NCBI RefSeq assembly: GCF_021353235.1
Contig: NZ_JAJTWT010000002.1
Location: forward strand, 620,001-684,000
Direction: 5' to 3'
DNA length: 64,000 nt
Source of the DNA: Pelomonas caseinilytica
GTDB taxonomy: Bacteria; Pseudomonadota; Gammaproteobacteria; Burkholderiales; Burkholderiaceae_C
The notes under the pieces: model-generated
What the model was told of the DNA's origin: nothing
The model's input: only the letters and a program-made list of their open reading frames with translations
Database searches by the model: none
Shown here: piece after piece, positions 1 to 64,000 of the stretch
Layout: every line of letters starts with the position of its first letter
Numbering within the stretch: position 1 is the first letter of the stretch
Translations under genes and position numbers: made by a program

Positions 1-10
1 GGGCGGAAAT

Positions 11-51
11 AGGTCAGACCAAAATTCGTGAAAACTCTCTGGTCTTACCAA
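11..51. promoter_or_regulatory. Two FadR-type palindromic sites upstream of the GH42 gene
   Basis: Two copies of a TGGTCT-ACCA palindrome lie here: AGGTCAGACCAA at 11-22 and TGGTCTTACCAA at 40-51. Related copies occur at 41114-41125, 41181-41192 and 47827-47839. The TGGTNNNACCA pattern is the known operator type of FadR-subfamily GntR regulators; the regulator that reads it is not identified in this window. They stand 70-110 bp upstream of the first glycosidase gene, a plausible promoter position. Confidence 0.55.
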
Positions 52-74
52 TTTACACTGAGGTTTAATCGATT

Positions 75-90
75 GATTTATCGACAAATC
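75..90. promoter_or_regulatory. LacI-type operator candidate
   Basis: GATTTATCGACAAATC is a near-perfect 16-bp palindrome with a central CG, as is usual for LacI-family operators. Sister copies occur at 41012-41027 and 47782-47797, the last one in the upstream region of the lacI-type gene itself. It lies 34 bp before the chosen start of the GH42 gene and would control the plus-strand glycosidase operon. Binding by the local LacI protein is inference. Confidence 0.6.
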
Positions 91-123
91 TCCTACCCTC
101 CTCTCATTCGACGCCCACCGTCC

Positions 124-2184
124 ATGAAGCCTTCGAGAATCCACGCCCTGGTGCTCGCCCTGCTGCTGTCCGCAGGCCACGCAAGCGCTGCCGATCTCCC
201 GCCCGGCTGGCCTGGCGCCGGCCAGCTCTTCGTCGGCACCAACTACCAGCCCTTCGACCGCAGCCGGGAGCAGATCGAGCGCGACATCGAGCGCATGAAG
301 GCCGCCGGCATGAAGGTCGTGCGCTTCGGCGACCTGTCCTGGGACTCCTTCGAGCCCGCCGAGGGCCAGTTCGACTTCCGCCTCGCGGACTGGATCATGG
401 ACCGCATGCAGGCCGCCGGCCTCAAGGTCCTCCTCGACATCCCCGGCCAGCCGGCGCCGCGCTGGCTGCATCACAAATACCCAGGGGTCGACATCGTCAA
501 CGCGGCCGGTACGCGCCTCGCGCCGGCCGAGCGCTACATGGACAACACCAGCGACCCGGACTACCGCCGCCTGCTGGTGCGCCTGGCCGACACCCTGCTC
601 AAGCGCTATGCCAGGCATCCGGCCCTGTTCGCCGTGGGCTACAACAACGAGAGCGGCAACGGCATGCTGTCGTACTCCGAGGCCGACCGGCAGCGCTTCA
701 TCGCCTGGCTGCAAAAGAAGTACGGCACGCTCGACGCGCTGAACAAGGCCTGGGCCACCCAGCGCTGGTCGCGCCGCTTCGGCCAGTGGGACGAAGTCAC
801 CCTGCCCTACCAGGACGGCCCCGGCGCCTACGAGCCCAATCTCGACCTGCGCCGCTTCTGGTCTCAGCAGACCATCGAAGTGCTGGAGCTGCTCGACGCC
901 TCCCGCCGCCGCCACGCGCCCGACAAGCCCACCATCTCCAACCTCTGGGACAGCGCGCCCCGCAAGGGCTTCGACTACTTGTCCAGCTACCGCGGCTATG
1001 CAAGCTACGGCGCCATGGGCTTCTATCCCGGCGACCCGCTGTACGCGGCCTTCGAGGCCACCATGATGCGCGCCGGCATGGACACGCCCATCTGGTTCAA
1101 CGAGTTCACCGCCGGCGGCACCGGCTACTACGGCACCCGCGGACGCTCGCGCATGTGGGCGCACTTCGGCCTGGCGCTCGGTGCGCAGGCCGTCATGCCC
1201 TGGACCTGGCACAGCCACCACGGCGGCGAGGAGCAGGCCCTCTTCGGCCTCATCGACCATGACGACCGCCCCTCGTGGAAGCTCGGCGAGTTCGCCACCA
1301 TCGCCAAGGAGTTCGCCCAGTTGGAGAAGCTCGGCTTCCCGCGCCTGCAAAAGCCCCAGGTCGCCATCGCCTACGCCTTCGACAACATCATCGCCACCAA
1401 CCCGCCCAAGGGCATCTCCAACAGCGTCGCGCCCTACATCAACCCGGGCTACCACAAGCAGATGCTGGGCGCCTACGAGCCGCTCTACAAGGACAACGTC
1501 GACGTCGCCGTCATCCACATCGGCCACGAGGACCTGAGCCGCTACAAGCTGGTCATCGTGCCCGGCATGTATCTGCTGGACCGGGCCTCCACCGACAACC
1601 TGCGCAAGTTCGTCGCCGCCGGCGGCACGGCGCTGATGACGGCGCAATCGGCCAAGGTCAATGACTTCAACCAGTGGCACACCACGCCCCTGCCCGGCGG
1701 CCTGACCGACGTCTTCGGCCTGCGCACCAACGAGTTCTACAACGTCGGCGACGTGACCGTCCGCTATGCCGACGCGCCCGATGCGGAGTTCAAGGGCAAG
1801 GGCCTGGCGCCGGTCGAAGTGCTGGAGCCCTCCACGGCCCAGGCGCTGGCGCGCATCGTCAACGCCGACGGCCAGCCGCCGGCCATCACCGTCAACCGCT
1901 TCGGCAAGGGCCAGGCCATCTACCTGGCCACCTCGGGCCAGCCGCAGTTGCTGGCGCCTCTGTACCGGCGCCTCTACACCGAGCTCGGCATCGAGCGCGG
2001 CCCCGCCACGCCCGAGGGTGTCATCGCCCGCACCGTGCAGGGCCGCGCCTACTACGTGAACACCACCGGCGACACCAAGGACATCGCCATCACCGGCACG
2101 CGCAAGGGCCTGATCGGCGGCCAGACCTGGACCGGCACGCTCAAGCTCGCGCCGCTCGGCGCCGAACTGCTCGACTCGCCATGA
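124..2184 (+). CDS. GH42 beta-galactosidase, secreted
   Basis: 686-residue glycoside hydrolase of family 42 (A4 beta-galactosidase type), which removes terminal beta-galactose from oligosaccharides. The chosen ATG gives a clean signal peptide (MKPSRIHALVLALLLSAGHA, cleaved near residue 22); an in-frame reading to 28 would put the operators inside the gene and spoil the signal. The TIM barrel carries the acid/base Glu176 in YNNESGN and the nucleophile Glu327 in WFNEFTAGG. A trimerisation-like middle domain and a small C-terminal beta domain follow. In this setting it probably removes galactose from xyloglucan or pectic side chains in the periplasm. Its stop overlaps the next start as ATGA, so the two genes are translationally coupled. 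No clear Shine-Dalgarno is visible. Confidence 0.9.
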   Translation: MKPSRIHALVLALLLSAGHASAADLPPGWPGAGQLFVGTNYQPFDRSREQIERDIERMKAAGMKVVRFGDLSWDSFEPAEGQFDFRLADWIMDRMQAAGLKVLLDIPGQPAPRWLHHKYPGVDIVNAAGTRLAPAERYMDNTSDPDYRRLLVRLADTLLKRYARHPALFAVGYNNESGNGMLSYSEADRQRFIAWLQKKYGTLDALNKAWATQRWSRRFGQWDEVTLPYQDGPGAYEPNLDLRRFWSQQTIEVLELLDASRRRHAPDKPTISNLWDSAPRKGFDYLSSYRGYASYGAMGFYPGDPLYAAFEATMMRAGMDTPIWFNEFTAGGTGYYGTRGRSRMWAHFGLALGAQAVMPWTWHSHHGGEEQALFGLIDHDDRPSWKLGEFATIAKEFAQLEKLGFPRLQKPQVAIAYAFDNIIATNPPKGISNSVAPYINPGYHKQMLGAYEPLYKDNVDVAVIHIGHEDLSRYKLVIVPGMYLLDRASTDNLRKFVAAGGTALMTAQSAKVNDFNQWHTTPLPGGLTDVFGLRTNEFYNVGDVTVRYADAPDAEFKGKGLAPVEVLEPSTAQALARIVNADGQPPAITVNRFGKGQAIYLATSGQPQLLAPLYRRLYTELGIERGPATPEGVIARTVQGRAYYVNTTGDTKDIAITGTRKGLIGGQTWTGTLKLAPLGAELLDSP

Positions 2185-4481
2185 GGGCGGCTGCCTCGGC
2201 GCTGCTGACCCTGGCCGCAGCCCTGGCCGTGCCGGCCTGGGGCGCCGCGCCGGTACTGCGCGTGGCCGACGTGGCCGCGCTGCGCGAGGCGCTCGCAACC
2301 GTGGCTGCCGGCGGCCAAACCCGCCGCATCGAACTGGCCGCCGGCCGCTACGCGCTGGACGCACCGCTGCAGCTCGACGAGCGCCACTCCGGCCGCGCCG
2401 GTGCGCCGCTGGAGATCGCCGCGGCGCCGGGCGCGCGCGTCGTGCTCTCGGGCGCCGTGCCGCTGCCGCCCCTGGCCTGGCAGGCCTGGCGCGACGGCAT
2501 CTGGCGCGCGCAGCTCACGGGCCGCGGCTTCCAGCGCCTGTGGCTGGGCGAGCACGAACTCACCCGAGCCCGTTACCCCAACCTCGACCCGCGCCAGCCC
2601 ATGGGCGGCACCGCGGCCGATGCCACGGCCCCCGAGCGCATCGCCCGCTGGCAGGACCCCACCGGCGGCGTGCTGCATGCCATGCACGGCCTCGACTGGG
2701 GCGGCGTGCAGGTGCCCATCCTCGGCAAGAAGCCCGATGGCAGCCTGGACTTCGGCCCCCAGGTCGGCAACAACCGCGTCCATGAGCCGGATGCCAGGCG
2801 GCGCTGGGTGGACAACATCCTCGAGGAGCTGGACGCGCCCGACGAGTGGTACCTCGACACGCGCGGCGGCTGGCTCTACGTCAAGCCCGCCTCGGGCCGG
2901 ACGCCCGCGCGCGGCTTTCGTGCCAGCGCCACCGAGGCGCTGGTGCGCATCGAGGGCCGCGGCGGCCACGAGGCCCACGACATCCGCCTGCAAGGCCTCG
3001 TCTTCGAGGACACCGAGCCCACCTTCCTCAAGGCCACCGAACCCCTGCTGCGCTCGGACTGGAAGTTCCACCGCGTCGGCGCCGTCACCATCGAGAACGC
3101 CCGCGGCGTGTCCGTCGAGGACGGCGACTTCCGGGCGCTGGGTGGCCATGCCGTGGTCGTCAACGGCCGGGCCGAGGCCGTGCGCATCGCCGGCAACCAC
3201 ATCCACGACATCGGCGGCTCGGCCATCGCCTTCGTCGGCCGGCCGGGCGCCGTGCGCTCGCCGCTGTACGAGTACGGCGAGCGCCTGGAGCTGGCCGCCA
3301 TCGACCCCTTGCCCGGCCCGCGCAGCGACGACTATCCCAAGGACAGCGAGGCCGTCGACAACCTCGTCCACGACATCGGCCACGTCGACAAGCAGGCTGC
3401 CGGCATCGAGATCGCGATGGCGGCCCGCATCACCGTCGACCACAACACCCTCCACCACCTGCCGCGCGCCGCCATCAACGTCGGCGACGGCACCTGGGGC
3501 GGCCACGTCATCAGCCACAACGACGCCTTCGACACCGTGCTGGAGACCGGCGACCACGGCAGCTTCAACAGCTGGGGCCGTGACCGCTGGTGGCACCCCG
3601 ACCGCGCCGAGATGGACCGCCGCGTCGCCGCCCATCCCGGGCTGACGGCACTGGACCCGCTCGCCCCCATCGTCATCCGCCGCAACCGCCTGCGCTGCGA
3701 CCGCGGCTGGGACATCGACCTCGACGACGGCTCGTCCAACTACCTCATCGAGCAGAACCTGCTGCTGGCCGGCGGCCTCAAGCTGCGCGAGGGCTTCCGG
3801 CGCATCGTGCGCAACAACATCCTGGTCAACGGCGGCTTCCATCCGCATGTGTGGTTCAAGGACAGCGGCGATGTCTTCGAGGCCAACATCGTCATGCGCG
3901 CCCATGCGCCGGTGAACATCCAGCACTGGGGCCTGCGCGTGGACGGCAATGCCTTCACGCGCGAGGCCGACCTGCGTCAGGCCCGGGCCGCGGGCACCGA
4001 CGCCCACTCCATCGCCGCCGACCCCGGCTTCGCCGACCCGACCGCGGGCGACTACACCGTCACCAACGCCAAGCTGCTGCGGGCCATCGGCTTCCAGAAC
4101 TTCCCGATGGACGACTTCGGCGTGCGGCCGGCGCGGCTGCGGGCGCTGGCGGCCCAGCCGCCCCTGCCCAGGCCGGACGCCGCCGCGGTCGAGGTGGCCC
4201 TTGAAGCCCCGCGCACGCTGGCCAACGGCCTCACCGTAAAGACCGTGCAGACCTTGGGCGAGCAGTCCGCCGCCGGCCTCGGCCGCCCGGCCGGCGTCCT
4301 CGTGCTGGCCGTGCAGCCCGGCAGCGCGGCCGAGCGTGCCGGCTATCGGGCGCGAGACGTCATCGTCGCCACCGCCTCGGGCAGCGCCATCGACGACGTG
4401 GCCGCCCTGGCCGCGCTGACGACACCCGGCGAGTGGGTCCTCGTCCGCAACCAGGCGCGGCTGCGCCTTCCCAGTCCATGA
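2181..4481 (+). CDS. Parallel beta-helix glycosidase/lyase-like protein with C-terminal PDZ domain
   Basis: 766-residue secreted protein starting at the ATG that overlaps the previous stop (ATGA). A signal peptide of about 23 residues is followed by a long right-handed parallel beta-helix (roughly 30-640). The helix has the repeated hydrophobic/Asn ladder seen in GH120, GH141 and pectin-lyase-like families. A short C-terminal domain (about 685-765, with GVLVLAVQPGSAAERAGY) reads as a PDZ fold. The exact family cannot be fixed by eye. Its place between GH42 and GH2 genes argues for an exo-acting enzyme on plant cell-wall side chains, for example beta-xyloside or fucoside. The PDZ domain could hold a peptide tail or anchor it to an envelope protein. 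Confidence 0.75.
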   Translation: MRAAASALLTLAAALAVPAWGAAPVLRVADVAALREALATVAAGGQTRRIELAAGRYALDAPLQLDERHSGRAGAPLEIAAAPGARVVLSGAVPLPPLAWQAWRDGIWRAQLTGRGFQRLWLGEHELTRARYPNLDPRQPMGGTAADATAPERIARWQDPTGGVLHAMHGLDWGGVQVPILGKKPDGSLDFGPQVGNNRVHEPDARRRWVDNILEELDAPDEWYLDTRGGWLYVKPASGRTPARGFRASATEALVRIEGRGGHEAHDIRLQGLVFEDTEPTFLKATEPLLRSDWKFHRVGAVTIENARGVSVEDGDFRALGGHAVVVNGRAEAVRIAGNHIHDIGGSAIAFVGRPGAVRSPLYEYGERLELAAIDPLPGPRSDDYPKDSEAVDNLVHDIGHVDKQAAGIEIAMAARITVDHNTLHHLPRAAINVGDGTWGGHVISHNDAFDTVLETGDHGSFNSWGRDRWWHPDRAEMDRRVAAHPGLTALDPLAPIVIRRNRLRCDRGWDIDLDDGSSNYLIEQNLLLAGGLKLREGFRRIVRNNILVNGGFHPHVWFKDSGDVFEANIVMRAHAPVNIQHWGLRVDGNAFTREADLRQARAAGTDAHSIAADPGFADPTAGDYTVTNAKLLRAIGFQNFPMDDFGVRPARLRALAAQPPLPRPDAAAVEVALEAPRTLANGLTVKTVQTLGEQSAAGLGRPAGVLVLAVQPGSAAERAGYRARDVIVATASGSAIDDVAALAALTTPGEWVLVRNQARLRLPSP

Positions 4482-4493
4482 GCGCCGGTTGAA

Positions 4494-6968
4494 ATGAATC
4501 CCACGATGAACCGCCTGCTAGCCCTCGCCTTTCTGACCCTCTCCCTGGCCGCCTCGGTCCGGGCCGCCCCGCTGCGCGAGACGCTGTCGCTCGACGAGGG
4601 CTGGCGCTTCCACCTGGGCGACATCGCGCGCGAGTCCTTTCCCGGCGGCCAGGGCGTCAATCTCTACGGCCCCGACATCACCTACCACGGCGCCAAGGCC
4701 GGCAGCGCCTGGGGTGCGGCGGCGCGCGGCTACGACGACAGCGGCTGGAAGCGGGTGGACCTGCCGCATGACTGGGTCGTCGAGCAGCCCTTCGACGAGA
4801 AGGCGCTCAAGCAGCAGGGCTACCGTCCGCGCGGTATCGGCTGGTACCGGCGCACCTTCAAGCTGTCGCCCGCGGACCGCGGCAAGAACCTGGAGCTGCA
4901 GCTCGACGGCGCGGCCACCCACGCAACGGTCTACTTCAACGGCAGCGAGGTCCAGCACAACTGGAGCGGCTACAGCTCCATGTACGTCAACCTCACGCCG
5001 ATGGCGCGCTATGGCGACGACATCAACACCATCGCCGTGCGGGTGGACGCCGCGGACACCGAGGGCTGGTGGTACGAAGGCGGCGGCCTCTACCGCCATG
5101 CCTGGCTGGTCAAGCGCAGCCCGCTGCACATCGCCACCGACGGCGTCCATGCCAATCCCGTCAAAGCGACAGACGGCCAATGGGTGATCCCGGCCGAGGT
5201 GACGCTGGCCAACACCGGGCCCGAAGTGGCTTCGGCCCGGGTGGAGGTCGCGGTGTTCGATGCAGCGGGCCAGCGCGTCGCAGGCGGCAGCTCGGCGGCC
5301 GTCAGCGTCGTGCCCCAGGGCGAGGCGCTCGCCAAGCTCACCGTCCGCGTGACGGCGCCCAGGCTCTGGTCGATCGACGCGCCGAATCTCTACACCGTGC
5401 GCACCACCGTGCTGCGCGACGGCAAGCCGGTCGATGCGGTCGATACGACGGCCGGCTTCCGGACGATCCGCTTCGATGCGAAGCAGGGCTTCCTGCTCAA
5501 CGGCCAGCCGCTCAAGCTCAAGGGCACGAGCAACCACCAGGACCACGCCGGTGTCGGCGTCGCCATGCCCGACTCGCTGTGGGAGTTCCGCCTGCGCAAG
5601 CTCAAGGAGATGGGCTCGAACGCCTACCGCACGGCCCACAACCCGCCGGCCAAGGAACTGCTGGATGCCGCGGACCGGCTGGGCATGCTGGTCATGGACG
5701 AGACGCGGCACTTCAACGCCTCGACGGAATACCTGCAGCAACTCCGCTGGTTGGTGCGCCGCGACCGCAACCACCCCAGCGTCATCCTGTGGAGCCTGTT
5801 CAACGAGGAAGGGCTGCAGGGCACCGAGGAGGGCATGGAGATGGCGCGCGTGATGAACGCCGTGGTCAAGCAGCTCGATGCCACGCGGCCCACGACCGGC
5901 GCTCAGAACAAGGGCCACCTGGGGCCCGACGGCAAGGCCAACCCGAAGAACGCCGCCCAGGTGCTCGACGTGGTGGGCATCAACTACGAGGCCGACCTCT
6001 ACGACAAGATCCGCGCCGCCTACCCGGACAAGCCCATCGTCAGCACCGAGGACACCTCCCAGGTCATGACGCGCGGTGAATACACCACCGACTGGAAGCA
6101 GGTCGTGGCCTCCTACGACGAGGTCTTCCCCGGCTGGGCCGCCACCAGCAGCGCCCGCAACTCGTGGGAGGCGATCATGAAGCAGACGTCCTTCGCCGGC
6201 GGCTTCTCCTGGACTGGCTTTGCCTACCGCGGCGAACCTACGCCCTACGGCTGGCCCTCGGCCAGTTCGCACTTCGGCGCGCTGGACCTCTGCGGCTTCC
6301 CCAAGACCGAGTTCTTCGTCCGGCAGGCGATGTTCGTGAAGGACAGGCCCGTGCTGACCCTCGTCCCCCACTGGAACTGGGCCGGCAAGGAAGGCCAGAA
6401 CATCAAGGTGCTGGGCCTGACCAATGCCGAGACGGTGGCGTTGTCGCTCAACGGCCAGCTCGTCGAGGAAAAGAAGGTCGACCCCTTCAAGATGGTGGAG
6501 TGGCAGGTGCCCTACGCGCCCGGGCGGCTCGAAGCGGTCGCGAAGAAGGCGGGCCGGGAAGTGGCACGTTTCGCCGTGGAAACCACCGGCGCTCCCGTCG
6601 CACTGCGCCTGGCGCCCGACCGCAAGGCGCTGGCTGGCGACGGCCGCGATGCGGTGCCGGTGACCGTCGAGGCCGTCGACGCGCAAGGCCGACCCGTGCC
6701 GACGGCCAACCTCGCCGTCGAGTTGGCGCTCCGTGGGCCAGGCGCCAACATCGGCGTGGGCAATGGCGACCCGAACAGCCACGACCCGGAGAAGGGCAAC
6801 CGGGTCAGGATCTACAACGGCCTGGCGCAGGTCATCCTGCAGAGCCGGCGCGACAGCGCGGGCGACCTCGTGCTGCGCGCCACCGCGGCCGGCCTCAAGG
6901 CCGCCGAAACCACCATCGAGGTCAGGGCCGTGCCGGCGATGGCCGCCGTGCCGGTGCTGGCGCCCTGA
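4494..6968 (+). CDS. GH2 beta-galactosidase, DUF4982-type
   Basis: 824-residue family 2 glycoside hydrolase with a signal peptide (RLLALAFLTLSLAASVRA). Domain order: jelly-roll sugar-binding domain (about 30-210), Ig-like domain (215-325), TIM barrel (330-610), then DUF4982-like and Ig-like C-terminal domains. The acid/base is Glu438 in LFNEEG and the probable nucleophile Glu519 in VSTEDTS. This architecture is typical of periplasmic beta-galactosidases in polysaccharide loci. It starts 12 bp after the upstream gene; a second ATG at 4506 is possible. It ends before a strong inverted repeat that may separate it from the GH127 gene. Confidence 0.9.
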   Translation: MNPTMNRLLALAFLTLSLAASVRAAPLRETLSLDEGWRFHLGDIARESFPGGQGVNLYGPDITYHGAKAGSAWGAAARGYDDSGWKRVDLPHDWVVEQPFDEKALKQQGYRPRGIGWYRRTFKLSPADRGKNLELQLDGAATHATVYFNGSEVQHNWSGYSSMYVNLTPMARYGDDINTIAVRVDAADTEGWWYEGGGLYRHAWLVKRSPLHIATDGVHANPVKATDGQWVIPAEVTLANTGPEVASARVEVAVFDAAGQRVAGGSSAAVSVVPQGEALAKLTVRVTAPRLWSIDAPNLYTVRTTVLRDGKPVDAVDTTAGFRTIRFDAKQGFLLNGQPLKLKGTSNHQDHAGVGVAMPDSLWEFRLRKLKEMGSNAYRTAHNPPAKELLDAADRLGMLVMDETRHFNASTEYLQQLRWLVRRDRNHPSVILWSLFNEEGLQGTEEGMEMARVMNAVVKQLDATRPTTGAQNKGHLGPDGKANPKNAAQVLDVVGINYEADLYDKIRAAYPDKPIVSTEDTSQVMTRGEYTTDWKQVVASYDEVFPGWAATSSARNSWEAIMKQTSFAGGFSWTGFAYRGEPTPYGWPSASSHFGALDLCGFPKTEFFVRQAMFVKDRPVLTLVPHWNWAGKEGQNIKVLGLTNAETVALSLNGQLVEEKKVDPFKMVEWQVPYAPGRLEAVAKKAGREVARFAVETTGAPVALRLAPDRKALAGDGRDAVPVTVEAVDAQGRPVPTANLAVELALRGPGANIGVGNGDPNSHDPEKGNRVRIYNGLAQVILQSRRDSAGDLVLRATAAGLKAAETTIEVRAVPAMAAVPVLAP

Positions 6969-6980
6969 AGACCAAACAAA

Positions 6981-7040
6981 GCCACAGAGGCACAGAGAGG
7001 GCGGGATGAAGGTTCCTCTGTGTCTCTGTGCCTCTGTGGC
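6981..7040. repeat. Perfect 18-bp inverted repeat, REP-like hairpin
   Basis: GCCACAGAGGCACAGAGA at 6981-6998 is repeated exactly as its reverse complement at 7023-7040 with a 24-bp loop. It lies 12 bp after the GH2 stop and 73 bp before the GH127 start, in an otherwise empty 145-bp gap. There is no following T-run, so a classical terminator is not certain; an mRNA-stabilising or REP-type element is equally possible. Confidence 0.75.
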
Positions 7041-7113
7041 TGTGTTCTCTTCCCGCACGGCACCTCGTCTTGCATGCGTCGCGGGTGCCGCGAATGCGGA
7101 ATGGAAAACTGAC

Positions 7114-9003
7114 ATGACTGATCGACGTGACTTCCTGGCCGGCTCCGCCGTAGCGCCGCTGCTGGCCGCCCTGTTGCCCGAGGCCCGCGCCGCACAACCG
7201 GCTGCACGCGGCCACGACGTGCGGCCCTTCGCCCTGTCCCAGGTGCGCCTGCTGCCGGGCCTCTTCGAGACCGCGCAGGCGCTGGACCAGCGCTACCTGC
7301 GCTCGCTCAACGCCGACCGGCTGCTGCACGGCTTTCGCGTCAACGCGGGGCTCGTGCCCAAGGCCGCACGCTACGGCGGCTGGGAATCCCAGGAGCTCTG
7401 CCCGGGCCATACCCTGGGCCACTACCTGAGCGCCTGCGCCATGATGGGCGCGTCCAGCGGTCAGGCCGACTTTCACCGGCGCGTGGCCTACGTGGTGGAC
7501 GAGCTGCAGGCCTGCCAGCAGGCGTCCGGAAGCGGCCTGGTATGCGCCTTCCCCGACCGCGATACGCAGCTGCGCAACGCCATCGCGGGTCGGTCGGTCA
7601 CCGGCGTGCCCTGGTACACCATGCACAAGATCCTGGCCGGCCTGCGCGACGCCCACCTGCATGCCTCGAATCCCCGCGCCCTGCCCGTCATGGTGCGTCT
7701 GGTGGACTGGATGCTCGACGCCACGCGGGACCTCGACGAGCTGCGCTTCCAGAAGATGCTGGACCTGGAACACGGCGGCATGAACGAGGCGCTGGTGGAC
7801 CTGCACGCGCTCACCGGCGACCCACGCCACCTGCAGCTGGCGCAGCGCTTCAGCCACCGCGCGTTGCTCGATCCCCTGGCCGAAGGCCGCGACACGCTGG
7901 ACGGCCAGCACTCGAACACCCAGATTCCCAAGGTGATCGGCTTCGCGCGACTGGCCGAAGCCACCGGCGAGCCGCACTACGGCCGGGCCGCTCGCTACTT
8001 CTGGGGCACCGTGGTGCACCGGCGCTCCTTCGCCACCGGAGGCAACGGCGACGCCGAGCACTTTTTCCCAGTGGACGAGACGCCCAAGCACGTGTCGTCG
8101 GGCCGAACCATGGAGACCTGCTGCACCTACAACATGCTGCGGCTCACACGTGCGCTGTTCAGCGCCGCCCCTGCGGTGGGCTATGCGGACTACCACGAGC
8201 TCGCCCTGTTCAACGGCATCCTCGCCTCGCAAGACCCCGACAGCGGGATGGTGACGTACTTCCAGCCCGTCGCGCCCAGCCGTCCGAAGCTGTACGGTTC
8301 GCCCGAGCGCTCATTCTGGTGCTGCACCGGCACCGGGCTGGAGAACTTCGCCAAGCTGGGCGACTCGATCTACTTCCACGACGGCCAGGCGCTCTACGTC
8401 AACCTGTTCATCGCCTCGACGCTCGACTGGGCGGAGCAGCGCGTCCGCGTGCGGCAGACCACGGTCTTCCCCGACGAGCCTCGCACGCGCCTGGCCATCG
8501 ACGCCGCCACGCCGACCCGCTTCACCCTGCGCCTGCGCCATCCCGGCTGGTGCCCGCGACTTACCGTGCGGCTCAACAGCCGCCCGCTGCTGGAGAACGT
8601 AGACCCCGGCCGCTACGTTGAAATCGACCGCCTCTGGCGCCAAGGCGACGTGCTCGAGCTGGACCTGCCGATGCCGCTGCGTATGCAGCTGCTGCCCGGG
8701 GCCCCGGACATCGCGGCGGTCATGACCGGCCCGATCGTGCTCGCGGCCCGGCTGGGTGCAAAAGACTTCGGCCCCGGGGACGACGTCGGCCCGGACAACG
8801 GGTACTGGGGCCACCGGCTGGAGTCGAAGGCACCCCTGCCGCGCCTAGCGCTGGCCGGACGCGCGCTGGATCAGGCCGTGCGGCCTGGCCATGCGCCCCT
8901 GGTCTATAGAACCCGGGCCGATGAGACAGGCCGCGAAGTCGAGCTGGTGCCCTTCCACCGCATCGCGCATGAGCGCTACAGCCTCTACTGGAAGATCAGC
9001 TGA
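7114..9003 (+). CDS. GH127 beta-L-arabinofuranosidase
   Basis: 629-residue family 127 (former DUF1680) enzyme that removes beta-linked L-arabinofuranose. The Met at 7114 opens a Tat-like leader (DRRDFLAGSAVAPLLAALLP); longer readings run through the hairpin upstream. The (alpha/alpha)6 barrel holds the metal/nucleophile set known from HypBA1: Glu334 and Cys336 in METCCTYN, and Cys403-Cys404 in FWCCTGTG. The catalytic Cys would be Cys403. The gene ends TGATG, its stop sharing the A with the ATG of the next GH2 gene. In xyloglucan or arabinan side chains it would act together with the neighbouring galactosidases. Confidence 0.9.
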   Translation: MTDRRDFLAGSAVAPLLAALLPEARAAQPAARGHDVRPFALSQVRLLPGLFETAQALDQRYLRSLNADRLLHGFRVNAGLVPKAARYGGWESQELCPGHTLGHYLSACAMMGASSGQADFHRRVAYVVDELQACQQASGSGLVCAFPDRDTQLRNAIAGRSVTGVPWYTMHKILAGLRDAHLHASNPRALPVMVRLVDWMLDATRDLDELRFQKMLDLEHGGMNEALVDLHALTGDPRHLQLAQRFSHRALLDPLAEGRDTLDGQHSNTQIPKVIGFARLAEATGEPHYGRAARYFWGTVVHRRSFATGGNGDAEHFFPVDETPKHVSSGRTMETCCTYNMLRLTRALFSAAPAVGYADYHELALFNGILASQDPDSGMVTYFQPVAPSRPKLYGSPERSFWCCTGTGLENFAKLGDSIYFHDGQALYVNLFIASTLDWAEQRVRVRQTTVFPDEPRTRLAIDAATPTRFTLRLRHPGWCPRLTVRLNSRPLLENVDPGRYVEIDRLWRQGDVLELDLPMPLRMQLLPGAPDIAAVMTGPIVLAARLGAKDFGPGDDVGPDNGYWGHRLESKAPLPRLALAGRALDQAVRPGHAPLVYRTRADETGREVELVPFHRIAHERYSLYWKIS

Positions 9004-11573
9004 TGGTTGACACCATGATGCGACGGAGCCTGCGGCTCATCGCCGTCCTGCTTGTCCTTGCCTGCGCACTCACCGCCCAGGCCTCGCCGAGGCAGCGCGA
9101 GAGCTTCAACGCCGGCTGGCGCTTCCACTTCGGCTCCGCCGCCGACGCCGAGCAGCCGGCCTTCGATGACGCCGGCTGGACCGCCATCGGCCTGCCGCAC
9201 AGCTTCAGCCTGCCCTACTTCCAGTCGGCCTCCTTCCCGGTCGGCGAGGGCTGGTACCGCAAGGCGTTCGAGCTGGCGCAGGTGCCGGCCGGCCGCCGCG
9301 TCTTCCTCGAGTTCGAAGGCGCCTTCCAGGTGGCCGACGTCTACGTCAACGGCCAGCGCCTGGCCACCCACCGTGGCGGCTACACCGGCTTCAGCGTGGA
9401 CCTCACGCCTGCGCTGAAGGCCGGGCGCAACCTCGTCGCCGTGCGGGTGGACAACCGCTGGGAGCCGACGCTGGCGCCGCGCGCGGGCGAGCATGTCTTC
9501 AGCGGCGGCCTCTACCGCGACGTCTGGCTGGTGCAGACGCGCGACGTGCACGTGCCCTGGACCGGCACGCGCATCACGACGCCAGGGCTCTCGGCCGAGC
9601 AAGGCACTGTCGTCGCCGAGACCGAGGTCCGCAACGACGCGGCGCGCGAGCAGACGGTCGTCGTGCGCACCGACATCGTCGATGCGAATGGCGCACGGGT
9701 CAGCCGCCTGCCCGAGACGCGGCTGCGCGTGCCGGCCGGCCGCATGGTCGTGGCCACGCAGCGCTCGGCCCCCGTCGCGCGGCCCGCGCTGTGGTCGCCC
9801 GAGACGCCGCGGCTCTACCGCGCCTTGACGCAGCTCATCGTCGATGGCCGCCTCACGGACCGCCTCGAGACCGAGTTCGGCTTCCGCTGGACGCAGTGGA
9901 CGGCGGACAAGGGCTTTTTCCTCAACGGCCAGCACCACTACTTCCGCGGCGCCAACGTCCACCAGGACCAGGCCGGCTGGGGCGACGCGGTCACGAACGC
10001 CGCCATCGAGCGGGACGTGGCCCTGATGAAGGATGCCGGCTTCGACTTCATCCGCGGCTCCCACTACCCGCACGACCCGCATTTCGCGGCGGCGACCGAC
10101 CACCTGGGCCTGCTCTTCCTGTCCGAGGCGCCGTTCTGGGGCACCGCCGGCTTCAAGAGCCCCTGGGGCGCCTCGGCCTACCCGACCGATCCGGCGCACG
10201 AAGCCGGCTTCGAGGCCAGCGTGCTGCAGCAACTGGCGGAGATGATCCGCATCCATCGCAACCACCCGTCCATCGTCGCGTGGAGCATGGGCAACGAGGC
10301 CTTCTTCACGGCGGACGCGACCCTGCCCAAGGTCAGGAAGCTGCTGAAGGCCATGGTGGCGCTGTCGCACGAACTCGACCCCTCGCGGCCCGCGGCCGTC
10401 TCGGGCGTGCAGCGCGGCGAGCTCGACCGGCTGGGCGACATCGCCGGCTACAACGGCGACGGCGCCGTGCTCTTTCCCGACTCCGGCGTGCCCAACTTCG
10501 TCGCCGAATACGGCTCGACCATCGCCGACCGCCCCGGCGAATTCGCGCCCGGCTGGGGCGACCTGGAGCGCACGCCCGGTGCCCGCCCCGGCCAGCCCGA
10601 CAGCTGGCGGCCGGCCTGGCGCTCCGGCGAGGCCATCTGGGCCGGCTTCGACCATGGCTCCATCGCCGGCCGGCAGTTCGGCTCGATGGGCCTGGTCGAC
10701 TACTTCCGCCTGCCCAAGCGCCAGTGGTACTGGTATCGCCAGCACCAGCGCGGCATCGCCCCGCCGGCCTGGCCCGAGGCCGGCCGCGCCGCGGCGTTGC
10801 GCCTCGCGTCCAGCGCGCCGGCCATCCGCCGTGCCGACGGCACGGACGACGTGCAGCTCGTGGTCACCGTCGTCGACGCGCAGGGCCGGCCATTGAGCAA
10901 CAGCCCGCCGGTGCACCTGGAGATCGAGTCCGGCCCCGGCGAGCTGCCCACGGGCCGCGCCATCGACTTCGCGCCCGGCTCCGACATCGCCATCCGCGAC
11001 GGCCAGGCCGCCATCGCGATGCGCAGCTGGCAGGCGGGCGTGAGCCGGCTGCGCGCCAGCTCGCCGGGCCTGCGCGACGCGACGCTGGACGTTCCCACCC
11101 TGGCCGGGCCGGCCTTCCGGCCCGGGGTGACGCCGCTCGCGCCGCCACGTCCCTACCACCCTGCGGTGGCGGCAGCCGGTGAAGAGCAGGCCTTCGGCCG
11201 GAACAACCCCACCGAAGCCAGCTCGGCCGCGTCCGGCCACGCGCCGCGCCTGGTCAACGACGGCGATGCCGCGACATGCTGGCAGCCCGAGCCCGGTGAC
11301 GGCGATCCCTGGATCGCCCTGGACCTGGAGCGCATCGTGGCCATCAGCCGCGTCGTCGTGCGTCCCTGCGGGCCCGGCCGCCATGCGCTGCAGGCCGAAG
11401 TGCAGCAGCTCAACGGCCAATGGCTGCCGCTGGCGGCAAGCCCCGAACGGGAGCTCGACGGCGGCCCGCTCGAACTGCCGACCGAGGCCCTCACGGGCCG
11501 CCGGGTGCGCCTGAAGGTCCGGGGTGGGGGCATCGCGGAGTTCGGCGTCTTCGGTCGCCTGGTCAACCCATGA
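9003..11573 (+). CDS. GH2 beta-galactosidase with C-terminal discoidin-like domain
   Basis: 856-residue family 2 hydrolase whose ATG overlaps the GH127 stop; ATGs at 9015 and 9018 are alternatives that give a tighter signal peptide (RRSLRLIAVLLVLACALTAQA). Sugar-binding, Ig-like and TIM-barrel domains are present, with acid/base Glu432 in MGNEAFF and nucleophile Glu502 in VAEYGST. The C-terminus (about 725-856, LVNDGDAATCWQPEPG) resembles an F5/8 type C/CBM32 carbohydrate-binding domain. It differs clearly from the other GH2 (4494-6968), which suggests a different linkage or side chain. Secreted or periplasmic. Confidence 0.9.
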   Translation: MVDTMMRRSLRLIAVLLVLACALTAQASPRQRESFNAGWRFHFGSAADAEQPAFDDAGWTAIGLPHSFSLPYFQSASFPVGEGWYRKAFELAQVPAGRRVFLEFEGAFQVADVYVNGQRLATHRGGYTGFSVDLTPALKAGRNLVAVRVDNRWEPTLAPRAGEHVFSGGLYRDVWLVQTRDVHVPWTGTRITTPGLSAEQGTVVAETEVRNDAAREQTVVVRTDIVDANGARVSRLPETRLRVPAGRMVVATQRSAPVARPALWSPETPRLYRALTQLIVDGRLTDRLETEFGFRWTQWTADKGFFLNGQHHYFRGANVHQDQAGWGDAVTNAAIERDVALMKDAGFDFIRGSHYPHDPHFAAATDHLGLLFLSEAPFWGTAGFKSPWGASAYPTDPAHEAGFEASVLQQLAEMIRIHRNHPSIVAWSMGNEAFFTADATLPKVRKLLKAMVALSHELDPSRPAAVSGVQRGELDRLGDIAGYNGDGAVLFPDSGVPNFVAEYGSTIADRPGEFAPGWGDLERTPGARPGQPDSWRPAWRSGEAIWAGFDHGSIAGRQFGSMGLVDYFRLPKRQWYWYRQHQRGIAPPAWPEAGRAAALRLASSAPAIRRADGTDDVQLVVTVVDAQGRPLSNSPPVHLEIESGPGELPTGRAIDFAPGSDIAIRDGQAAIAMRSWQAGVSRLRASSPGLRDATLDVPTLAGPAFRPGVTPLAPPRPYHPAVAAAGEEQAFGRNNPTEASSAASGHAPRLVNDGDAATCWQPEPGDGDPWIALDLERIVAISRVVVRPCGPGRHALQAEVQQLNGQWLPLAASPERELDGGPLELPTEALTGRRVRLKVRGGGIAEFGVFGRLVNP

Positions 11574-11642
11574 GGCGTCCGGGCGCCGGGATTCATCGCC
11601 AGCCGTCTGGCCGTTCACACAACAACTGATTGGGACATGCTC

Positions 11643-13823
11643 ATGAGCAGGAAGAACTTCTGGACGCTGGCTTTGGCCTCCCTGGCCGCCGCCCTGGTGG
11701 CAGCGGGCTGCGGTGGTGGCGGTGGTGGCGGCAGCGGTGCCGGCGCAGATGCCACGGGCACCAGCCCCGGGCCCGGGCCGAGCAGCCCGCCCGCGTCGGC
11801 CAGCGTGACAGCGGTCAGCGCCATGACGGCCGACTTCAGCGCAGCGGCCTCGCCGCGCATGAACGAGCGCGCCTACTACCGCGTCACCGGCAGCAACCTG
11901 CCCGGCACGCTGGCGCTGGACGTGGCCGACTGCGCCCGCATGACGGCCATCTCGATCAGCGGCACCGAGGCACGCTTCCAATGCATGCCCAGCTTCACCG
12001 AAGGCGCCAAGGCCATCAGCGTCAAGGCGGCCGCGGCGGACGCGGCGGCGCTGTTCTCGGGCTCCGTCACCGTGCAGGCCGCCACGGCGCCCTTGCCCAT
12101 GCCGACCTATGGCTTCAACCTCGGCAACACCTTCGAGGCCACGTGGGGCTATCCGGACCCGACGCAAGCCGTCTTCACCAACGCCGCCAAGGCCGGCTTC
12201 AATGCCGTGCGCATCCCCTGCGCGTGGGACTTCAACTCCGACAAGACGACCGGCCAGATCAACGCCGCCTACCTGGCCAAGGTCAAGCAGTCGGTGGACT
12301 GGGCCCTGGCGGCCGGCATGCACGTGATGATCAACATCCACTGGGACGGCGGCTGGTTCGAGAACCACATCGGCGACACGGTCGATCCGGCCATCGATGC
12401 CCGGCTGAAGTCCCTCTGGCAGCAGATCGCCACCGCCTTCGCCGGCTACGACAACCGCCTGCTGTTCGCGGCGGCCAACGAGCCCAATGCCGACACCGTC
12501 GCCAAGACCAGGACGCTCTACGCCTACTACAAGAGCTTCATCGACACGGTGCGCGCCGCCGGCGGCAAGAACGCCAACCGCTGGCTGGTGCTGCAAGGCA
12601 GCCAGGTGCCCTGGTCCACCAGCCTGCCGGCCGACCCCACGCCCGGCCGGCTGATGATGGAGTACCACAACTACACGCCGTCCCTCTTCACCATCATCCA
12701 CGACGACCCGTCCTGGGGCCGGTCGATCTACTACTGGGGCAAGGCCTATCACTACGCCGGCGACCCGAGCCGCAATGCGACGGCCTGGGAAGAAGGCAGC
12801 ATCGATGCCGGCATGCAGCAGCTCAAGGAGGCCTTCGTCGACAAGGGCATCCCGGTGCTGGTCGGCGAGCTGCAGGCCGCGCCCACGCCCGGCCTCACCG
12901 GCGACGCCAAGACCTGGAACAAGGCTTCCACGCTGTACTGGAACAAGTACGCCGTGGACTCGGCGCAAGGCCATGGCCTGAGCCCGTTCTACTGGAGCAC
13001 GCCCGACAGCCCCTTCCGCTACAGCGACGGGGCCATCCTGGACGACGCGGTCGTCCAGGTGCTGACCGGCGGCACGGCACCGCCGCCGCCCAACGGCGCG
13101 CCGGCGGCCGTCACGGGCCTGACGGCCCAGGCCAGCGGAGCCAGCCAGGTCGACCTGAGCTGGCAGGCCGTTGCCGGTGCCACCAGCTACCAGCTCTACC
13201 GATCGGCCCAGTCCGGCGGACAGCCCGACCAGGCCTCCGTCAGCGCCATCTCCGGCACCCGCTACAGCGACACCGGCCTGAATGCCGGCACCACCTACCA
13301 CTACAAGGTGGTCGCGGTGAACGCGTCCGGCGTGTCGGGCCAGTCGCCCGAGGTCCATGCCAGCACCTCCGGCAGCAACCCCGATCCGACGCCCTTCAAC
13401 TTCGAGACCGACATCCAGGGCTGGTCCTACAGCGGCGGCCAGATCACCGCCATCACCACGTCGACGGCGCAGAAGTTCGCCGGCCAGCGCTCGCTCGCCG
13501 TCAGCATCGCCGCGACGGCCGCGGGCTCGTCGTCGCTGGACCTGTCGGACGTCAACCTGCCGGCCGGCGCGACGATCAGCTTCAAGGTCTGGGCGCCGAC
13601 AGGCCACGCGATCAGCAGCATCGAGCCCTTCATGCAGGACTACAACTGGACCTGGACGGCCTCTTGGAGCGGCGCCCCTTCGGCCAACGGCTGGAGCACG
13701 GTCACCCTCAAGGTGCCCGACAACGCCGTGGCTCCGCTGAAGCGGCTGAGCCTGAAGTTCAACACCAGCGGAGCCTGGACGGGCACGGTCTACGTCGATT
13801 CGATCAGCTGGAGCGTCCCTTGA
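11643..13823 (+). CDS. GH5 endoglucanase/xyloglucanase lipoprotein with Fn3 and CBM domains
   Basis: 726-residue surface lipoprotein. The ATG at 11643 is preferred because GGGA at 11632-11635 stands 7 bp before it; an ATG at 11637 is also in frame. The leader ends in a lipobox (LVAAGC) followed by a Gly-rich linker. An Ig-like module (about 55-150) precedes the GH5 barrel, with acid/base Glu280 in AANEPNA and nucleophile Glu409 in LVGELQ. A fibronectin III domain and a jelly-roll carbohydrate-binding module form the last 240 residues. The layout resembles GH5_4 endo-xyloglucanases. It is a close paralogue of the gene at 28385-30769. Its stop overlaps the TTG start of the next gene. Confidence 0.9.
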   Translation: MSRKNFWTLALASLAAALVAAGCGGGGGGGSGAGADATGTSPGPGPSSPPASASVTAVSAMTADFSAAASPRMNERAYYRVTGSNLPGTLALDVADCARMTAISISGTEARFQCMPSFTEGAKAISVKAAAADAAALFSGSVTVQAATAPLPMPTYGFNLGNTFEATWGYPDPTQAVFTNAAKAGFNAVRIPCAWDFNSDKTTGQINAAYLAKVKQSVDWALAAGMHVMINIHWDGGWFENHIGDTVDPAIDARLKSLWQQIATAFAGYDNRLLFAAANEPNADTVAKTRTLYAYYKSFIDTVRAAGGKNANRWLVLQGSQVPWSTSLPADPTPGRLMMEYHNYTPSLFTIIHDDPSWGRSIYYWGKAYHYAGDPSRNATAWEEGSIDAGMQQLKEAFVDKGIPVLVGELQAAPTPGLTGDAKTWNKASTLYWNKYAVDSAQGHGLSPFYWSTPDSPFRYSDGAILDDAVVQVLTGGTAPPPPNGAPAAVTGLTAQASGASQVDLSWQAVAGATSYQLYRSAQSGGQPDQASVSAISGTRYSDTGLNAGTTYHYKVVAVNASGVSGQSPEVHASTSGSNPDPTPFNFETDIQGWSYSGGQITAITTSTAQKFAGQRSLAVSIAATAAGSSSLDLSDVNLPAGATISFKVWAPTGHAISSIEPFMQDYNWTWTASWSGAPSANGWSTVTLKVPDNAVAPLKRLSLKFNTSGAWTGTVYVDSISWSVP
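12165..12500 (+). repeat. Near-identical tract shared with the inverted GH5 paralogue
   Basis: These 336 bp match the reverse complement of 29705-30040 with about four mismatches by eye and no indels, while the flanking parts of the two genes are clearly more divergent. This looks like recent gene conversion or duplication. The copies are inverted and 17 kb apart. Confidence 0.85.
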
Positions 13824-16800
13824 AGGTTCAGGCCCTGAGGCTGCTGCGCCGGGCCGCCGCGCTCTTCGGCCTGGCCTTGTGCCTGGCGGCCCAGGCCGAA
13901 GAGGACGGCTCGCGCCTGTGGCTGCGTTATCCCGAAGTCGCCCAGGCTGAGCGCCTGGCCGACTACCGCCGTGCGCTCACACAGGTCGTTCGCGCCAGCG
14001 ACTCGGCCACGCTGCAGGCCGCCCAGGACGAACTCGTCACCGGCCTGGGCGGGCTGCTCGGGAGGCCCCTGCCCGTCTCCGACGCACCGACGGCTGCCGG
14101 CGCGATCGTGCTGGGCACGCCGGCCTCCTCGCCCCGCGTGCGCAGCCTGGGCTGGGACAGCCGGCTGGCCGGCCTTGGCCCCGAGGGCTATCTCGTCGAG
14201 GCCGTGAAGCTCGACGGCCGCCCCGCCCTCGTCATCGCCGCCAACACCGACGTCGGCGTGCTCTACGGCAGCTTCGCGCTGCTGCGCCATCTGCAGATGC
14301 AGCGCCCCATCGCCGGCCTCGCGCTGAGTGGCACGCCGAAGATCGCCCGCCGCCTGCTCAACCACTGGGACAACCCCGACGGCAGCGTGGAGCGCGGCTA
14401 CGCCGGCCGCTCGCTGTGGCAGTGGAACGAACTGCCAACCACCCTTTCACCCCGCTACCGCGACTACGCCCGCGCCAATGCCTCCATCGGCATCAACGGC
14501 GCGGTCCTGAACAACGTCAACGCAGACGCCCGCATCCTGCGCAGCGCCGAGCTCGACAAGGTGGCGGCCCTGGCCGGCGCGCTGCGCCCCTGGGGCATCC
14601 GCGTCTACCTCAGCGCCCGCTTCAGCGCGCCGATGGAGATCGGCGGCCTGGCCACGGCCGATCCGCTCGACCCGGCCGTCAAAGCCTGGTGGAAGGACAA
14701 GGTCGCGGAGGTCTACTCGAAGATCCCGGACTTCGGCGGCTTCCTCGTCAAGGCCAATTCCGAAGGGCAGCCGGGGCCGCAGACCTACGGGCGCAGCCAC
14801 GCCGACGGCGCCCGCATGCTGTCCGATGCGCTGGGCCCCCACGGCGGCGTCGTGCTCTGGCGCGCCTTCGTCTACGGCGAGCACGGTCCCGACCGCGTGC
14901 GCCAGGCCTACGACGAGTTCAAGCCCCTGGACGGGGACTTCGGCGCCAACGCCGTCGTGCAGGTCAAGAACGGGCCGCTGGACTTCCAGCCCCGCGAGCC
15001 CTTCCATCCGCTGTTCGGCGCCATGCCGCGCACGCCGCTGGCTCTGGAGCTGCAGATCACCAAGGAATACCTCGGCGCCGACAGCCACCTCGCCTACCTC
15101 GGCACGCTGTTCGAGGAGGTGCTGAGGTCCGACACCCACGCCCAGGGTCCGGGTTCGACGGTCGCGCGTGTCGTCGACGGCAGCCTGGACGGCCACGCCC
15201 TGAGCGCCATCTCCGGCGTCGCCAACATCGGCAGCGACGCCAACTGGACCGGCTCGCACTTCAACCAGGCCAACTGGTATGCCTTCGGCCGCCTGGCCTG
15301 GGACCCCGACGCCTCGGCGCGCGACATCGCCGAGGAATGGGTACGCCAGACCTGGAGCAACGACCCTGCCGTCGTCGGGCCGGTGACCCGCATGATGATG
15401 GCCTCGCGCCAGGCCGTCGTCGACTACATGACGCCCCTCGGCCTCGTGCACCAGATGGGCACCGACCACCACTACGGCCCGTCGCCGTGGGTCAAGGACC
15501 TCGGCAACGCCAGCTGGAACCCGGCCTACTACCACCGCGCCGACCGCGACGGCATCGGCTTCGACCGCAGCGAGTCCGGCAGCGATGCCGTCGCGCAATA
15601 TGCACCAGCGGTGCGCGACCGCTTCGCCAGCCGCGCGACCGTCGGCGACGACCTGCTGCTGTTCTTCCACCATGTCGGCTGGGACGAACGGCTGGCGTCG
15701 GGGCGTTCGGTCTGGGCGGAGCTGGTACACCGCTACAGCGCCGGCGTCGACGCTGTGCACGCCATGCGAGAGACCTGGCAGGGCCTGCATGGCCGCATCG
15801 ACGGCAGGCGCTTTGCCGAGGTGGCCGACTTCCTGCGCATACAGCACCACGAGGCGCGCTGGTGGCGCGACGCCAGCCTGCAGTACTTCGCCAGCGTCTC
15901 CGGCCGGGACCTGCCTGCCGGCTATGCGGCGCCTGGCCATGCGCTGGGCTGGTACCAGGACCTGGCCCGCCGTTGCCCGCCCGACGCCGCCAAGCCGCGC
16001 TGCCCGGAGGTCTATGCCGGCGAGCCGTCGCCAGCCATCCTCGCGCCGACGACGGGTGGCGAGCTGACGACCGCGGGCCTGAGCACCAACGGGCGCACGC
16101 TGCCGCTGGGCATCTCCGGCGACGACATCTCCCTGGGCTGGACGCTGACCGCCCACACGCGCGGCGCAGTCCAGCAGGCCTACCAGGTGCGCGTCGGCAC
16201 GCAGCCGGGGCGCGGCGATGTCTGGGATTCGGGCAAGGTGGCGTCCGAGCGCCAGGCCGACGTGCGCCTGCCGGCCAAGCTGCAACCCGCCACGCGCTAC
16301 CACTGGCAGGTTCGCGCCTGGGATGGCCGGGGCCGCGTCGGCCCCTGGAGCCGGCCGACCTGGTTCGAGACTGGCCTGCAGTCCGCGGCCGACTGGCAGG
16401 GCGCGCAATGGATCGCCGCCCCCTTCGACGCCGCCGACCAGCCGCGCCCGCTGCTGCGCGCCTCGCTGCGGCTGGACAAGCCGGTTCTGCGGGCGCGGCT
16501 TTACGCCAGCGCCCGCGGCGTCTACCAGCTCTGGGTGAACGGCCGGCCCGTCGGCGACCAGGCCCTGGCACCGGGCTGGACCGACTACGCCCGGCGGCTG
16601 CAGGTGCAGACCTACGACGTCACCGCCCTGCTGCGCCCTGGCGCCAATGCCGTCGGCGCCGCGCTGGCCGACGGCTGGTACCGCGGCAAGGTGGGCATGG
16701 GCTGGCGGGCGGTCTATGGCCAGCAGCTCGCGCTGAAGACCGTGCTGCGCATCACCTATGCCGACGGCAGCAGCCAGGCCTTCGGCACCGGCACCGGCTC

Positions 16801-18736
16801 CGAATGGCTCAGCCTGCCGGGCCCCTGGCTGCAGGCCGACCTGCAGGACGGCGAGCACTACGACGCCCGCCGCCTGCCCGCGGGCTGGGCCGAACCGGGC
16901 TTCGATGACGGCGCCTGGCAGCCGGTGGTGGCCGTGGCCGAAACCGAAGCCCGCCTCGTTCCCCAGCCCGACGAGCCGGTACGAGCGACCGAAGTGCGCC
17001 GCGCCCAGGCCCGCCTGCCCGGGCCTGCTGGCGCCTTCGTCTACGACCTCGGCCAGAACCTCGTCGGCGTGGCCCGCGTGCGGCTGACCGGCCGCGCCGG
17101 CCAGACGGTGAGACTGCGCCATGCCGAAGAACTCCACCGAAGAGGCGAGCGCCGCGGCCAGCTCTACACCGACAACCTGCGCGGTGCCGCGGCGACCGAC
17201 AGCTACACCTTCGCCCACGACGGCACCGTGACCTGGCAGCCGCGCTTCACGCAGCACGGCTTCCGCTACCTCGAGATCAGCGGCCTGGACTCCCCACCGG
17301 CGCTCGCCGACGTGCAGGCCGTCGTGCTGGGCTCCGACCTGCCGGCGGTGGGCGAGCTGCGCCTGTCCCACCCCATGCTGGACCAGCTCGTGCGCAACAT
17401 CCGCTGGGGCGCGCGCGGCAACCTGCTGTCCATCCCCACCGACACGCCGGCACGCGACGAGCGCCTGGGCTGGACGGGCGACATCAACGTCTTCGCGCCC
17501 ACGGCCGCCCGGCTTTTCGACATGCGCGCCTTCCTGTCCAAGTGGATGGACGACATGGCCGACGCGCAACGGCCGGACGGCAACATCCCGGCCGTCGTGC
17601 CCTTCCCTGGCCGCAACTTCGGCGAGACCGGCGTGGGCTGGTCGGATGCCTTCATCACCGTGCCCTACGCCACTTGGCGAGCCAGCGGCGACACCGCCCT
17701 GCTGCGCCGCCATTGGCGGGCCATCCGACGCTTCTACGATTTCGTGCACGCCAGCGCGACCGCCGACGGCAATCTGCTGGAGGAGGGGCGAGCCTCCTGG
17801 TTCTCGGGCGACTGGCTGAGCCTGGAAGGCGTGGACCGCCTGCGCGAGCACCCCGTCATCGCGACGGCCTATTTCGCCGAAGACACGCGCATGATGGCCG
17901 AGATGGCCGCGGCCCTCGGGGAGGCGGCGCAGGCCGAGGCCTGGCAGTCCCTGGCCGCGCGCATCCGCAGCGCCTTCGCCCAGGCCTACCGGGCACCGGA
18001 CGGCCGCATCGAGCCCGGCACGCAGACGGTCTACGCCATGGCCCTGGGCATGGGCCTGCTGGCGCCGGGAGCGCAGCGCGATGCCACGGCGGCGCGCTTC
18101 GTCGAGAAGATCGCCGGCGACGATTTCCACCTCAAGACCGGCTTCCTCGGCACGCCCTGGCTGCTGCCGGCCCTGTCCGCCATCGGCCGCGACGACCTCG
18201 CGATGCAGCTGCTGCTCAACGAGGATGCGCCGTCCTGGGGCTTCGAGGTCCGCATGGGCGCCACCACCGTCTGGGAGCGCTGGAACAGCATCGGCCCGGA
18301 CGGCGCCTTCGGCCCGGTGGAGATGAACTCCTTCAACCACTACGCCAACGGCGCCGTCGCCGACTGGATGTTCGGCCGCCTCGGCGGCCTGCAGATCGTC
18401 GAGGCGGGCTACAGGAAGGCCCGCATCGCACCGTGGATGTCGCACCCTGCCGTGAGCCAGGCCAGGGCCAGCCTGAAGACCCCCTTCGGCCTGCTGGCCT
18501 GCCGCTGGCGCCGTGCGCCCGACGGCCTGCACCTGGAGGTGGAGGTGCCGGTGGGGACCGAGGCAGAAGTCCTGCTGCCGACCACGGCGCCCGAGCGCGT
18601 GCGCGAAGGCCGGCGGGCCGCGTCCCGCGCGCCAGGCGTGCGGCAGGCGGCCTGGAAGGACGGCCTGCTGAGGCTGCGCCTGGGATCGGGCCGCTACGGG
18701 TTCTTCGTGCCTGCCGGCCCTGAAGCACCGGCCTGA
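13820..18736 (+). CDS. GH67 alpha-glucuronidase - GH78 alpha-L-rhamnosidase fusion
   Basis: 1638-residue secreted bimodular enzyme. The start is a TTG overlapping the previous stop (TTGA), with GGAG 6 bp upstream; it gives a good signal peptide (LRLLRRAAALFGLALCLAAQ). Residues about 35-740 are a complete GH67 alpha-glucuronidase, with Glu315 (KANSEGQPG), Asp388 (KNGPLDFQ) and Glu416 (ITKEYLG). Their 73- and 28-residue spacing equals that of the known Cellvibrio catalytic residues 292/365/393. From about 747 a complete GH78 alpha-L-rhamnosidase follows: Fn3-like, N-terminal beta domains, an (alpha/alpha)6 barrel with the DTPARDERLGW motif (1208-1218) and Glu1486 in WERWNS, and a C-terminal domain. 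No stop or frameshift separates the halves. The 3' end overlaps the convergent sensor gene by 43 bp. Confidence 0.9.
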   Translation: MKVQALRLLRRAAALFGLALCLAAQAEEDGSRLWLRYPEVAQAERLADYRRALTQVVRASDSATLQAAQDELVTGLGGLLGRPLPVSDAPTAAGAIVLGTPASSPRVRSLGWDSRLAGLGPEGYLVEAVKLDGRPALVIAANTDVGVLYGSFALLRHLQMQRPIAGLALSGTPKIARRLLNHWDNPDGSVERGYAGRSLWQWNELPTTLSPRYRDYARANASIGINGAVLNNVNADARILRSAELDKVAALAGALRPWGIRVYLSARFSAPMEIGGLATADPLDPAVKAWWKDKVAEVYSKIPDFGGFLVKANSEGQPGPQTYGRSHADGARMLSDALGPHGGVVLWRAFVYGEHGPDRVRQAYDEFKPLDGDFGANAVVQVKNGPLDFQPREPFHPLFGAMPRTPLALELQITKEYLGADSHLAYLGTLFEEVLRSDTHAQGPGSTVARVVDGSLDGHALSAISGVANIGSDANWTGSHFNQANWYAFGRLAWDPDASARDIAEEWVRQTWSNDPAVVGPVTRMMMASRQAVVDYMTPLGLVHQMGTDHHYGPSPWVKDLGNASWNPAYYHRADRDGIGFDRSESGSDAVAQYAPAVRDRFASRATVGDDLLLFFHHVGWDERLASGRSVWAELVHRYSAGVDAVHAMRETWQGLHGRIDGRRFAEVADFLRIQHHEARWWRDASLQYFASVSGRDLPAGYAAPGHALGWYQDLARRCPPDAAKPRCPEVYAGEPSPAILAPTTGGELTTAGLSTNGRTLPLGISGDDISLGWTLTAHTRGAVQQAYQVRVGTQPGRGDVWDSGKVASERQADVRLPAKLQPATRYHWQVRAWDGRGRVGPWSRPTWFETGLQSAADWQGAQWIAAPFDAADQPRPLLRASLRLDKPVLRARLYASARGVYQLWVNGRPVGDQALAPGWTDYARRLQVQTYDVTALLRPGANAVGAALADGWYRGKVGMGWRAVYGQQLALKTVLRITYADGSSQAFGTGTGSEWLSLPGPWLQADLQDGEHYDARRLPAGWAEPGFDDGAWQPVVAVAETEARLVPQPDEPVRATEVRRAQARLPGPAGAFVYDLGQNLVGVARVRLTGRAGQTVRLRHAEELHRRGERRGQLYTDNLRGAAATDSYTFAHDGTVTWQPRFTQHGFRYLEISGLDSPPALADVQAVVLGSDLPAVGELRLSHPMLDQLVRNIRWGARGNLLSIPTDTPARDERLGWTGDINVFAPTAARLFDMRAFLSKWMDDMADAQRPDGNIPAVVPFPGRNFGETGVGWSDAFITVPYATWRASGDTALLRRHWRAIRRFYDFVHASATADGNLLEEGRASWFSGDWLSLEGVDRLREHPVIATAYFAEDTRMMAEMAAALGEAAQAEAWQSLAARIRSAFAQAYRAPDGRIEPGTQTVYAMALGMGLLAPGAQRDATAARFVEKIAGDDFHLKTGFLGTPWLLPALSAIGRDDLAMQLLLNEDAPSWGFEVRMGATTVWERWNSIGPDGAFGPVEMNSFNHYANGAVADWMFGRLGGLQIVEAGYRKARIAPWMSHPAVSQARASLKTPFGLLACRWRRAPDGLHLEVEVPVGTEAEVLLPTTAPERVREGRRAASRAPGVRQAAWKDGLLRLRLGSGRYGFFVPAGPEAPA

Positions 18737-21700
18737 CTGGCCGAGGCCGCCGAGCGCACCACCTCCAACTGCCCGCTGGCCAGCCATTCGGCCGGCGGCT
18801 TGCGCAGCAGCTCCGACAGGGCCGCTTCGCCCACGCCGGGCATGGCGGCGAGAACGCCCACCCAGGCATTGCGTCCGCTGCGCTTGGCCTCGTAGAGGGC
18901 GCCGTCGGCCACGTCGACGACGGTGCTCCAGGCCAGCGCCTGCGGATGGTCCGTGGCCAGCGGGAAGCAGGCGAAGCCGATCGAGCAGCTGCGCGCCAGC
19001 AGCTGCCCGTCGGGCAGCACGAAGGGCTTGTCCGCCACCGCCTGGCGGATGCGCTCGGCCTGCTTGACGGCATGCTGGCGTGCACCGTCGCGGGCGACGA
19101 TGAGGAACTCCTCGCCACCCCAGCGCACCACATGGTCGCTGTCACGGCAGACCTGGCGCAGCCTCTGGCTCATCTGCACCAGCACGGCGTCGCCGGCGGA
19201 GTGGCCGTACTGGTCGTTGACCTGCTTGAAGTGGTCGACGTCGACCAGCATGAAGACCAGGTCCCTGGCCACGGCGGACGCCGGCCCGGCCCGGTGACGC
19301 AGCGCCAGCGACACGTCGGTGTCGATGTGCTGGGTCAGGTAGCGGCGGTTGTGCAGGCCGGTCAGCGGATCGCTGAGGCTGGAGACCTCCAGCGCCTCAG
19401 ACTTCTGCTGCAGTGCTTCCGACAAGGCCTGCAGTTCGGTCGTGCGCTGCCGGACGTTCTGCTCCAGCCACAGCTGGCGGCTCTGCAGCTGGCGGGTGCG
19501 CAGCAGCACCAGGGCGTAGACCCCCAGCACCGCCAGCAGGGCACCCAGGCCGCGCGCCCACCAGGTCTGCCACCAGGCGGGCAGCACCTCCACCGCGACC
19601 CGCAGCGGCGGCTCGCTCCATTCGCCGAGGCGGTTGCTGCCTTGCAGCAGCAGGGCATAGCGGCCCGGCGGCAGGTTGGCGTAGCTGGCCACGCGCTGCT
19701 CGGCCGGCGCCGCGATCCAGTCCTCGTCGTAGCCCTCCAGGCGGTAGCGGTAGCGGTTCTGCAAAGGGGTGCTGAGATCCAGCGAAGCGAAACCCACCGA
19801 GAAGGCCCGCTGCGGCGGCGCCAGCGTGAGTCCCCGGGCCAGCTGGCCGGCCGGAAGTTCCCGGCTGTCGATGCGCAGGTCCGTCGCCACCAGCGGCGGC
19901 TTGAAGTCCCAGCGCCTGAAGCGCTGCGGCTCGACGACGAGCAGCCCGGTGCTGCCACCGAACAGCATGCGGCCGTCGGCCAGCTTGGCATACGAACGGA
20001 ACCAACCCGTGCCGATGTCGGCGCCATCGATCTTGCTGAACTCGGTGAAGCGCCGCAGCGCCGGCTCGTAGACGCCGCGATGGGTCCAGATGCGGCCCTC
20101 GGCATCGTCCAGCAGGTTGGCGCCGAAGCTGCGGTCGCCGAAACCGGCGCGGGCGCTGACATCCTCGAACCCCTGGCCCTCGGCATGGCGGAACAGGCCG
20201 AGATTGGTGTCCACCCACAGGGCACCGCGGGCGTCCAGCAACAGGCCGAGCACAGCGGCCTTGGGCAGCCCCGGCCCGCCGTCGTGGGGCTTGAGCACGC
20301 CGTCCTCGACGCGGAACAGGCCGTTGTCGGCCCCCACCCAGAGCCGGCCCTCGGCGGTCTCGACGATGGCATTGACGTTGCCCAGGCGGCGTCCGCCGCC
20401 GGCCAGCGGCACGCGCTCCAGATCGCGCCCGCCCGGCGCCAGGCGGTACAGGTCCTCGATGGTGCCGACCCACAGCGTGCCGTCGCGCCCGCCGAGCAGC
20501 CGGCGCACGCCCGCCTGCCTGGTGCTGAAGATGTCGCGCAATCGACGATCGCGATCGAAGCGGAACAGCTGGCTGCGGTTGTTGCCGGCCCAGACGCTGC
20601 CATCCGGCGTCTGGGCCAGCGCGCCCACCAGGCCGGTGAAGCGGCCGTCGGGGAGGATGGCGCCGGTGCTGCGCAGTTGGGTGTCCAGGATGGCGATGCC
20701 GCGCCCCGCCGTCCCCAGCCAGATCTCGCCGCTGTGCAGCTGCAGCACGCTGCGCACGTCGGGGTCGGCGAGCGGGCTGGCGGGCTCGTCGTCCTGCCGA
20801 CGCACCCACAGGCCGTTGCGGACGGGGTTGTGACGCTGCAGGCCTCCGCCGTAGTTGCCCACCCAGACCACGCCCGCCCGGTCCTGCAGCAGCGCATGGA
20901 AGACGGTACCGGTCAGGCTGCCCGGCCTGCGGCGGTCGGGCTTGAGGGTGTGCAGCAGGCGGCCGTCGCGGTCGCGCACCTCGATGCCGGCGGTGCGGCC
21001 CACCCAGACCTCGCTGCCACTGACGTTCAGCAGCGCGATCAGCTGCGAAGTGCCCATCGCGGCCTCGCCGCTCTCGAGCAGGCGCGCCGTGCCGTCGGCG
21101 GGGTCGATGGTCATCAGCCGGCCGTCGCGCGCGCCCGCCCAGATGCGGCCGTCCGGCCCCTCGATCAGCCCGTCGACGGCCGTGCCCTCGAGCAGTTCAA
21201 CACTGACCGGCTCGAAGCGGTCGGCGCCGGCACGGCGCCTGACGACGCCGCGCCAGGTGCCCACCCAGAAGTCGCCCCGCCGGTCGAACAGCAGCGCGCT
21301 GATGCGGTCATCGGGCAGCCCGCTGCCGTCGGCCGCGCGATGATGCTCGAAGCGACCGCTGGCGGGGTCCAGGCAGTCGAGGCCGGCGAGCAGGCCGAGC
21401 CAGATGCGGCCGTCGGGTGCCTTGGCCATCTTGAAGACGCTGCCTGGCGAGATGGAGTCGGGCCGGGCCGGGTCATGGCGGTAGAGCGTCCAGCGCTCGG
21501 CCAGGATGTCGAAGCGCGCCAGGCCCTCGGCATCGCCGCCGGCCCAGAGGAGGTCGCCATCGGCCAGCAGCTGGCGCAGGAAGCGGTTGCCGCGCTCGCC
21601 GCCGGTGCCCGTCATGGGGAAGGCCTTGGTCTGGTAGCCGTCGTAGCGCATCAGCCCGACGGCGGTGCCCATCCAGAGCAGGCCGCGTTCATCCTGGGCC

Positions 21701-21837
21701 ATCGAGGAGACGATGCCATCGACCAGGGCCGAGGTGCCGCCGGCGGGCACGAAGCGCAGCTCGGCCATGGGGTCGCGCTCCGCCCGGACCGGGTTCAGCG
21801 CGAGAAGCAGGAAGAGCAGGAGGAACCAGAGACGCAT
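18694..21837 (-). CDS. Propeller-type sensor diguanylate cyclase (GGDEF)
   Basis: 1047-residue membrane sensor that makes cyclic di-GMP. A signal peptide leads into about 14 two-component-regulator propeller repeats (30-650, many WVG and DGTLW motifs), a Y_Y_Y domain (about 650-760), one transmembrane segment near 770-790, a short coiled coil and a C-terminal GGDEF domain. The active-site motif GGEEF is at 907-911, preceded by an RxxD inhibitory site (RDSD) at the canonical distance, so the cyclase should be active and product-inhibited. The periplasmic propeller resembles those of hybrid sensors that bind oligosaccharides in Bacteroidetes loci. It may couple sugar sensing to biofilm or motility. 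Its stop lies inside the convergent GH67-GH78 gene. Confidence 0.9.
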   Translation of the reverse strand: MRLWFLLLFLLLALNPVRAERDPMAELRFVPAGGTSALVDGIVSSMAQDERGLLWMGTAVGLMRYDGYQTKAFPMTGTGGERGNRFLRQLLADGDLLWAGGDAEGLARFDILAERWTLYRHDPARPDSISPGSVFKMAKAPDGRIWLGLLAGLDCLDPASGRFEHHRAADGSGLPDDRISALLFDRRGDFWVGTWRGVVRRRAGADRFEPVSVELLEGTAVDGLIEGPDGRIWAGARDGRLMTIDPADGTARLLESGEAAMGTSQLIALLNVSGSEVWVGRTAGIEVRDRDGRLLHTLKPDRRRPGSLTGTVFHALLQDRAGVVWVGNYGGGLQRHNPVRNGLWVRRQDDEPASPLADPDVRSVLQLHSGEIWLGTAGRGIAILDTQLRSTGAILPDGRFTGLVGALAQTPDGSVWAGNNRSQLFRFDRDRRLRDIFSTRQAGVRRLLGGRDGTLWVGTIEDLYRLAPGGRDLERVPLAGGGRRLGNVNAIVETAEGRLWVGADNGLFRVEDGVLKPHDGGPGLPKAAVLGLLLDARGALWVDTNLGLFRHAEGQGFEDVSARAGFGDRSFGANLLDDAEGRIWTHRGVYEPALRRFTEFSKIDGADIGTGWFRSYAKLADGRMLFGGSTGLLVVEPQRFRRWDFKPPLVATDLRIDSRELPAGQLARGLTLAPPQRAFSVGFASLDLSTPLQNRYRYRLEGYDEDWIAAPAEQRVASYANLPPGRYALLLQGSNRLGEWSEPPLRVAVEVLPAWWQTWWARGLGALLAVLGVYALVLLRTRQLQSRQLWLEQNVRQRTTELQALSEALQQKSEALEVSSLSDPLTGLHNRRYLTQHIDTDVSLALRHRAGPASAVARDLVFMLVDVDHFKQVNDQYGHSAGDAVLVQMSQRLRQVCRDSDHVVRWGGEEFLIVARDGARQHAVKQAERIRQAVADKPFVLPDGQLLARSCSIGFACFPLATDHPQALAWSTVVDVADGALYEAKRSGRNAWVGVLAAMPGVGEAALSELLRKPPAEWLASGQLEVVRSAASASQAGASGPAGTKNP

Positions 21838-22013
21838 CGGCGAGTTGTTCTTTGAATTCGGCTGGCCGCGTGCCCTTGGCGCGTCATCGTGGGCAGCTCA
21901 CGCCCATGACAACCACGAGTCGGGCGGTTATCGAAACCTCAGTATCGGTTCCGCGCCTACCGCATCCGCGCCGGACAAGCGCCCACCCCTGGAAACGCGG
22001 GGGGGCTTCCAAG

Positions 22014-23834
22014 CTAGCGCTTCTCCCCGCCGGCTGGGAGGGGGTCGGAGCGCTGCGCGGCCCCGCCCTGCTGGCGTTGCTGATCCTTGATGAAGGCATC
22101 CGCCGCCTCCAGGCCATGGGCGAGTTCGACCTTCTGCATCGCGCTTTCCTTGTCGACCGTCCATTCCTTGAAGGCCGCGCCGGGCAGCGGGTCGCTGCGC
22201 ATCGCGGCCAGGATCTCGCCACGGGTGACGCCCGCTTCGAGGCGCTTCCTCCACTGTGAAAGCCAGCGGGCCGCGTCCTCGTCGCGCACCTTCTGGGTCA
22301 GGGCCGCGAGCACGCGGTCGGCCTCGTCCGCCTGGCCGGCATAGGCATAGGCGAGCGCCGCCGAAGCGGCGAGCGCGTCGACCTCGCGGGCGGTCCGCCA
22401 GGCGGAGATGACGGTCTTCAAGGCCGCTGCGTCCGGCATCTCCACCGCGGCCAGCTCGGCCTTCAGGGAAGCGAGCGCAGCCTCGGGCGAACGGGGGTTC
22501 AAGGCCCTGGCCAGCCGCAGATGCCGCTGCGCGGCCTGCACGAAGCCCAGGCGGGCCTCGCCCTGGCTGCGAGCGGCCAGCTTCAGGTTGGCCATGCCGG
22601 CCAGGTAGCGTGCCTCGAAGGTGCCGCCACTTCCGTCCTCCAGGTCGGTCTCCAGGCGGGCCAGGGCCGGTTGCGGATCGCCCCAGTCGATCTGCGCCCG
22701 GCTCAGGGTCAGGCGGCCCTGCGCGTCGTCGGGGAAGCGCGCCGCCAGCTCGGTGACCTGCCTGAGCAGGGCCTGGCCGGCCGCTGGCCCCGGGCAGGCC
22801 TTCAAGGCCGCATCGGCCAGGACGAACTCTCCCGCCGGCCGCGACAGCGTCTGCAAACGCGGCTGCACGGCCGGCAAGGCCTCGGGAATCCCCCGCTGCA
22901 TCTCCAGGCCCAGGCGCCGGTAGCGCCACAGCACGCGGTCGAGTTCGGCGAGCTTGATGTCGAAGGCGCGCTCGAACGCGTCGCGCGGCGACGCCCCTTC
23001 GCCGGTGAGCGCGAGGTAGCGGTTCAGCCGCCGGCGGTTGTCCTCCGACGACAGCGCGTAATGCGTCAGCAGCCAGGCTTTCGCCTCGAACTCCAGGCGC
23101 ACGCCCACCGTGCCGCCGTAACTGTGGGCGCCGGCCAGATGCCCCTGCAGCACGTCCTCATAGTCCAGGCCGTAGCGCCGGCCTTCGTCGAGGAAGCGCA
23201 GATAGCGCGCGACCGCCTGCGGCGCACGGCCCACCACCATCTGGCGCTCCGAGAAGCGCACGCTGGAGAAGTACTGCGCGAAACCGTCGATGAACCAGGC
23301 CGGCGTGCGGATGTCGGTGTGCCGATAGAGGAAGTGGCGCGCATAGGCTTCGAAGGCATAGGCCAGCGTCGCGTTCGGCGTGGCCTTCTCGAGTTGCCCG
23401 TCCTCCAGGCTGGCGATGCGCTCCAGATGCACGCCGAAGCCCTGCGCACCTGAGGCGCAGCTGGCGTACAGGCCGACGGCATCGGCCGGCATGTCGTCGT
23501 CGAGACGGCGCAGGTCCGCCAGGCTGGCGTGGTAGTAGAGCGTCAGCTTGGGCTCGGCCGGCGCCGACGGCCCGTCGGGCCGGGCGTAGATGCGCAGCAG
23601 GTGGTCGAGCTTCTCGAGGTTGTCGAGCAGCAGGCCGACGTCTTCCTCACGCGTGTCGGAGAACACGACGAAATGCGGGCTCTCGGCACGGAACCACTTG
23701 GATACCTCGGCCTTCCTGCCACTCACCTGCACGCGTTCCAGGTTCGAGGGGGCGGCGGACTGGGCCTGCACGCAGGCGGCGGACAGCAGGCAGAGGGCGG
23801 CGGCGAGTGCGGGAACCCGGCGGCTGTGGGACAT
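22014..23834 (-). CDS. Degenerate peptidase-MA-like (DUF1570-like) protein with TPR-like tail
   Basis: 606-residue secreted protein. The start at 23834 has GGAAG just upstream and a signal peptide ending near VQAQ; an in-frame ATG pair at 23867/23864, at the edge of an intergenic repeat, is an alternative. The first half follows the DUF1570/peptidase MA pattern, including WFIDGFAQYFSS. The zinc-binding helix that should read HEYTH appears as EAYAR, and the third ligand Glu is replaced by Asp, so it is probably not a peptidase. The second half is helical and TPR-like. Its role is unknown; its place at the end of a polysaccharide operon suggests an envelope or binding function. Confidence 0.75.
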   Translation of the reverse strand: MSHSRRVPALAAALCLLSAACVQAQSAAPSNLERVQVSGRKAEVSKWFRAESPHFVVFSDTREEDVGLLLDNLEKLDHLLRIYARPDGPSAPAEPKLTLYYHASLADLRRLDDDMPADAVGLYASCASGAQGFGVHLERIASLEDGQLEKATPNATLAYAFEAYARHFLYRHTDIRTPAWFIDGFAQYFSSVRFSERQMVVGRAPQAVARYLRFLDEGRRYGLDYEDVLQGHLAGAHSYGGTVGVRLEFEAKAWLLTHYALSSEDNRRRLNRYLALTGEGASPRDAFERAFDIKLAELDRVLWRYRRLGLEMQRGIPEALPAVQPRLQTLSRPAGEFVLADAALKACPGPAAGQALLRQVTELAARFPDDAQGRLTLSRAQIDWGDPQPALARLETDLEDGSGGTFEARYLAGMANLKLAARSQGEARLGFVQAAQRHLRLARALNPRSPEAALASLKAELAAVEMPDAAALKTVISAWRTAREVDALAASAALAYAYAGQADEADRVLAALTQKVRDEDAARWLSQWRKRLEAGVTRGEILAAMRSDPLPGAAFKEWTVDKESAMQKVELAHGLEAADAFIKDQQRQQGGAAQRSDPLPAGGEKR

Positions 23835-23864
23835 CGACTTCCTTCTTCGTGTGAGGGCGGCCAT

Positions 23865-24213
23865 CATCTCAGTTGTCCATGGTGCTGCGCACCACCCGAG
23901 GCCGATGAAACGGGGGCATTGCGGGCCGAGCGCTGGGCTGCCAAGGGCCAGAGGCCCTTGGCCTGTCGTAGGCACAAGCAGTCCGCAGGGACTGCTTGTG
24001 TCCGACTCCAGTTCGCCGAGCCGGCCCGCGCTGGCGATGTGCTTGCGGCTCAATGCCGCAAGCATCGCCGCCCCCGCGGGGGGCTGAGGCCGGACACGAC
24101 AAGTCCAGTGGACTTGTCGTGCCTGCCGAAGAGCAGCCGCACTGCCGGCTGCGCGGTCTGCAAGACGACCAGACACGCGCCGCGTTCAGCGCGCGGGGCT
24201 GGGCCGGGGGCAG
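23865..24213. repeat. Intergenic palindromic repeat, long copy with three extra hairpins
   Basis: This fills most of the 384-bp gap between two minus-strand genes. It shares its ends and core with 26624-26820: CATCTCAGTTG at one edge, the GCGGGCCGAGCGCTGGG block, a CTTGCGGC hairpin and a GGGCCGGGGGCAG edge. Unlike that copy it contains three perfect hairpins, at 23941-23961 (9-bp arms), 23973-24000 (12-bp arms) and 24095-24121 (12-bp arms). No coding sequence is convincing here. On the minus strand the element ends in CAACTGAGATG, whose ATG is in frame with the following gene. Confidence 0.8.
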
Positions 24214-24218
24214 ACTCA

Positions 24219-25679
24219 TCATCGCTTGGGCTGGATGTGCAGGATAACGCGACGGTACCGCGTCAACGCCGGGCTGCCCTTGTCCGTCACCTGCACGATG
24301 ACGTGGGCCGTGGCGGGGGCATCCACCTCCGGCACGCGCAGGCCGGTGCGGCGCAGGTTCTCGGCGCCGAGGGCCAGCGGCGTCTTCAGCGTGCCGGCCT
24401 CGGGGTAGGCGAACCAGAGGAAGCTCAGGCTGTCGCCGTCGGGGTCGGTCGAGGGGCTGGCGTCCAGGGTCACCCAGTCGCCGCTGCGCACCTGCAGCTC
24501 GGCCGCATGGGCCAGGCGCACGACGGGCGCATGGTTGGCCTCAGCGGGCCGGTGAGTCGTCCACAGCATGCGGGCGGCGAAGTCGTTCTGGAAGGCCTCG
24601 CGCCAGCGCCACAGCGTCACGCCGGCGCCGCTGAACTCGCGCTCGCCGGGTTTGACCGGCCGCCCATGGGTGGCGGCGACATAGGGCCGATAGCGGTCCA
24701 CCGCGTTGGTCCAGATCGGCCGTGTCTCGGCTTCGACGGGCACGCGGCCGTTGAAGCCGTCGGGGTCGGTGTCCTCGCGGCGCGGCGTGTAGGACTCGTA
24801 GCGGCCGCCCCAACCGCCCCAGTCGGGATGCTCGGGCGCGTTCAGGCCGTTGGGGATCAAGCCGAGGAAGGACGGCGTGTCGCCTTCCATGCCGTAGGCG
24901 ACGTCGGGGTAGGCCGCACCCAGCGGACCGTGGCCCTGCTGAATGTGGCGGGCGATCCAGGCGTTGCCGACGTTCGTGTTGTCGATGCCGTCGACGACGC
25001 CGAACATCGCGCCCCAGGTGCCGTTGCCATACCCCCCCGGACTGACGATGTAGAAGAGCTCGGGGAACTCGCGGCGCAGCCAGGCGCCGCTGTCGTCCTG
25101 GTCGGAGATGGTGTAGACGCGCAGGCGCCTCACGGCAGTCTCGAGCTCGGCGGCGCTGTGCGTGCGGCGCAGCGTGTGCAGGGCCTGGGCCAGGGTGTTG
25201 GCCCCGCCCCAGACACTCACCCACAGCGGGCGGGGGTCGGGACGCAGCAGCTCGCGCAGCAACAGCTCCGAGCCCGGCGTGTCGTGGCCTTCACCGATGG
25301 CCTGCAGGCCGTAGCCCGGCTGGCCGGCTGCCACGCGCGCGAGCAGCTCCGCAGCGGCCGGATAGGCCGGATCATGCTGGCGCAGCCGCGGCAGCACCTG
25401 GGCATAGCGGCCGATGAGGCGGCGTATCGATTCAGGATGGACGCGGTCGCGCAGATGCGTGGACGTCGTGGCCACGAGGCCACGCAGCTCGATGTCGTTG
25501 GCATAGAGCAGCAGGCGCACCAGCGACTGGGTGTCGTCGGGCTCGTTCTCGATGTCGGTGAGGACGATGAGGCGGGGCCGCCCGGGCGCCGCAGCTGCGG
25601 CAGCGGCCAGCCCGCACAACCCGAGCAGCAGGGCGGCGAGCCATCTCGCCATCGAGCGACGGCGCCCTACCCTTCTCAT
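24219..25679 (-). CDS. DUF1593 nucleoside-hydrolase-like secreted protein
   Basis: 486-residue protein that starts at an ATG overlapping the stop of the upstream gene (ATGA); an internal ATG at 25652 would give a shorter signal peptide (MARWLAALLLGLCGLAAA). It carries the DUF1593 signature of the nucleoside hydrolase fold (LIVLTDIENEPDDTQSLVR), which retains the Asp cluster that binds calcium in nucleoside hydrolases. The C-terminal about 90 residues form an Ig/cadherin-like domain (LDASPSTDPDGDSLSFLW). Family members occur in polysaccharide loci; the substrate is unproven, possibly an N- or O-linked furanoside. Confidence 0.85.
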   Translation of the reverse strand: MRRVGRRRSMARWLAALLLGLCGLAAAAAAAPGRPRLIVLTDIENEPDDTQSLVRLLLYANDIELRGLVATTSTHLRDRVHPESIRRLIGRYAQVLPRLRQHDPAYPAAAELLARVAAGQPGYGLQAIGEGHDTPGSELLLRELLRPDPRPLWVSVWGGANTLAQALHTLRRTHSAAELETAVRRLRVYTISDQDDSGAWLRREFPELFYIVSPGGYGNGTWGAMFGVVDGIDNTNVGNAWIARHIQQGHGPLGAAYPDVAYGMEGDTPSFLGLIPNGLNAPEHPDWGGWGGRYESYTPRREDTDPDGFNGRVPVEAETRPIWTNAVDRYRPYVAATHGRPVKPGEREFSGAGVTLWRWREAFQNDFAARMLWTTHRPAEANHAPVVRLAHAAELQVRSGDWVTLDASPSTDPDGDSLSFLWFAYPEAGTLKTPLALGAENLRRTGLRVPEVDAPATAHVIVQVTDKGSPALTRYRRVILHIQPKR

Positions 25680-26626
25680 GAGGTCGCCGTGGCGGCGGCC
25701 GGCGGCCGGCCCATCAGGCGGCGCGGGATGGGCCTGGTTTCGGAAGTCGGCGCGCCCACCTTCTTCCAGCCCAGCATCAGGGCGCCGTCGCCGGGGCCTT
25801 GGTAGTAGCGCACGCGCAGATGATGGATGCCCTTGGTCAGAAAGACCGTGCCCATCACCGCGTCGACCCCGTGCAGGCCGTCGGCATTGACGACCTCCTT
25901 GTCGTCCACGTAGAGGATGCCGCCGTCGTCGCAGAGCAGCACGAAGTCGCGCTCGGCATCCACGGGCATGTCGATCGTGAAGCGGATGTCCAGCCCGAAC
26001 CACTCGCTGAAATCCAGGCCCGGGAGGCCCAGGCCCATGTGGCGCGGCGCAATGTCCAGCTGCGCCAGGCACAAGGTGCCCACGGGCTTGCGTCGGTCCA
26101 TCTCCTTGACGGAGGTGGCACGCGAGCTGAGCTTGTAGACCTGGGCCACCATCATGCGGTCGGGCGCGTCGGCACAGGCTTCGGCCAGCCGGGTGCTGCC
26201 CACGGCGCTGCCGGCCGGGGCGGCGACGGCCGCACTGGCGGGGCTGGCCGCGGCGGGAGCGGCGGTCGGTCCAGGCCCGGGGCCGGCCACCGGGGGCGCC
26301 ACCACGGGCTGGGCGGCCGGCGCGGGCCGCGGAATCTCGACCACCGTAATGGGCGGCGGCTCGGGAATGGCCGGCAGGCTGGGCGGCTGGAACTCCGGCT
26401 TGGGCGCGAGCGGCGGAGGCTCGGGCGGCCTGGGCCGCTCCTTGGGCGAGATCAGGCTCACGTCCAGGATGCGCGGCGAGGGTGGCGGCGGCATGCGCGA
26501 GCGCCAGCTCAGCACCGCGGCCAGGATGAGCAGGTGCACGAGCACCGTCACCACCAGCCCGTAGCCGCTGAAGCCCCGGCGGCGCCAGGGCAGTGCCGCC
26601 ATGTCGGCCGGCGTGGCAAAGTTCAT
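25676..26626 (-). CDS. TonB-like N-terminus fused to a PA14 domain
   Basis: 316-residue inner-membrane-anchored protein. Residues 1-20 are cytoplasmic, a transmembrane helix follows (VVTVLVHLLILAAVLSW) and then a Pro-rich periplasmic stretch to about residue 130, exactly as in TonB energy transducers. The C-terminal TonB fold is absent. Instead there is a PA14-type beta-sandwich (about 195-300, FVLLCDDGGILYVDDKEVV), a carbohydrate-binding domain. The ATG at 26626 is the last triplet of an intergenic repeat. The stop overlaps the DUF1593 start. It may bind sugars in the periplasm while docking to the TonB/ExbBD system, but this is inference. Confidence 0.75.
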   Translation of the reverse strand: MNFATPADMAALPWRRRGFSGYGLVVTVLVHLLILAAVLSWRSRMPPPPSPRILDVSLISPKERPRPPEPPPLAPKPEFQPPSLPAIPEPPPITVVEIPRPAPAAQPVVAPPVAGPGPGPTAAPAAASPASAAVAAPAGSAVGSTRLAEACADAPDRMMVAQVYKLSSRATSVKEMDRRKPVGTLCLAQLDIAPRHMGLGLPGLDFSEWFGLDIRFTIDMPVDAERDFVLLCDDGGILYVDDKEVVNADGLHGVDAVMGTVFLTKGIHHLRVRYYQGPGDGALMLGWKKVGAPTSETRPIPRRLMGRPPAAATATS

Positions 26627-26820
26627 CTCAGTTGCTCCACCGCGCGGCGCGCCACCCACAGCCGATGAAACGGGGTATTTGCGGGCCGAGCGCTGGGCCG
26701 CTCCCGAGCCGGCCCGCGCTGGCGATGTGCTTGCGGCTCGATGCCGCAAGCATCGCCGCCCCCTCGGGGGGCGGACCAGACACGCGCCGCGTTCAGCGCG
26801 CGGGGTTGGGCCGGGGGCAG
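26624..26820. repeat. Intergenic palindromic repeat, short copy
   Basis: Short version of the element at 23865-24213, lying between halogenase and TonB/PA14 genes. It includes a long imperfect hairpin at 26722-26757 built on CTTGCGGC and GCCGCAAG. Like the other copy it runs from just after one stop codon to the start codon of the next gene. Confidence 0.8.
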
Positions 26821-26822
26821 TT

Positions 26823-28295
26823 TCATCTCAGCACCTGTTGCAGCGTCTGGTGGTGCAGCGGCATGCCCTCCACCATGGCGGCGATGCCCTGGCGGCGGCC
26901 GGCCAGCGCGCGCAGGGCGCGCTCCTGCGCGATCTCGGCGATCACCGGGTCCTCGCGCTCGGGCCAATGCCCCATGCCCGTATGCACGGCCAGCCAGCTC
27001 GTCTGGTCGAAGCACTCTTCGTCGTACTCGTGCAGGACGCCATAACGGCGCCAGAGCTCGATCTTGAAGGCCAGCGTCTGCGGCAACTCCATGCCGGCCA
27101 CGTAACGCCACAGCTCGCTGTCGCGGCGCCGGGTCAGGCAGTAGTGCAGGATGATGAAGTCCCGGATGCGGGCGAAGCGGCGCGCCGAGCCTTCGTTGAA
27201 CAAGGCCACGTCCGATTCGTTGAGCGGACGCTGCAGCTCCAGGGCCTTCATCAGCCGCGCGATGCCATCCTGGATCAGGAAGATGCTGGTGGATTCCAGG
27301 GGCTCCAGGAAGCCCGAGGACAGGCCGATGGCCACCACGTTGTTCACCCACAGGCGCTGGCGGTGGCCGGTCTTGAAGCGGATGAGCCGCGGCTCGCCGA
27401 TGGCGGGACCGTCCAGTTGCGCCATCAGCTGTCGGCGCGCGGCGTCCTCGTCGACGAAGCGGCTGGCGAACACGTGGCCATGGCCTGTGCGGGTCTGCAG
27501 GGGGATGCGCCAGGCCCAGCCGCCCTCCAGCGCCGTGGCGCGGGTGTAGGGCGTGATCTCCTCGCCCACGCGTTCGCTCGGGCAGGCCCAGGCACCGTCG
27601 ACCGGCAGCCAGTGGCTGAAGTCGACATAGGGCTCCTGCAGCGTCTGCCCCAGCAGCAGCGAGCGAAAGCCCGAGCAGTCGACGAAGAGGTCGCCTTCGA
27701 TGCGCCGGCCATCGGCCAGCAGCAGGCCGGAGACGTCGCCGTCCTCCCGGCGCAGCACCTCGACGATGCGGCCCTGCGTGTGACGCACCCCGCGGCCGAT
27801 GGCCAGCTTGCTGACGAACTCGGCGTACAGCGCCGCATCGAAGTGGTAGGCGTAGGTGAAATGCCCCGGATCGGCCGGCCGCACGAAACGGCCCTTGGCG
27901 GCCATCACCGACGGGATGCACTGCCCCTCCAGCGACTCGGGCAGTCCCATGCGCCGGTGCTGGGCCCACAGGGTCTGGGACCCGGACAGGTTGCCAAAGT
28001 GGCCGAAGGTGTGGAAGTAGTCCTGCCCCTTCGCCTGCCAGTCGCAGAAGCGGATGCCCAGCTTGTAGGTGCCGTTGGTGGCGCGCAGGAAATCCGCCTC
28101 GTCGATGCCGACGTGCTGGTTGAACACGCGGATGGACGGGAAGGTCGCCTCGCCCACACCGACGATGCCGATTTCCTCGGACTCGACGAGCTCGATGCTG
28201 GCGCGGCCCTGGAGGCCGGTGGCCAGCGCCACGGCCGTCATCCAGCCGGCACTGCCGCCGCCGACGACGACGATGCGATCGAATTTCTGCGACAT
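26823..28295 (-). CDS. Flavin-dependent halogenase (tryptophan halogenase family)
   Basis: 490-residue FAD-dependent halogenase of the PrnA family, cytoplasmic. The FAD-binding GGGSAGW motif is at 12-18. Lys78 in GTYKLGIRF corresponds to the catalytic Lys79 of PrnA, and the family motif WxWxIP is present as WAWRIP. LSSGFLEPLESTSI matches the active-site Glu/Ser strand. It lies inside the polysaccharide operon after the GH5 gene. Similar halogenases are known next to TonB receptor loci in Caulobacter and Xanthomonas, where the natural substrate is unclear. A paralogue sits at 41237-42727. It needs reduced flavin from a reductase not found here. Confidence 0.9.
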   Translation of the reverse strand: MSQKFDRIVVVGGGSAGWMTAVALATGLQGRASIELVESEEIGIVGVGEATFPSIRVFNQHVGIDEADFLRATNGTYKLGIRFCDWQAKGQDYFHTFGHFGNLSGSQTLWAQHRRMGLPESLEGQCIPSVMAAKGRFVRPADPGHFTYAYHFDAALYAEFVSKLAIGRGVRHTQGRIVEVLRREDGDVSGLLLADGRRIEGDLFVDCSGFRSLLLGQTLQEPYVDFSHWLPVDGAWACPSERVGEEITPYTRATALEGGWAWRIPLQTRTGHGHVFASRFVDEDAARRQLMAQLDGPAIGEPRLIRFKTGHRQRLWVNNVVAIGLSSGFLEPLESTSIFLIQDGIARLMKALELQRPLNESDVALFNEGSARRFARIRDFIILHYCLTRRRDSELWRYVAGMELPQTLAFKIELWRRYGVLHEYDEECFDQTSWLAVHTGMGHWPEREDPVIAEIAQERALRALAGRRQGIAAMVEGMPLHHQTLQQVLR

Positions 28296-28384
28296 GAGGT
28301 ACTGCTTTCAACAAGGATGGCAGATAGGGCACTGCCCGGCCGCACCGGCAGCCAGACAGTCATCCCGCTCAGCGCCGTCTCAGC

Positions 28385-30769
28385 TCATGGTGCGACCACG
28401 CTGATCGAGTCGACGTAGACCGTGCCGGCCCAGGCACCGCCCGTGTTGAACTGCAGGCTCAGCCGCTTCAGGGGCGACACGGCATTGGCGGGCACCTGGA
28501 GGGTGACGGTGCTCCAGCCGTTGGCCGCCGGGCTGCCGCTCCACGATTGCGTCCAGCCCCAGTTGTAGTCCTGCATGAAGGGCACGATGCTGCTGATCGT
28601 GTGGCCGGCAGGCGCCCAGACGCGGAAAGTGATCGTCGCGCCGGCCGGCACGGTGAGGTCCGACAGGTCCAGCGACGAAGAGCCTGCAGCGCTCGCGCTG
28701 ATGTTGACGGCGAGCGACCGCTGGCCGGCGAACTTCTGCGCCGTCGAGGTGGCGATGCCGGTGATCTGGCCGCCGCTGAAGGACCAGCGCTGCGTGTCGG
28801 TCTCGAAGCTGAACTTGGCCGGATCGGGGTTGGCGCCGGACGTGCTGGCATAGGCCTCGGGCGAGTCGCCCGAAATGCCGGACGCATTTGCCGCCACGAC
28901 CTTGTAGTAATAGGTCGTGCCAGGATTGAGGCCGGCGTCGCTGTAACTGGTGCCAGTGATGCCGCTGACGGCAGCCACGGTGGGCTGGTAGCCGGACTCG
29001 GCCGAGCGATACAGCTGGTAGCTGCTGGCACCGGCGACGGCGTTCCAGCTCAGGTTCACCTGGCCACTGCCGGCCGCCTTGGCCACCAGGCCGGTCACGG
29101 CTTTGGGCGCGCCGTTGGGCGGCGCCGACGCGGCGCCGCCGGTCAGCACGGTCACCACGGGTTGGTCGAGGATGGCGCCGGTGGCGTAGTCGAACGGGCT
29201 GTTCGGCGTGCTCCAGTAGAACGGGCTCATGCCATGGCCCTGCGCCGACTCCATGGCGTACTTGTTCCAGTACAGCGTGGAGGCCTTGTTCCAGGTCTGC
29301 GCAGCGCCGGTGAGGCCCGGCGCGGGCGCGGCCTGCAGCTCGCCGATCAGCACCGGGACGCCCTTGTCGATGAAGGCCTCCTTCAGCTGCTGCATGCCGG
29401 AATCGATATAGCCCTCTTCCCAGGACGTGGCGTTGCGGGTCGGGTCACCCGCGTAGTGATAGGCCCTGCCCCAGTAATAGATGGCCTTCCCCCAGGACTG
29501 GTCGCCGTGGATGATGGTGAAGAGCGACGGCGTGTAGTTGTGGTACTCCATCATCAGCCGGCCGGGCGTGGGGTCGGCCGGGAGCGTGAACCAGGAGGGG
29601 TCCGTGCCCTGCAGCACCAGCCAGCGGTTGGCGTTCTTGCCGCCGGCGGCGCGCACGGTGTCGATGAAGGTCTTGTAGTAGGCGAACAGCGTCCTGGTCT
29701 TGGTGACGGTGTCGGCATTGGGCTCGTTGGCCACCGCGAACAGCAGGCGGTTGTCGTAGCCGGCGAAGGCGGTGGCGATCTGTTGCCAGAGGGACTTCAG
29801 CCGCGCATCGATGGCCGGATCGACCGTGTCGCCGATGTGGTTCTCGAACCAGCCGCCGTCCCAGTGGATGTTGATCATCACGTGCATGCCGGCCGCCAGG
29901 GCCCAGTCCACCGACTGCTTGACCTTGGCCAGGTAGGCGGCGTTGATCTGGCCGGTCGTCTTGTCGGAGTTGAAGTCCCACGCGCAGGGGATGCGCACGG
30001 CATTGAAGCCGGCCTTGGCGGCATTGGTGAAGACGGCTTGCGTCGGGTCGGGGTGGCCCCAGGTCGACTCGAAGGTGTTGCCGAGGTTGAAACCAACGGT
30101 CGGCATGGGCAGGGGTGTGGTCGCCGCCTGCACGCTGATCCAGCTGCTGTACAGCGGGGCGCCGCCCGAAGCGGCCTTCACCGTGATGGCCTTGGTGCCA
30201 TCACCGAAGCTGGGCATGCAGGAAAAGCGCAGTTCGGTGCTGCTGCTCGCCAGCAGGTTCATGCCGACGCAATCGGCCACGTCCAGTGCCGTCGCGCTCG
30301 TCAGTTTGCTGCCGGTGACCCGGTAGTAGGCCCGCTGGTTCATGCGCGGGGTGGCCGGCGCGCTGAAGTCCGCCGTGGTCGACACGACGGCGGACACGGC
30401 GGGCGGTGGCGCGGTCGCGCCGGCTTGTGCATCCGCAGCGCCGGTGTTGTACATGCCGGCCACGGTCGTGAACTTGACCCAGTACCAGTAGTGCGTGCCC
30501 GCCACGGCGGTGGTGTCGACGTAAGAGCGATCGCCGACGGGCAGCTGCGCGATGCGCTGGCGACCGTTCGGGTCGCTGCTGGTGTTGCGATAGACCTGCA
30601 GGCCGCTGACGGCGCCGCTGACCGTCCAGCCGAGCTGGACGTTGCTGCTCGTGCCGTTGGCGGTCAGGCAGACGGTGGTGCCGGCGCCGCTGCCGCAGCT
30701 CTGGGCCTGGGCGAAGCCGGCCACGCCGAGGGCGAGGACGAGGGCGGAGATCCTGTGGGGTGACTTCAT
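28385..30769 (-). CDS. GH5 endoglucanase with chimeric N-terminal module
   Basis: 794-residue secreted enzyme. The start MKSPHRISALVLALGVAG at 30769 has AAAGG 8 bp upstream. Residues 1-117 (signal peptide plus Fn3-like module ending near DAQAG) are almost the same as in the GH74 neighbour. From about 130 onward it follows the GH5 lipoprotein of 11643-13823: Ig-like module, GH5 barrel with acid/base Glu349 and nucleophile Glu477, Fn3 and a C-terminal CBM. It therefore looks like a hybrid of the two genes. It has no lipobox, so it is probably released rather than anchored. Likely role: endo-cleavage of xyloglucan or mixed-linkage glucan. Confidence 0.9.
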   Translation of the reverse strand: MKSPHRISALVLALGVAGFAQAQSCGSGAGTTVCLTANGTSSNVQLGWTVSGAVSGLQVYRNTSSDPNGRQRIAQLPVGDRSYVDTTAVAGTHYWYWVKFTTVAGMYNTGAADAQAGATAPPPAVSAVVSTTADFSAPATPRMNQRAYYRVTGSKLTSATALDVADCVGMNLLASSSTELRFSCMPSFGDGTKAITVKAASGGAPLYSSWISVQAATTPLPMPTVGFNLGNTFESTWGHPDPTQAVFTNAAKAGFNAVRIPCAWDFNSDKTTGQINAAYLAKVKQSVDWALAAGMHVMINIHWDGGWFENHIGDTVDPAIDARLKSLWQQIATAFAGYDNRLLFAVANEPNADTVTKTRTLFAYYKTFIDTVRAAGGKNANRWLVLQGTDPSWFTLPADPTPGRLMMEYHNYTPSLFTIIHGDQSWGKAIYYWGRAYHYAGDPTRNATSWEEGYIDSGMQQLKEAFIDKGVPVLIGELQAAPAPGLTGAAQTWNKASTLYWNKYAMESAQGHGMSPFYWSTPNSPFDYATGAILDQPVVTVLTGGAASAPPNGAPKAVTGLVAKAAGSGQVNLSWNAVAGASSYQLYRSAESGYQPTVAAVSGITGTSYSDAGLNPGTTYYYKVVAANASGISGDSPEAYASTSGANPDPAKFSFETDTQRWSFSGGQITGIATSTAQKFAGQRSLAVNISASAAGSSSLDLSDLTVPAGATITFRVWAPAGHTISSIVPFMQDYNWGWTQSWSGSPAANGWSTVTLQVPANAVSPLKRLSLQFNTGGAWAGTVYVDSISVVAP
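29705..30040 (-). repeat. Near-identical tract shared with the plus-strand GH5 gene
   Basis: Reverse complement of 12165-12500 with about four mismatches and equal length. It covers the core of the GH5 barrel from QAVFTNAAKAG to NEPNADTV. Confidence 0.85.
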
Positions 30770-30892
30770 GGGTCTGACCTTTCGAGAGGAATGCCCGGGG
30801 CGAACTTGTCTCCAACGACCTCGGGCGGATGGGATGCGGGCGCTACGCCGCGGGAATGACGGACAGCGCCGCGGCGCTGGTCCAGCCGTTGC
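30419..30892 (-). repeat. Duplicated leader segment, copy 1
   Basis: These 474 bp are homologous to 33275-33748. They cover a fossil fucosidase 3' end, the intergenic leader (CGAACTTGTCTCCAACGACC) and the first 117 codons of the gene. The GH74 gene has the same leader. Confidence 0.85.
30843..30892 (-). pseudogene. Fossil 3' end of a GH29 fucosidase gene
   Basis: About 16 codons read GNGWTSAAALSVIPAA and stop (TAG), matching the true fucosidase ending NGWTSAAELSVIPAQ at 33699-33750, with the stop codon at the same alignment position. It has no upstream reading of its own family, so it is a remnant of a tandem duplication, not an expressed gene. Confidence 0.75.
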
Positions 30893-30961
30893 CGAAGGGG
30901 TGACTGGATGGGCAAGAAGGGGCGGCGACACCCCTTCCTGCCATGGCCTGGAGCGTGATGC

Positions 30962-33625
30962 TCAGTAGTTGTAGAGCACCCCGCGCCCGGCGAGGTAAAC
31001 GCGGCCTGCAACGACGTTGTCCGCTGCGAGCGCGCCGATGCCGCCCCACTGGTGGGCGTCGTCGTTGATGCGGACCCAGCTGGCCCCGGCGTTGTCGGAG
31101 CGGAAGATCCCCGCGACACCGCCCACGGTTCCGACCAGGTAGACCGCTGCCGAATAACTTGAGCCCGGCATCGGCTTGCCCAGGGCAACCCGCGACGCGC
31201 CTTGCAGCGTCGGGCCCTGGTACTGATTGAAGTTGGCCGGCACCGAGCTCATGGTGGTCAACTTGGTCCAGGTCAGGCCCGAATTGGTCGAGTGGAAAAC
31301 GTTGTGGCCATTGGTCAGCCACACATCGCCTTCGACGTAGGGGTTCACCGCCAGCCAGGAGCTCAGATAGGACTGGAAGCTCAGTCCGCTGGCCAGCGTG
31401 GGGTCGGTCGACTTGGTGAAGGTTTTGCCACCGTCGAACGAGTAGTAGAAGCTGCCGTTGGTGTTCGACCACCGGGCGCCACCGCTGTCGTAGGCATAGA
31501 CCTTGTTCGGGTTCTTGCGGTCGGCGGCCAGGTGGTAGGCGCTGCCGATCGACGTCTGGGTGGGGGGCGGCAGGTTCGTTGCCGTCCAGGTGGCGCCGTT
31601 GTCGTTGGTGTAGTAGGGCACGCCATTGGAGGTGGTGTTGCCGCTGTAGGTCGACGGCGCCCACACCAGCCTGCCCTGCGCCATCACCGCGATGTTGGCT
31701 TCGGTTCCGCCGCCCTGGTCGATATTGGCGCCCGCGGGTGCGAACGGCGGCCGGCTGGGGAAGGCCGACCACGTCGCGCCGGAGTTGGTCGAATAGACCC
31801 CCACCGTGGACAGGTTGCTACCGCCGTTGGTGTTGCCGATGGCCGCGATGTAGGCCGGATTCTCCCAGGCCATGTCGACGCCATTGCCGTTGCCGAACGT
31901 CAGGTTGCCGGGGTTGGTGGTCGGCTTGGTGTTCAGGTCGGTGTGCACCTGGGTGCCCACGTCCCAGTAGCCAGCCAGGAAGCGGTAGGAAGCCCCCGCC
32001 GGCGGCGTCATCAGGGTGCGGGTCGCCAGCTCTTCGATGCCGTCGACGATCGGGGTCCAACTGGGCGTCGCGGCTGAGGCATTGGCGATGGACTCGACCC
32101 CGCCGCCATGGACGTGCAGGACATGGTCGGGGTTGAAGGGGTCGATCTCGACGTCGTCCATCCAGCCGATCGACGTGATGCCTCCATAACCGATGGTGGT
32201 CCAGCTCGTGCCGGCGTTCTTCGAGTAGAAGATCGCCGGAGAGGCGCCGTACCAGGTGTTGGTCGCGCCCAGGGCGATCCGCGTGGTCGCGCCCGAACCG
32301 TAGACCGATACGCCGCCCAGGCCGGCTGCGGTCCAGGGGCCGGTCTTCAGCGGCGCACTCCAGTTCGTACCGTCGAAGCTGTAGAGCCAGGCAGGGCCGC
32401 CTGCGCCGGGTCCCGTGTCCTTGGTGAACACGACGTAGAACTTGCGACTCGCGCCGGTGTCCATGTCGCGGACGAAATGGGGGATGTGCGGCTTGATCGG
32501 CGTGGTCTGCGACGCGTCGGTGTAGGTAGTCACCAAGGACGGAATTGCAACGCCCGTCCAGGTCGCGCCGCCGTCAGTGGACTTGTACAGGTAGTGCGAC
32601 AAGCCGGCCAGGCCCTTGTAGTCCGGTGCGACGGAAACATAGAGCGTCTGGGTGGGCGTTCCCGAAGACACGAATCCTGTCGGGGGCACCGCCGTGTCGA
32701 AGACCACGCCTTCGATCCCGATGGGGCTGTTGCCAAATTGCGCGATGTCCGGGTTCGATCCCGAGGTCGTCATCTTGTAGGTCGACAGGCCCGTCACCTG
32801 GTTCCAGGTCGAACCGCTGTCGGCGCTCTTCCAGAGCCCCTGCGTCCGCGAGGCATAGAACAGCACCGACGGCTTGTTGGGATCGACCATGAGCCTTTCG
32901 CCAATGGCGCGGCCGGCGTTGTTGCCGCCGGCAGGGAACGGCAGGTCCACATAGGTCCAGGTGTCCCCGCGGTTCGACGACTTGTAAAGGCGCGCGTTGC
33001 CGCCGTTCACGTAAGAGCCGCCGACCAGATACACCTTGTTGGCGTCGGTCGGGTCGAGCGCAATGCTTTCAACACCCTGAAACCGGCCCTCGGTGAAGCC
33101 GAACATGTCGGTGATGGGAATCCACTTCGAGTTGGTGTTGTCCCACCGATAGGCCCCGGCCACGTCGGTCCGGGCGTAGAGCACGTTGGGCACGGTCGGG
33201 TGGTAGATGAGGCCGGGCACGTAGCCGCCGCCGCCGAACTTGACATTGGCCCAGCTGCCGGCCGGAGGCGCCGTGCCGGCCTGTGCATCTGCGGCGCCGG
33301 AGTTGTAGCTGCCGGCTGCGGTCGTGAACTTGACCCAGTACCAATAGTGCGATCCCGCCGCGGCCGTGGCGTCGGCATAGGAACGCACACTCGAGGCGAG
33401 CTGCGCAATGCGCTGGCGGCCGTTCGGGTCGCTGCTGGTGTTGCGGTAGACCTGCAGGCCGGAGACGGCGCCCTGCACCGTCCAGCCGAGCTGGATGTTG
33501 CTGGCATTGCCCGTGGCCGTGAGGCAGACGGTGGCGCCGCCGCCGCTGCCGCAGCTCTGGGCCTGGGCGAGCCCGGCCACGCCCAGGGCGAGGACGAGGC
33601 TGGCGATCTTGTGTGGTGACTTCAT
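30962..33625 (-). CDS. GH74 xyloglucanase
   Basis: 887-residue secreted endo- or oligo-xyloglucanase. The signal peptide and Fn3-like module (1-117) are shared with the downstream GH5. The rest is the tandem seven-bladed double propeller of family 74, with many blade repeats of the STDGGATW kind. The two catalytic Asp positions are present: Asp154 in RTDVAGAYRW and Asp555 in YWDVGTQVHTDL. GH74 is nearly specific for xyloglucan backbones, so this gene is the best indicator of the substrate of the locus. It sits between the fucosidase and the second GH5 in one minus-strand run, with a 73-bp gap after the fucosidase stop. Confidence 0.9.
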   Translation of the reverse strand: MKSPHKIASLVLALGVAGLAQAQSCGSGGGATVCLTATGNASNIQLGWTVQGAVSGLQVYRNTSSDPNGRQRIAQLASSVRSYADATAAAGSHYWYWVKFTTAAGSYNSGAADAQAGTAPPAGSWANVKFGGGGYVPGLIYHPTVPNVLYARTDVAGAYRWDNTNSKWIPITDMFGFTEGRFQGVESIALDPTDANKVYLVGGSYVNGGNARLYKSSNRGDTWTYVDLPFPAGGNNAGRAIGERLMVDPNKPSVLFYASRTQGLWKSADSGSTWNQVTGLSTYKMTTSGSNPDIAQFGNSPIGIEGVVFDTAVPPTGFVSSGTPTQTLYVSVAPDYKGLAGLSHYLYKSTDGGATWTGVAIPSLVTTYTDASQTTPIKPHIPHFVRDMDTGASRKFYVVFTKDTGPGAGGPAWLYSFDGTNWSAPLKTGPWTAAGLGGVSVYGSGATTRIALGATNTWYGASPAIFYSKNAGTSWTTIGYGGITSIGWMDDVEIDPFNPDHVLHVHGGGVESIANASAATPSWTPIVDGIEELATRTLMTPPAGASYRFLAGYWDVGTQVHTDLNTKPTTNPGNLTFGNGNGVDMAWENPAYIAAIGNTNGGSNLSTVGVYSTNSGATWSAFPSRPPFAPAGANIDQGGGTEANIAVMAQGRLVWAPSTYSGNTTSNGVPYYTNDNGATWTATNLPPPTQTSIGSAYHLAADRKNPNKVYAYDSGGARWSNTNGSFYYSFDGGKTFTKSTDPTLASGLSFQSYLSSWLAVNPYVEGDVWLTNGHNVFHSTNSGLTWTKLTTMSSVPANFNQYQGPTLQGASRVALGKPMPGSSYSAAVYLVGTVGGVAGIFRSDNAGASWVRINDDAHQWGGIGALAADNVVAGRVYLAGRGVLYNY

Positions 33626-33748
33626 GGGTCTGACCTTTCGAGGGAGAACGCCCGGGCGAACTTGTCTCCAACGACCTCGGGCACTTTGGATGCGGGCGCT
33701 ACTGCGCAGGGATGACGGACAGCTCCGCGGCGCTGGTCCAGCCGTTGC
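33275..33748 (-). repeat. Duplicated leader segment, copy 2
   Basis: Homologous to 30419-30892. It contains the true fucosidase 3' end, the intergenic leader and the first 117 codons of the GH74 gene. Confidence 0.85.
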
Positions 33749-36053
33749 GCCAGACTTCGTCCAGCGCCGTGAATCGGAAGAAGCGCGCCTTCACCGGGGC
33801 GAAGCGCACCTCCTGCAGGTCGGGGTTGTTGCGCACGTTGGCGAACGTGCCCTTGTCGACGGCCACGCTCCAGGCCTGGCCGTCCTCGCTGGTCTCCAGG
33901 CGGTAGTTCTCGACCGTGCCGTTGAGCACGCCGTCCTGGCGCGGCAGGTAGACGAAGCCGGCGATGCGGTGGACCTGCCCCATGTCGACGGTGATGTGGT
34001 GGGGCAGCTTGAGGTCGGCGCCCCAGCGGGTGTGCCAGTAGGTGGAGGAATCGCCGTCGATGGCCAGGGCCGCGGCGTTGTTGCCGCCGGCGGTCTCCTC
34101 GCTGTCGACGTCGACGACCTTCCAACCGCGCGGTGACAGGCCGACGAAGTTGCGCACGCCAATCACGCCCAGGCGCCCGTCGGGCTGTAGGCGCGCCGTC
34201 TTGATGATGCCGCTCGACGGCAGGGCCAGCGGCGCCGCGTAGACCGGAGACTGGGCGGTGGGCATCGAGCCGTCCGTGGTGTAGACGAAGCGTCCACCGG
34301 CCGGATGGCTGATGGCCACACGGCCCTCGGCGTCGCGGTCGGCGATGCTGGGCGGCATCAGGTCCAGCGACTGGCGGTAGAGCGCCACCTCGGCCAGCGT
34401 CGGCGCGAAGCGGGCCTGCTCGATGCGCACGCGGACCCGGTCGGTCGTGACCGGCTGGCTGAGGCGGATCAGGCGGCGCTGGCCGACCGTCGTCGTCTCG
34501 TCGGACCGGATCCTCGGCAGGGCGACCCAGCGCTGGCCGTCCCAGGCTTCGAGCGCGAACCGCTCGATGCGCTGGCCGCGTTTGTCCACCGCCTCCTGCA
34601 GCGACACCACGTCGAAGGTCTGCGGCTGGGGCAGGCTGAGCGTCAGGCTGCCGTCGGTGCGGCCAGCGGCGGCCTCCCACCAGGTGCCGAGCCTGCCGTC
34701 GGCCGCCGCGCCGGCGCCATGGCCGGGCGCCGCATGGTCGGCGCTCAGCCGCGCGCCCGCGGCCAGGTTGGTGCGGAAGGTGTCGCGCACGATCTCAGCG
34801 ACCTGGGCCAGGGTCTGAACCTGGTTGTCAGGCACGAGGCCGCGGTTGTCGGGCGAGAGGTTGAGGATGAGGTTGCCGTTGCGGCCGATGCTCGAGTAGA
34901 AGATGTCGACCAGCTGCGGCACGGGCCGAGGGCGCTTGCTGCGCGCCCAGAACCACTGGCCGTTGCCGAGGATGGTGACGTTGGTCTCGGCCGGATACCA
35001 CCACAGGTGGGAGCCAGGCTTGAGCTGCGCGCGGCTGCCGATGTCGCCGCCCTGCCAGTCCGGCCAGTCGAACCGTTCGGGCGCCTTGGGCAGCGGCACG
35101 ACGCTCCACTCGGTGGTGCGGCCATAGCCGCTTTCCGAGCCGACCCAGCGCACGTCCGGGCCCTTGCCCATGATGACGGCGCCCGGCTGCAGGTGGCGGA
35201 TCAGGTCGTACCAGGCGTTGTAGTCATAGGTCTGGGAGACGCTGGGGTCAGGGTTGGCGCCGTCGAACCAGACCTCGGCGATGGGGCCGTACTCGGTCAG
35301 CAGCTCGTAGAGCTGGTTGAGGAAGTAGCGGTTGTAGTCGTCGACCTCGTAGCGGTAGATCTTGAAGCCCGGCGTGGGCGCCCTGCCCTTGCCCGGGTCG
35401 GTCTTGAAGCTGGCCGGGTCGGTCGGGATGGTGGAGGCCAGCTTGGGGCTGCCGTTGCCGTAGTAGCCGGCCGGGTTCTTGGGGTTGGTCTTGAGCTGGT
35501 AGAGGTCGGCGGGCGAGAGGTAGATGGCGAACTTGACGCCGGCCTCGCGGGCCGCCTGCGAGACCTCGCGCACGAGGTCGCCCTTGCCGCCGCGCCAGGG
35601 GCTGGCGGCCGAGGAATGCGCCGTGTACCGCGTCGGCCACATCGAGAAGCCGTCGTGGTGCTTGGCGACGAGCACCAGCATCTTGCCGTCGAGCTGCTTG
35701 ACGGCGCTCAGCCACTGGCGTGCGTCCAGCGCGGCAGGATTGAAGATGGCCGGATCTTCGCGGCCCGTGCCCCACTCGACCTCGTTGAAGGTGTTGACGC
35801 CGAAGTGCAGGAAGAAGGTGCGCTCCAGCCGCATCCACTCGACCTGGTTGGCGCGCGGCAGCACCTTGGCGGCCTTCTCGGCGACGACGGCCGGCGAGTC
35901 GCCCGTTTCGACGACGTGCTCGTGGGCGTAGGGGACGGAGGGCGCCGGGTGTGCACTCGGCGCGACCATGCAGGCCAGGCCGGCGAGAAGGGCCGCCACA
36001 CGGGCACGGTCGGGCAGGAAGTCGCTGATTCGGCGGGTCATGGCGCGTGACAT
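33699..36053 (-). CDS. GH29 alpha-L-fucosidase with carbohydrate-binding modules
   Basis: 784-residue secreted fucosidase; an ATG at 36041 is an alternative start. A signal region (LLAGLACMVAPSAHPAP) precedes the GH29 barrel (about 45-400), with the HHDGFSMW motif and the nucleophile Asp264 in EVWFDGAN. Two F5/8 type C-like domains (about 420-545 and 635-784) flank a chitobiase-C-like segment (FVYTTDGSMPTAQS). It should remove terminal fucose from fucogalacto-xyloglucan before the galactosidases act. The last codons and the leader behind it are duplicated at 30843-30892. Confidence 0.9.
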   Translation of the reverse strand: MSRAMTRRISDFLPDRARVAALLAGLACMVAPSAHPAPSVPYAHEHVVETGDSPAVVAEKAAKVLPRANQVEWMRLERTFFLHFGVNTFNEVEWGTGREDPAIFNPAALDARQWLSAVKQLDGKMLVLVAKHHDGFSMWPTRYTAHSSAASPWRGGKGDLVREVSQAAREAGVKFAIYLSPADLYQLKTNPKNPAGYYGNGSPKLASTIPTDPASFKTDPGKGRAPTPGFKIYRYEVDDYNRYFLNQLYELLTEYGPIAEVWFDGANPDPSVSQTYDYNAWYDLIRHLQPGAVIMGKGPDVRWVGSESGYGRTTEWSVVPLPKAPERFDWPDWQGGDIGSRAQLKPGSHLWWYPAETNVTILGNGQWFWARSKRPRPVPQLVDIFYSSIGRNGNLILNLSPDNRGLVPDNQVQTLAQVAEIVRDTFRTNLAAGARLSADHAAPGHGAGAAADGRLGTWWEAAAGRTDGSLTLSLPQPQTFDVVSLQEAVDKRGQRIERFALEAWDGQRWVALPRIRSDETTTVGQRRLIRLSQPVTTDRVRVRIEQARFAPTLAEVALYRQSLDLMPPSIADRDAEGRVAISHPAGGRFVYTTDGSMPTAQSPVYAAPLALPSSGIIKTARLQPDGRLGVIGVRNFVGLSPRGWKVVDVDSEETAGGNNAAALAIDGDSSTYWHTRWGADLKLPHHITVDMGQVHRIAGFVYLPRQDGVLNGTVENYRLETSEDGQAWSVAVDKGTFANVRNNPDLQEVRFAPVKARFFRFTALDEVWRNGWTSAAELSVIPAQ

Positions 36054-36188
36054 GCGAGCGCTGTCGGGATGGGATCGGCAGCGAGCAAGGAAGATGCGGG
36101 TGGCAGCGACGCCGCCACCCGCGCTTGACGTCGGCCCGTTGGCTGCCGGGGCGGGGCCCCGGCGAGCGGCCTCGGACCGGTGTCCTCG

Positions 36189-39100
36189 TCAGAACTCCAT
36201 GTTGCCCGACAGGCTGTAGGTCTGGCCCGGGAACTTCCAGGCATGGCCCACGACGCCACCGTTCTGCTGATACGTTTCGCGCACCGTCACCTTGTTGAGG
36301 TTGGAGATGCTGAAGTTCACCGAGAACTTGTTGCTGAAGGTGTAGCCGCCGCCCAGGTCCCACTGGCCGTAGGCTTCCTGCCACCGCGGCAGGCCGTACC
36401 AGGTGTCGGTCTTGCCCGCCCGCGCCGGATCGGCGCTGGTGCCACCCGGGCAATAGTTGTCGTAGCACTGGGTGCCGCCGGCGTCGAGGCCGAGCAGGCT
36501 GCGGCTGTTCCAGTTGTAGGCCAGACGCAGGGACCAGCCCTCACCGTCGTAACGCAACGCGAAGTTGGCAGCGTTCTTGACCACGCCCTCCAGCGGCAGC
36601 TTGTTCTTGAACGGCAAGCCGTTGGTGTCGCAGCCGTAGATCTGCATCGCTGAATTCTTCACTTCGCCGGTGGGGCAATAGGTGAAGCTGCCATCGCGAT
36701 AGAACTTCTGGTCGTGGTCGATGTAGGTGTAGTTGGCCGACACGCCGAAGCCCTTGGCCCATGTCGGCAACACATCCTTCAGGAAATCGAAGTGGTCGAG
36801 ATAGGTGTCCCCCGACAGTTCGATGCCACGCAGATTCGCCTTGGCCAGGTTGGCAGGACCCGTGATCACGAAGGTCTGGGGCTGACCGTCGACGGTGTCG
36901 TAGTTGCGGGTGTAGGTGCTGTTGTAGATGATGTCCTTGACCCGCTTGTAGAAGGCCACCGCGGTCAGCGACTGCCCACGCTTGGGGTACCACTCCAGCG
37001 ACAGATCAAAGCTATCGGCCTTCAGGGGCCTGAGCTTGGCATTGCCGGAGTTCTCGCCCTTGTAGGTGGCCGCATTGGCGCCTGCGTTGTAGTCCTGCTT
37101 CAGCGTGATCGTTTCCTGCAGCTGCTTGAAGTCAGGCCGGTAGATGCTGCGCGCCATGGCGATCCGGCCTTGCAGCTTGTCGGTGAAATTGGCCTTCAGG
37201 TTCAACGACGGCAACAGGTCGACGTGGCTGTCGGTCACATCGAGCGGCTCATTGCGAGACGTGAATCGCGGCAGGCTGGCCGGCGCGTTGTCGTAGGTCT
37301 TGCTGGTGTCGAAGGAGATGTGCCCGTGTGAGACGACGCTGGTGTAGACCGCGCGCACACCGGCATTGCCCTCCACCGGAATCTTCCAGTCATCGAAGCC
37401 GAAGCGCAGGTTGCCGTAGAGCGCCGCGGTGCGCATCTTCGCCCTGGCGGTGCGAGCCGGGGCCTGGTCGTACAGCAGCGTCGTGTCGAAGGCGTAATCC
37501 TCGAATTTGCAGGTGTTGGGGACGTTCGGCCTATTCCTGAACGTGTCGTTGCACTGCTGGAATTTCGCCTGCTGAACCGCCTCGCCGTAGCTGCGCAAGT
37601 CGCGGATGTAGTCGAAGGTCGGGAAGATGACGTCGGGCAGGTTGCCCATGCGCCCGCCCAGCAGGTTGGAGTAGTTGAACAACTCCGTGGGGACGGTGAA
37701 ACTGTTGTAGTAGCCCGGCGCGCCGAGATAGCTGAAGTTGCCACGCCCGTTGCCCGTCGGCTCCGTGCCAGCCACGGTGGTCTGGGCCACCGCCCAGGGT
37801 TCGGCCAACGACTTCCAGCCGGTACCACCGGGGTCGGACGCGTAGGAAGCCTCCTTGCGCACCGAGTGCCGCTCCGTCACCCGCACCCCGAAACGGAGAT
37901 CGCGCAGCACCGGGTCTTCGAAGTTGTACCTGGCGTCAGCCTTCCAGGCATAGAGATTGGAGTCGCCCTTGTACAGCTTGGGCTGGATGATGTTCAGGTA
38001 GTAGTTGTTCGGGTTGGCGAGGAAGTCGCGCGTGGTCTGGTCGAAGTTCAGCTGCACCGGCCCGCCCTTGGACGTGTCGACATCGATGCTCGGCAGGAAG
38101 GTGCCGAGTTGGATTTGCCGGCCCGTGGTCTCGAACTTCGAATTCACCCACTGCAAGTCGTTCTGGACACTCCAGCGATCGTTGAGCTTCCACTTGAAGT
38201 TCCAGGCCAGCTCGCCCGTCGTCGTGTCGTTGACGTTGTAGAAGCGCGAGTTGCCCATGGCGATACCGCCGGCAGCGAACTGGTTGGGGCCATAGCCGTA
38301 GGCGCTCGTGTAGGTGGGCTTGCCATCCTTGTCCACGCCGGTCTGCTTCATGCCCGGGTAGGTGTAGTGCCCCTTGACCACGATGCCGCGGTCATCGACT
38401 TCGGCGTCCGTGATCACCGACTGATACACGTTCTCCATGCTCGAGTAGAAGTTCGTGCCTTTGTCGGTGTCGTGCCCCTTGGAGATGAAGTAGGTCAGCC
38501 CCGACTCCATATCGTTCTTGCGCCACTGCAATGCGCCATAGAAGCCGTCACGTCGGGTTTCGCCGGTCGACGAACCCCAGGTCATGCCACTGGGCGCCCA
38601 GACGGTCTGGCCCGCAAGCACATTGGTACGCGGGTAGTAAGGGCCGAGGCTGAGGGAATCAGAACCATAGACCGACAGGTTGCTCGCCACGTCGGCCAGC
38701 ACGCCGACGCGCCCGAATTCGGTGTCCCAGTACGTCGAATACAGGGCGGACACCCGCGGCGACGTCTTCTTGGAACTCGTGGAATAGTCCACGCCGAACG
38801 CTGCCTTCGCCGTGTTGGGCTTGTAGTCGAAGGGCATGCCGGTGCGCAGATCGATCATGCCGCTGATCGCGCCCTCGATGCGTTCTGCAGACGGGTTCTT
38901 GTAGGTATCCACGCCGACCATCAGTTCGGTCGGCACGGCTCCCCAGCTCAGATCCTTGCCCGGCCAGCCGGCAGAGAAGATCTCCCGGCCATTGAGGTTG
39001 GACGCGCCCCATTTGAGACCGCGAACCCTGATGCCCGACCCTTCCTCGGAAAAGTGGAAGGCGTCGTCCTGAATGTTCCGCTGGCGCTGCACCGTCACGC

Positions 39101-39359
39101 CCACCACGCGCTGCAGCACCTCGGTGATGGACCGGTCAGGCAACTTGCCGGCCTCATCGGCGGTCACCGCGTCGATGATTTCCTCGGCGTCCTGCTTGCG
39201 CTTCTGCGCCGACTGCAGCGCCGCACGTTGACCGGTCACGGTCACGGTGTCGAGCGTCTGAGGCTTGGACTCGTCCGCCGTCTGCGCTTGCGCCACGCCG
39301 ATCATCAGGACCAGCTGCATCGCAGCGACGGAGATCGCGGTCTGCTTGGGTTGTTTCAT
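36189..39359 (-). CDS. TonB-dependent receptor (Xanthomonas-Caulobacter type)
   Basis: 1056-residue outer-membrane transporter for oligosaccharides. The ATG at 39359 follows a purine-rich Shine-Dalgarno (GGAAGAGAG) and gives a signal peptide ending VAQAQ. A TonB-box-like segment (TLDTVTVTGQ), a plug domain (about 55-180) and a long 22-strand barrel follow, ending in Phe as outer-membrane barrels do. It follows a lipoprotein gene and precedes the fucosidase, so the pair may work like a SusC/SusD system. Energy would come from TonB-ExbBD, not encoded here. Confidence 0.9.
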   Translation of the reverse strand: MKQPKQTAISVAAMQLVLMIGVAQAQTADESKPQTLDTVTVTGQRAALQSAQKRKQDAEEIIDAVTADEAGKLPDRSITEVLQRVVGVTVQRQRNIQDDAFHFSEEGSGIRVRGLKWGASNLNGREIFSAGWPGKDLSWGAVPTELMVGVDTYKNPSAERIEGAISGMIDLRTGMPFDYKPNTAKAAFGVDYSTSSKKTSPRVSALYSTYWDTEFGRVGVLADVASNLSVYGSDSLSLGPYYPRTNVLAGQTVWAPSGMTWGSSTGETRRDGFYGALQWRKNDMESGLTYFISKGHDTDKGTNFYSSMENVYQSVITDAEVDDRGIVVKGHYTYPGMKQTGVDKDGKPTYTSAYGYGPNQFAAGGIAMGNSRFYNVNDTTTGELAWNFKWKLNDRWSVQNDLQWVNSKFETTGRQIQLGTFLPSIDVDTSKGGPVQLNFDQTTRDFLANPNNYYLNIIQPKLYKGDSNLYAWKADARYNFEDPVLRDLRFGVRVTERHSVRKEASYASDPGGTGWKSLAEPWAVAQTTVAGTEPTGNGRGNFSYLGAPGYYNSFTVPTELFNYSNLLGGRMGNLPDVIFPTFDYIRDLRSYGEAVQQAKFQQCNDTFRNRPNVPNTCKFEDYAFDTTLLYDQAPARTARAKMRTAALYGNLRFGFDDWKIPVEGNAGVRAVYTSVVSHGHISFDTSKTYDNAPASLPRFTSRNEPLDVTDSHVDLLPSLNLKANFTDKLQGRIAMARSIYRPDFKQLQETITLKQDYNAGANAATYKGENSGNAKLRPLKADSFDLSLEWYPKRGQSLTAVAFYKRVKDIIYNSTYTRNYDTVDGQPQTFVITGPANLAKANLRGIELSGDTYLDHFDFLKDVLPTWAKGFGVSANYTYIDHDQKFYRDGSFTYCPTGEVKNSAMQIYGCDTNGLPFKNKLPLEGVVKNAANFALRYDGEGWSLRLAYNWNSRSLLGLDAGGTQCYDNYCPGGTSADPARAGKTDTWYGLPRWQEAYGQWDLGGGYTFSNKFSVNFSISNLNKVTVRETYQQNGGVVGHAWKFPGQTYSLSGNMEF

Positions 39360-39532
39360 TTGTCTCTCTTCCTTTGTTTGCTCACCCATGGATGGGGCGG
39401 CGTGTTCTGCACGGCGGAAAGGCGGACCCGCCCTCCCCGGAATCTCAGCTTTCGGTGCACACCCAGCGCCACCTGGCCAGGGAGTACGTCACTTCCAGCC
39501 ACCGGGAGCCGCCCCGCTCTACCGATGACTCG

Positions 39533-40987
39533 TCAGAGCAGCGCGATGAAGCCGCCGACCTTCAAGTCGTTGTTGAAAATGATGTTCTGCTTGCTGTCCT
39601 TCGAGGTCGTCGAGAACTGCAGCGAGTGATCGCGGATGCGGACCTGGACGGTCGGGTAGGTCTTGAGCAAGGTGGCCGCAGAGGCGCGGGCCGACTTCAG
39701 CGGGTCCTTGTCCAACGCCGCCAGGAAGGCGTCCGGGGCGGCAGGGTCGTAGAAGGGCAGGCCGCGCACCGTATCGAGCGATGTGCTTGCCGCCCCCGTT
39801 CCGCAGCTCGCGGTGGTGGCGAACCAACTGAGCGGAATGGCATAGCTGCGCATCCCCGTCCCGGCCGGGAAGAGCGGCGCGCTGAGCGTGACATTGCAAT
39901 CCTTGCCGCCGTTCTTGCTCAGCACGAGTTCCACATGCAGGGGCTTCTTCGTTGTCACCCGCCCATCCGACACGCCGGCGGAGAAGATGAGGCTCTGCTC
40001 GGTGGTCACCTGCTTGCCGCCAGGCGTGTCCTTGTCCCTGACCAGCGAGGTCACGCCCGGCACGAAGATGTCGACGCGGTTGAAGGCACTGCCGTTGTCC
40101 CAACCCGCGTTGGCGGACTGCTTGGTGTGCAGGGCCGAGGTCAGGGCGGTGCCGTCGGCAGGAATCTGCTGGTAGCACCAGTCGCCCAGCTTGGGATCGC
40201 AGTTCTCCCAACCGCCGTTGCCGATGGCATCCTGGCCGATGCTCCAGTGCCAGGCATTGACCGACACGCCGCCGCCCTGCTTGGTGCGAATGGCGGTGGT
40301 GCTGCCCGCACCCGTCCCGAGGGTGGCCGGATTGAATCCATCGGCGACCAGCACCGGGTCGACGGCGACGATGCCCAGCGTCTGGGCAGGTTCGTAGTCC
40401 GTGCTGCCCGCTTGCGATGCCGTGACGGCACACAGGCCCTTGCCCTTCAGCTCGAGGTTGGAGCCATTGATCGAGCAGACGGCCGGCGTCGTCACCGCGT
40501 AGGTGATCGGCAAGCCGTTGTCGGCGCCCAGGGCGTTCTTCGCCTTGGCCGTCAGCGGCACGGTCAAGCTGTCGGTGCTCTGCAAGGAGTTCGGCAGCAC
40601 CAGCTGCACGGTCTGCGTGCCCTTGACCACGTTGAAGACCTCGTTGATCGCATCGGCGGGAGCCCATGTGGCTCCATCCGCCGACTGGCCGCCGGGCTGG
40701 CTGGCCGTGATCACGCATGACCCCGCCTTCAAGGGCGTCACGGCGTCGCCAGACACCGTGCAGACCTCCGGCGTTCCCGACGTGAACTGCACCGGCATGC
40801 CGGACGTGGCCGAAGCATCCAGCTTCACCGCGCCGACCCCCAAGGTGGCGTTGCCCGGGAAGGCGAAGGTGATGGTCTGCAGCTTCCCGCTGCTGCCGTC
40901 GCCCCCGCCGCCGCCGCAAGCCGCCAACGCGGCGCATGCCGCCAGTGCCGTCAACTTCGGGCCGTGCCGAAATACCTTTTGCTTCAC
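39533..40987 (-). CDS. Surface lipoprotein with Ig-like repeats, putative glycan-binding partner
   Basis: 484-residue lipoprotein with a lipobox (LAACGGG) and Gly-rich linker. Two bacterial Ig-like repeats (about 35-210, with CTVSGDAVTPLKAGSCVITA and CSINGSNLELKGKGLCAVTA) are followed by a beta-rich region with paired Cys and several Trp (HWSIGQ, WENCDP, WCYQQ) that I do not recognise. It is the first gene after the operator region at 41012-41192 and directly precedes the TonB receptor. It could be a proteobacterial analogue of SusD/SusE glycan-binding proteins; no enzyme motif is visible. Confidence 0.7.
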   Translation of the reverse strand: MKQKVFRHGPKLTALAACAALAACGGGGGDGSSGKLQTITFAFPGNATLGVGAVKLDASATSGMPVQFTSGTPEVCTVSGDAVTPLKAGSCVITASQPGGQSADGATWAPADAINEVFNVVKGTQTVQLVLPNSLQSTDSLTVPLTAKAKNALGADNGLPITYAVTTPAVCSINGSNLELKGKGLCAVTASQAGSTDYEPAQTLGIVAVDPVLVADGFNPATLGTGAGSTTAIRTKQGGGVSVNAWHWSIGQDAIGNGGWENCDPKLGDWCYQQIPADGTALTSALHTKQSANAGWDNGSAFNRVDIFVPGVTSLVRDKDTPGGKQVTTEQSLIFSAGVSDGRVTTKKPLHVELVLSKNGGKDCNVTLSAPLFPAGTGMRSYAIPLSWFATTASCGTGAASTSLDTVRGLPFYDPAAPDAFLAALDKDPLKSARASAATLLKTYPTVQVRIRDHSLQFSTTSKDSKQNIIFNNDLKVGGFIALL

Positions 40988-41011
40988 GTGCAGTCTCCTG
41001 TCCAGATTTAT

Positions 41012-41027
41012 GATTTATCGATAAACT
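41012..41027. promoter_or_regulatory. LacI-type operator candidate
   Basis: GATTTATCGATAAACT, with a perfect 12-bp palindromic centre (TTTATCGATAAA), 25 bp upstream of the lipoprotein start. Second of three copies of the motif. It would control the lipoprotein-TonB receptor-hydrolase operon. Confidence 0.65.
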
Positions 41028-41113
41028 TGCGGCGCGCCCTGGAATCTATTGCAAGCCGCAAGCCACTACGCCCCCACGCTGTGCGGTTTCAAGCCCCGCA
41101 AAGTTACCGCAGG

Positions 41114-41192
41114 TGGTCTGATCAAATTTCTGGATGCAATCTTAATTTAACCATCAATCACCCCCATTAGGACAAACGAGCGGTCTGACCAA
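41114..41192. promoter_or_regulatory. Two FadR-type palindromic sites
   Basis: TGGTCTGATCAA at 41114-41125 and CGGTCTGACCAA at 41181-41192, in the 249-bp gap between the lipoprotein and the halogenase gene. They are related to the sites at 11-51 and 47827-47839. The AT-rich stretch between them (CTTAATTTAA) is a likely promoter area. Confidence 0.55.
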
Positions 41193-41236
41193 TTGGCACT
41201 TCGCCGGGCTGTGGCATCCGCCGGCACCTGCGCAGA

Positions 41237-42727
41237 TCAGCGCAAGCGGTCGGCCAGGTAACGATGGTGGGCTGGAAGCGGTTCCACGGCCCGGCGGATG
41301 GCCTGGGCCCGCCCTTCCAGGGCCTGGGCGGCTTCTTGCCGAGGCAGTTCGTCGAGCACCGGGTCGGCGCATTCCGGCCAGCAGCCCATGCCTGAATACA
41401 CCGACAGCCAGCTGGTGGTGCCGAAGGCTTCTTCGTCGTACTGGTGCACCACGCCGAAGCGGCGCCACGCTTCCATCTTGAAGGCCAGGGTGTCGGGCAA
41501 CTCCATCGAGGCCACGTGCCGCCACAGCGCGCTGTCGCGGCGGGCGGTCGTGCAGTAGTGCAGGATGATGAAGTCCCGGATACGCCTGAACTGGGTGGCC
41601 GCGCCTTCGTTGAAACGCGCCACGGCTTCGTCGTCCAGCGGCCCGCCTTCGGTCAGCTGCACCATCAGCCGCGAGATGCCGCACTGGATGAGGTAGATGC
41701 TGGTGGACTCCAGCGGTTCCAGGAAGCCGGACGACAGCCCGATGGCCAGCACATTGCCCACCCAGAAGCGCTGGCGCTGCCCGGTGGTGAAGCGCAGCAG
41801 CCGCGGCTCGGCCAGCGGCGCCCCGTCGAGCTGCTGCAGCAGTTGCTCGCGCGCCTTCTCGACGTCGATGAAACGGCTTGAAAAGACATGCCCGTTGCCC
41901 GTGCGACTGCGCAAGGGGATGCGCCAGGCCCAGCCGCCTTCGAGTGCAGTGGCGCGGGTGTAGGGCGGCAGCGCCTCGCCCACGCGTTCGGTCGGGCAGG
42001 CCCAGGCCGCGTCCACCGGCAGCCAATGGCTGTAGTCGAGGAAGGGCTCGGCCAGCGTCTGGCCCAGCAGTAGCGAGCGAAAGCCGGAGCAGTCGATGAA
42101 CAGGTCGCCGGTGAGCTGGCGGCCATCGGCGAGCAGCAGGCCGGCCACGCCGCCATCGGGCCGGCGCTGCACGTCGACGATGTGCCCCAGGGTGTGCCTG
42201 ACCCCGCGCTGCATGGCCAGGCGGCGCAGGAAGGCGGCGTACAGGGCGGCGTCGAACTGGTAGGCGTAGTCGTAGGGCGGCTTGGGTGGCTCGGCGACCA
42301 CGAAGCGGCCCTCACGGGCCATCACGGCGGGTAGGGACTGGTGATCGAGGTTGCCGGCCAGCCCCAGCCGCCGATGCTGGCCCCACAGCGCATGCGGCCC
42401 CGCCAACTGGCCCAGGTCGCCGAAGCTGTGGAAGTAGTGCTCGCCCTTGACCCGCCAGTCGTGGAAGAAGATGCCGAGCTTGAAGGTGCCATCGGTGGCG
42501 CGCAGGAACTCGGTCTCGTCGATGCCCACCATCCGGTTGTAGTTGAGGATGGACGGGAAGGTCGCCTCGCCCACGCCGACGGTGGCCACCTGCTCGGACT
42601 CCACCAGCTCGATGTCGATGCCCTTGCCCCGCAGACCGGTGGCCAGGGCGGCGGCCGTCATCCAGCCGGCGCTGCCGCCGCCGACGATCACGATGCGCTG
42701 GATGCGCGCGGGCACTGCCGGGTTCAT
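41237..42727 (-). CDS. Flavin-dependent halogenase, second copy
   Basis: 496-residue paralogue of the halogenase at 26823-28295. The start at 42727 has a strong GGGAGG 4 bp upstream. Motifs are intact: GGGSAGW (17-23), Lys83 in GTFKLGIFF, WAWRIP, and LSSGFLEPLESTSI. It is the last gene of the lacI-GH5-GH9 minus-strand run. As two diverged copies flank the TonB receptor operon, they may act on different aromatic substrates. Product and partner reductase are unknown. Confidence 0.9.
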   Translation of the reverse strand: MNPAVPARIQRIVIVGGGSAGWMTAAALATGLRGKGIDIELVESEQVATVGVGEATFPSILNYNRMVGIDETEFLRATDGTFKLGIFFHDWRVKGEHYFHSFGDLGQLAGPHALWGQHRRLGLAGNLDHQSLPAVMAREGRFVVAEPPKPPYDYAYQFDAALYAAFLRRLAMQRGVRHTLGHIVDVQRRPDGGVAGLLLADGRQLTGDLFIDCSGFRSLLLGQTLAEPFLDYSHWLPVDAAWACPTERVGEALPPYTRATALEGGWAWRIPLRSRTGNGHVFSSRFIDVEKAREQLLQQLDGAPLAEPRLLRFTTGQRQRFWVGNVLAIGLSSGFLEPLESTSIYLIQCGISRLMVQLTEGGPLDDEAVARFNEGAATQFRRIRDFIILHYCTTARRDSALWRHVASMELPDTLAFKMEAWRRFGVVHQYDEEAFGTTSWLSVYSGMGCWPECADPVLDELPRQEAAQALEGRAQAIRRAVEPLPAHHRYLADRLR

Positions 42728-42864
42728 GAGACCTCCCGCGAGAGCATCTCGCCACCGAAGCCAGCCGCCTCGATGCGCAAGGAGGTGAAGAGTCGGCCAT
42801 GCGCAACGGCCGGGCGATGAGACTGAAGAGCGTTCATGGTGGATTGGGGCAGGCAGCCGAGCGA

Positions 42865-42920
42865 GGAGCCACACCTGCAACCGCCCTGCCAGCGCAGGAC
42901 GGCGTCGCCGCTGTGGCTCC
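42865..42920 (-). terminator. Possible stem-loop terminator after the GH9 gene
   Basis: GGAGCCACA (42865-42873) pairs with TGTGGCTCC (42912-42920), with a smaller CCTG/CAGG stem inside the loop, 13 bp beyond the GH9 stop. There is no T-run, so it may instead be a Rho-dependent or stabilising structure. Confidence 0.4.
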
Positions 42921-42933
42921 CCGGGTCATCGGC

Positions 42934-45114
42934 TCACTTCACGAAGCGCGCCAACAGGCGGATGTAGGAGACCTGGTAGCCGTCCGACGGCTCGCTGATG
43001 GACCAGGAGTTCAGCGGCCAGCCGGTATTGAAGTCGAGGTAGGACTTCGCCGCGGGCTGTCCGTAGGGAGGCGCCGGCGGCGCCGAGCCGCATTGGGCGC
43101 TCACGCCGGGGCAGCCGGAGTCCCAGCTCCACTGCGAGTTGGTCGGCCCGCCGACGAGGTAGCCCGGTGCCGGCCCGTAGGTCGAGGTCGCGGCGCTGGC
43201 CCACTTCGGGTCGCCGTCCATGAACCAGCTGTGCCAGATCCGGTTCACCGAGTTCTCGGCGCCGAAGCTCACCATGTTGCTGAGGTAGACCTTGCCGAGC
43301 GGGTTCACGCCGTGCAGGTAGTGCAGATAGCCGCCTGCCGCCGCCGCGACCTCGTCCGCGGTATGGCCGCTGACCTTGTAGTCGAGATCGTCGAAGAAGA
43401 TTCTGCCCTGGCTGGCCTTGAGGTTGTTGCTGCCCCAGATGTACTGGTCGCCGATGAAGGCCAGGTAGGCGTCCTTCTGGCCCAGCACGCCACCCCAGCT
43501 CGGATAGTCCGACCGAGTGACCAGCGACTGGTAGCGCGAGCGGATGTCGTTGGCAACGCTGGCGGTGGCACCCGGCAGCGAGGCGTAGTAGAGCAGTTCG
43601 CGCGCGGAACCCGCGTTGACGCCGCTGAGCGTCCAGTCCTTCATCAACTGCGTCGTCTGGTAGTTGCCGTCGATGTAGGGCCGATAGGTGGCGTCGCCAG
43701 TCAGGGCGAACAGGCGGATCGCCGCAGTCAGGCGCAGCATGTCGCGGCCATGGTCGTCGGTCTCGATCGGGCCCACGCCGAGTCCGCCGTTGCCGTGGGC
43801 GGCGTCGTTGTAGAAGAGCACGCTGGGGTGGGCGATGGCCCACTGCCAGGCGCTCACGGCGCGCCGCTTGAGGTCAGCGGCATAGGCCGTCAACGCCGGG
43901 TTGTTGAGGCTGGCATAGACCTTGGCGCCGTGCGCGAAGGCGGCGGCCGCGGCCAGCGTCGAGGTGGTGCTGGCATCGCCGTAGTAGCTCGGTGTCGTGA
44001 TCGTCGATGGCGGCACGCTGCCGCCGCCCTCGCCGACGATGGACAGTACCGAGCCGTCCGCGTTCTGCATGCGGACCAGCCAGTCCATGCCCCACTTCAC
44101 TTCGTCCAGGATGTCGGGGACGCCGTTGCCCGACTCGGGGATGTTGAAGTCATCGGTGAAAGCGGCCGGCGATTCCAGATAGGCATCGAGCAGCCCCTGG
44201 ATGTAGCCGGTGGCGTAGCTCGTGTACTTGTTCATGTCGCCCGCGTCGTACCAGCCGCCTCGCAGGTCGCGCGCGGTGGCCGCATTGCCCTTGTCGAGGA
44301 AGCGGCGGGCTTCGGGGTCCTGCCCGGCTTTCACGTGGCTGGGGCCGTCCGCCCAACCCACGCCGGCATTGCCCACCGTCTTGTTCTGTCCGGCGCGCTG
44401 GTAGAAGAACATCCGCACCGCCTGCATGAGAACGTTGCGGTAGACGTTGTCGCCGATCTCGAAGCGGGCCGAGCGCTCGCCGGTGTTGATGTCGACGACC
44501 TCGTAGGTGCCTGGCGCGGTGACGTCGCTGAAGTCGGCGTACAGGACCTGGTCGCCCGAGGCGGGGTCCACCCCGTAGTTGTTCCAATTCGAGCTGGGCC
44601 ACCAGTTGTCCTTGACGATCTGGCCCGTGGCCGAGTTCACCAGGCGCAGCTGCTGGGGCCAGAAGCCCACGTTGCTGTCGAAACCCACCTTGGGGTTGCG
44701 GATCACGGCGATCTTCTTGGCGTTGGTCAGGTAGCCGAACTGGTCGACCATGATGAAGCGGCCGGCGTTGGCGGCGGGCGGCGCCCAGACGTTGAACTGG
44801 TAGGACAGCGTCGACCTGGCCCCGCAGCTGTTGACGTAGGTGGCCGTGGCCGTGCAGGAGGCCGTCAGCTTGAGGGTCTGCTCGCGCGAGCTGCCCGAGG
44901 CGCCGCAACCACTCCAGGACCAGCTCCCGGACGTCGGCTGCGGGCCCAGCACGACGCGCGAGCCGGCGTTCAGCGAGGCGGAGGACTTGGCCACCCACGA
45001 ACTGGTGCCGTTGATGTTGAGGTAGGGGGTGAGGGCTGTGGGCTGGCACGTTTGCGCCCAGGCGGGCGTTCCCAACGCGACCGCTGCGAGCAGCAGGCCT
45101 TTCTTCATGTCCAC
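42934..45114 (-). CDS. GH9 endoglucanase
   Basis: 726-residue secreted cellulase/endo-beta-1,4-glucanase of family 9. A GTG start at 45114 has GGAG 6 bp before it; an ATG at 45108 is also possible. A signal peptide (KKGLLLAAVALGTPAWA) is followed by a small Cys-containing module (22-110, with WSWSGCGASG), a CelD-like Ig domain and the (alpha/alpha)6 barrel. Catalytic Asp290 and Asp293 lie in GGWYDAGDMNKY, and the likely acid Glu708 in SISEPSDG near the C-terminus. It probably cleaves beta-1,4-glucan backbones together with the GH5 gene upstream. Confidence 0.9.
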   Translation of the reverse strand: MDMKKGLLLAAVALGTPAWAQTCQPTALTPYLNINGTSSWVAKSSASLNAGSRVVLGPQPTSGSWSWSGCGASGSSREQTLKLTASCTATATYVNSCGARSTLSYQFNVWAPPAANAGRFIMVDQFGYLTNAKKIAVIRNPKVGFDSNVGFWPQQLRLVNSATGQIVKDNWWPSSNWNNYGVDPASGDQVLYADFSDVTAPGTYEVVDINTGERSARFEIGDNVYRNVLMQAVRMFFYQRAGQNKTVGNAGVGWADGPSHVKAGQDPEARRFLDKGNAATARDLRGGWYDAGDMNKYTSYATGYIQGLLDAYLESPAAFTDDFNIPESGNGVPDILDEVKWGMDWLVRMQNADGSVLSIVGEGGGSVPPSTITTPSYYGDASTTSTLAAAAAFAHGAKVYASLNNPALTAYAADLKRRAVSAWQWAIAHPSVLFYNDAAHGNGGLGVGPIETDDHGRDMLRLTAAIRLFALTGDATYRPYIDGNYQTTQLMKDWTLSGVNAGSARELLYYASLPGATASVANDIRSRYQSLVTRSDYPSWGGVLGQKDAYLAFIGDQYIWGSNNLKASQGRIFFDDLDYKVSGHTADEVAAAAGGYLHYLHGVNPLGKVYLSNMVSFGAENSVNRIWHSWFMDGDPKWASAATSTYGPAPGYLVGGPTNSQWSWDSGCPGVSAQCGSAPPAPPYGQPAAKSYLDFNTGWPLNSWSISEPSDGYQVSYIRLLARFVK

Positions 45115-45163
45115 GGTTGTCTCCTGTTTGATGTGTGTGCAGTGGAACGACGCTGGCAGTAGC

Positions 45164-45221
45164 GGCGCATCTCGCGATGCGCCCTGTCGGGCGGCCCATG
45201 GCCAGCAATCAATGGCCGCCC
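45164..45221 (-). terminator. Two GC hairpins after the GH5 gene
   Basis: A perfect 8-bp hairpin (GGCGCATC/GATGCGCC, 45164-45183) stands beside a second one (GGGCGGCC/GGCCGCCC, 45189-45221). Both lie between the GH5 stop at 45254 and the GH9 start. They lack a T-run; a partial terminator or processing site is likely. Confidence 0.45.
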
Positions 45222-45253
45222 CTGAGATGCAATGCGGTCTGCGCCCTCCCCGC

Positions 45254-46354
45254 TCACTGGCCGTTGTCGACGATGAGCCGGAGCATTTCCGCCTCCCTCG
45301 GCCTGCCGGTGCGGCGGTCGATCAGGCCGCCGGTGTCCCACCACATCGGCACCAGGCCATGGCGGCGCATGGACGAGGTCACGACGCGGATCCAGTCATG
45401 CACATAGGCGCGCATGCCGGGGTACTGCTTCTTGGGATAGGCGCCGTACTCGCCGATCAGCACCGGGATGCCGCGGCGCACGAAACGCTCCTCGAGGGAA
45501 GCGAACTCCTTCTCCACCCAGGGCTCGTCGGCCCAGGTCTGCGTGGCCTTGGGGTCCTTGGCCTTGGCGCCCCACTGCCAGATCCTGCCCTTGCCGTTGA
45601 GCGTGAACTCGTAGGGGTCGTAGTAATGGACCTCCATCATCAGCCGGTCGGGCACGCTGTCGGTGGGCATGACGGCGTACTTGAGCGTATGGCCGATGTT
45701 GGTGTTGTAGCCCTGCACGACGAGGAAGCGGCTGGCGTTGGCGCCGCCGGTGGCGCGCACCGTCGTCACGAAGGTCTGGTTGAAGCTGTTCTGCACGTCG
45801 GCGTATTCCTGCGTCGGCGGCGTCCACAGGTTCTCCATGCCGACCTCGTTGGTGCCGGCGAAGACGAGGCGCTCGTCGTAGTCGCGAAAGGCCGTGGCGA
45901 TCTGCGTCCACAGCCCCGCCAGGCGCCGGTTCAGCGACGCCTGCCTGTCGTAGCTCGTGTGGTTGAGCCAGCCGCCGTCCCAGTGGGTGTTGATCATGGC
46001 GATCAAGCCGGCCTGCAGCGCGTAGTCCACGACCTGCCTGACCCGGGCCATCCACCTCGGATCGACGCGGTCCTCGGCATCGGCATGGGCGAACCACGCC
46101 ACCGGGATACGCACGCTCTTGAAGCCGGCGGCCTTGAAGCCATCCATCGTCGCCTGCGTCGTCGCCGGCTGGCCCCAGGAGGTTTCGTTGGGCAAGGCCT
46201 CCAGCGTGTTGCCGAGGTTGATGCCCGGAGTCATGCGCTCGGCGAATTGCAACGCCGTCTGGCCCTCTGCGGCACTGGCATGGCCTGCCCAGCCACCCGT
46301 CAGGGCGAGCGAAGCCACGCGCAGCGCATCGCGGCGCGAAAAGTTCGTGTTCAT
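45254..46354 (-). CDS. GH5 endoglucanase, Tat-exported single-domain form
   Basis: 366-residue family 5 enzyme without accessory modules. The ATG at 46354 opens a twin-Arg leader (NFSRRDALRVASLALTGGWA); the longer reading adds an unlikely N-terminus. Catalytic Glu170 in AGTNEVGM replaces the usual NEP by NEV, and the nucleophile is Glu302 in LIGEYGAY. It is clearly different from the two modular GH5 proteins. It lies between lacI and GH9 on the minus strand and is probably co-regulated with them. Confidence 0.9.
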   Translation of the reverse strand: MNTNFSRRDALRVASLALTGGWAGHASAAEGQTALQFAERMTPGINLGNTLEALPNETSWGQPATTQATMDGFKAAGFKSVRIPVAWFAHADAEDRVDPRWMARVRQVVDYALQAGLIAMINTHWDGGWLNHTSYDRQASLNRRLAGLWTQIATAFRDYDERLVFAGTNEVGMENLWTPPTQEYADVQNSFNQTFVTTVRATGGANASRFLVVQGYNTNIGHTLKYAVMPTDSVPDRLMMEVHYYDPYEFTLNGKGRIWQWGAKAKDPKATQTWADEPWVEKEFASLEERFVRRGIPVLIGEYGAYPKKQYPGMRAYVHDWIRVVTSSMRRHGLVPMWWDTGGLIDRRTGRPREAEMLRLIVDNGQ

Positions 46355-46538
46355 GGAAATCAGCAGCAGGTCGGCCGCAGGGGAGACTTGCCGCTCCACC
46401 ACCGGCCGGTGGGCATCACTTGGATGCATTGACGAGGATCCCGACAAGCCCGGCAACCGGGCCTGCAGGCGACTCATCCTCTAGGGAGTGCGGTGGAATG
46501 TGGGGCGTCTCCTCCTCGGCCTGATGAACGTCCGGGCT

Positions 46539-47621
46539 TCAGGCGATCAGCAACTCTGCGGCCCGCGGACCGGCCAGCGTGGCGCGCTCGACCAGTTCGG
46601 TGCCCAGCACGACCTCGCGGTCTTCGGCGCCCGGCTGGCGCGTCTGCTCGGCGTCGATCAGCGCCAGCAGCATCTCGACGGCCATGCGGCCGAGCTTGCC
46701 CAGCGGCTGGGCCACCGTCGACAGCCGCGCGGCGCGGGCGAACAAGGTGTTGTCGAAGCCGATGAGGGCGATGTCCTCGGGAATGCGGTAGCCCCGCGCC
46801 TGCAACCTCTCCATGCAGCCCAGCGCGATGGCGTCGCTCGCGGCGAAGATGGCCTCGGGCAAGGGCTCGCCGCGGTGCCGAAGCAGCCAGGGCTCCAGCA
46901 CCGTGCGCCCGCCTTCGGCCGTGAAGGGGCAGCGCAGCACATGGTCGGGCGGCGGCGTGATGCCGGCCTCGCGGAAGGCGCGTTCATAGCCCTGCTGGCG
47001 CAGGTCGGCGCCGGTCGAGCCCTCGGGGCCGCCCACGTGCAGGATGCGCCTATGCCCCAGCCTCAGCAGATGGCTGACGGCCAGGAAGGCGCCACCCTCG
47101 TCGTCCGACTGCAGGCCCGGCACGCCGGGAACCGCCCGGTTGGCGTGCACGGTGACGGCGGGCGCGTGCTCGGGCAGCCATTCGGAGGCCGGCGCGTCGA
47201 TCATGGGCGCCAGCATGATGAGCCCGTCGATGCGCCCATCGCAGTACTCCGGCACGAGGCGGCGAGCGTCGACCCAGTTGCCGACGTTGAAGACCGTCAC
47301 GTTCTGCCCGCGCGCACCGGCGGCCTGCATGATGCCGTCGAAGACTTCCAGGAAATAGAGGTTGGGCTCGTCACCGGACAGGATGCCCACCAGGCCCAGG
47401 GCGTTCATGCGCCGGTCGACCAGGGCACGCGCCGTGCGGTTGGGCCGGTAGCGCAGCTTCTCGGCAGCGGCCAGCACCCGCTCGCGGGTCTCCTTGGAGA
47501 TGCGAGTGGAGGTGGACACCCCGTTGAGGACGGCGGACGCTGCCATGGCCGACACGCCGGCTTCACGGCCGACGTCGGCCAGGGTTGCAGCGCGGCGCGG
47601 GCGCGTGGGTTGCTCAGACAT
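46539..47621 (-). CDS. LacI-family transcriptional regulator
   Basis: 360-residue repressor. The helix-turn-helix (TLADVGREAGVSAMAASAVL, about 13-32) and hinge helix (YRPNRTARAL) are followed by a periplasmic-binding-protein-like sensor domain. An operator candidate lies at 47782-47797, 161 bp upstream, so autoregulation is likely. The same motif stands before the GH42 operon and the lipoprotein-TonB operon, making this the probable local regulator of the whole polysaccharide locus. The effector is unknown, presumably a mono- or disaccharide from the substrate. Confidence 0.9.
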   Translation of the reverse strand: MSEQPTRPRRAATLADVGREAGVSAMAASAVLNGVSTSTRISKETRERVLAAAEKLRYRPNRTARALVDRRMNALGLVGILSGDEPNLYFLEVFDGIMQAAGARGQNVTVFNVGNWVDARRLVPEYCDGRIDGLIMLAPMIDAPASEWLPEHAPAVTVHANRAVPGVPGLQSDDEGGAFLAVSHLLRLGHRRILHVGGPEGSTGADLRQQGYERAFREAGITPPPDHVLRCPFTAEGGRTVLEPWLLRHRGEPLPEAIFAASDAIALGCMERLQARGYRIPEDIALIGFDNTLFARAARLSTVAQPLGKLGRMAVEMLLALIDAEQTRQPGAEDREVVLGTELVERATLAGPRAAELLIA

Positions 47622-47781
47622 GGGCCTGCTCTTTCGCAGGGCCCGCCCAGCACAGCTTCAAGTCCGGAACGGTCAGGTAGGGTGTCATGACGACAGGCAA
47701 AAGAACGCAGTCTCGCAGGTGCGGGTGTCGGCACACCGCCGGCTGTACGGCCTCACAAGTCACCACGCCTGTGCCTTGGGT

Positions 47782-47797
47782 GATTTCTCGATAAATC
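47782..47797. promoter_or_regulatory. LacI-type operator candidate, lacI/ThuA divergent region
   Basis: GATTTCTCGATAAATC, third copy of the palindrome, in the 369-bp gap between lacI and the divergent ThuA-like gene. Apart from this site and the FadR-type site at 47827-47839 I see nothing coding in the gap; it is less GC-rich than its surroundings, as promoters here are. Confidence 0.65.
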
Positions 47798-47826
47798 CGA
47801 TGGCAACTTTGCCAGCTTTCGCTGAT

Positions 47827-47839
47827 TTGGTCTTACCAA
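47827..47839. promoter_or_regulatory. FadR-type site
   Basis: TTGGTCTTACCAA is a palindrome broken only at the centre, the best copy of the second motif. It is 30 bp from the LacI-type site, the same pairing seen at 40-90. Confidence 0.6.
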
Positions 47840-47990
47840 TAAACCCTAGCAGCGAGACGACGCGGCTGCGGCCCGTCAGTCATGCACCGGGCCGATTGAA
47901 GGCGGCACATCGCCTTGCCGGCTGAACCGCTCTTGCCGCCTGCGCACCGCTTGGCATCATCACGCCCTTGCCCCGCCCCCCGGAGACACG

Positions 47991-48764
47991 ATGACCCATC
48001 TTCTGCGTCAACTTGCCATGGCGTTAGGCCTGCTGGCCGTCGCCGCTTCGGCCCAGGCCGAGCAGTTCCGGGTGCTGGTCTTCAGCAAGACCGCGGGCTG
48101 GCATCACGAGTCCATCCCGGCAGGAGTCGCCGCCATCCAGCGGCTGGGACAGCTGCATGACTTCGGCGTCTTCTGGACAGAGGACGCCAACCGCGTGATG
48201 AACGACCAGGAACTGGCCAAGTACCAGGCCGTGGTGTTCCTGCTCACGACGGGCGACATCCTGAACGCCGAGCAGAAGGCGGCCTTCGAGCGCTACATCC
48301 GTGCAGGCGGCGGCTTCGTGGGCGTGCACAGTGCGGCGGACACCGAGCACGGCTGGCCCTGGTACGCGCGGCTGGTCGGGCGGATGTTCCTGGCCCACCC
48401 CGCCAACCAGACGGCCACGCTGGTGGTGCAGGACGCCAACTTCCCCGGCATGGACCGCTTCCCCAGGCGCTTCCTGTTCACCGAAGAGTGGTACCAGTTC
48501 GGCCCACCGCAGTCGCAGGGCCTGAAGCTGTTGCTGACGGTGGATGAGGACACCTACCGCCCCGCCACCGAATGGGGCGGCAAACCGGTCGCGCCCATGG
48601 GCGCCAAGCACCCCATCAGCTGGTATCAGCAGGTGGACGGCGGTCGGAGCTTCTACACCGCGCTCGGCCACCTGAGCGCCACCTATGGCGACGAGCGTTT
48701 CCAGCACCACCTGTTCGGCGGCATCTACTGGGCGGCCACGGGCAAGGGGTTCAGCGCCGACTGA
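47991..48764 (+). CDS. ThuA-like secreted protein
   Basis: 257-residue protein of the ThuA/trehalose-utilisation family (glutamine-amidotransferase-like fold), with a signal peptide (MALGLLAVAASAQA) and GGAG 5 bp before the ATG. Typical motifs are present: KTAGWHHESI, GGGFVGVHSAADT and the His-rich end FQHHLFGGIYWA. Such proteins are common in sugar-degradation loci, some as ketoglucoside or unknown glycan processing partners; the reaction here is not known. It is transcribed away from lacI and shares its control region. Confidence 0.85.
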   Translation: MTHLLRQLAMALGLLAVAASAQAEQFRVLVFSKTAGWHHESIPAGVAAIQRLGQLHDFGVFWTEDANRVMNDQELAKYQAVVFLLTTGDILNAEQKAAFERYIRAGGGFVGVHSAADTEHGWPWYARLVGRMFLAHPANQTATLVVQDANFPGMDRFPRRFLFTEEWYQFGPPQSQGLKLLLTVDEDTYRPATEWGGKPVAPMGAKHPISWYQQVDGGRSFYTALGHLSATYGDERFQHHLFGGIYWAATGKGFSAD

Positions 48765-48776
48765 GCGCCGCGCCCC

Positions 48777-48983
48777 TCAGTCCAGCAGCATCTCGCCGGT
48801 GTCCTCGCGGCGCCGGCCGTGGAAGACCTGATGCCCGGGGCCGCGGCGGTGAGCCTCCTCCTGCGCCTGCGCGGCATGCTCGTGCATGCTGACGAAGTCG
48901 CCCGGCAGCGCTTCCTTCACGCGCAGGACCAGCCAGCCCCTGACCCAGCCGGGATGCGATGGGTCCGCTTGCAGTGCTTGCAT
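48777..48983 (-). CDS. Small hypothetical protein
   Basis: 68 residues, starting at an ATG with a near-perfect AAGGAG 5 bp upstream, the main reason to call it. The product is charged and His-rich (VSMHEHAAQAQEEAHRRG), without signal peptide or membrane helix. It is convergent with the ThuA-like gene, stopping 12 bp from it. I do not recognise a family. Confidence 0.55.
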   Translation of the reverse strand: MQALQADPSHPGWVRGWLVLRVKEALPGDFVSMHEHAAQAQEEAHRRGPGHQVFHGRRREDTGEMLLD

Positions 48984-49198
48984 GTCCACTCCTTGCGACG
49001 GAATGCGATGGCGCCTCCGTCCTGGCTCGACGCTAGAGCAGCCCGGCGCGCGACGCTGTCGGACAAACGCGCATTGAAGACCGCGCGCCCGGCGGGCGGG
49101 GCCGGCGCATGACTTCAGCTCATGGCTAGGCCGCCGTTTCGACTGGCCTGGCACCGGCACCGCCGCTACGCTGCGACCCGCCTTCCGACGCCGCCCGC

Positions 49199-50422
49199 AT
49201 GACCGCCCTGCTCCGACATCTCCCGGCCCTCGCCTTCGCCGTTCTCGCTTGCGGGTGCGCCCAGCAGCCGCTGACCGGCCCGGCGCCACAGGCTCCGCAG
49301 GCCGCGCAGGCCGCCCCTTGGGCCGACGCGACCGCGGGCCAGGCGGCGCGCTTCGCCCCGGTGTTCGACGAGGTCGACGCCTGGGTGGCGAAGCGGGCCT
49401 TCCCGGGCGCCGTGCTGGCGGTGGGCGTCGACGGGCGGCTGGTGGCGCTGAAGGCCTTCGGCCGGCTCGACAGCTCGCCCGGCGCCCCGGCCATGCCGGT
49501 CGATGCCGTCTTCGACCTCGCCTCGCTGACCAAGGTCGTGGCCACCACCACGGCCATCGCCCTGCTGTGCGACCAGGGCCTCTTGAAGCTCGACGAGCCC
49601 GTCGTGCGCTACCTGCCCGAGTTCGCCGGCGTTCCGGGCCACGAGCGCATCACCGTGCGCCACCTGCTGGCCCACAACTCGGGCCTGCCCTCGCCCATGC
49701 TGCTGTGGAAGCACGCCGGCAGCCGCGCCGAACTGCTCGACCTCGTGTACCGGCTGCCCGTGCAGGCGCCTCCCGGCGCCGAGTTCCACTACCGCGACGA
49801 GAACTTCATCCTGCTCGGCGAGATCGTCCAGCGCGTCGGCGGGCTGCCGCTGGACCGCTTCGTCAGCACGCGCGTGTTCGAACCGCTCGGCATGGCCGAG
49901 ACGGGCTTCAACCCGCCGGCCTCGCTGCTGCCGCGCATCCCCGCCACCGAACAGGACGAGCACTACCGCCATCGCCTGGTCCGCGGCACGGTGCACGACG
50001 AGAACGCCGACGTGATGGGCGGCGTGGCCGGCCATGCCGGCCTTTTCTCCACCGCGGCTGACCTGGCGCGGCTGGCCGAGATGATCCTGGACCGCGGCCA
50101 GGCCGGCGGGCGTCGCTTCCTCAGCCCGCAGACCCTGGACAGCTTCCTCGCCCGCCAGCACCAGCCGCCCGGCAGCAGCCGCGCCCTGGGCTGGGACACG
50201 CCCGAGCCCGGCGGCCTCGCCGGGCCGCGGGCCTCGGCCGACGCCGTGCTGCACACCGGGTTCACCGGCACCTCGCTCTACATCGATCGCTCGCGGCGCG
50301 CCTTCGTCGTGCTGCTGACCAACCGCGTCAACCCCAGCCGCGACAACAAGCTGATCGGTCCGGCCCGCACCGCCATCCACTCGGCCGTGCTCCAGGCCCT
50401 GGACGCCGGCGCCGGCCGCTGA
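49199..50422 (+). CDS. YfeW-like serine hydrolase (PBP4B/beta-lactamase class C fold), lipoprotein
   Basis: 407-residue serine hydrolase with a lipoprotein-like leader (LAFAVLACGC). It has the penicillin-binding/beta-lactamase set: Ser109-x-x-Lys112 in SLTK, the YRDEN box and HTGFTGTS in place of KTG. The HTG box and length match YfeW (PBP4B), which in Escherichia coli is encoded beside murQ and murP. Here too it lies near murQ, so it probably trims D-Ala or another group from peptidoglycan fragments. It starts the plus-strand peptidoglycan-recycling cluster. Confidence 0.8.
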   Translation: MTALLRHLPALAFAVLACGCAQQPLTGPAPQAPQAAQAAPWADATAGQAARFAPVFDEVDAWVAKRAFPGAVLAVGVDGRLVALKAFGRLDSSPGAPAMPVDAVFDLASLTKVVATTTAIALLCDQGLLKLDEPVVRYLPEFAGVPGHERITVRHLLAHNSGLPSPMLLWKHAGSRAELLDLVYRLPVQAPPGAEFHYRDENFILLGEIVQRVGGLPLDRFVSTRVFEPLGMAETGFNPPASLLPRIPATEQDEHYRHRLVRGTVHDENADVMGGVAGHAGLFSTAADLARLAEMILDRGQAGGRRFLSPQTLDSFLARQHQPPGSSRALGWDTPEPGGLAGPRASADAVLHTGFTGTSLYIDRSRRAFVVLLTNRVNPSRDNKLIGPARTAIHSAVLQALDAGAGR

Positions 50423-50519
50423 GCCGCGCCTCGCGCCGCCCTTACCCTCGCTCCCACGCCGCGCGCCGCCAGGCCGCGCGGCGTACCCGCTCACACTCCG
50501 CGTTATCCCGCATGTCGCC

Positions 50520-50546
50520 ATTGGTTCGCAATTGGTACGCTCCAAT
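50520..50546. promoter_or_regulatory. Operator candidate before the GntR gene
   Basis: A direct repeat ATTGGTTCGC / ATTGGTACGC (50520-50529, 50531-50540) overlaps the inverted repeat ATTGG-6-CCAAT at 50531-50546, 43 bp before the GntR start. This fits autoregulation by the HutC-type regulator. Confidence 0.45.
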
Positions 50547-50588
50547 CGCGCTCCAAATGCGGCAACGCATCCATTGACAGGCGCACCC

Positions 50589-51365
50589 ATGAAAACGCTG
50601 AACGACGACGAACTGATTGCCGCCCTGGGCCGGGAACTCACGGCCGACGCCTCGAGCGCCGGGCCGCTGTACTTCCGGCTGGCCGCGACGCTGCGCGAGC
50701 TGATCCAGCAGGGCCAGCTGGCCTCGGGCCGCAGCCTGCCGCCCGAACGCGAGCTGGCCCAGCGCCTCGCGGTCTCGCGCCAGACCATCCGGCGCGTCGT
50801 CGACGAACTCGCCAGCGAGGGCGTGCTGACCGTGCGCCAGGGCAGCGGCACTTTCGTCAGCGGCCGGCTGGTGGAGCCCCTGACCGAGCTGGCCAGCTTC
50901 TCCGACGACATGCGTCGCCGTGGCATGACGCCGGGCTCGCTGTGGCTGGAGCGCAAGCTCACCGCCCCCTCGCCGCAGGAAGCCTTCACCCTCGGCCTGT
51001 CGCTGAACGACCGCGTCGTGCGGGCCCTGCGCGTGCGCACGGCCGACGAGCAGCGCATCGCCGTCGAACTCGCCGTCGTGGGCGCCGACCTCGTCGGCGG
51101 CACGGCCGACTTCGGCACCTCCCTGTACGACGCCATCCGCCGCCATGGCCGCGCCCCCGAGCGCGCCCTGCAGCGCGTGCGGGCCGCCATCGCCGATGCC
51201 CGCATCGCCGAGCTGCTGCACATCGACGTCGGCGCCCCGGTGCTGGAGACCGAGCGCCATTCCTACAGCGCCGACGGCAGGCCGGTCGAATGGACACGTT
51301 CGACCTACCGCGGCGACCTCTATGACTACGTCGTCGAGATGCGCATCGGCGCATCCGGCCCCTGA
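50589..51365 (+). CDS. GntR/HutC-family regulator with UTRA domain
   Basis: 258-residue regulator. A winged helix with the GntR pattern (LPPERELAQRLAVSRQTIRR, about 50-69) is followed by a UTRA ligand-binding domain ending in VEWTRSTYRGDLYDYVVEM. HutC-type members such as NagR/DasR respond to amino-sugar phosphates, which fits the MurQ neighbour. The longer upstream reading is not used because the ATG at 50589 matches the family start. It likely controls the TonB receptor-murQ-symporter genes that follow within 38 bp. Confidence 0.9.
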   Translation: MKTLNDDELIAALGRELTADASSAGPLYFRLAATLRELIQQGQLASGRSLPPERELAQRLAVSRQTIRRVVDELASEGVLTVRQGSGTFVSGRLVEPLTELASFSDDMRRRGMTPGSLWLERKLTAPSPQEAFTLGLSLNDRVVRALRVRTADEQRIAVELAVVGADLVGGTADFGTSLYDAIRRHGRAPERALQRVRAAIADARIAELLHIDVGAPVLETERHSYSADGRPVEWTRSTYRGDLYDYVVEMRIGASGP

Positions 51366-51403
51366 CCCCTTCGGCCACCGCCGAGCCACCCGAGGAGATT
51401 TCC

Positions 51404-54241
51404 ATGAGAGCCCCATCCCTGCATGCCGTCGCGACTGCCGTGGGTCTGCTGGCCCTGCATGCCGCCGCCACCGCGCAGCAGGCCACCGCCAGCGACGACA
51501 AGCAACAGCTGGAGGCCGTCGTCGTGACGGGCATCCGCGCCTCGCTCGAGAAGTCGATGACGGCCAAGCGCAATGCCAACACCAACGTCGAGGTGATCTC
51601 GGCCGAGGACGTGGGCAAGATGCCCGACAAGAACATCGCCGACGCCATCTCCCGCGTGTCCGGCGTCAACGTGCAGTACGGCGGTGCCAATGCCATGGAC
51701 GAGGCCGAGCGCGTGGCCATCCGCGGCACGCCGCCCAGCCTCAACCTCGTCACCATCAACGGCCATGCCGTCTCCGCCGGCGACTGGCACGTGGGCGACC
51801 AGTCCGCGGGCAATGCCGTGTCCAGCCGCAGCGTGGGCTTCGGCCTGCTGCCGTCCGAACTGATCGGGCAGACCGTCGTCTACAAGAACCAGCGGGCCGA
51901 CCTCACCGAAGGGGGCCTGGCCGGCAGCGTGGACGTGCTGCTGCGCAAGCCGCTGGACATGCGCGCCGGCTTCAGCGGCGAAGCCGCCCTGGGCGCCGTC
52001 TACGCCGACCTGCCCGGCAAGACCGACCCGCAGGCCAGCGTGCTGCTGGCCTGGAAGTCGCCGGACAAGCGCTTCGGCGTCATCGCCCAGGCCTTCAAGG
52101 AAGACCGCTCCCTGCGCCGCGACGGCCAGGAGACCTTCAGCTACACGGCGCTGACCAATGCCCAGGCCCTGTCGCTGACCGGCGGCGACGCCACGGCCGC
52201 GGCCGGCCTCGTCGGCAAGCGCCTGCCCAACCAGTTCAACGCCACCATGTTCGAGGGCGCGCGCAAGCGCTCGGGCGGCTTCCTGTCGCTGCAGTGGCGG
52301 CCGACCGAGCAGCTCGACATGACGCTCAGCGGCTTCAGCTCCGAGCTCAAGGCGGTCAACTACAACAGCTCCGGCTTCCTGACGCTGAACAACCTGATGG
52401 CCGGCGGCTGGCGGCTGAGCAATGCCATCGTCGACGGTGACGTCATCACCGCCGGCAAGCTCTCACGCCCGGCCGGCTCGACGACCAATGCCCTCGGCCT
52501 GGAGTACGACCACTTCCTGCGCGACGGCGCCCGCTCGACCTCCAAGTTCTACGACCTGGACCTGAAATACGCCGTCAGCCCCGCCCTGACGCTGACCGGC
52601 CGCGCCGGCTCCACCGAAGGCGCCGGCTACACCACGCGCCAGCCCAACATCGTGCTGGCCGTCGTCAACCCCAACGTCGCCTGGCAGATGAACCGGACGC
52701 GCCCCACCGACTGGAGCATCAGCGACGCCAGCGGCAAGGCCATCGACCTGTCCAACATCGCCAGCTACCAGCTGATGAACGCCAACCTCCCGGCCATCAC
52801 CTCGATGGACAAGGAGAACTACGTCCACGCCGACGGCGAATGGAAGCTGGGCGACGGCCTGTTCAGCAGCCTCAAGTTCGGCCTGCGCAGCGCCACGCAC
52901 AAGCGCAACGTCGACGTCGTCACCAGCCGCTGGACGCTGCAGGACGCGCCCGGCGCGACCGCTCCCTTCACCACCGCCATCACCGGCGGCGCCCTCATCA
53001 ACCAGACCGCCTATCCCATGCCCGTGCCCAACCCGGCGACGGCCCTGCCGGGCGACTACGCCAGCGGCCTGGACGGCACCTTCCCGCGCAACCTGCTGCG
53101 CTTCGACCAGGGCCAGCTCGCCGCCTTCGCCGACAAGTACCAGTACTGGGACCCCGTCGCCGGCAAGCAGTGGAACAGCGGCTACGGCCTGAAGGAGACC
53201 AGCAACGCCCTGTACGCCATGGGCGAGTTCGACGCCGACGCGCTGTCCGGCAACGTCGGCCTGCGCGCGGTGCGGACCCAGGTGGACACCACCTCCTACA
53301 CCCAGCTGCCCAGCAACATCTGCCCGGCGCTGGCGACCTGCAACGTCAACGGCGCCATCGTCGGCTCGCGCTTCGGCACCTTCGTGCCGGCCTACACCAG
53401 CACCAAGCACACCGCCTGGCTGCCCAGCCTCAACCTGCGCTGGGACATCGACCGCCAGCTCGTGGCCCGCGCCTCGCTGAGCCGCTCGCTGGGCCGCCCC
53501 AACTACAACGAGCTGGCCGGTGCGCTGACGATCAACAGCAACACCCTGATCGCCAGCATGGGCAACCCGCTGCTCAAGCCCATCACGGCCAACAACGGCG
53601 ACCTGTCGCTGGCCTGGTATTTCGCGCCGCGCGCCTCGCTGAGCGGCAGCGTGTTCACCCAGCGCCTGAGCAACTACGTCAAGCCCGTCACCGAGGTCGC
53701 GACGCTGGAGGACCCGTCGGCGCCGGGCACGACGCGCCAGTACACGCTGACCAAGCGCATCGGCCTGGACGCCCGGCTCACCGGAGCCGAGGTGGCGCTG
53801 GAGATGCCCGTCGGCAACGGCTTCGGCTTCTCGTCCAACGCCACCTACGTCAGCTCGCGCGACGCCGACGGCCAGCCCATGCTCGGCAGCTCCAAGTGGA
53901 CCTACAACGTGGTCGGCTACTACGAGAACGACAGGTTCAACGCCCGCCTGGCCTGGAACTGGCGCGACGACTACGCCTACACCGTCATCGGCGACGGCTC
54001 GGGCACCACCAAGCAGGACCTGAAGGGCAACTACCTCATCAACGGCCTGCACTACTTCAAGGGCTACGGCGCCCTGGCCCTGTCGCTGGGCTACAAGTTC
54101 ACCGACCAGGTCAGCGTCACCTTCGATGCCAACAACCTCAACAACCCGGTGCGCCACACCTACATGCTGACCGAGAACGCGCCCGCCAACTGGTACGAGA
54201 GCGGCCGGCAGTACTACGTGAACCTGCGCATGAAGTTCTGA
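51404..54241 (+). CDS. TonB-dependent receptor of the peptidoglycan-sugar cluster
   Basis: 945-residue outer-membrane receptor preceded by GAGGAG. Signal peptide ends near TATAQ; a TonB-box-like region (LEAVVVTGIRASLEKSM), plug domain and barrel follow, and the last residue is Phe. It belongs to the Xanthomonas-Caulobacter receptor group but is not a close copy of the receptor at 36189-39359. In front of murQ it probably imports muropeptides, MurNAc or GlcNAc-MurNAc. Confidence 0.9.
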   Translation: MRAPSLHAVATAVGLLALHAAATAQQATASDDKQQLEAVVVTGIRASLEKSMTAKRNANTNVEVISAEDVGKMPDKNIADAISRVSGVNVQYGGANAMDEAERVAIRGTPPSLNLVTINGHAVSAGDWHVGDQSAGNAVSSRSVGFGLLPSELIGQTVVYKNQRADLTEGGLAGSVDVLLRKPLDMRAGFSGEAALGAVYADLPGKTDPQASVLLAWKSPDKRFGVIAQAFKEDRSLRRDGQETFSYTALTNAQALSLTGGDATAAAGLVGKRLPNQFNATMFEGARKRSGGFLSLQWRPTEQLDMTLSGFSSELKAVNYNSSGFLTLNNLMAGGWRLSNAIVDGDVITAGKLSRPAGSTTNALGLEYDHFLRDGARSTSKFYDLDLKYAVSPALTLTGRAGSTEGAGYTTRQPNIVLAVVNPNVAWQMNRTRPTDWSISDASGKAIDLSNIASYQLMNANLPAITSMDKENYVHADGEWKLGDGLFSSLKFGLRSATHKRNVDVVTSRWTLQDAPGATAPFTTAITGGALINQTAYPMPVPNPATALPGDYASGLDGTFPRNLLRFDQGQLAAFADKYQYWDPVAGKQWNSGYGLKETSNALYAMGEFDADALSGNVGLRAVRTQVDTTSYTQLPSNICPALATCNVNGAIVGSRFGTFVPAYTSTKHTAWLPSLNLRWDIDRQLVARASLSRSLGRPNYNELAGALTINSNTLIASMGNPLLKPITANNGDLSLAWYFAPRASLSGSVFTQRLSNYVKPVTEVATLEDPSAPGTTRQYTLTKRIGLDARLTGAEVALEMPVGNGFGFSSNATYVSSRDADGQPMLGSSKWTYNVVGYYENDRFNARLAWNWRDDYAYTVIGDGSGTTKQDLKGNYLINGLHYFKGYGALALSLGYKFTDQVSVTFDANNLNNPVRHTYMLTENAPANWYESGRQYYVNLRMKF

Positions 54242-54249
54242 GGCGCGGC

Positions 54250-55143
54250 ATGCCGATCGAGACCACCGAGACCGTCGCCGCGGCCCACGCCGAGCTGGAC
54301 ACCCTGGACCCGCTGGCCATGGCGCGCTGCTTCATCGCCGCGCAGCAGGGCGCCGTCGCCGCCGCCCTCGCCGCCGGCGACCGCATCGGTGCCGCCGCGG
54401 CGGCGGCCGTGCCGCGGCTGCGGCGCGGCGGCCGGCTGCTTTATTTCGGCGCGGGGACCTCGGGGCGGCTCGCCCTGCTCGATGCCGTCGAGCTGGTGCC
54501 GACCTTCTCCTGGCCGGCACAGCGCGCCATCGCCACGCTGGCCGGCGGCCCGGGTGCCGTGCACCAGGCCGTCGAAGGCGCGGAAGACGACGCCGCCCAG
54601 GCCGAGCACGACCTGATGGCCCTGTCGCCGACGGCCGACGACGTCGTCATCGGCGTAGCCGCGTCGGGCCGCACGCCCTATGCCATGGCGGTGCTGCGCG
54701 CGGCGCGACCGCTAGGGGCGCTGACCATCGCCATCGTCAACAACCCCGGCGCCCCCATGCTGGCCCTGGCCGAGCACGGCATCGTGCTCGACACCGGCGC
54801 GGAGGTCATCGCCGGCAGCACGCGGCTCAAGGCCGGCACGGCGCAGAAGATCGCGCTCAACACCCTGTCCAGCTGCATCATGGTGCAGCTCGAGAAGGTC
54901 TACGGCAATCTCATGGTCGACCTGAAGGCGACCAACGCCAAGCTCGTCGCCCGCGCTACCGACCTGGTCGTGCGACTCACCGGCAGCGACACACCGACGG
55001 CCGAGCGCACGCTGCAGGCCTGCGCCCTCGAAGTGAAGACCGCCGTCGTCGCCCTGCGATGCGGCCTGGACCCGGTCGATGCGCGGGCACGCCTGTCCGG
55101 CCGTGGCGGCAGCCTGCGCCGCGCGCTGCGGGACCCGCTTTGA
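54250..55143 (+). CDS. murQ: N-acetylmuramic acid 6-phosphate etherase
   Basis: 297-residue SIS-fold enzyme that cleaves the lactyl ether of MurNAc-6-phosphate to GlcNAc-6-phosphate and D-lactate, in the cytoplasm. Length equals that of Escherichia coli MurQ. Family motifs: LLYFGAGTSGRLALLDAVEL with the catalytic Glu, VEGAEDD with the second Glu, GVAASGRTPYA, and MVDLKATNAKL. Its stop overlaps the TTG start of the symporter gene. A MurNAc kinase (MurK or AnmK) that would supply the substrate is not in this window. Confidence 0.95.
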   Translation: MPIETTETVAAAHAELDTLDPLAMARCFIAAQQGAVAAALAAGDRIGAAAAAAVPRLRRGGRLLYFGAGTSGRLALLDAVELVPTFSWPAQRAIATLAGGPGAVHQAVEGAEDDAAQAEHDLMALSPTADDVVIGVAASGRTPYAMAVLRAARPLGALTIAIVNNPGAPMLALAEHGIVLDTGAEVIAGSTRLKAGTAQKIALNTLSSCIMVQLEKVYGNLMVDLKATNAKLVARATDLVVRLTGSDTPTAERTLQACALEVKTAVVALRCGLDPVDARARLSGRGGSLRRALRDPL

Positions 55144-56660
55144 GCCTGCCCCTGCCCGACACCGGCGCCCAGCCCGCCGGCACCCTGCCCGACGCCGCCC
55201 TGTCCGCGCCGCTGCTGCTGGGTGTGGTGCTCGGCTACTTCGCCCTGCTGCTCGGCGTGGCCTGGTGGACGGGCCGGCGCTCCGACAACGCCAGCTTCTT
55301 CGTCGGCAACAAGAGCAGCCACTGGCTGCTGGTGGCCTTCGGCATGATCGGCACCTCGCTGTCGGGCGTCACCTTCATCAGCGTGCCCGGTATGGTGGCC
55401 GGCGGGCAGTTCGCCTACCTGCAGGTCATTGCCGGCCAGCTGGCCGGTTATGCCCTCGTGGCCTTCGTGCTGATGCCGCTGTACTACCGCTCCGAGGTCA
55501 GCTCCATCTACACGCTGCTGGGCCTGCGCCTGGGCGGCTCGGCGCAACGCACCGGCGCCGGCTTCTTCATCCTGTCGCGCACCCTCGGCGCCACGGCGCG
55601 GCTCTACCTCGTCGTGCGCGTGCTGCAGGACATGGTGCTGGAGCGCATGGGCCTGCCCTTCTGGCTGAGCGCCGCCGTGGTGCTGCTGATGATCCTGCTC
55701 TACACCATGGAGGGCGGCGTCAAGACCATCGTCTGGACCGACACGCTGCAGACGGCCGGCATGCTGGGCGGCCTGGCCCTCTGCGTGGGCCTGCTGCTGC
55801 ACCAACTCGGCCTGGGCCTGGCCGAAGGCTGGCGGGCGCTGGACGCGGCGGGTCTGACCCGCGTCGTCGTGCACGACACCGCCAGCGCCGGCTTCTGGGG
55901 CAAGCAGCTGCTGGCGGGCGCGGCCATCGCCGTCGCGATGACGGGGCTGGACCAGGAGATGATGCAGAAGAACATCTCCGTGCGCCGCCTCGCCGACGCG
56001 CAGAAGAACATGATGCTGATGGCCGCGATCACGGCCGTCGTGGTGGCGCTCTTCCTGTTCCTCGGGGGCCTGCTGACCCTGTTCGCCCGGCAGCACGGCG
56101 TGGCGGCGAGCGGGGACAGGCTCTTCCCGACCATCGTGCTGCAGTACCTGCCGGCCTGGGTGCAGCTGGTCTTCCTGCTCGCGCTGATCTCGGCCCTCTT
56201 CCCCAGCGCCGACGGCGCCATCACGGCGCTGACCTCGTCGACCTGCCTGGACCTGCTCGGCCTGATGCGCCGCAGCGACCTCGACGAGGCGGCCAAGGCC
56301 CGCATCCGCCGGCGCGTGCACCTGGGCTATGCCGGCGTCTTCCTGCTGCTGACCCTGGCCTTCCGCTGGCTGGACGACCCCAGCATGGTGACCCTCATCC
56401 TCAAGCTCGCCGGCTACACCTACGGCCCGCTGCTGGGGCTGTTCGCCTTCGCCATCGTCGGCGGGCGCGAGCTGCGGCGCCACGCGGCACCTGTCGTCGC
56501 CCTCGCCGCGCCGGCCCTGTGCTGGCTCATCGACCTCTCGCAGGCCTCGCTCTTCGGCGCCTACCGCTTCGGGCTGGAGCTGCTGCTGCTCAACGCGGCC
56601 TTCACCTTCGCAGGGCTCTGGGCCGCCTCGCGGCGCAAGGGCCCGGACGCTATGGCCTGA
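55140..56660 (+). CDS. SSS-family sodium:solute symporter, putative MurNAc or amino-sugar transporter
   Basis: 506-residue inner-membrane symporter with about 13 hydrophobic helices. The TTG at 55140 overlaps the murQ stop (TTGA) and has GGGA 6 bp upstream. Family features include GTSLSGVTFISVPGM in the first helices and SALFPSADGAITALTSS near helix 8, where sodium-binding Ser residues lie. Since MurP-type PTS is absent, it may bring MurNAc or anhydro-MurNAc in unphosphorylated. It ends 11 bp inside the convergent acetate kinase gene. Confidence 0.85.
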   Translation: MSLPLPDTGAQPAGTLPDAALSAPLLLGVVLGYFALLLGVAWWTGRRSDNASFFVGNKSSHWLLVAFGMIGTSLSGVTFISVPGMVAGGQFAYLQVIAGQLAGYALVAFVLMPLYYRSEVSSIYTLLGLRLGGSAQRTGAGFFILSRTLGATARLYLVVRVLQDMVLERMGLPFWLSAAVVLLMILLYTMEGGVKTIVWTDTLQTAGMLGGLALCVGLLLHQLGLGLAEGWRALDAAGLTRVVVHDTASAGFWGKQLLAGAAIAVAMTGLDQEMMQKNISVRRLADAQKNMMLMAAITAVVVALFLFLGGLLTLFARQHGVAASGDRLFPTIVLQYLPAWVQLVFLLALISALFPSADGAITALTSSTCLDLLGLMRRSDLDEAAKARIRRRVHLGYAGVFLLLTLAFRWLDDPSMVTLILKLAGYTYGPLLGLFAFAIVGGRELRRHAAPVVALAAPALCWLIDLSQASLFGAYRFGLELLLLNAAFTFAGLWAASRRKGPDAMA

Positions 56661-57849
56661 CCAGCGCGCGCGCATGCCGCGCGGCCACCCATTCCTCGTT
56701 GGTCGGCTCCACGGCGACGCGCACCGCGCTGCCGGCCGACGAGATCACGGCGGCATTCGCCGCGTTGGCCGTGTCGTCCAAGCCCAGGTGCAGGAAGCCG
56801 AGCTCCGCCACGATGCGCCGCCTCACCTCGGCCTGGTGCTCGCCGATGCCGGCCGTGAACACCAGCAGGTCCAGGCCACCGAGCACGGCGACCAGCGCGC
56901 CGATCTCGCGCACGATGCGCCGCACGAAAAGGGCGAGCGCCGCGGCGCAGCGCGGGTCCTCGGCCTCGCGGGCTATCAAGGCGCGCGGGTCGGCAGACTG
57001 GCCGGACACGCCGAGCAGGCCCGACTCGTGGTACAGCATGTGGCCCGCCTCGTGCACGTCAAGGCCCTCGACCTCCATCAGGTAGAGCAGCGCGCCCGGG
57101 TCCAGCGCGCCGCAGCGCGTGCCCATCATCAGCCCGTCCAGTGCCGAGAAGCCCATGGTGGTCGCGACGCTCCTGAGCCCGCGCATCGCGCACAGGCTGG
57201 CGCCGCTGCCCAGGTGGGCGACGATGCAGCGCCCGCCGGCCAACTCGCCGTGGCGTTCGGGCAGCACGAGGGACTGGTACTCGTAGGACAGGCCGTGGAA
57301 GCCGTAGCGCCGCAGCCCGCGCTCGTAGGCCGCATAGGGCAGCGGCAGCAGCTGCTCCACCAACGGCAGGCTGTGGTGGAAGGCGGTGTCGAAGCAGGCC
57401 ACCTGCGGCAGGTCGGGGCGCTGCTGCAGCAGCACTTCCATGGCCTCCAGCGCGAAGGGCTGGTGCAGGGGCGCCAGCGGGATGTAGCCGCGCAGCTCGG
57501 CCAGCACGGCCGCGTCCACGCGCAGCGGCGCCGCGTGATGGGCGCCGCCGTGCACGACGCGGTGGGCCACGGCCAGCACCGGCACCTCGCCCAGCCGCGC
57601 GCGGATGGCCTCGCGGATCACCGCCAGGGCGTCGTGATAGGGCTCGTCCCCACCCAGGGCCAGCGCGCGATCCAGGCCGTCCTGGGTCTGCAGGCGCGGC
57701 TGGGCGCTGCCGATGCCCTGCACCTTGCCGCCCCACCAGGCCTGCCGTGGCAGCTCGGCGCCGCCGGCGTCGAAGAGGGCGAACTTGATGCTGGACGAAC
57801 CGCAGTTCAGGACGGCGATCACGGCGCCGGGCGTGGCGGGCAGGTTCAC
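56650..57849 (-). CDS. ackA: Acetate kinase
   Basis: 399-residue acetate/propionate kinase (ASKHA fold), making acetyl phosphate from acetate and ATP or the reverse. The GTG start overlaps the stop of the transacetylase (GTGA). Motifs: VLNCGSSSIKFALFD, AHRVVHGG, ACFDTAFH, RYGFHGLSYEY, HLGSGASLCA and FTAGIGEH. Length is normal for AckA. Together with the upstream gene it forms an acetyl-CoA to acetate pathway, able to handle acetate from deacetylated amino sugars or xylan. Confidence 0.95.
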   Translation of the reverse strand: MNLPATPGAVIAVLNCGSSSIKFALFDAGGAELPRQAWWGGKVQGIGSAQPRLQTQDGLDRALALGGDEPYHDALAVIREAIRARLGEVPVLAVAHRVVHGGAHHAAPLRVDAAVLAELRGYIPLAPLHQPFALEAMEVLLQQRPDLPQVACFDTAFHHSLPLVEQLLPLPYAAYERGLRRYGFHGLSYEYQSLVLPERHGELAGGRCIVAHLGSGASLCAMRGLRSVATTMGFSALDGLMMGTRCGALDPGALLYLMEVEGLDVHEAGHMLYHESGLLGVSGQSADPRALIAREAEDPRCAAALALFVRRIVREIGALVAVLGGLDLLVFTAGIGEHQAEVRRRIVAELGFLHLGLDDTANAANAAVISSAGSAVRVAVEPTNEEWVAARHARALVRP

Positions 57850-59255
57850 GGGGGCGTACTCCGGTAGTGATGGGCCAGCAGGACGGCCAGGGCGCAGGAG
57901 GCGATGCGGGACTCCGCGCCATCGGCCCGGCTGGTCAGCACGATGGGCACGCGGGCGCCGAGGACGATGCCGGCGCTGGCCGCGCCGCCGAGGTATTCGA
58001 GCTGCTTGGCCAGCATGTTGCCGCTTTCCAGGTCGGGCACGACCAGCACGTCGGCCTGGCCGGCGACGTTGGACTCGATGCCCTTGATGCGCGCCGCGGC
58101 GATAGAGACGGCGTTGTCGAAGGCCAGGGGCCCGTCCAGCTCCGCGCCGGCGATCTGGCCGCGGTCGGCCATCTTGCACAGGGCCGCGGCGTCCAGCGTC
58201 GCGGGCATCTGGGCGTTGACCGTCTCCACCGCCGCCAGGATGGCCACCTTGGGCCGCGTGACGCCGATGGCATGGGCCAGCTCGATGGCGTTGCGGACGA
58301 TGTCGGCCTTGTGCGCCAGCGTGGGCGCGATGTTGAGGGCGGCGTCCGTGATGATGAACGGCCGCGGATAGGCCGGCGTCTGCATCAGGAAGCAGTGGCT
58401 GGCGCGGCGCTCTGTGCGCAGGCCGGCGGCGGCGTCCAGCACGGCGCCCATCAGCTCGTCGGTGTGCAGGCTGCCCTTCATCAGCGCCTGCACCTCGCCC
58501 TGCCCGGCCAGTTCGGCGGCACGCGCGGCGGCGGCATGGCTGTGGGCCACGTCCTCGATGCGCAGCCCGGCCAGGCTCAGGCCGGCCGCCGCGGCCACGG
58601 CCTCGACGCGGGCGCGCGGCGCCACCAGCACCGGCTCGATGAGGCCGGCCTCGCGCCCGTCCAGCGCGGCGCCCAGGCTGACGGCGTCGCAGGGATGCAC
58701 GACGGCGACCTTGATCGCGCCCAGGGGCCGCGCCGCCGCCAGCAGCCGCGCGAGGCCTCCGCCGCCCTCGCTCAGGCGCACCTCGGGCAGCTGGCCGGCC
58801 TGCCACTCGATGCGCTCCTGCGGCGCGATGACCTGGGCCTCGCCCTCGATCACCGCCTGGCCGTGCTGGTTCAGGCACAGGCAGTCCAGCGTGACGCGGC
58901 GGTGCGTGGCCTCGCGGGCCTTGACCGTCACGCGCACCCGCAGCACGTCGCCGATGCGCACGGGCGCGACGAACTTCAGCGTCTGGCCGAGGTAGATGGT
59001 GCCGGGGCCGGGCAGCCGCGTGCCGAGCACGGCGGAGATCAGCGCGCCGCCGAACATGCCGTGGGCGACGACGCCGTGGAAGTGGGTCGATGCGGCGAAG
59101 CCGGCGTCCAGGTGCTGGGGATTGAAGTCGCCGGACAGGGCGGCGAAGAGCTGCAGGTCGGCCGCCGTGACGGTGCGCTCGATGGAGGCACTGTCGCCGA
59201 CGGCGATCTCGTCGAAGCTGCGGTTGTGCAGCCGTTGGAGGACCGGGAGGTTCAT
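57846..59255 (-). CDS. MaoC-like domain - phosphate acetyl/butyryltransferase fusion
   Basis: 469-residue bifunctional-type protein. Residues about 10-140 are a hotdog MaoC domain with the hydratase motif LSGDFNPQHLDAGFA. Residues about 165-465 are a phosphate acetyl/butyryltransferase (ALMKGSLHTDELM, RRASHCFLM, ITDAALNIAPTL). The combination is annotated in many proteobacteria as enoyl-CoA hydratase/phosphate acetyltransferase. It couples acyl-CoA and acyl phosphate exchange with AckA just downstream. AGGA stands 5-6 bp before the ATG, and the gap to the ABC permease gene upstream is only 17 bp. Confidence 0.9.
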   Translation of the reverse strand: MNLPVLQRLHNRSFDEIAVGDSASIERTVTAADLQLFAALSGDFNPQHLDAGFAASTHFHGVVAHGMFGGALISAVLGTRLPGPGTIYLGQTLKFVAPVRIGDVLRVRVTVKAREATHRRVTLDCLCLNQHGQAVIEGEAQVIAPQERIEWQAGQLPEVRLSEGGGGLARLLAAARPLGAIKVAVVHPCDAVSLGAALDGREAGLIEPVLVAPRARVEAVAAAAGLSLAGLRIEDVAHSHAAAARAAELAGQGEVQALMKGSLHTDELMGAVLDAAAGLRTERRASHCFLMQTPAYPRPFIITDAALNIAPTLAHKADIVRNAIELAHAIGVTRPKVAILAAVETVNAQMPATLDAAALCKMADRGQIAGAELDGPLAFDNAVSIAAARIKGIESNVAGQADVLVVPDLESGNMLAKQLEYLGGAASAGIVLGARVPIVLTSRADGAESRIASCALAVLLAHHYRSTPP

Positions 59256-59272
59256 GAGGTTCCTTGGGGAGA

Positions 59273-60403
59273 CTAGGCCATCAGGCTGATGGTCTTGCGA
59301 AAGCGTGACAGCGCGGCGGCGAAGAGCGCGCTGCCGATGGCGGCCACGGCGAGCAGCTGGGGCCAGACGACGTCCAGCCCCGCGCCACGGTAGAGGATGG
59401 CCTGGCTGGCCGCGACGAAGTGCGTCGTCGGCGCGGCCGTCATGATCCAGCGCACCGCCTCGGGCAGGCTCTCGCGCGGCGTCACCCCGCCCGAGAGCAG
59501 CTGCAGCGGCAGCAGCACCAGCACGAGCAGCATGCCGAACTGCGGCATCGAGCGGGCCAGCGTGGCCAGGAAGATGCCCATGGAGGTGGTGGCGAACAGG
59601 TGCAGGGCCGCGGCCAGACCGAACAGGGCCACCGAGCCCTGCACCGGCACGCGCAGCGCGCCCTGCACGACCAGGGCCAGCGACGCCATCGCCGCCACCA
59701 GCACCACCAGGCCCATGGACCAGACCTTGGCCAGCATGATCTCGCCCGGCGTGACCGGCATGACGAGCAGGTGCTCCACCGTGCCGTGCTCGCGCTCGCG
59801 GATCAGGGCCGCGCCGGTCAGGATGATGGACAGCATGGTCACGTTGTTGATGATCTCCATCAGCGAGCCGAACCAGGCGTGCTCCAGGTTGGGGTTGAAG
59901 CGCATGCGCAGCGCCAGCTCCACCGGCATGGCCGTGGCTCCGGCGTGGCGCTGCACGAAGGCGTTGACTTCGTTGTAGACGATCTGCTGGATGTAGCCGC
60001 CGCCGGTGAAGGCCTGGCTCATGCGCGTGGCGTCGACGTTGAGCTGCAGGGCCGGCTGGCGGCCGGCCAGCACGTCGCGCTGGAAGCCCGGCGGGACGAC
60101 GAGGACGAAGGTGTAGTCGCCGCGGTCCATGCCGGGGTCGATCTCGCGCGCCGTGATCAGGTCCGGGCTGCGGAACTGCGGCGGGTAGAAGCCCGCCACC
60201 AGCCGGGCCGACAGCGGCGAAGCGTCCTCGTCGACGATGGCGACGGCGGCATGGCGCAGGCTCTCGGGCATGGCGGTGGCGGCCACGTAGATGGAGATGC
60301 TGAAGGTGTAGGCGATCAGCACCAGCATCATGGGGTCGCGCCACAGGCTCCACAGCTCCTTGACGCCGAGGCGGTAGACATGGGCGAGGTTCAGGCGGTG
60401 CAT
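59273..60403 (-). CDS. ABC-2 type permease, YhhJ-like
   Basis: 376-residue inner-membrane permease: one N-terminal helix (MLVLIAYTFSISIYVAATA), a periplasmic domain of about 140 residues and five C-terminal helices with the EREHGTVEHLLVMPVTP motif of ABC-2 exporters. It matches YhhJ, the partner of RbbA/YhiH. The ATG at 60403 is preferred because the longer reading runs into the repeat element upstream. A 568-bp gap filled by that element separates it from the rbbA-like gene. Confidence 0.9.
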   Translation of the reverse strand: MHRLNLAHVYRLGVKELWSLWRDPMMLVLIAYTFSISIYVAATAMPESLRHAAVAIVDEDASPLSARLVAGFYPPQFRSPDLITAREIDPGMDRGDYTFVLVVPPGFQRDVLAGRQPALQLNVDATRMSQAFTGGGYIQQIVYNEVNAFVQRHAGATAMPVELALRMRFNPNLEHAWFGSLMEIINNVTMLSIILTGAALIREREHGTVEHLLVMPVTPGEIMLAKVWSMGLVVLVAAMASLALVVQGALRVPVQGSVALFGLAAALHLFATTSMGIFLATLARSMPQFGMLLVLVLLPLQLLSGGVTPRESLPEAVRWIMTAAPTTHFVAASQAILYRGAGLDVVWPQLLAVAAIGSALFAAALSRFRKTISLMA

Positions 60404-60443
60404 GGCGGTCACTCGGTCCGCCTCTGGGGAGATCGGCTGGCGG

Positions 60444-60944
60444 CCAGGCCCATGCCGGGAGTTCGCCCCGGCGGGCGACCTACTTTCTTGGGCGCCCAAG
60501 AAAGTAGGCAAAGAAGCCGCCCCCGAACCGCCCGCCCCTGCGCTGCGCTACGGGGTTCCCTGCGCTGCTCAGGCCTTGAGGGCCCGCGCAAAACTCGCTT
60601 CGCTACGCTCCGCTCAAACAGTTGCGCGGAGTCAGTTGTTGAAGCGAGCTTCGCTCGCGCCCTCAAGGCCTTGCGCTGCTCGGCGGGCTCAAAGGGGGAG
60701 TGAAGGAGCAGCCGGCGCCGGCCGGCTGGCGCGTTTGGCTGTTGGCTGTTTCGGCTGTTCGGGGCTTCCCCTTCTAAACCGCCGAGAAGTGCAGAACTCC
60801 GAGGCGCGCGCGCAGCGCGCTTCAACAACTGACTCAGCGCCACTGTCTGACCGTAGCGAACGCAGTGAGCGCAGGGAGTTTGGCGCTGGCCTCGGAGTTC
60901 GACGCAGCGAGGCTGGACCGGGGCGAACTCCCCGCTGGGCCTGG
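60444..60944. mobile_element. MITE-like element with terminal and nested inverted repeats
   Basis: The 568-bp gap between two genes of one operon holds a 501-bp block bounded by imperfect 28-bp inverted repeats; a perfect 15-bp core GGGAGTTCGCCCCGG is at 60457-60471 and reversed at 60918-60932. Nested inside are a 13-bp pair (60571-60583/60659-60671), an 18-bp perfect pair GAGTCAGTTGTTGAAGCG (60629-60646/60818-60835) and a 30-bp palindrome. It has no transposase and no convincing gene. Target duplication was not clear to me. Confidence 0.65.
60479..60508. repeat. Perfect 30-bp palindrome
   Basis: CCTACTTTCTTGGGC followed directly by its reverse complement, a self-complementary block inside the MITE-like element. 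Very similar CTACTTTCTT palindromes are common intergenic repeats in Burkholderiales genomes. Confidence 0.8.
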
Positions 60945-60971
60945 GCGGACAGACAGCATCACCCAGCAGCA

Positions 60972-63704
60972 TCACTTCTCCTGCTTCCTCAGCAACAGCA
61001 TCGCCGCTCCCAGGATCACCGGCACCGCGACGGCCAGCGGCCACAGGCTGCTGCCCAGGTCGCCGAGCGTCAGCGCCTTGCTGAACACGCCGCGGCTGAT
61101 GGTCAGGAAATGGGCGGCCGGGTAGATGCGGCCGACGAAGGCCCCCACGCCCTCCAGCGAAGAGACGGGGTCGATCAGCCCCGCGAACTGCACGCAGGGG
61201 ATGAGAGTGCCGATCATCGTGACGAACAAGGCCGCGATCTGGCTGCGCGTGAAGGTGGAGGCCAGCAGGCCCAGGCCCGTGGCCGCCGTCACGTAGAACA
61301 GCGCGGCAAGCGACAGCGCCGCGAGGCTGCCCTTGAGCGGCACGCCGAACACCGTCACCGCGAGCGCCACCAGCAGGAAGAAGTTCAGCATGGCCAACAG
61401 CACGTAGGGCAGCTGCTTGCCGAGCAGGAACTCGCTGCGCCGCACCGGCGTCACGTAGAGGTTGAGGATGGAGCCCAGCTCCTTCTCGCGCACCACGGAC
61501 AGGGCCGTCAGCATGGCCGGGATCATCATCAGCAGCATGGGGATGACGGCGGGCACCATGGCCGGCAGGCTCTTCACGTCCGGGTTGTAGCGGTAGCGCA
61601 GCTCGACGCTGCTGGGCGCCGCCAGCGCCAGCCCCAGGCGCTCGCGGGCCATCTCGGCCAGCCAGAGCTGGTGCATGGCCTGCACATAGCCGCGCGAGGT
61701 CTCGCCGCGCGTGGGCATGGCGCCGTCCACCCACACGCCCACCTGGGCCGCGTGGCCGCGCGCCACGTCGCGGGCGAAGCCATGCGGGATCTCGACGGCC
61801 ATGGCCAGCTCGCCGGCGCGCATGCGGCGGTCCAGGTCGGCATGGTCCTGCAGCGGGGCCTGCTCGACGAAGTAGCGCGAACCCGCCAGGCGCTGGGAGT
61901 AGTTGCGGCTCAGGCCGGTCTGGTCCTGGTCGAGCACGGCGAAGCGCAGGTGCTCGACGTCCAGGCTGATGCCGTAGCCGATGATGAACATCAGGATGGC
62001 CGTGCCCAGCAGGGCGAGGGTCGCGCGCACCGGGTCGCGCCTGAGCTCCAGCGCCTCGCGCAGGCTGTAGCTCCAGGCCCGGGCCAGGCTGAAGCGGCGC
62101 GGCCTGGGCGCAGCGCCCGGCGGCGTGGCCGGCACGGGAGGCTCGGCCTGCGCCGTCGGCTCGGGCGCCTGGGCCTCGCCCGTGGCCTCCTGCAGGTAGG
62201 CGATGAAGGCCTGCTCCAGCGTCGCGGCGCCACGGCCGGCCTGGATGGCGGCCGGCGTGTCGCTGACCAGCACCTTGCCCGCGTGCATCAGCGAGATGCG
62301 GTCGCAGCGCAGGGCTTCGTTCATGAAGTGGGTGGAGATGAAGATGGTGACGCCGTCGCGCCGCGCCAGCTCCACCATCAGCTGCCAGAACATGTCGCGG
62401 GCCACCGGGTCCACGCCCGAGGTCGGCTCGTCGAGGATGAGCAGTTCGGGCCGGTGCACCATGGCCACGGCCAGCGACAGGCGCTGGCGCATGCCCAGCG
62501 GCAGGGTCTCCGGCAGGCTGTCCTGCACGGCCTTCAGCCCGAAGCGGCTCAGCATCTCGTCGACGCGGCCGGGCAGCTCGCCGGCCGGCACGGCGAAGAG
62601 GCGGGCGTGCAGCACCAGGTTCTGGCGCACGCTCAGCTCGCCGTAGAGCGAGAAGGCCTGGGTCATGTAGCCGACGCGGCGGCGCGTCTGCAGGTCGCGC
62701 GGGTCGACCTCGCGGCCGAACAGCCAGGCCCGGCCCTCGCTGGCGCTCAACAGGCCCGTCAGCATCTTCATCGTCGTCGACTTGCCGCAGCCATTGGAGC
62801 CGAGGAAGCCGAAGATCTCGCCGCGGCGGATGCGGAAGTCGACGTGGTCCACCGCCGTGAAGTCGCCGAAGCGCATGGTCAGACCGCGCGCCTCGATGGC
62901 CGGCGGCTCGTCGGCGCCCTCGGCCAGCGGCGGCACGACGACCTCGCGGTGGCCGCGCCGCCGCTCCTCGGGCAGCAAGGCAATGAAGGCCTGCTCCAGC
63001 GAGGCATGCCCGCCGCGCAGCTCGGCGGGGCTGCCGGTGGCGAGCACGCGGCCGGCGTCCATGGCCACGAGGTGGTCGAAGGCCTCGGCCTCCTCCATGT
63101 AGGCCGTGGCGACGATGACGCTCATGCCCGGCCGCTGGGCGCGGATGCGCGCGATCAGCTGCCAGAACTGCGCCCGGGACAGCGGGTCCACGCCCGTGGT
63201 CGGCTCGTCGAGGATGAGGAGGTCGGGGTCGTGGATGAGGGCGCAGCACAGGCCGAGCTTCTGCTTCATGCCGCCGGAGAGCTTGCCGGCCGGCCGCGCC
63301 AGGAAGGGCAGCAGGCCCGTGCTTCGGCAGAGTTCGTCGATGCGGCGGCGCCGCTCGGCCGCGCCGTGGCCGAAGAGGCGGCCGAAGAACTGCAGGTTCT
63401 CCTCCACCGAAAGGGTCGGGTAGAGGTTGCGGCCCAGGCCCTGGGGCATGTAGGCGATGCGCGGGCAGACGCGCTCGCGGTGGGCGCGCGAGGCCATGTC
63501 GCCGCCCAGCACCTCCAGCCGCCCGTCCTGCAGCGAGCGCGCCCCGGCGACGAGCGACAGCAGGCTGGACTTGCCCACGCCGTCCGGCCCGATGAGGCCG
63601 AGCACGCGGCCGGCCGGCAGCTCGAGCGTGACGTCGGCCAGCGCCTGGGTCGTGCCGTAGCGCAGGGCCAGGCCCCGCAGCCGGGCCAGCGGGGCGCCTG
63701 TCAT
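60972..63704 (-). CDS. rbbA: RbbA-like ABC transporter, two ATPase domains fused to a permease
   Basis: 910-residue protein, the length of Escherichia coli RbbA/YhiH. The first ATPase domain has [17 protein letters not shown] and LLILDEPT. The second has GSNGCGKST and LLILDEPT but a changed signature (LPLGMRQ), as is typical of this family. From about 560 an ABC-2 permease follows, with one helix, a periplasmic domain and five more helices. Its ATG overlaps the HlyD-type gene stop (TGATG). With that adaptor and the YhhJ-like permease it forms a tripartite exporter of unknown cargo. Confidence 0.9.
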
Positions 63705-64000
63705 CAGTCGACCACCTTGGCCAGCGTGGCGGGCCAGGGCTGGTTCGCGTCCAGCCGCACCCAGGCCACGCCGGGCAGCCCGGTCTTGACCTGCTCGGCA
63801 TGCCGGCGCAGCAGCTCGGGCGCGATCTGGGCGCGCACGCGGAACATCAGCTTCTGGCGCTCGCTGGCCGTCTCCACCGTCTTGGGCGTGAACTGGGCCG
63901 TGCTGGCCACGAAGGACACCTTGGCCGGGATGACGAGGCCGGGCGCGGCATCCAGCACCAGCCGCACCTCGCTGCCCAGGGCCAGCCGCCCGGCGACGGC
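63704..64000 (-). CDS. HlyD-family adaptor protein, C-terminal part
   Basis: Only the last 98 codons are in the window; the frame stays open to the edge. The fragment ([20 protein letters not shown], then [15 protein letters not shown]) is the terminal beta-barrel and membrane-proximal part of an HlyD/YhiI periplasmic adaptor. It connects the RbbA-type pump with an outer-membrane channel. The first gene of the operon visible here. Confidence 0.85.

Follow-up and report, generated by a model that had tools for sequence, protein, structure and literature searches.

A glycan-use locus of Pelomonas caseinilytica raises the question of whether two complete glycoside hydrolases are made there as one protein and, if so, where each came from and what the pair might act on. 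We analyzed a window of 64,000 nucleotides (contig NZ_JAJTWT010000002.1, positions 620,001 to 684,000), and all coordinates below count from its first letter. A sequence-only reading of this DNA had described a single uninterrupted frame of 1638 residues, holding a GH67 alpha-glucuronidase and a GH78 alpha-L-rhamnosidase that are both full length. Our analysis bears this out. The gene runs from a TTG start codon at 13820 to 18736 on the + strand as one open frame with no internal stops. A Shine-Dalgarno-like GGAG (13810–13813, +), read from the sequence 6 nt upstream of the TTG, would serve in ribosome binding. Because of this motif, because the TTG shares bases with the stop codon (TGA) of the upstream GH5 gene in the string TTGA, and because the next in-frame start codon (a TTG at residue 20) lies within a hydrophobic signal-like stretch, we place the start at 13820. 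By hydropathy, residues 1 to 26 (13820–13897, +) resemble a signal peptide (15-residue maximum of 1.95 at residue 12), and the protein is predicted to be exported.

Eight Pfam models, all nearly complete, cover the protein with E values from 1.5e-142 to 6.5e-16; a ninth, fn3, falls below its cut-off. The GH67 alpha-glucuronidase occupies residues 33 to 701 (13916–15922, +), with the N, M, and C models (PF03648, PF07488, and PF07477) at residues 33–154, 158–476, and 477–701. The GH78 alpha-L-rhamnosidase occupies residues 753 to 1599 (16076–18616, +), with the Ig, N, concanavalin, 6-hairpin, and C models (PF25788, PF08531, PF05592, PF17389, and PF17390) at residues 753–853, 888–1058, 1070–1170, 1177–1519, and 1523–1599; two NCBIfam rhamnosidase equivalogs also match this half, both below their cut-offs. 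Between them, residues 702 to 752 (15923–16075, +) take in the tail natural to the GH67, a link of a few residues, and the start of the mature GH78. An antisense frame of 1446 aa (14447–18787, −) covers the fused gene and in all likelihood results from the high G+C content. With an antisense frame this long in such high-G+C DNA, the length of an open frame is by itself little proof; the reality of the fused gene is carried by its domain matches and by the natural ends of its two halves.

Both halves retain their catalytic residues, as the sequence-only reading had also held. The GH67 half aligns gap-free over 691 residues with the solved GH67 structure 1gqi, which we take to be GlcA67A of Cellvibrio japonicus. 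Glu315, Asp388, and Glu416 align with what we assume, from the residue names and numbering offset of that enzyme, to be its catalytic residues. They have the family spacing and are identical in all 122 other GH67 rows aligned. In chain 1h41, which is otherwise alike, the residue aligned to Glu315 is Ala, as in an inactive mutant. All nine GlcA67A residues that we checked are kept, including W183, V233, K311, R348, K383, and W566, presumably the set lining the pocket and the +2 subsite; W566, which we take to be the +2-subsite tryptophan, is common to 115 of the 122 other rows. Given this conservation, the plainest prediction for the GH67 half is an ordinary activity with a xylo-oligosaccharide-type pocket. 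Characterized GH67 enzymes, according to extracts of one study, take MeGlcA off the non-reducing-end xylose of xylo-oligosaccharides rather than off the polymer (PMC4870768).

For the GH78 half, the best solved-structure match is 3w5m, SaRha78A of Streptomyces avermitilis. Counted on this alignment, Glu1214 (in DTPARDERLGWTGD) and Glu1486 correspond to 3w5m chain positions 636 and 895, and these two residues, the general acid and base, are identical in all 23 of the other GH78 rows in the alignment. Passages of the structural paper place Glu636 of SaRha78A about 3.5 Å from O-1 of the bound rhamnose (PMC4690510). This half is thus predicted, from its sequence, to be an alpha-L-rhamnosidase.

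Could the long frame instead be an assembly or sequencing error that joined two adjacent genes? The fusion is known from one genome, in an assembly of 40 contigs, and near-duplicate GH5 genes lie in inverted orientation at 11637–13823 (+) and 28385–30931 (−). Their shared stretch (11826–13808 versus 30376–28400, 86% DNA identity over 1985 bp) stops 11 bases before the fused gene. It is the only long blastn repeat of 11600–18800 within the window, a further match (67%) being another GH5. The repeat nevertheless ends about 2.2 kb before the junction, and the junction's own surroundings (15000–17200) have no second near-identical copy elsewhere in the genome; the other matches there are a native GH67 (74% similar) and four of fewer than 60 bases. 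The ends of unfused relatives are more telling. A separate GH67 of Sorangium cellulosum (64–65% identical) finishes with ..KPRCSQVYTGDPSPAILP-stop, and ..KPRCPEVYAGEPSPAILAPTTGGEL.. is the corresponding part of the fused protein; the two share the tail PSPAIL, immediately after which the Sorangium gene stops. The separate GH78 of Pelomonas sp. Root1217 (78%) begins with a stretch resembling a signal peptide and continues with ..GELTVTGMTANARSRPLGI, versus GELTTAGLSTNGRTLPLGI in the fused protein. GEL, the first clearly aligned residues of the mature Root1217 enzyme, is found a few residues after PSPAIL, so that only a few residues separate the natural end of the GH67 from the natural start of the GH78. 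This leaves no room for a GH78 start codon and signal peptide. A hidden stop would strand the GH78 without either: residues 669 to 789 contain no ATG, GTG, or TTG in frame, and residues 690 to 790 lack a hydrophobic stretch from which a second signal peptide could form. The codon-position G+C pattern also continues unchanged across the junction. On the codon pattern, the natural ends, the missing start codon, and the lack of a second copy, we reject an erroneous join as highly improbable. The earlier statement that no stop or frame change lies between the halves is thereby supported, and the caution about sequencing error that accompanied it can largely be set aside. An AlphaFold model of residues 27 to 1179, built on a 15-row alignment, was of low quality, with a mean pLDDT of 62 and values under 50 for most of the GH78 part, and is therefore uninformative on the join.

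The architecture is unusual and, among the genomes and plasmids searched, unique. We used the whole fused protein as the query in 1,798 genome searches in total, some genomes being repeated. In the large samples, scoring covered the two or three best candidate places in each genome, and the matches listed are those at least as strong as E 1e-80 or 1e-100. Phylum names for samples other than that of the window are inferred from the loci used as sample centers. Among the matches listed, only the window's own gene matched at full length, and it was the only such match in its own genome. Within the genus, 14 of 20 genomes had a match and one, the window's own, had the fusion; we therefore reject the idea that the fusion is common in the genus. 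Beyond the window's gene, no full-length match was present among the matches listed in 299 genomes of the family (7 matched), 398 of the phylum (25 matched), or the 8 genomes behind the relative loci (all matched). The same was true of the samples from Myxococcota (2 of 188 matched), Gemmatimonadota (23 of 150), Verrucomicrobiota (107 of 240, the stronger matches being listed), Acidobacteriota (54 of 247), and Bacteroidota (58 of 247). None of 260 matching plasmid records reached 80% coverage of the query. A contig scan found a relative in 503 of 504 stretches, and none of the best 80 of these 503 covered both halves. Two loci that looked like candidates, L030 and L107, were rejected as fusions: their matches overrun the GH67 end (in L030 as far as residue 788, beyond the stop of its GH67 gene), yet their GH67 genes end normally, and neither locus has a GH78 match.

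Separate halves sharing a contig were looked for by eye. In addition, 163 loci, those from the genome searches mostly spanning about 5 kb, were tested by tblastn, and both halves were found in three, namely the window's own and two Bacteroidota-sample loci from related genomes (L159 and L160). In these two, GH78 and GH67 are separate genes on one strand, about 8 to 12 kb apart; L159 has two GH78 genes, a GH29, and a GH67 on the same strand inside an 18-kb span, interspersed with genes for a permease, a glycosyltransferase, and others. An enzyme pairing GH67 with GH78 is likewise absent from the titles and opening abstracts of the literature searched. The sequence-only reading knew of no such pair and proposed looking for the same two-domain architecture elsewhere; the genome and plasmid searches yielded no comparable fusion. 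The fusion is a rare architecture of known parts, in one species.

The fused gene closes a run of genes of the glycan-use locus on the + strand, in the order GH42, beta-helix, GH2, then GH127, GH2, GH5, and GH67::GH78. The run opens with a GH42 beta-galactosidase (28–2184) and a beta-helix protein with a PDZ-like C-terminus (2157–4481, its start set where homology begins), which may be an uncharacterized glycan-active enzyme. Next come a GH2 (4494–6968) that passes the NCBIfam cut-off for beta-galactosidase GalA, a GH127 (6733–9003; its start was called mechanically, and the true one is probably later), a GH2 with an F5/8-type C domain in the domain scan (9003–11573), and the GH5 whose stop overlaps the fused gene's start (11637–13823), which carries an fn3 and a mannanase-type galactose-binding-like domain. 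Downstream, a gene for a propeller sensor (Reg_prop, Y_Y_Y) that also has a GGDEF domain (18694–21837, −) runs in the opposite direction toward the fused gene; with its mechanically called boundaries, it extends 43 bp into the 3′ end of the fused gene. Also on the − strand are a GH5, a sortilin-like protein (perhaps, we assume, a GH74), a GH29, a TonB-dependent receptor, and a GH9, a set that family knowledge suggests is of xyloglucan type. The locus also encodes two tryptophan-halogenase-family proteins (26823–28295 and 41237–42880, both −), and one protein of this family is encoded near the GH78 of Root1217. A GH39 gene is located immediately upstream of the window.

The two halves appear to have different histories. 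The genome carries a second GH67 as a separate gene (C1:759260-761353, 61% identical to the GH67 half) beside a GH43, an MFS sugar transporter, a LacI-type regulator, an SMP-30/gluconolactonase-like gene, and an FGGY sugar kinase. In a quick tree of 123 GH67 rows, with SH-aLRT support and no bootstrap, this copy falls in a clade of 11 rows from the genus (SH-aLRT 95) that excludes the fused half. The fused half is instead sister to the Sorangium enzyme (SH-aLRT 100), inside a group with ten other members from the Gemmatimonadota sample (SH-aLRT 94). Because of this grouping, we reject the possibility that the GH67 half was copied from the native gene. In a 24-row GH78 tree, by contrast, the other half is sister to the enzyme of Root1217 (100/100). 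There, a beta-helix protein (63%), GH42 (73%), GH2 (86%, to the window's 4494–6968 gene), and the GH78 (78%) are consecutive, so the beta-helix protein is kept beside GH42 and GH2 in both. Near this row, similarity to window genes also identifies GH5, GH29, and GH9, and Pfam identifies GH95 and GH3. No GH67 match was found in 58 kb around the Root1217 GH78. Given the affinity of the GH67 half for Sorangium and Gemmatimonadota, and given that Root1217 has a separate GH78 with three shared neighbors, the GH67 was probably acquired from outside the genus and joined to a resident GH78 within a large glycan-use locus. The simplest reading of the gene orders is that GH127-GH2-GH5-GH67 entered between GH2 and GH78; an intact donor cassette was not found in any genome searched.

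Rough dN/dS values (NG86 only, crude, third positions being about 92% G+C and dS therefore unreliable) were 0.29 for the GH78 half versus Root1217, 0.31 for the separate native GH67 pair, 0.16 for the neighboring GH2, and 0.48 for GH42. The GH78 half thus shows no sign of decay, its value being near that of the native GH67 pair. The value for the GH67 half versus Sorangium was 0.42, a pair too distant for this to say much.

What the pair acts on is a separate matter. The sequence-only reading proposed a glycan bearing both (methyl)glucuronic acid and rhamnose, such as rhamnogalacturonan side chains or exudate gums, rather than plain xylan. Its rhamnose side agrees with SaRha78A, which frees rhamnose from gum arabic according to extracts of PMC4052742; its dismissal of plain xylan is not supported, because the GlcA67A-type pocket is kept. 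The same extracts describe removal of arabinogalactan GlcA by beta-glucuronidases. A gum-type substrate is a weak proposal for the GH67 half, since GH67 cuts alpha-links and gum-type glucuronate is beta-linked. Xylan stays among the possible substrates because dicot glucuronoxylan contains both alpha-GlcA and, in its reducing-end tetrasaccharide, alpha-L-Rha, as described in passages of PMC4827005. The rhamnogalacturonan or exudate-gum substrate is thus weakly supported and goes beyond the evidence. Klebsormidium heteroxylan was rejected as a substrate, its uronic acids being reported as undetectable in extracts of PMC11688530.

Two ways in which both activities would meet on one glycan deserve weighing. 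Ordinary glucuronoxylan could serve both halves, the GH67 half taking the MeGlcA branches and the GH78 half the alpha-L-Rha of the reducing-end tetrasaccharide. The canonical GH67 half, the described tetrasaccharide, and the GH39 gene upstream fit this, but in the passages of PMC4827005 the tetrasaccharide Rha is capped by xylose. Moreover, the + strand neighbors are rich in beta-galactosidase-type families, a Pfam scan of the 26 window proteins besides the fused one saw no GH10, GH11, or GH43, and a GH43 instead adjoins the genome's other GH67. We regard this route as unlikely. Alternatively, the halves might work in series, GH78 removing a rhamnose cap from alpha-linked glucuronate and GH67 then freeing that glucuronate from xylose. 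The physical linkage of two exo-enzymes would suit such a sequence, as would the action of GH67 on (Me)GlcA at chain ends (extracts of PMC4870768), the release of Rha from gum arabic by SaRha78A, and the alpha-rhamnosyl-1,4-GlcA found in arabinogalactan side chains (both in extracts of PMC4052742). The two related Bacteroidota-sample genomes with GH78 and GH67 on one strand point the same way, although the two genes in L159 are separated by a permease, a GH29, a glycosyltransferase, and others. Yet the arabinogalactan GlcA is beta-linked in that source, and rhamnose on the alpha-GlcA of xylan is absent from the titles and opening abstracts of the literature searched. Serial de-capping is, in our judgment, quite improbable; if true, it would indicate a rhamnosylated glycan of the glucuronoxylan type that has yet to be described.

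We therefore favor two independent exo-enzymes. The fusion probably yields one exported chain with two tandem enzymes that act independently, joined in place from an acquired GH67 and a resident GH78. A GH67 gene from outside the genus, with or beside GH127-GH2-GH5, would have landed just upstream of the resident GH78, and loss of the GH67 stop together with loss of the GH78 signal peptide would have joined the two in frame. The chain would be exported, probably to the periplasm. Its N-terminal half would cleave alpha-1,2-linked (4-O-methyl)glucuronate at the non-reducing end of xylo-oligosaccharides, and its C-terminal half the terminal alpha-L-rhamnose of other oligosaccharides processed by the same glycan-use locus. 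The fusion may mainly secure joint expression and export. The open frame, intact motifs, natural ends, and foreign affinity of the GH67 half are direct observations, as is the separate GH78 in a relative; export, the two activities, the order of events, and the independence of the halves are what we infer from them.

An apparently acquired gene has thus been joined to a resident gene at the natural ends of both, in a clean two-enzyme fusion for which unfused relatives of each half are available. The pair makes it possible to test directly whether a physical link between two exo-glycosidases brings any gain and whether both substrates occur in one plant glycan.

Set against known systems, each half is ordinary. 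GlcA67A aligns without gaps and has the same catalytic and pocket residues but is a separate enzyme, whereas the fused GH67 half continues into a whole GH78. SaRha78A has the same domain order and both catalytic Glu positions as the GH78 half. It differs in its CBM67 insertion: the alignment shows no counterpart of 3w5m chain residues ~134 to 266, presumably the position of CBM67, in the GH78 half. The Sorangium GH67, the closest tree neighbor with the same C-terminal tail, ends with a stop where the fused protein continues, and the Root1217 GH78, with GH42, beta-helix, and GH2 neighbors in common, is encoded separately and has a signal-peptide-like start of its own. At the level of the locus, the xyloglucan locus of C. 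japonicus, as given in extracts of PMC4285296 (GH35, GH95, GH31, and a TonB-dependent receptor), has only the receptor type in common with the window's − strand set. Among multicatalytic CAZymes, the CE15-GH8 enzyme of Bacteroides eggerthii, from extracts of PMC8417218, also carries two catalytic domains on one chain in a glycan-use locus, though its families differ. The GH67-GH78 pair is likewise two known enzymes on one chain; its individual parts are ordinary, and their combination is what is unusual.
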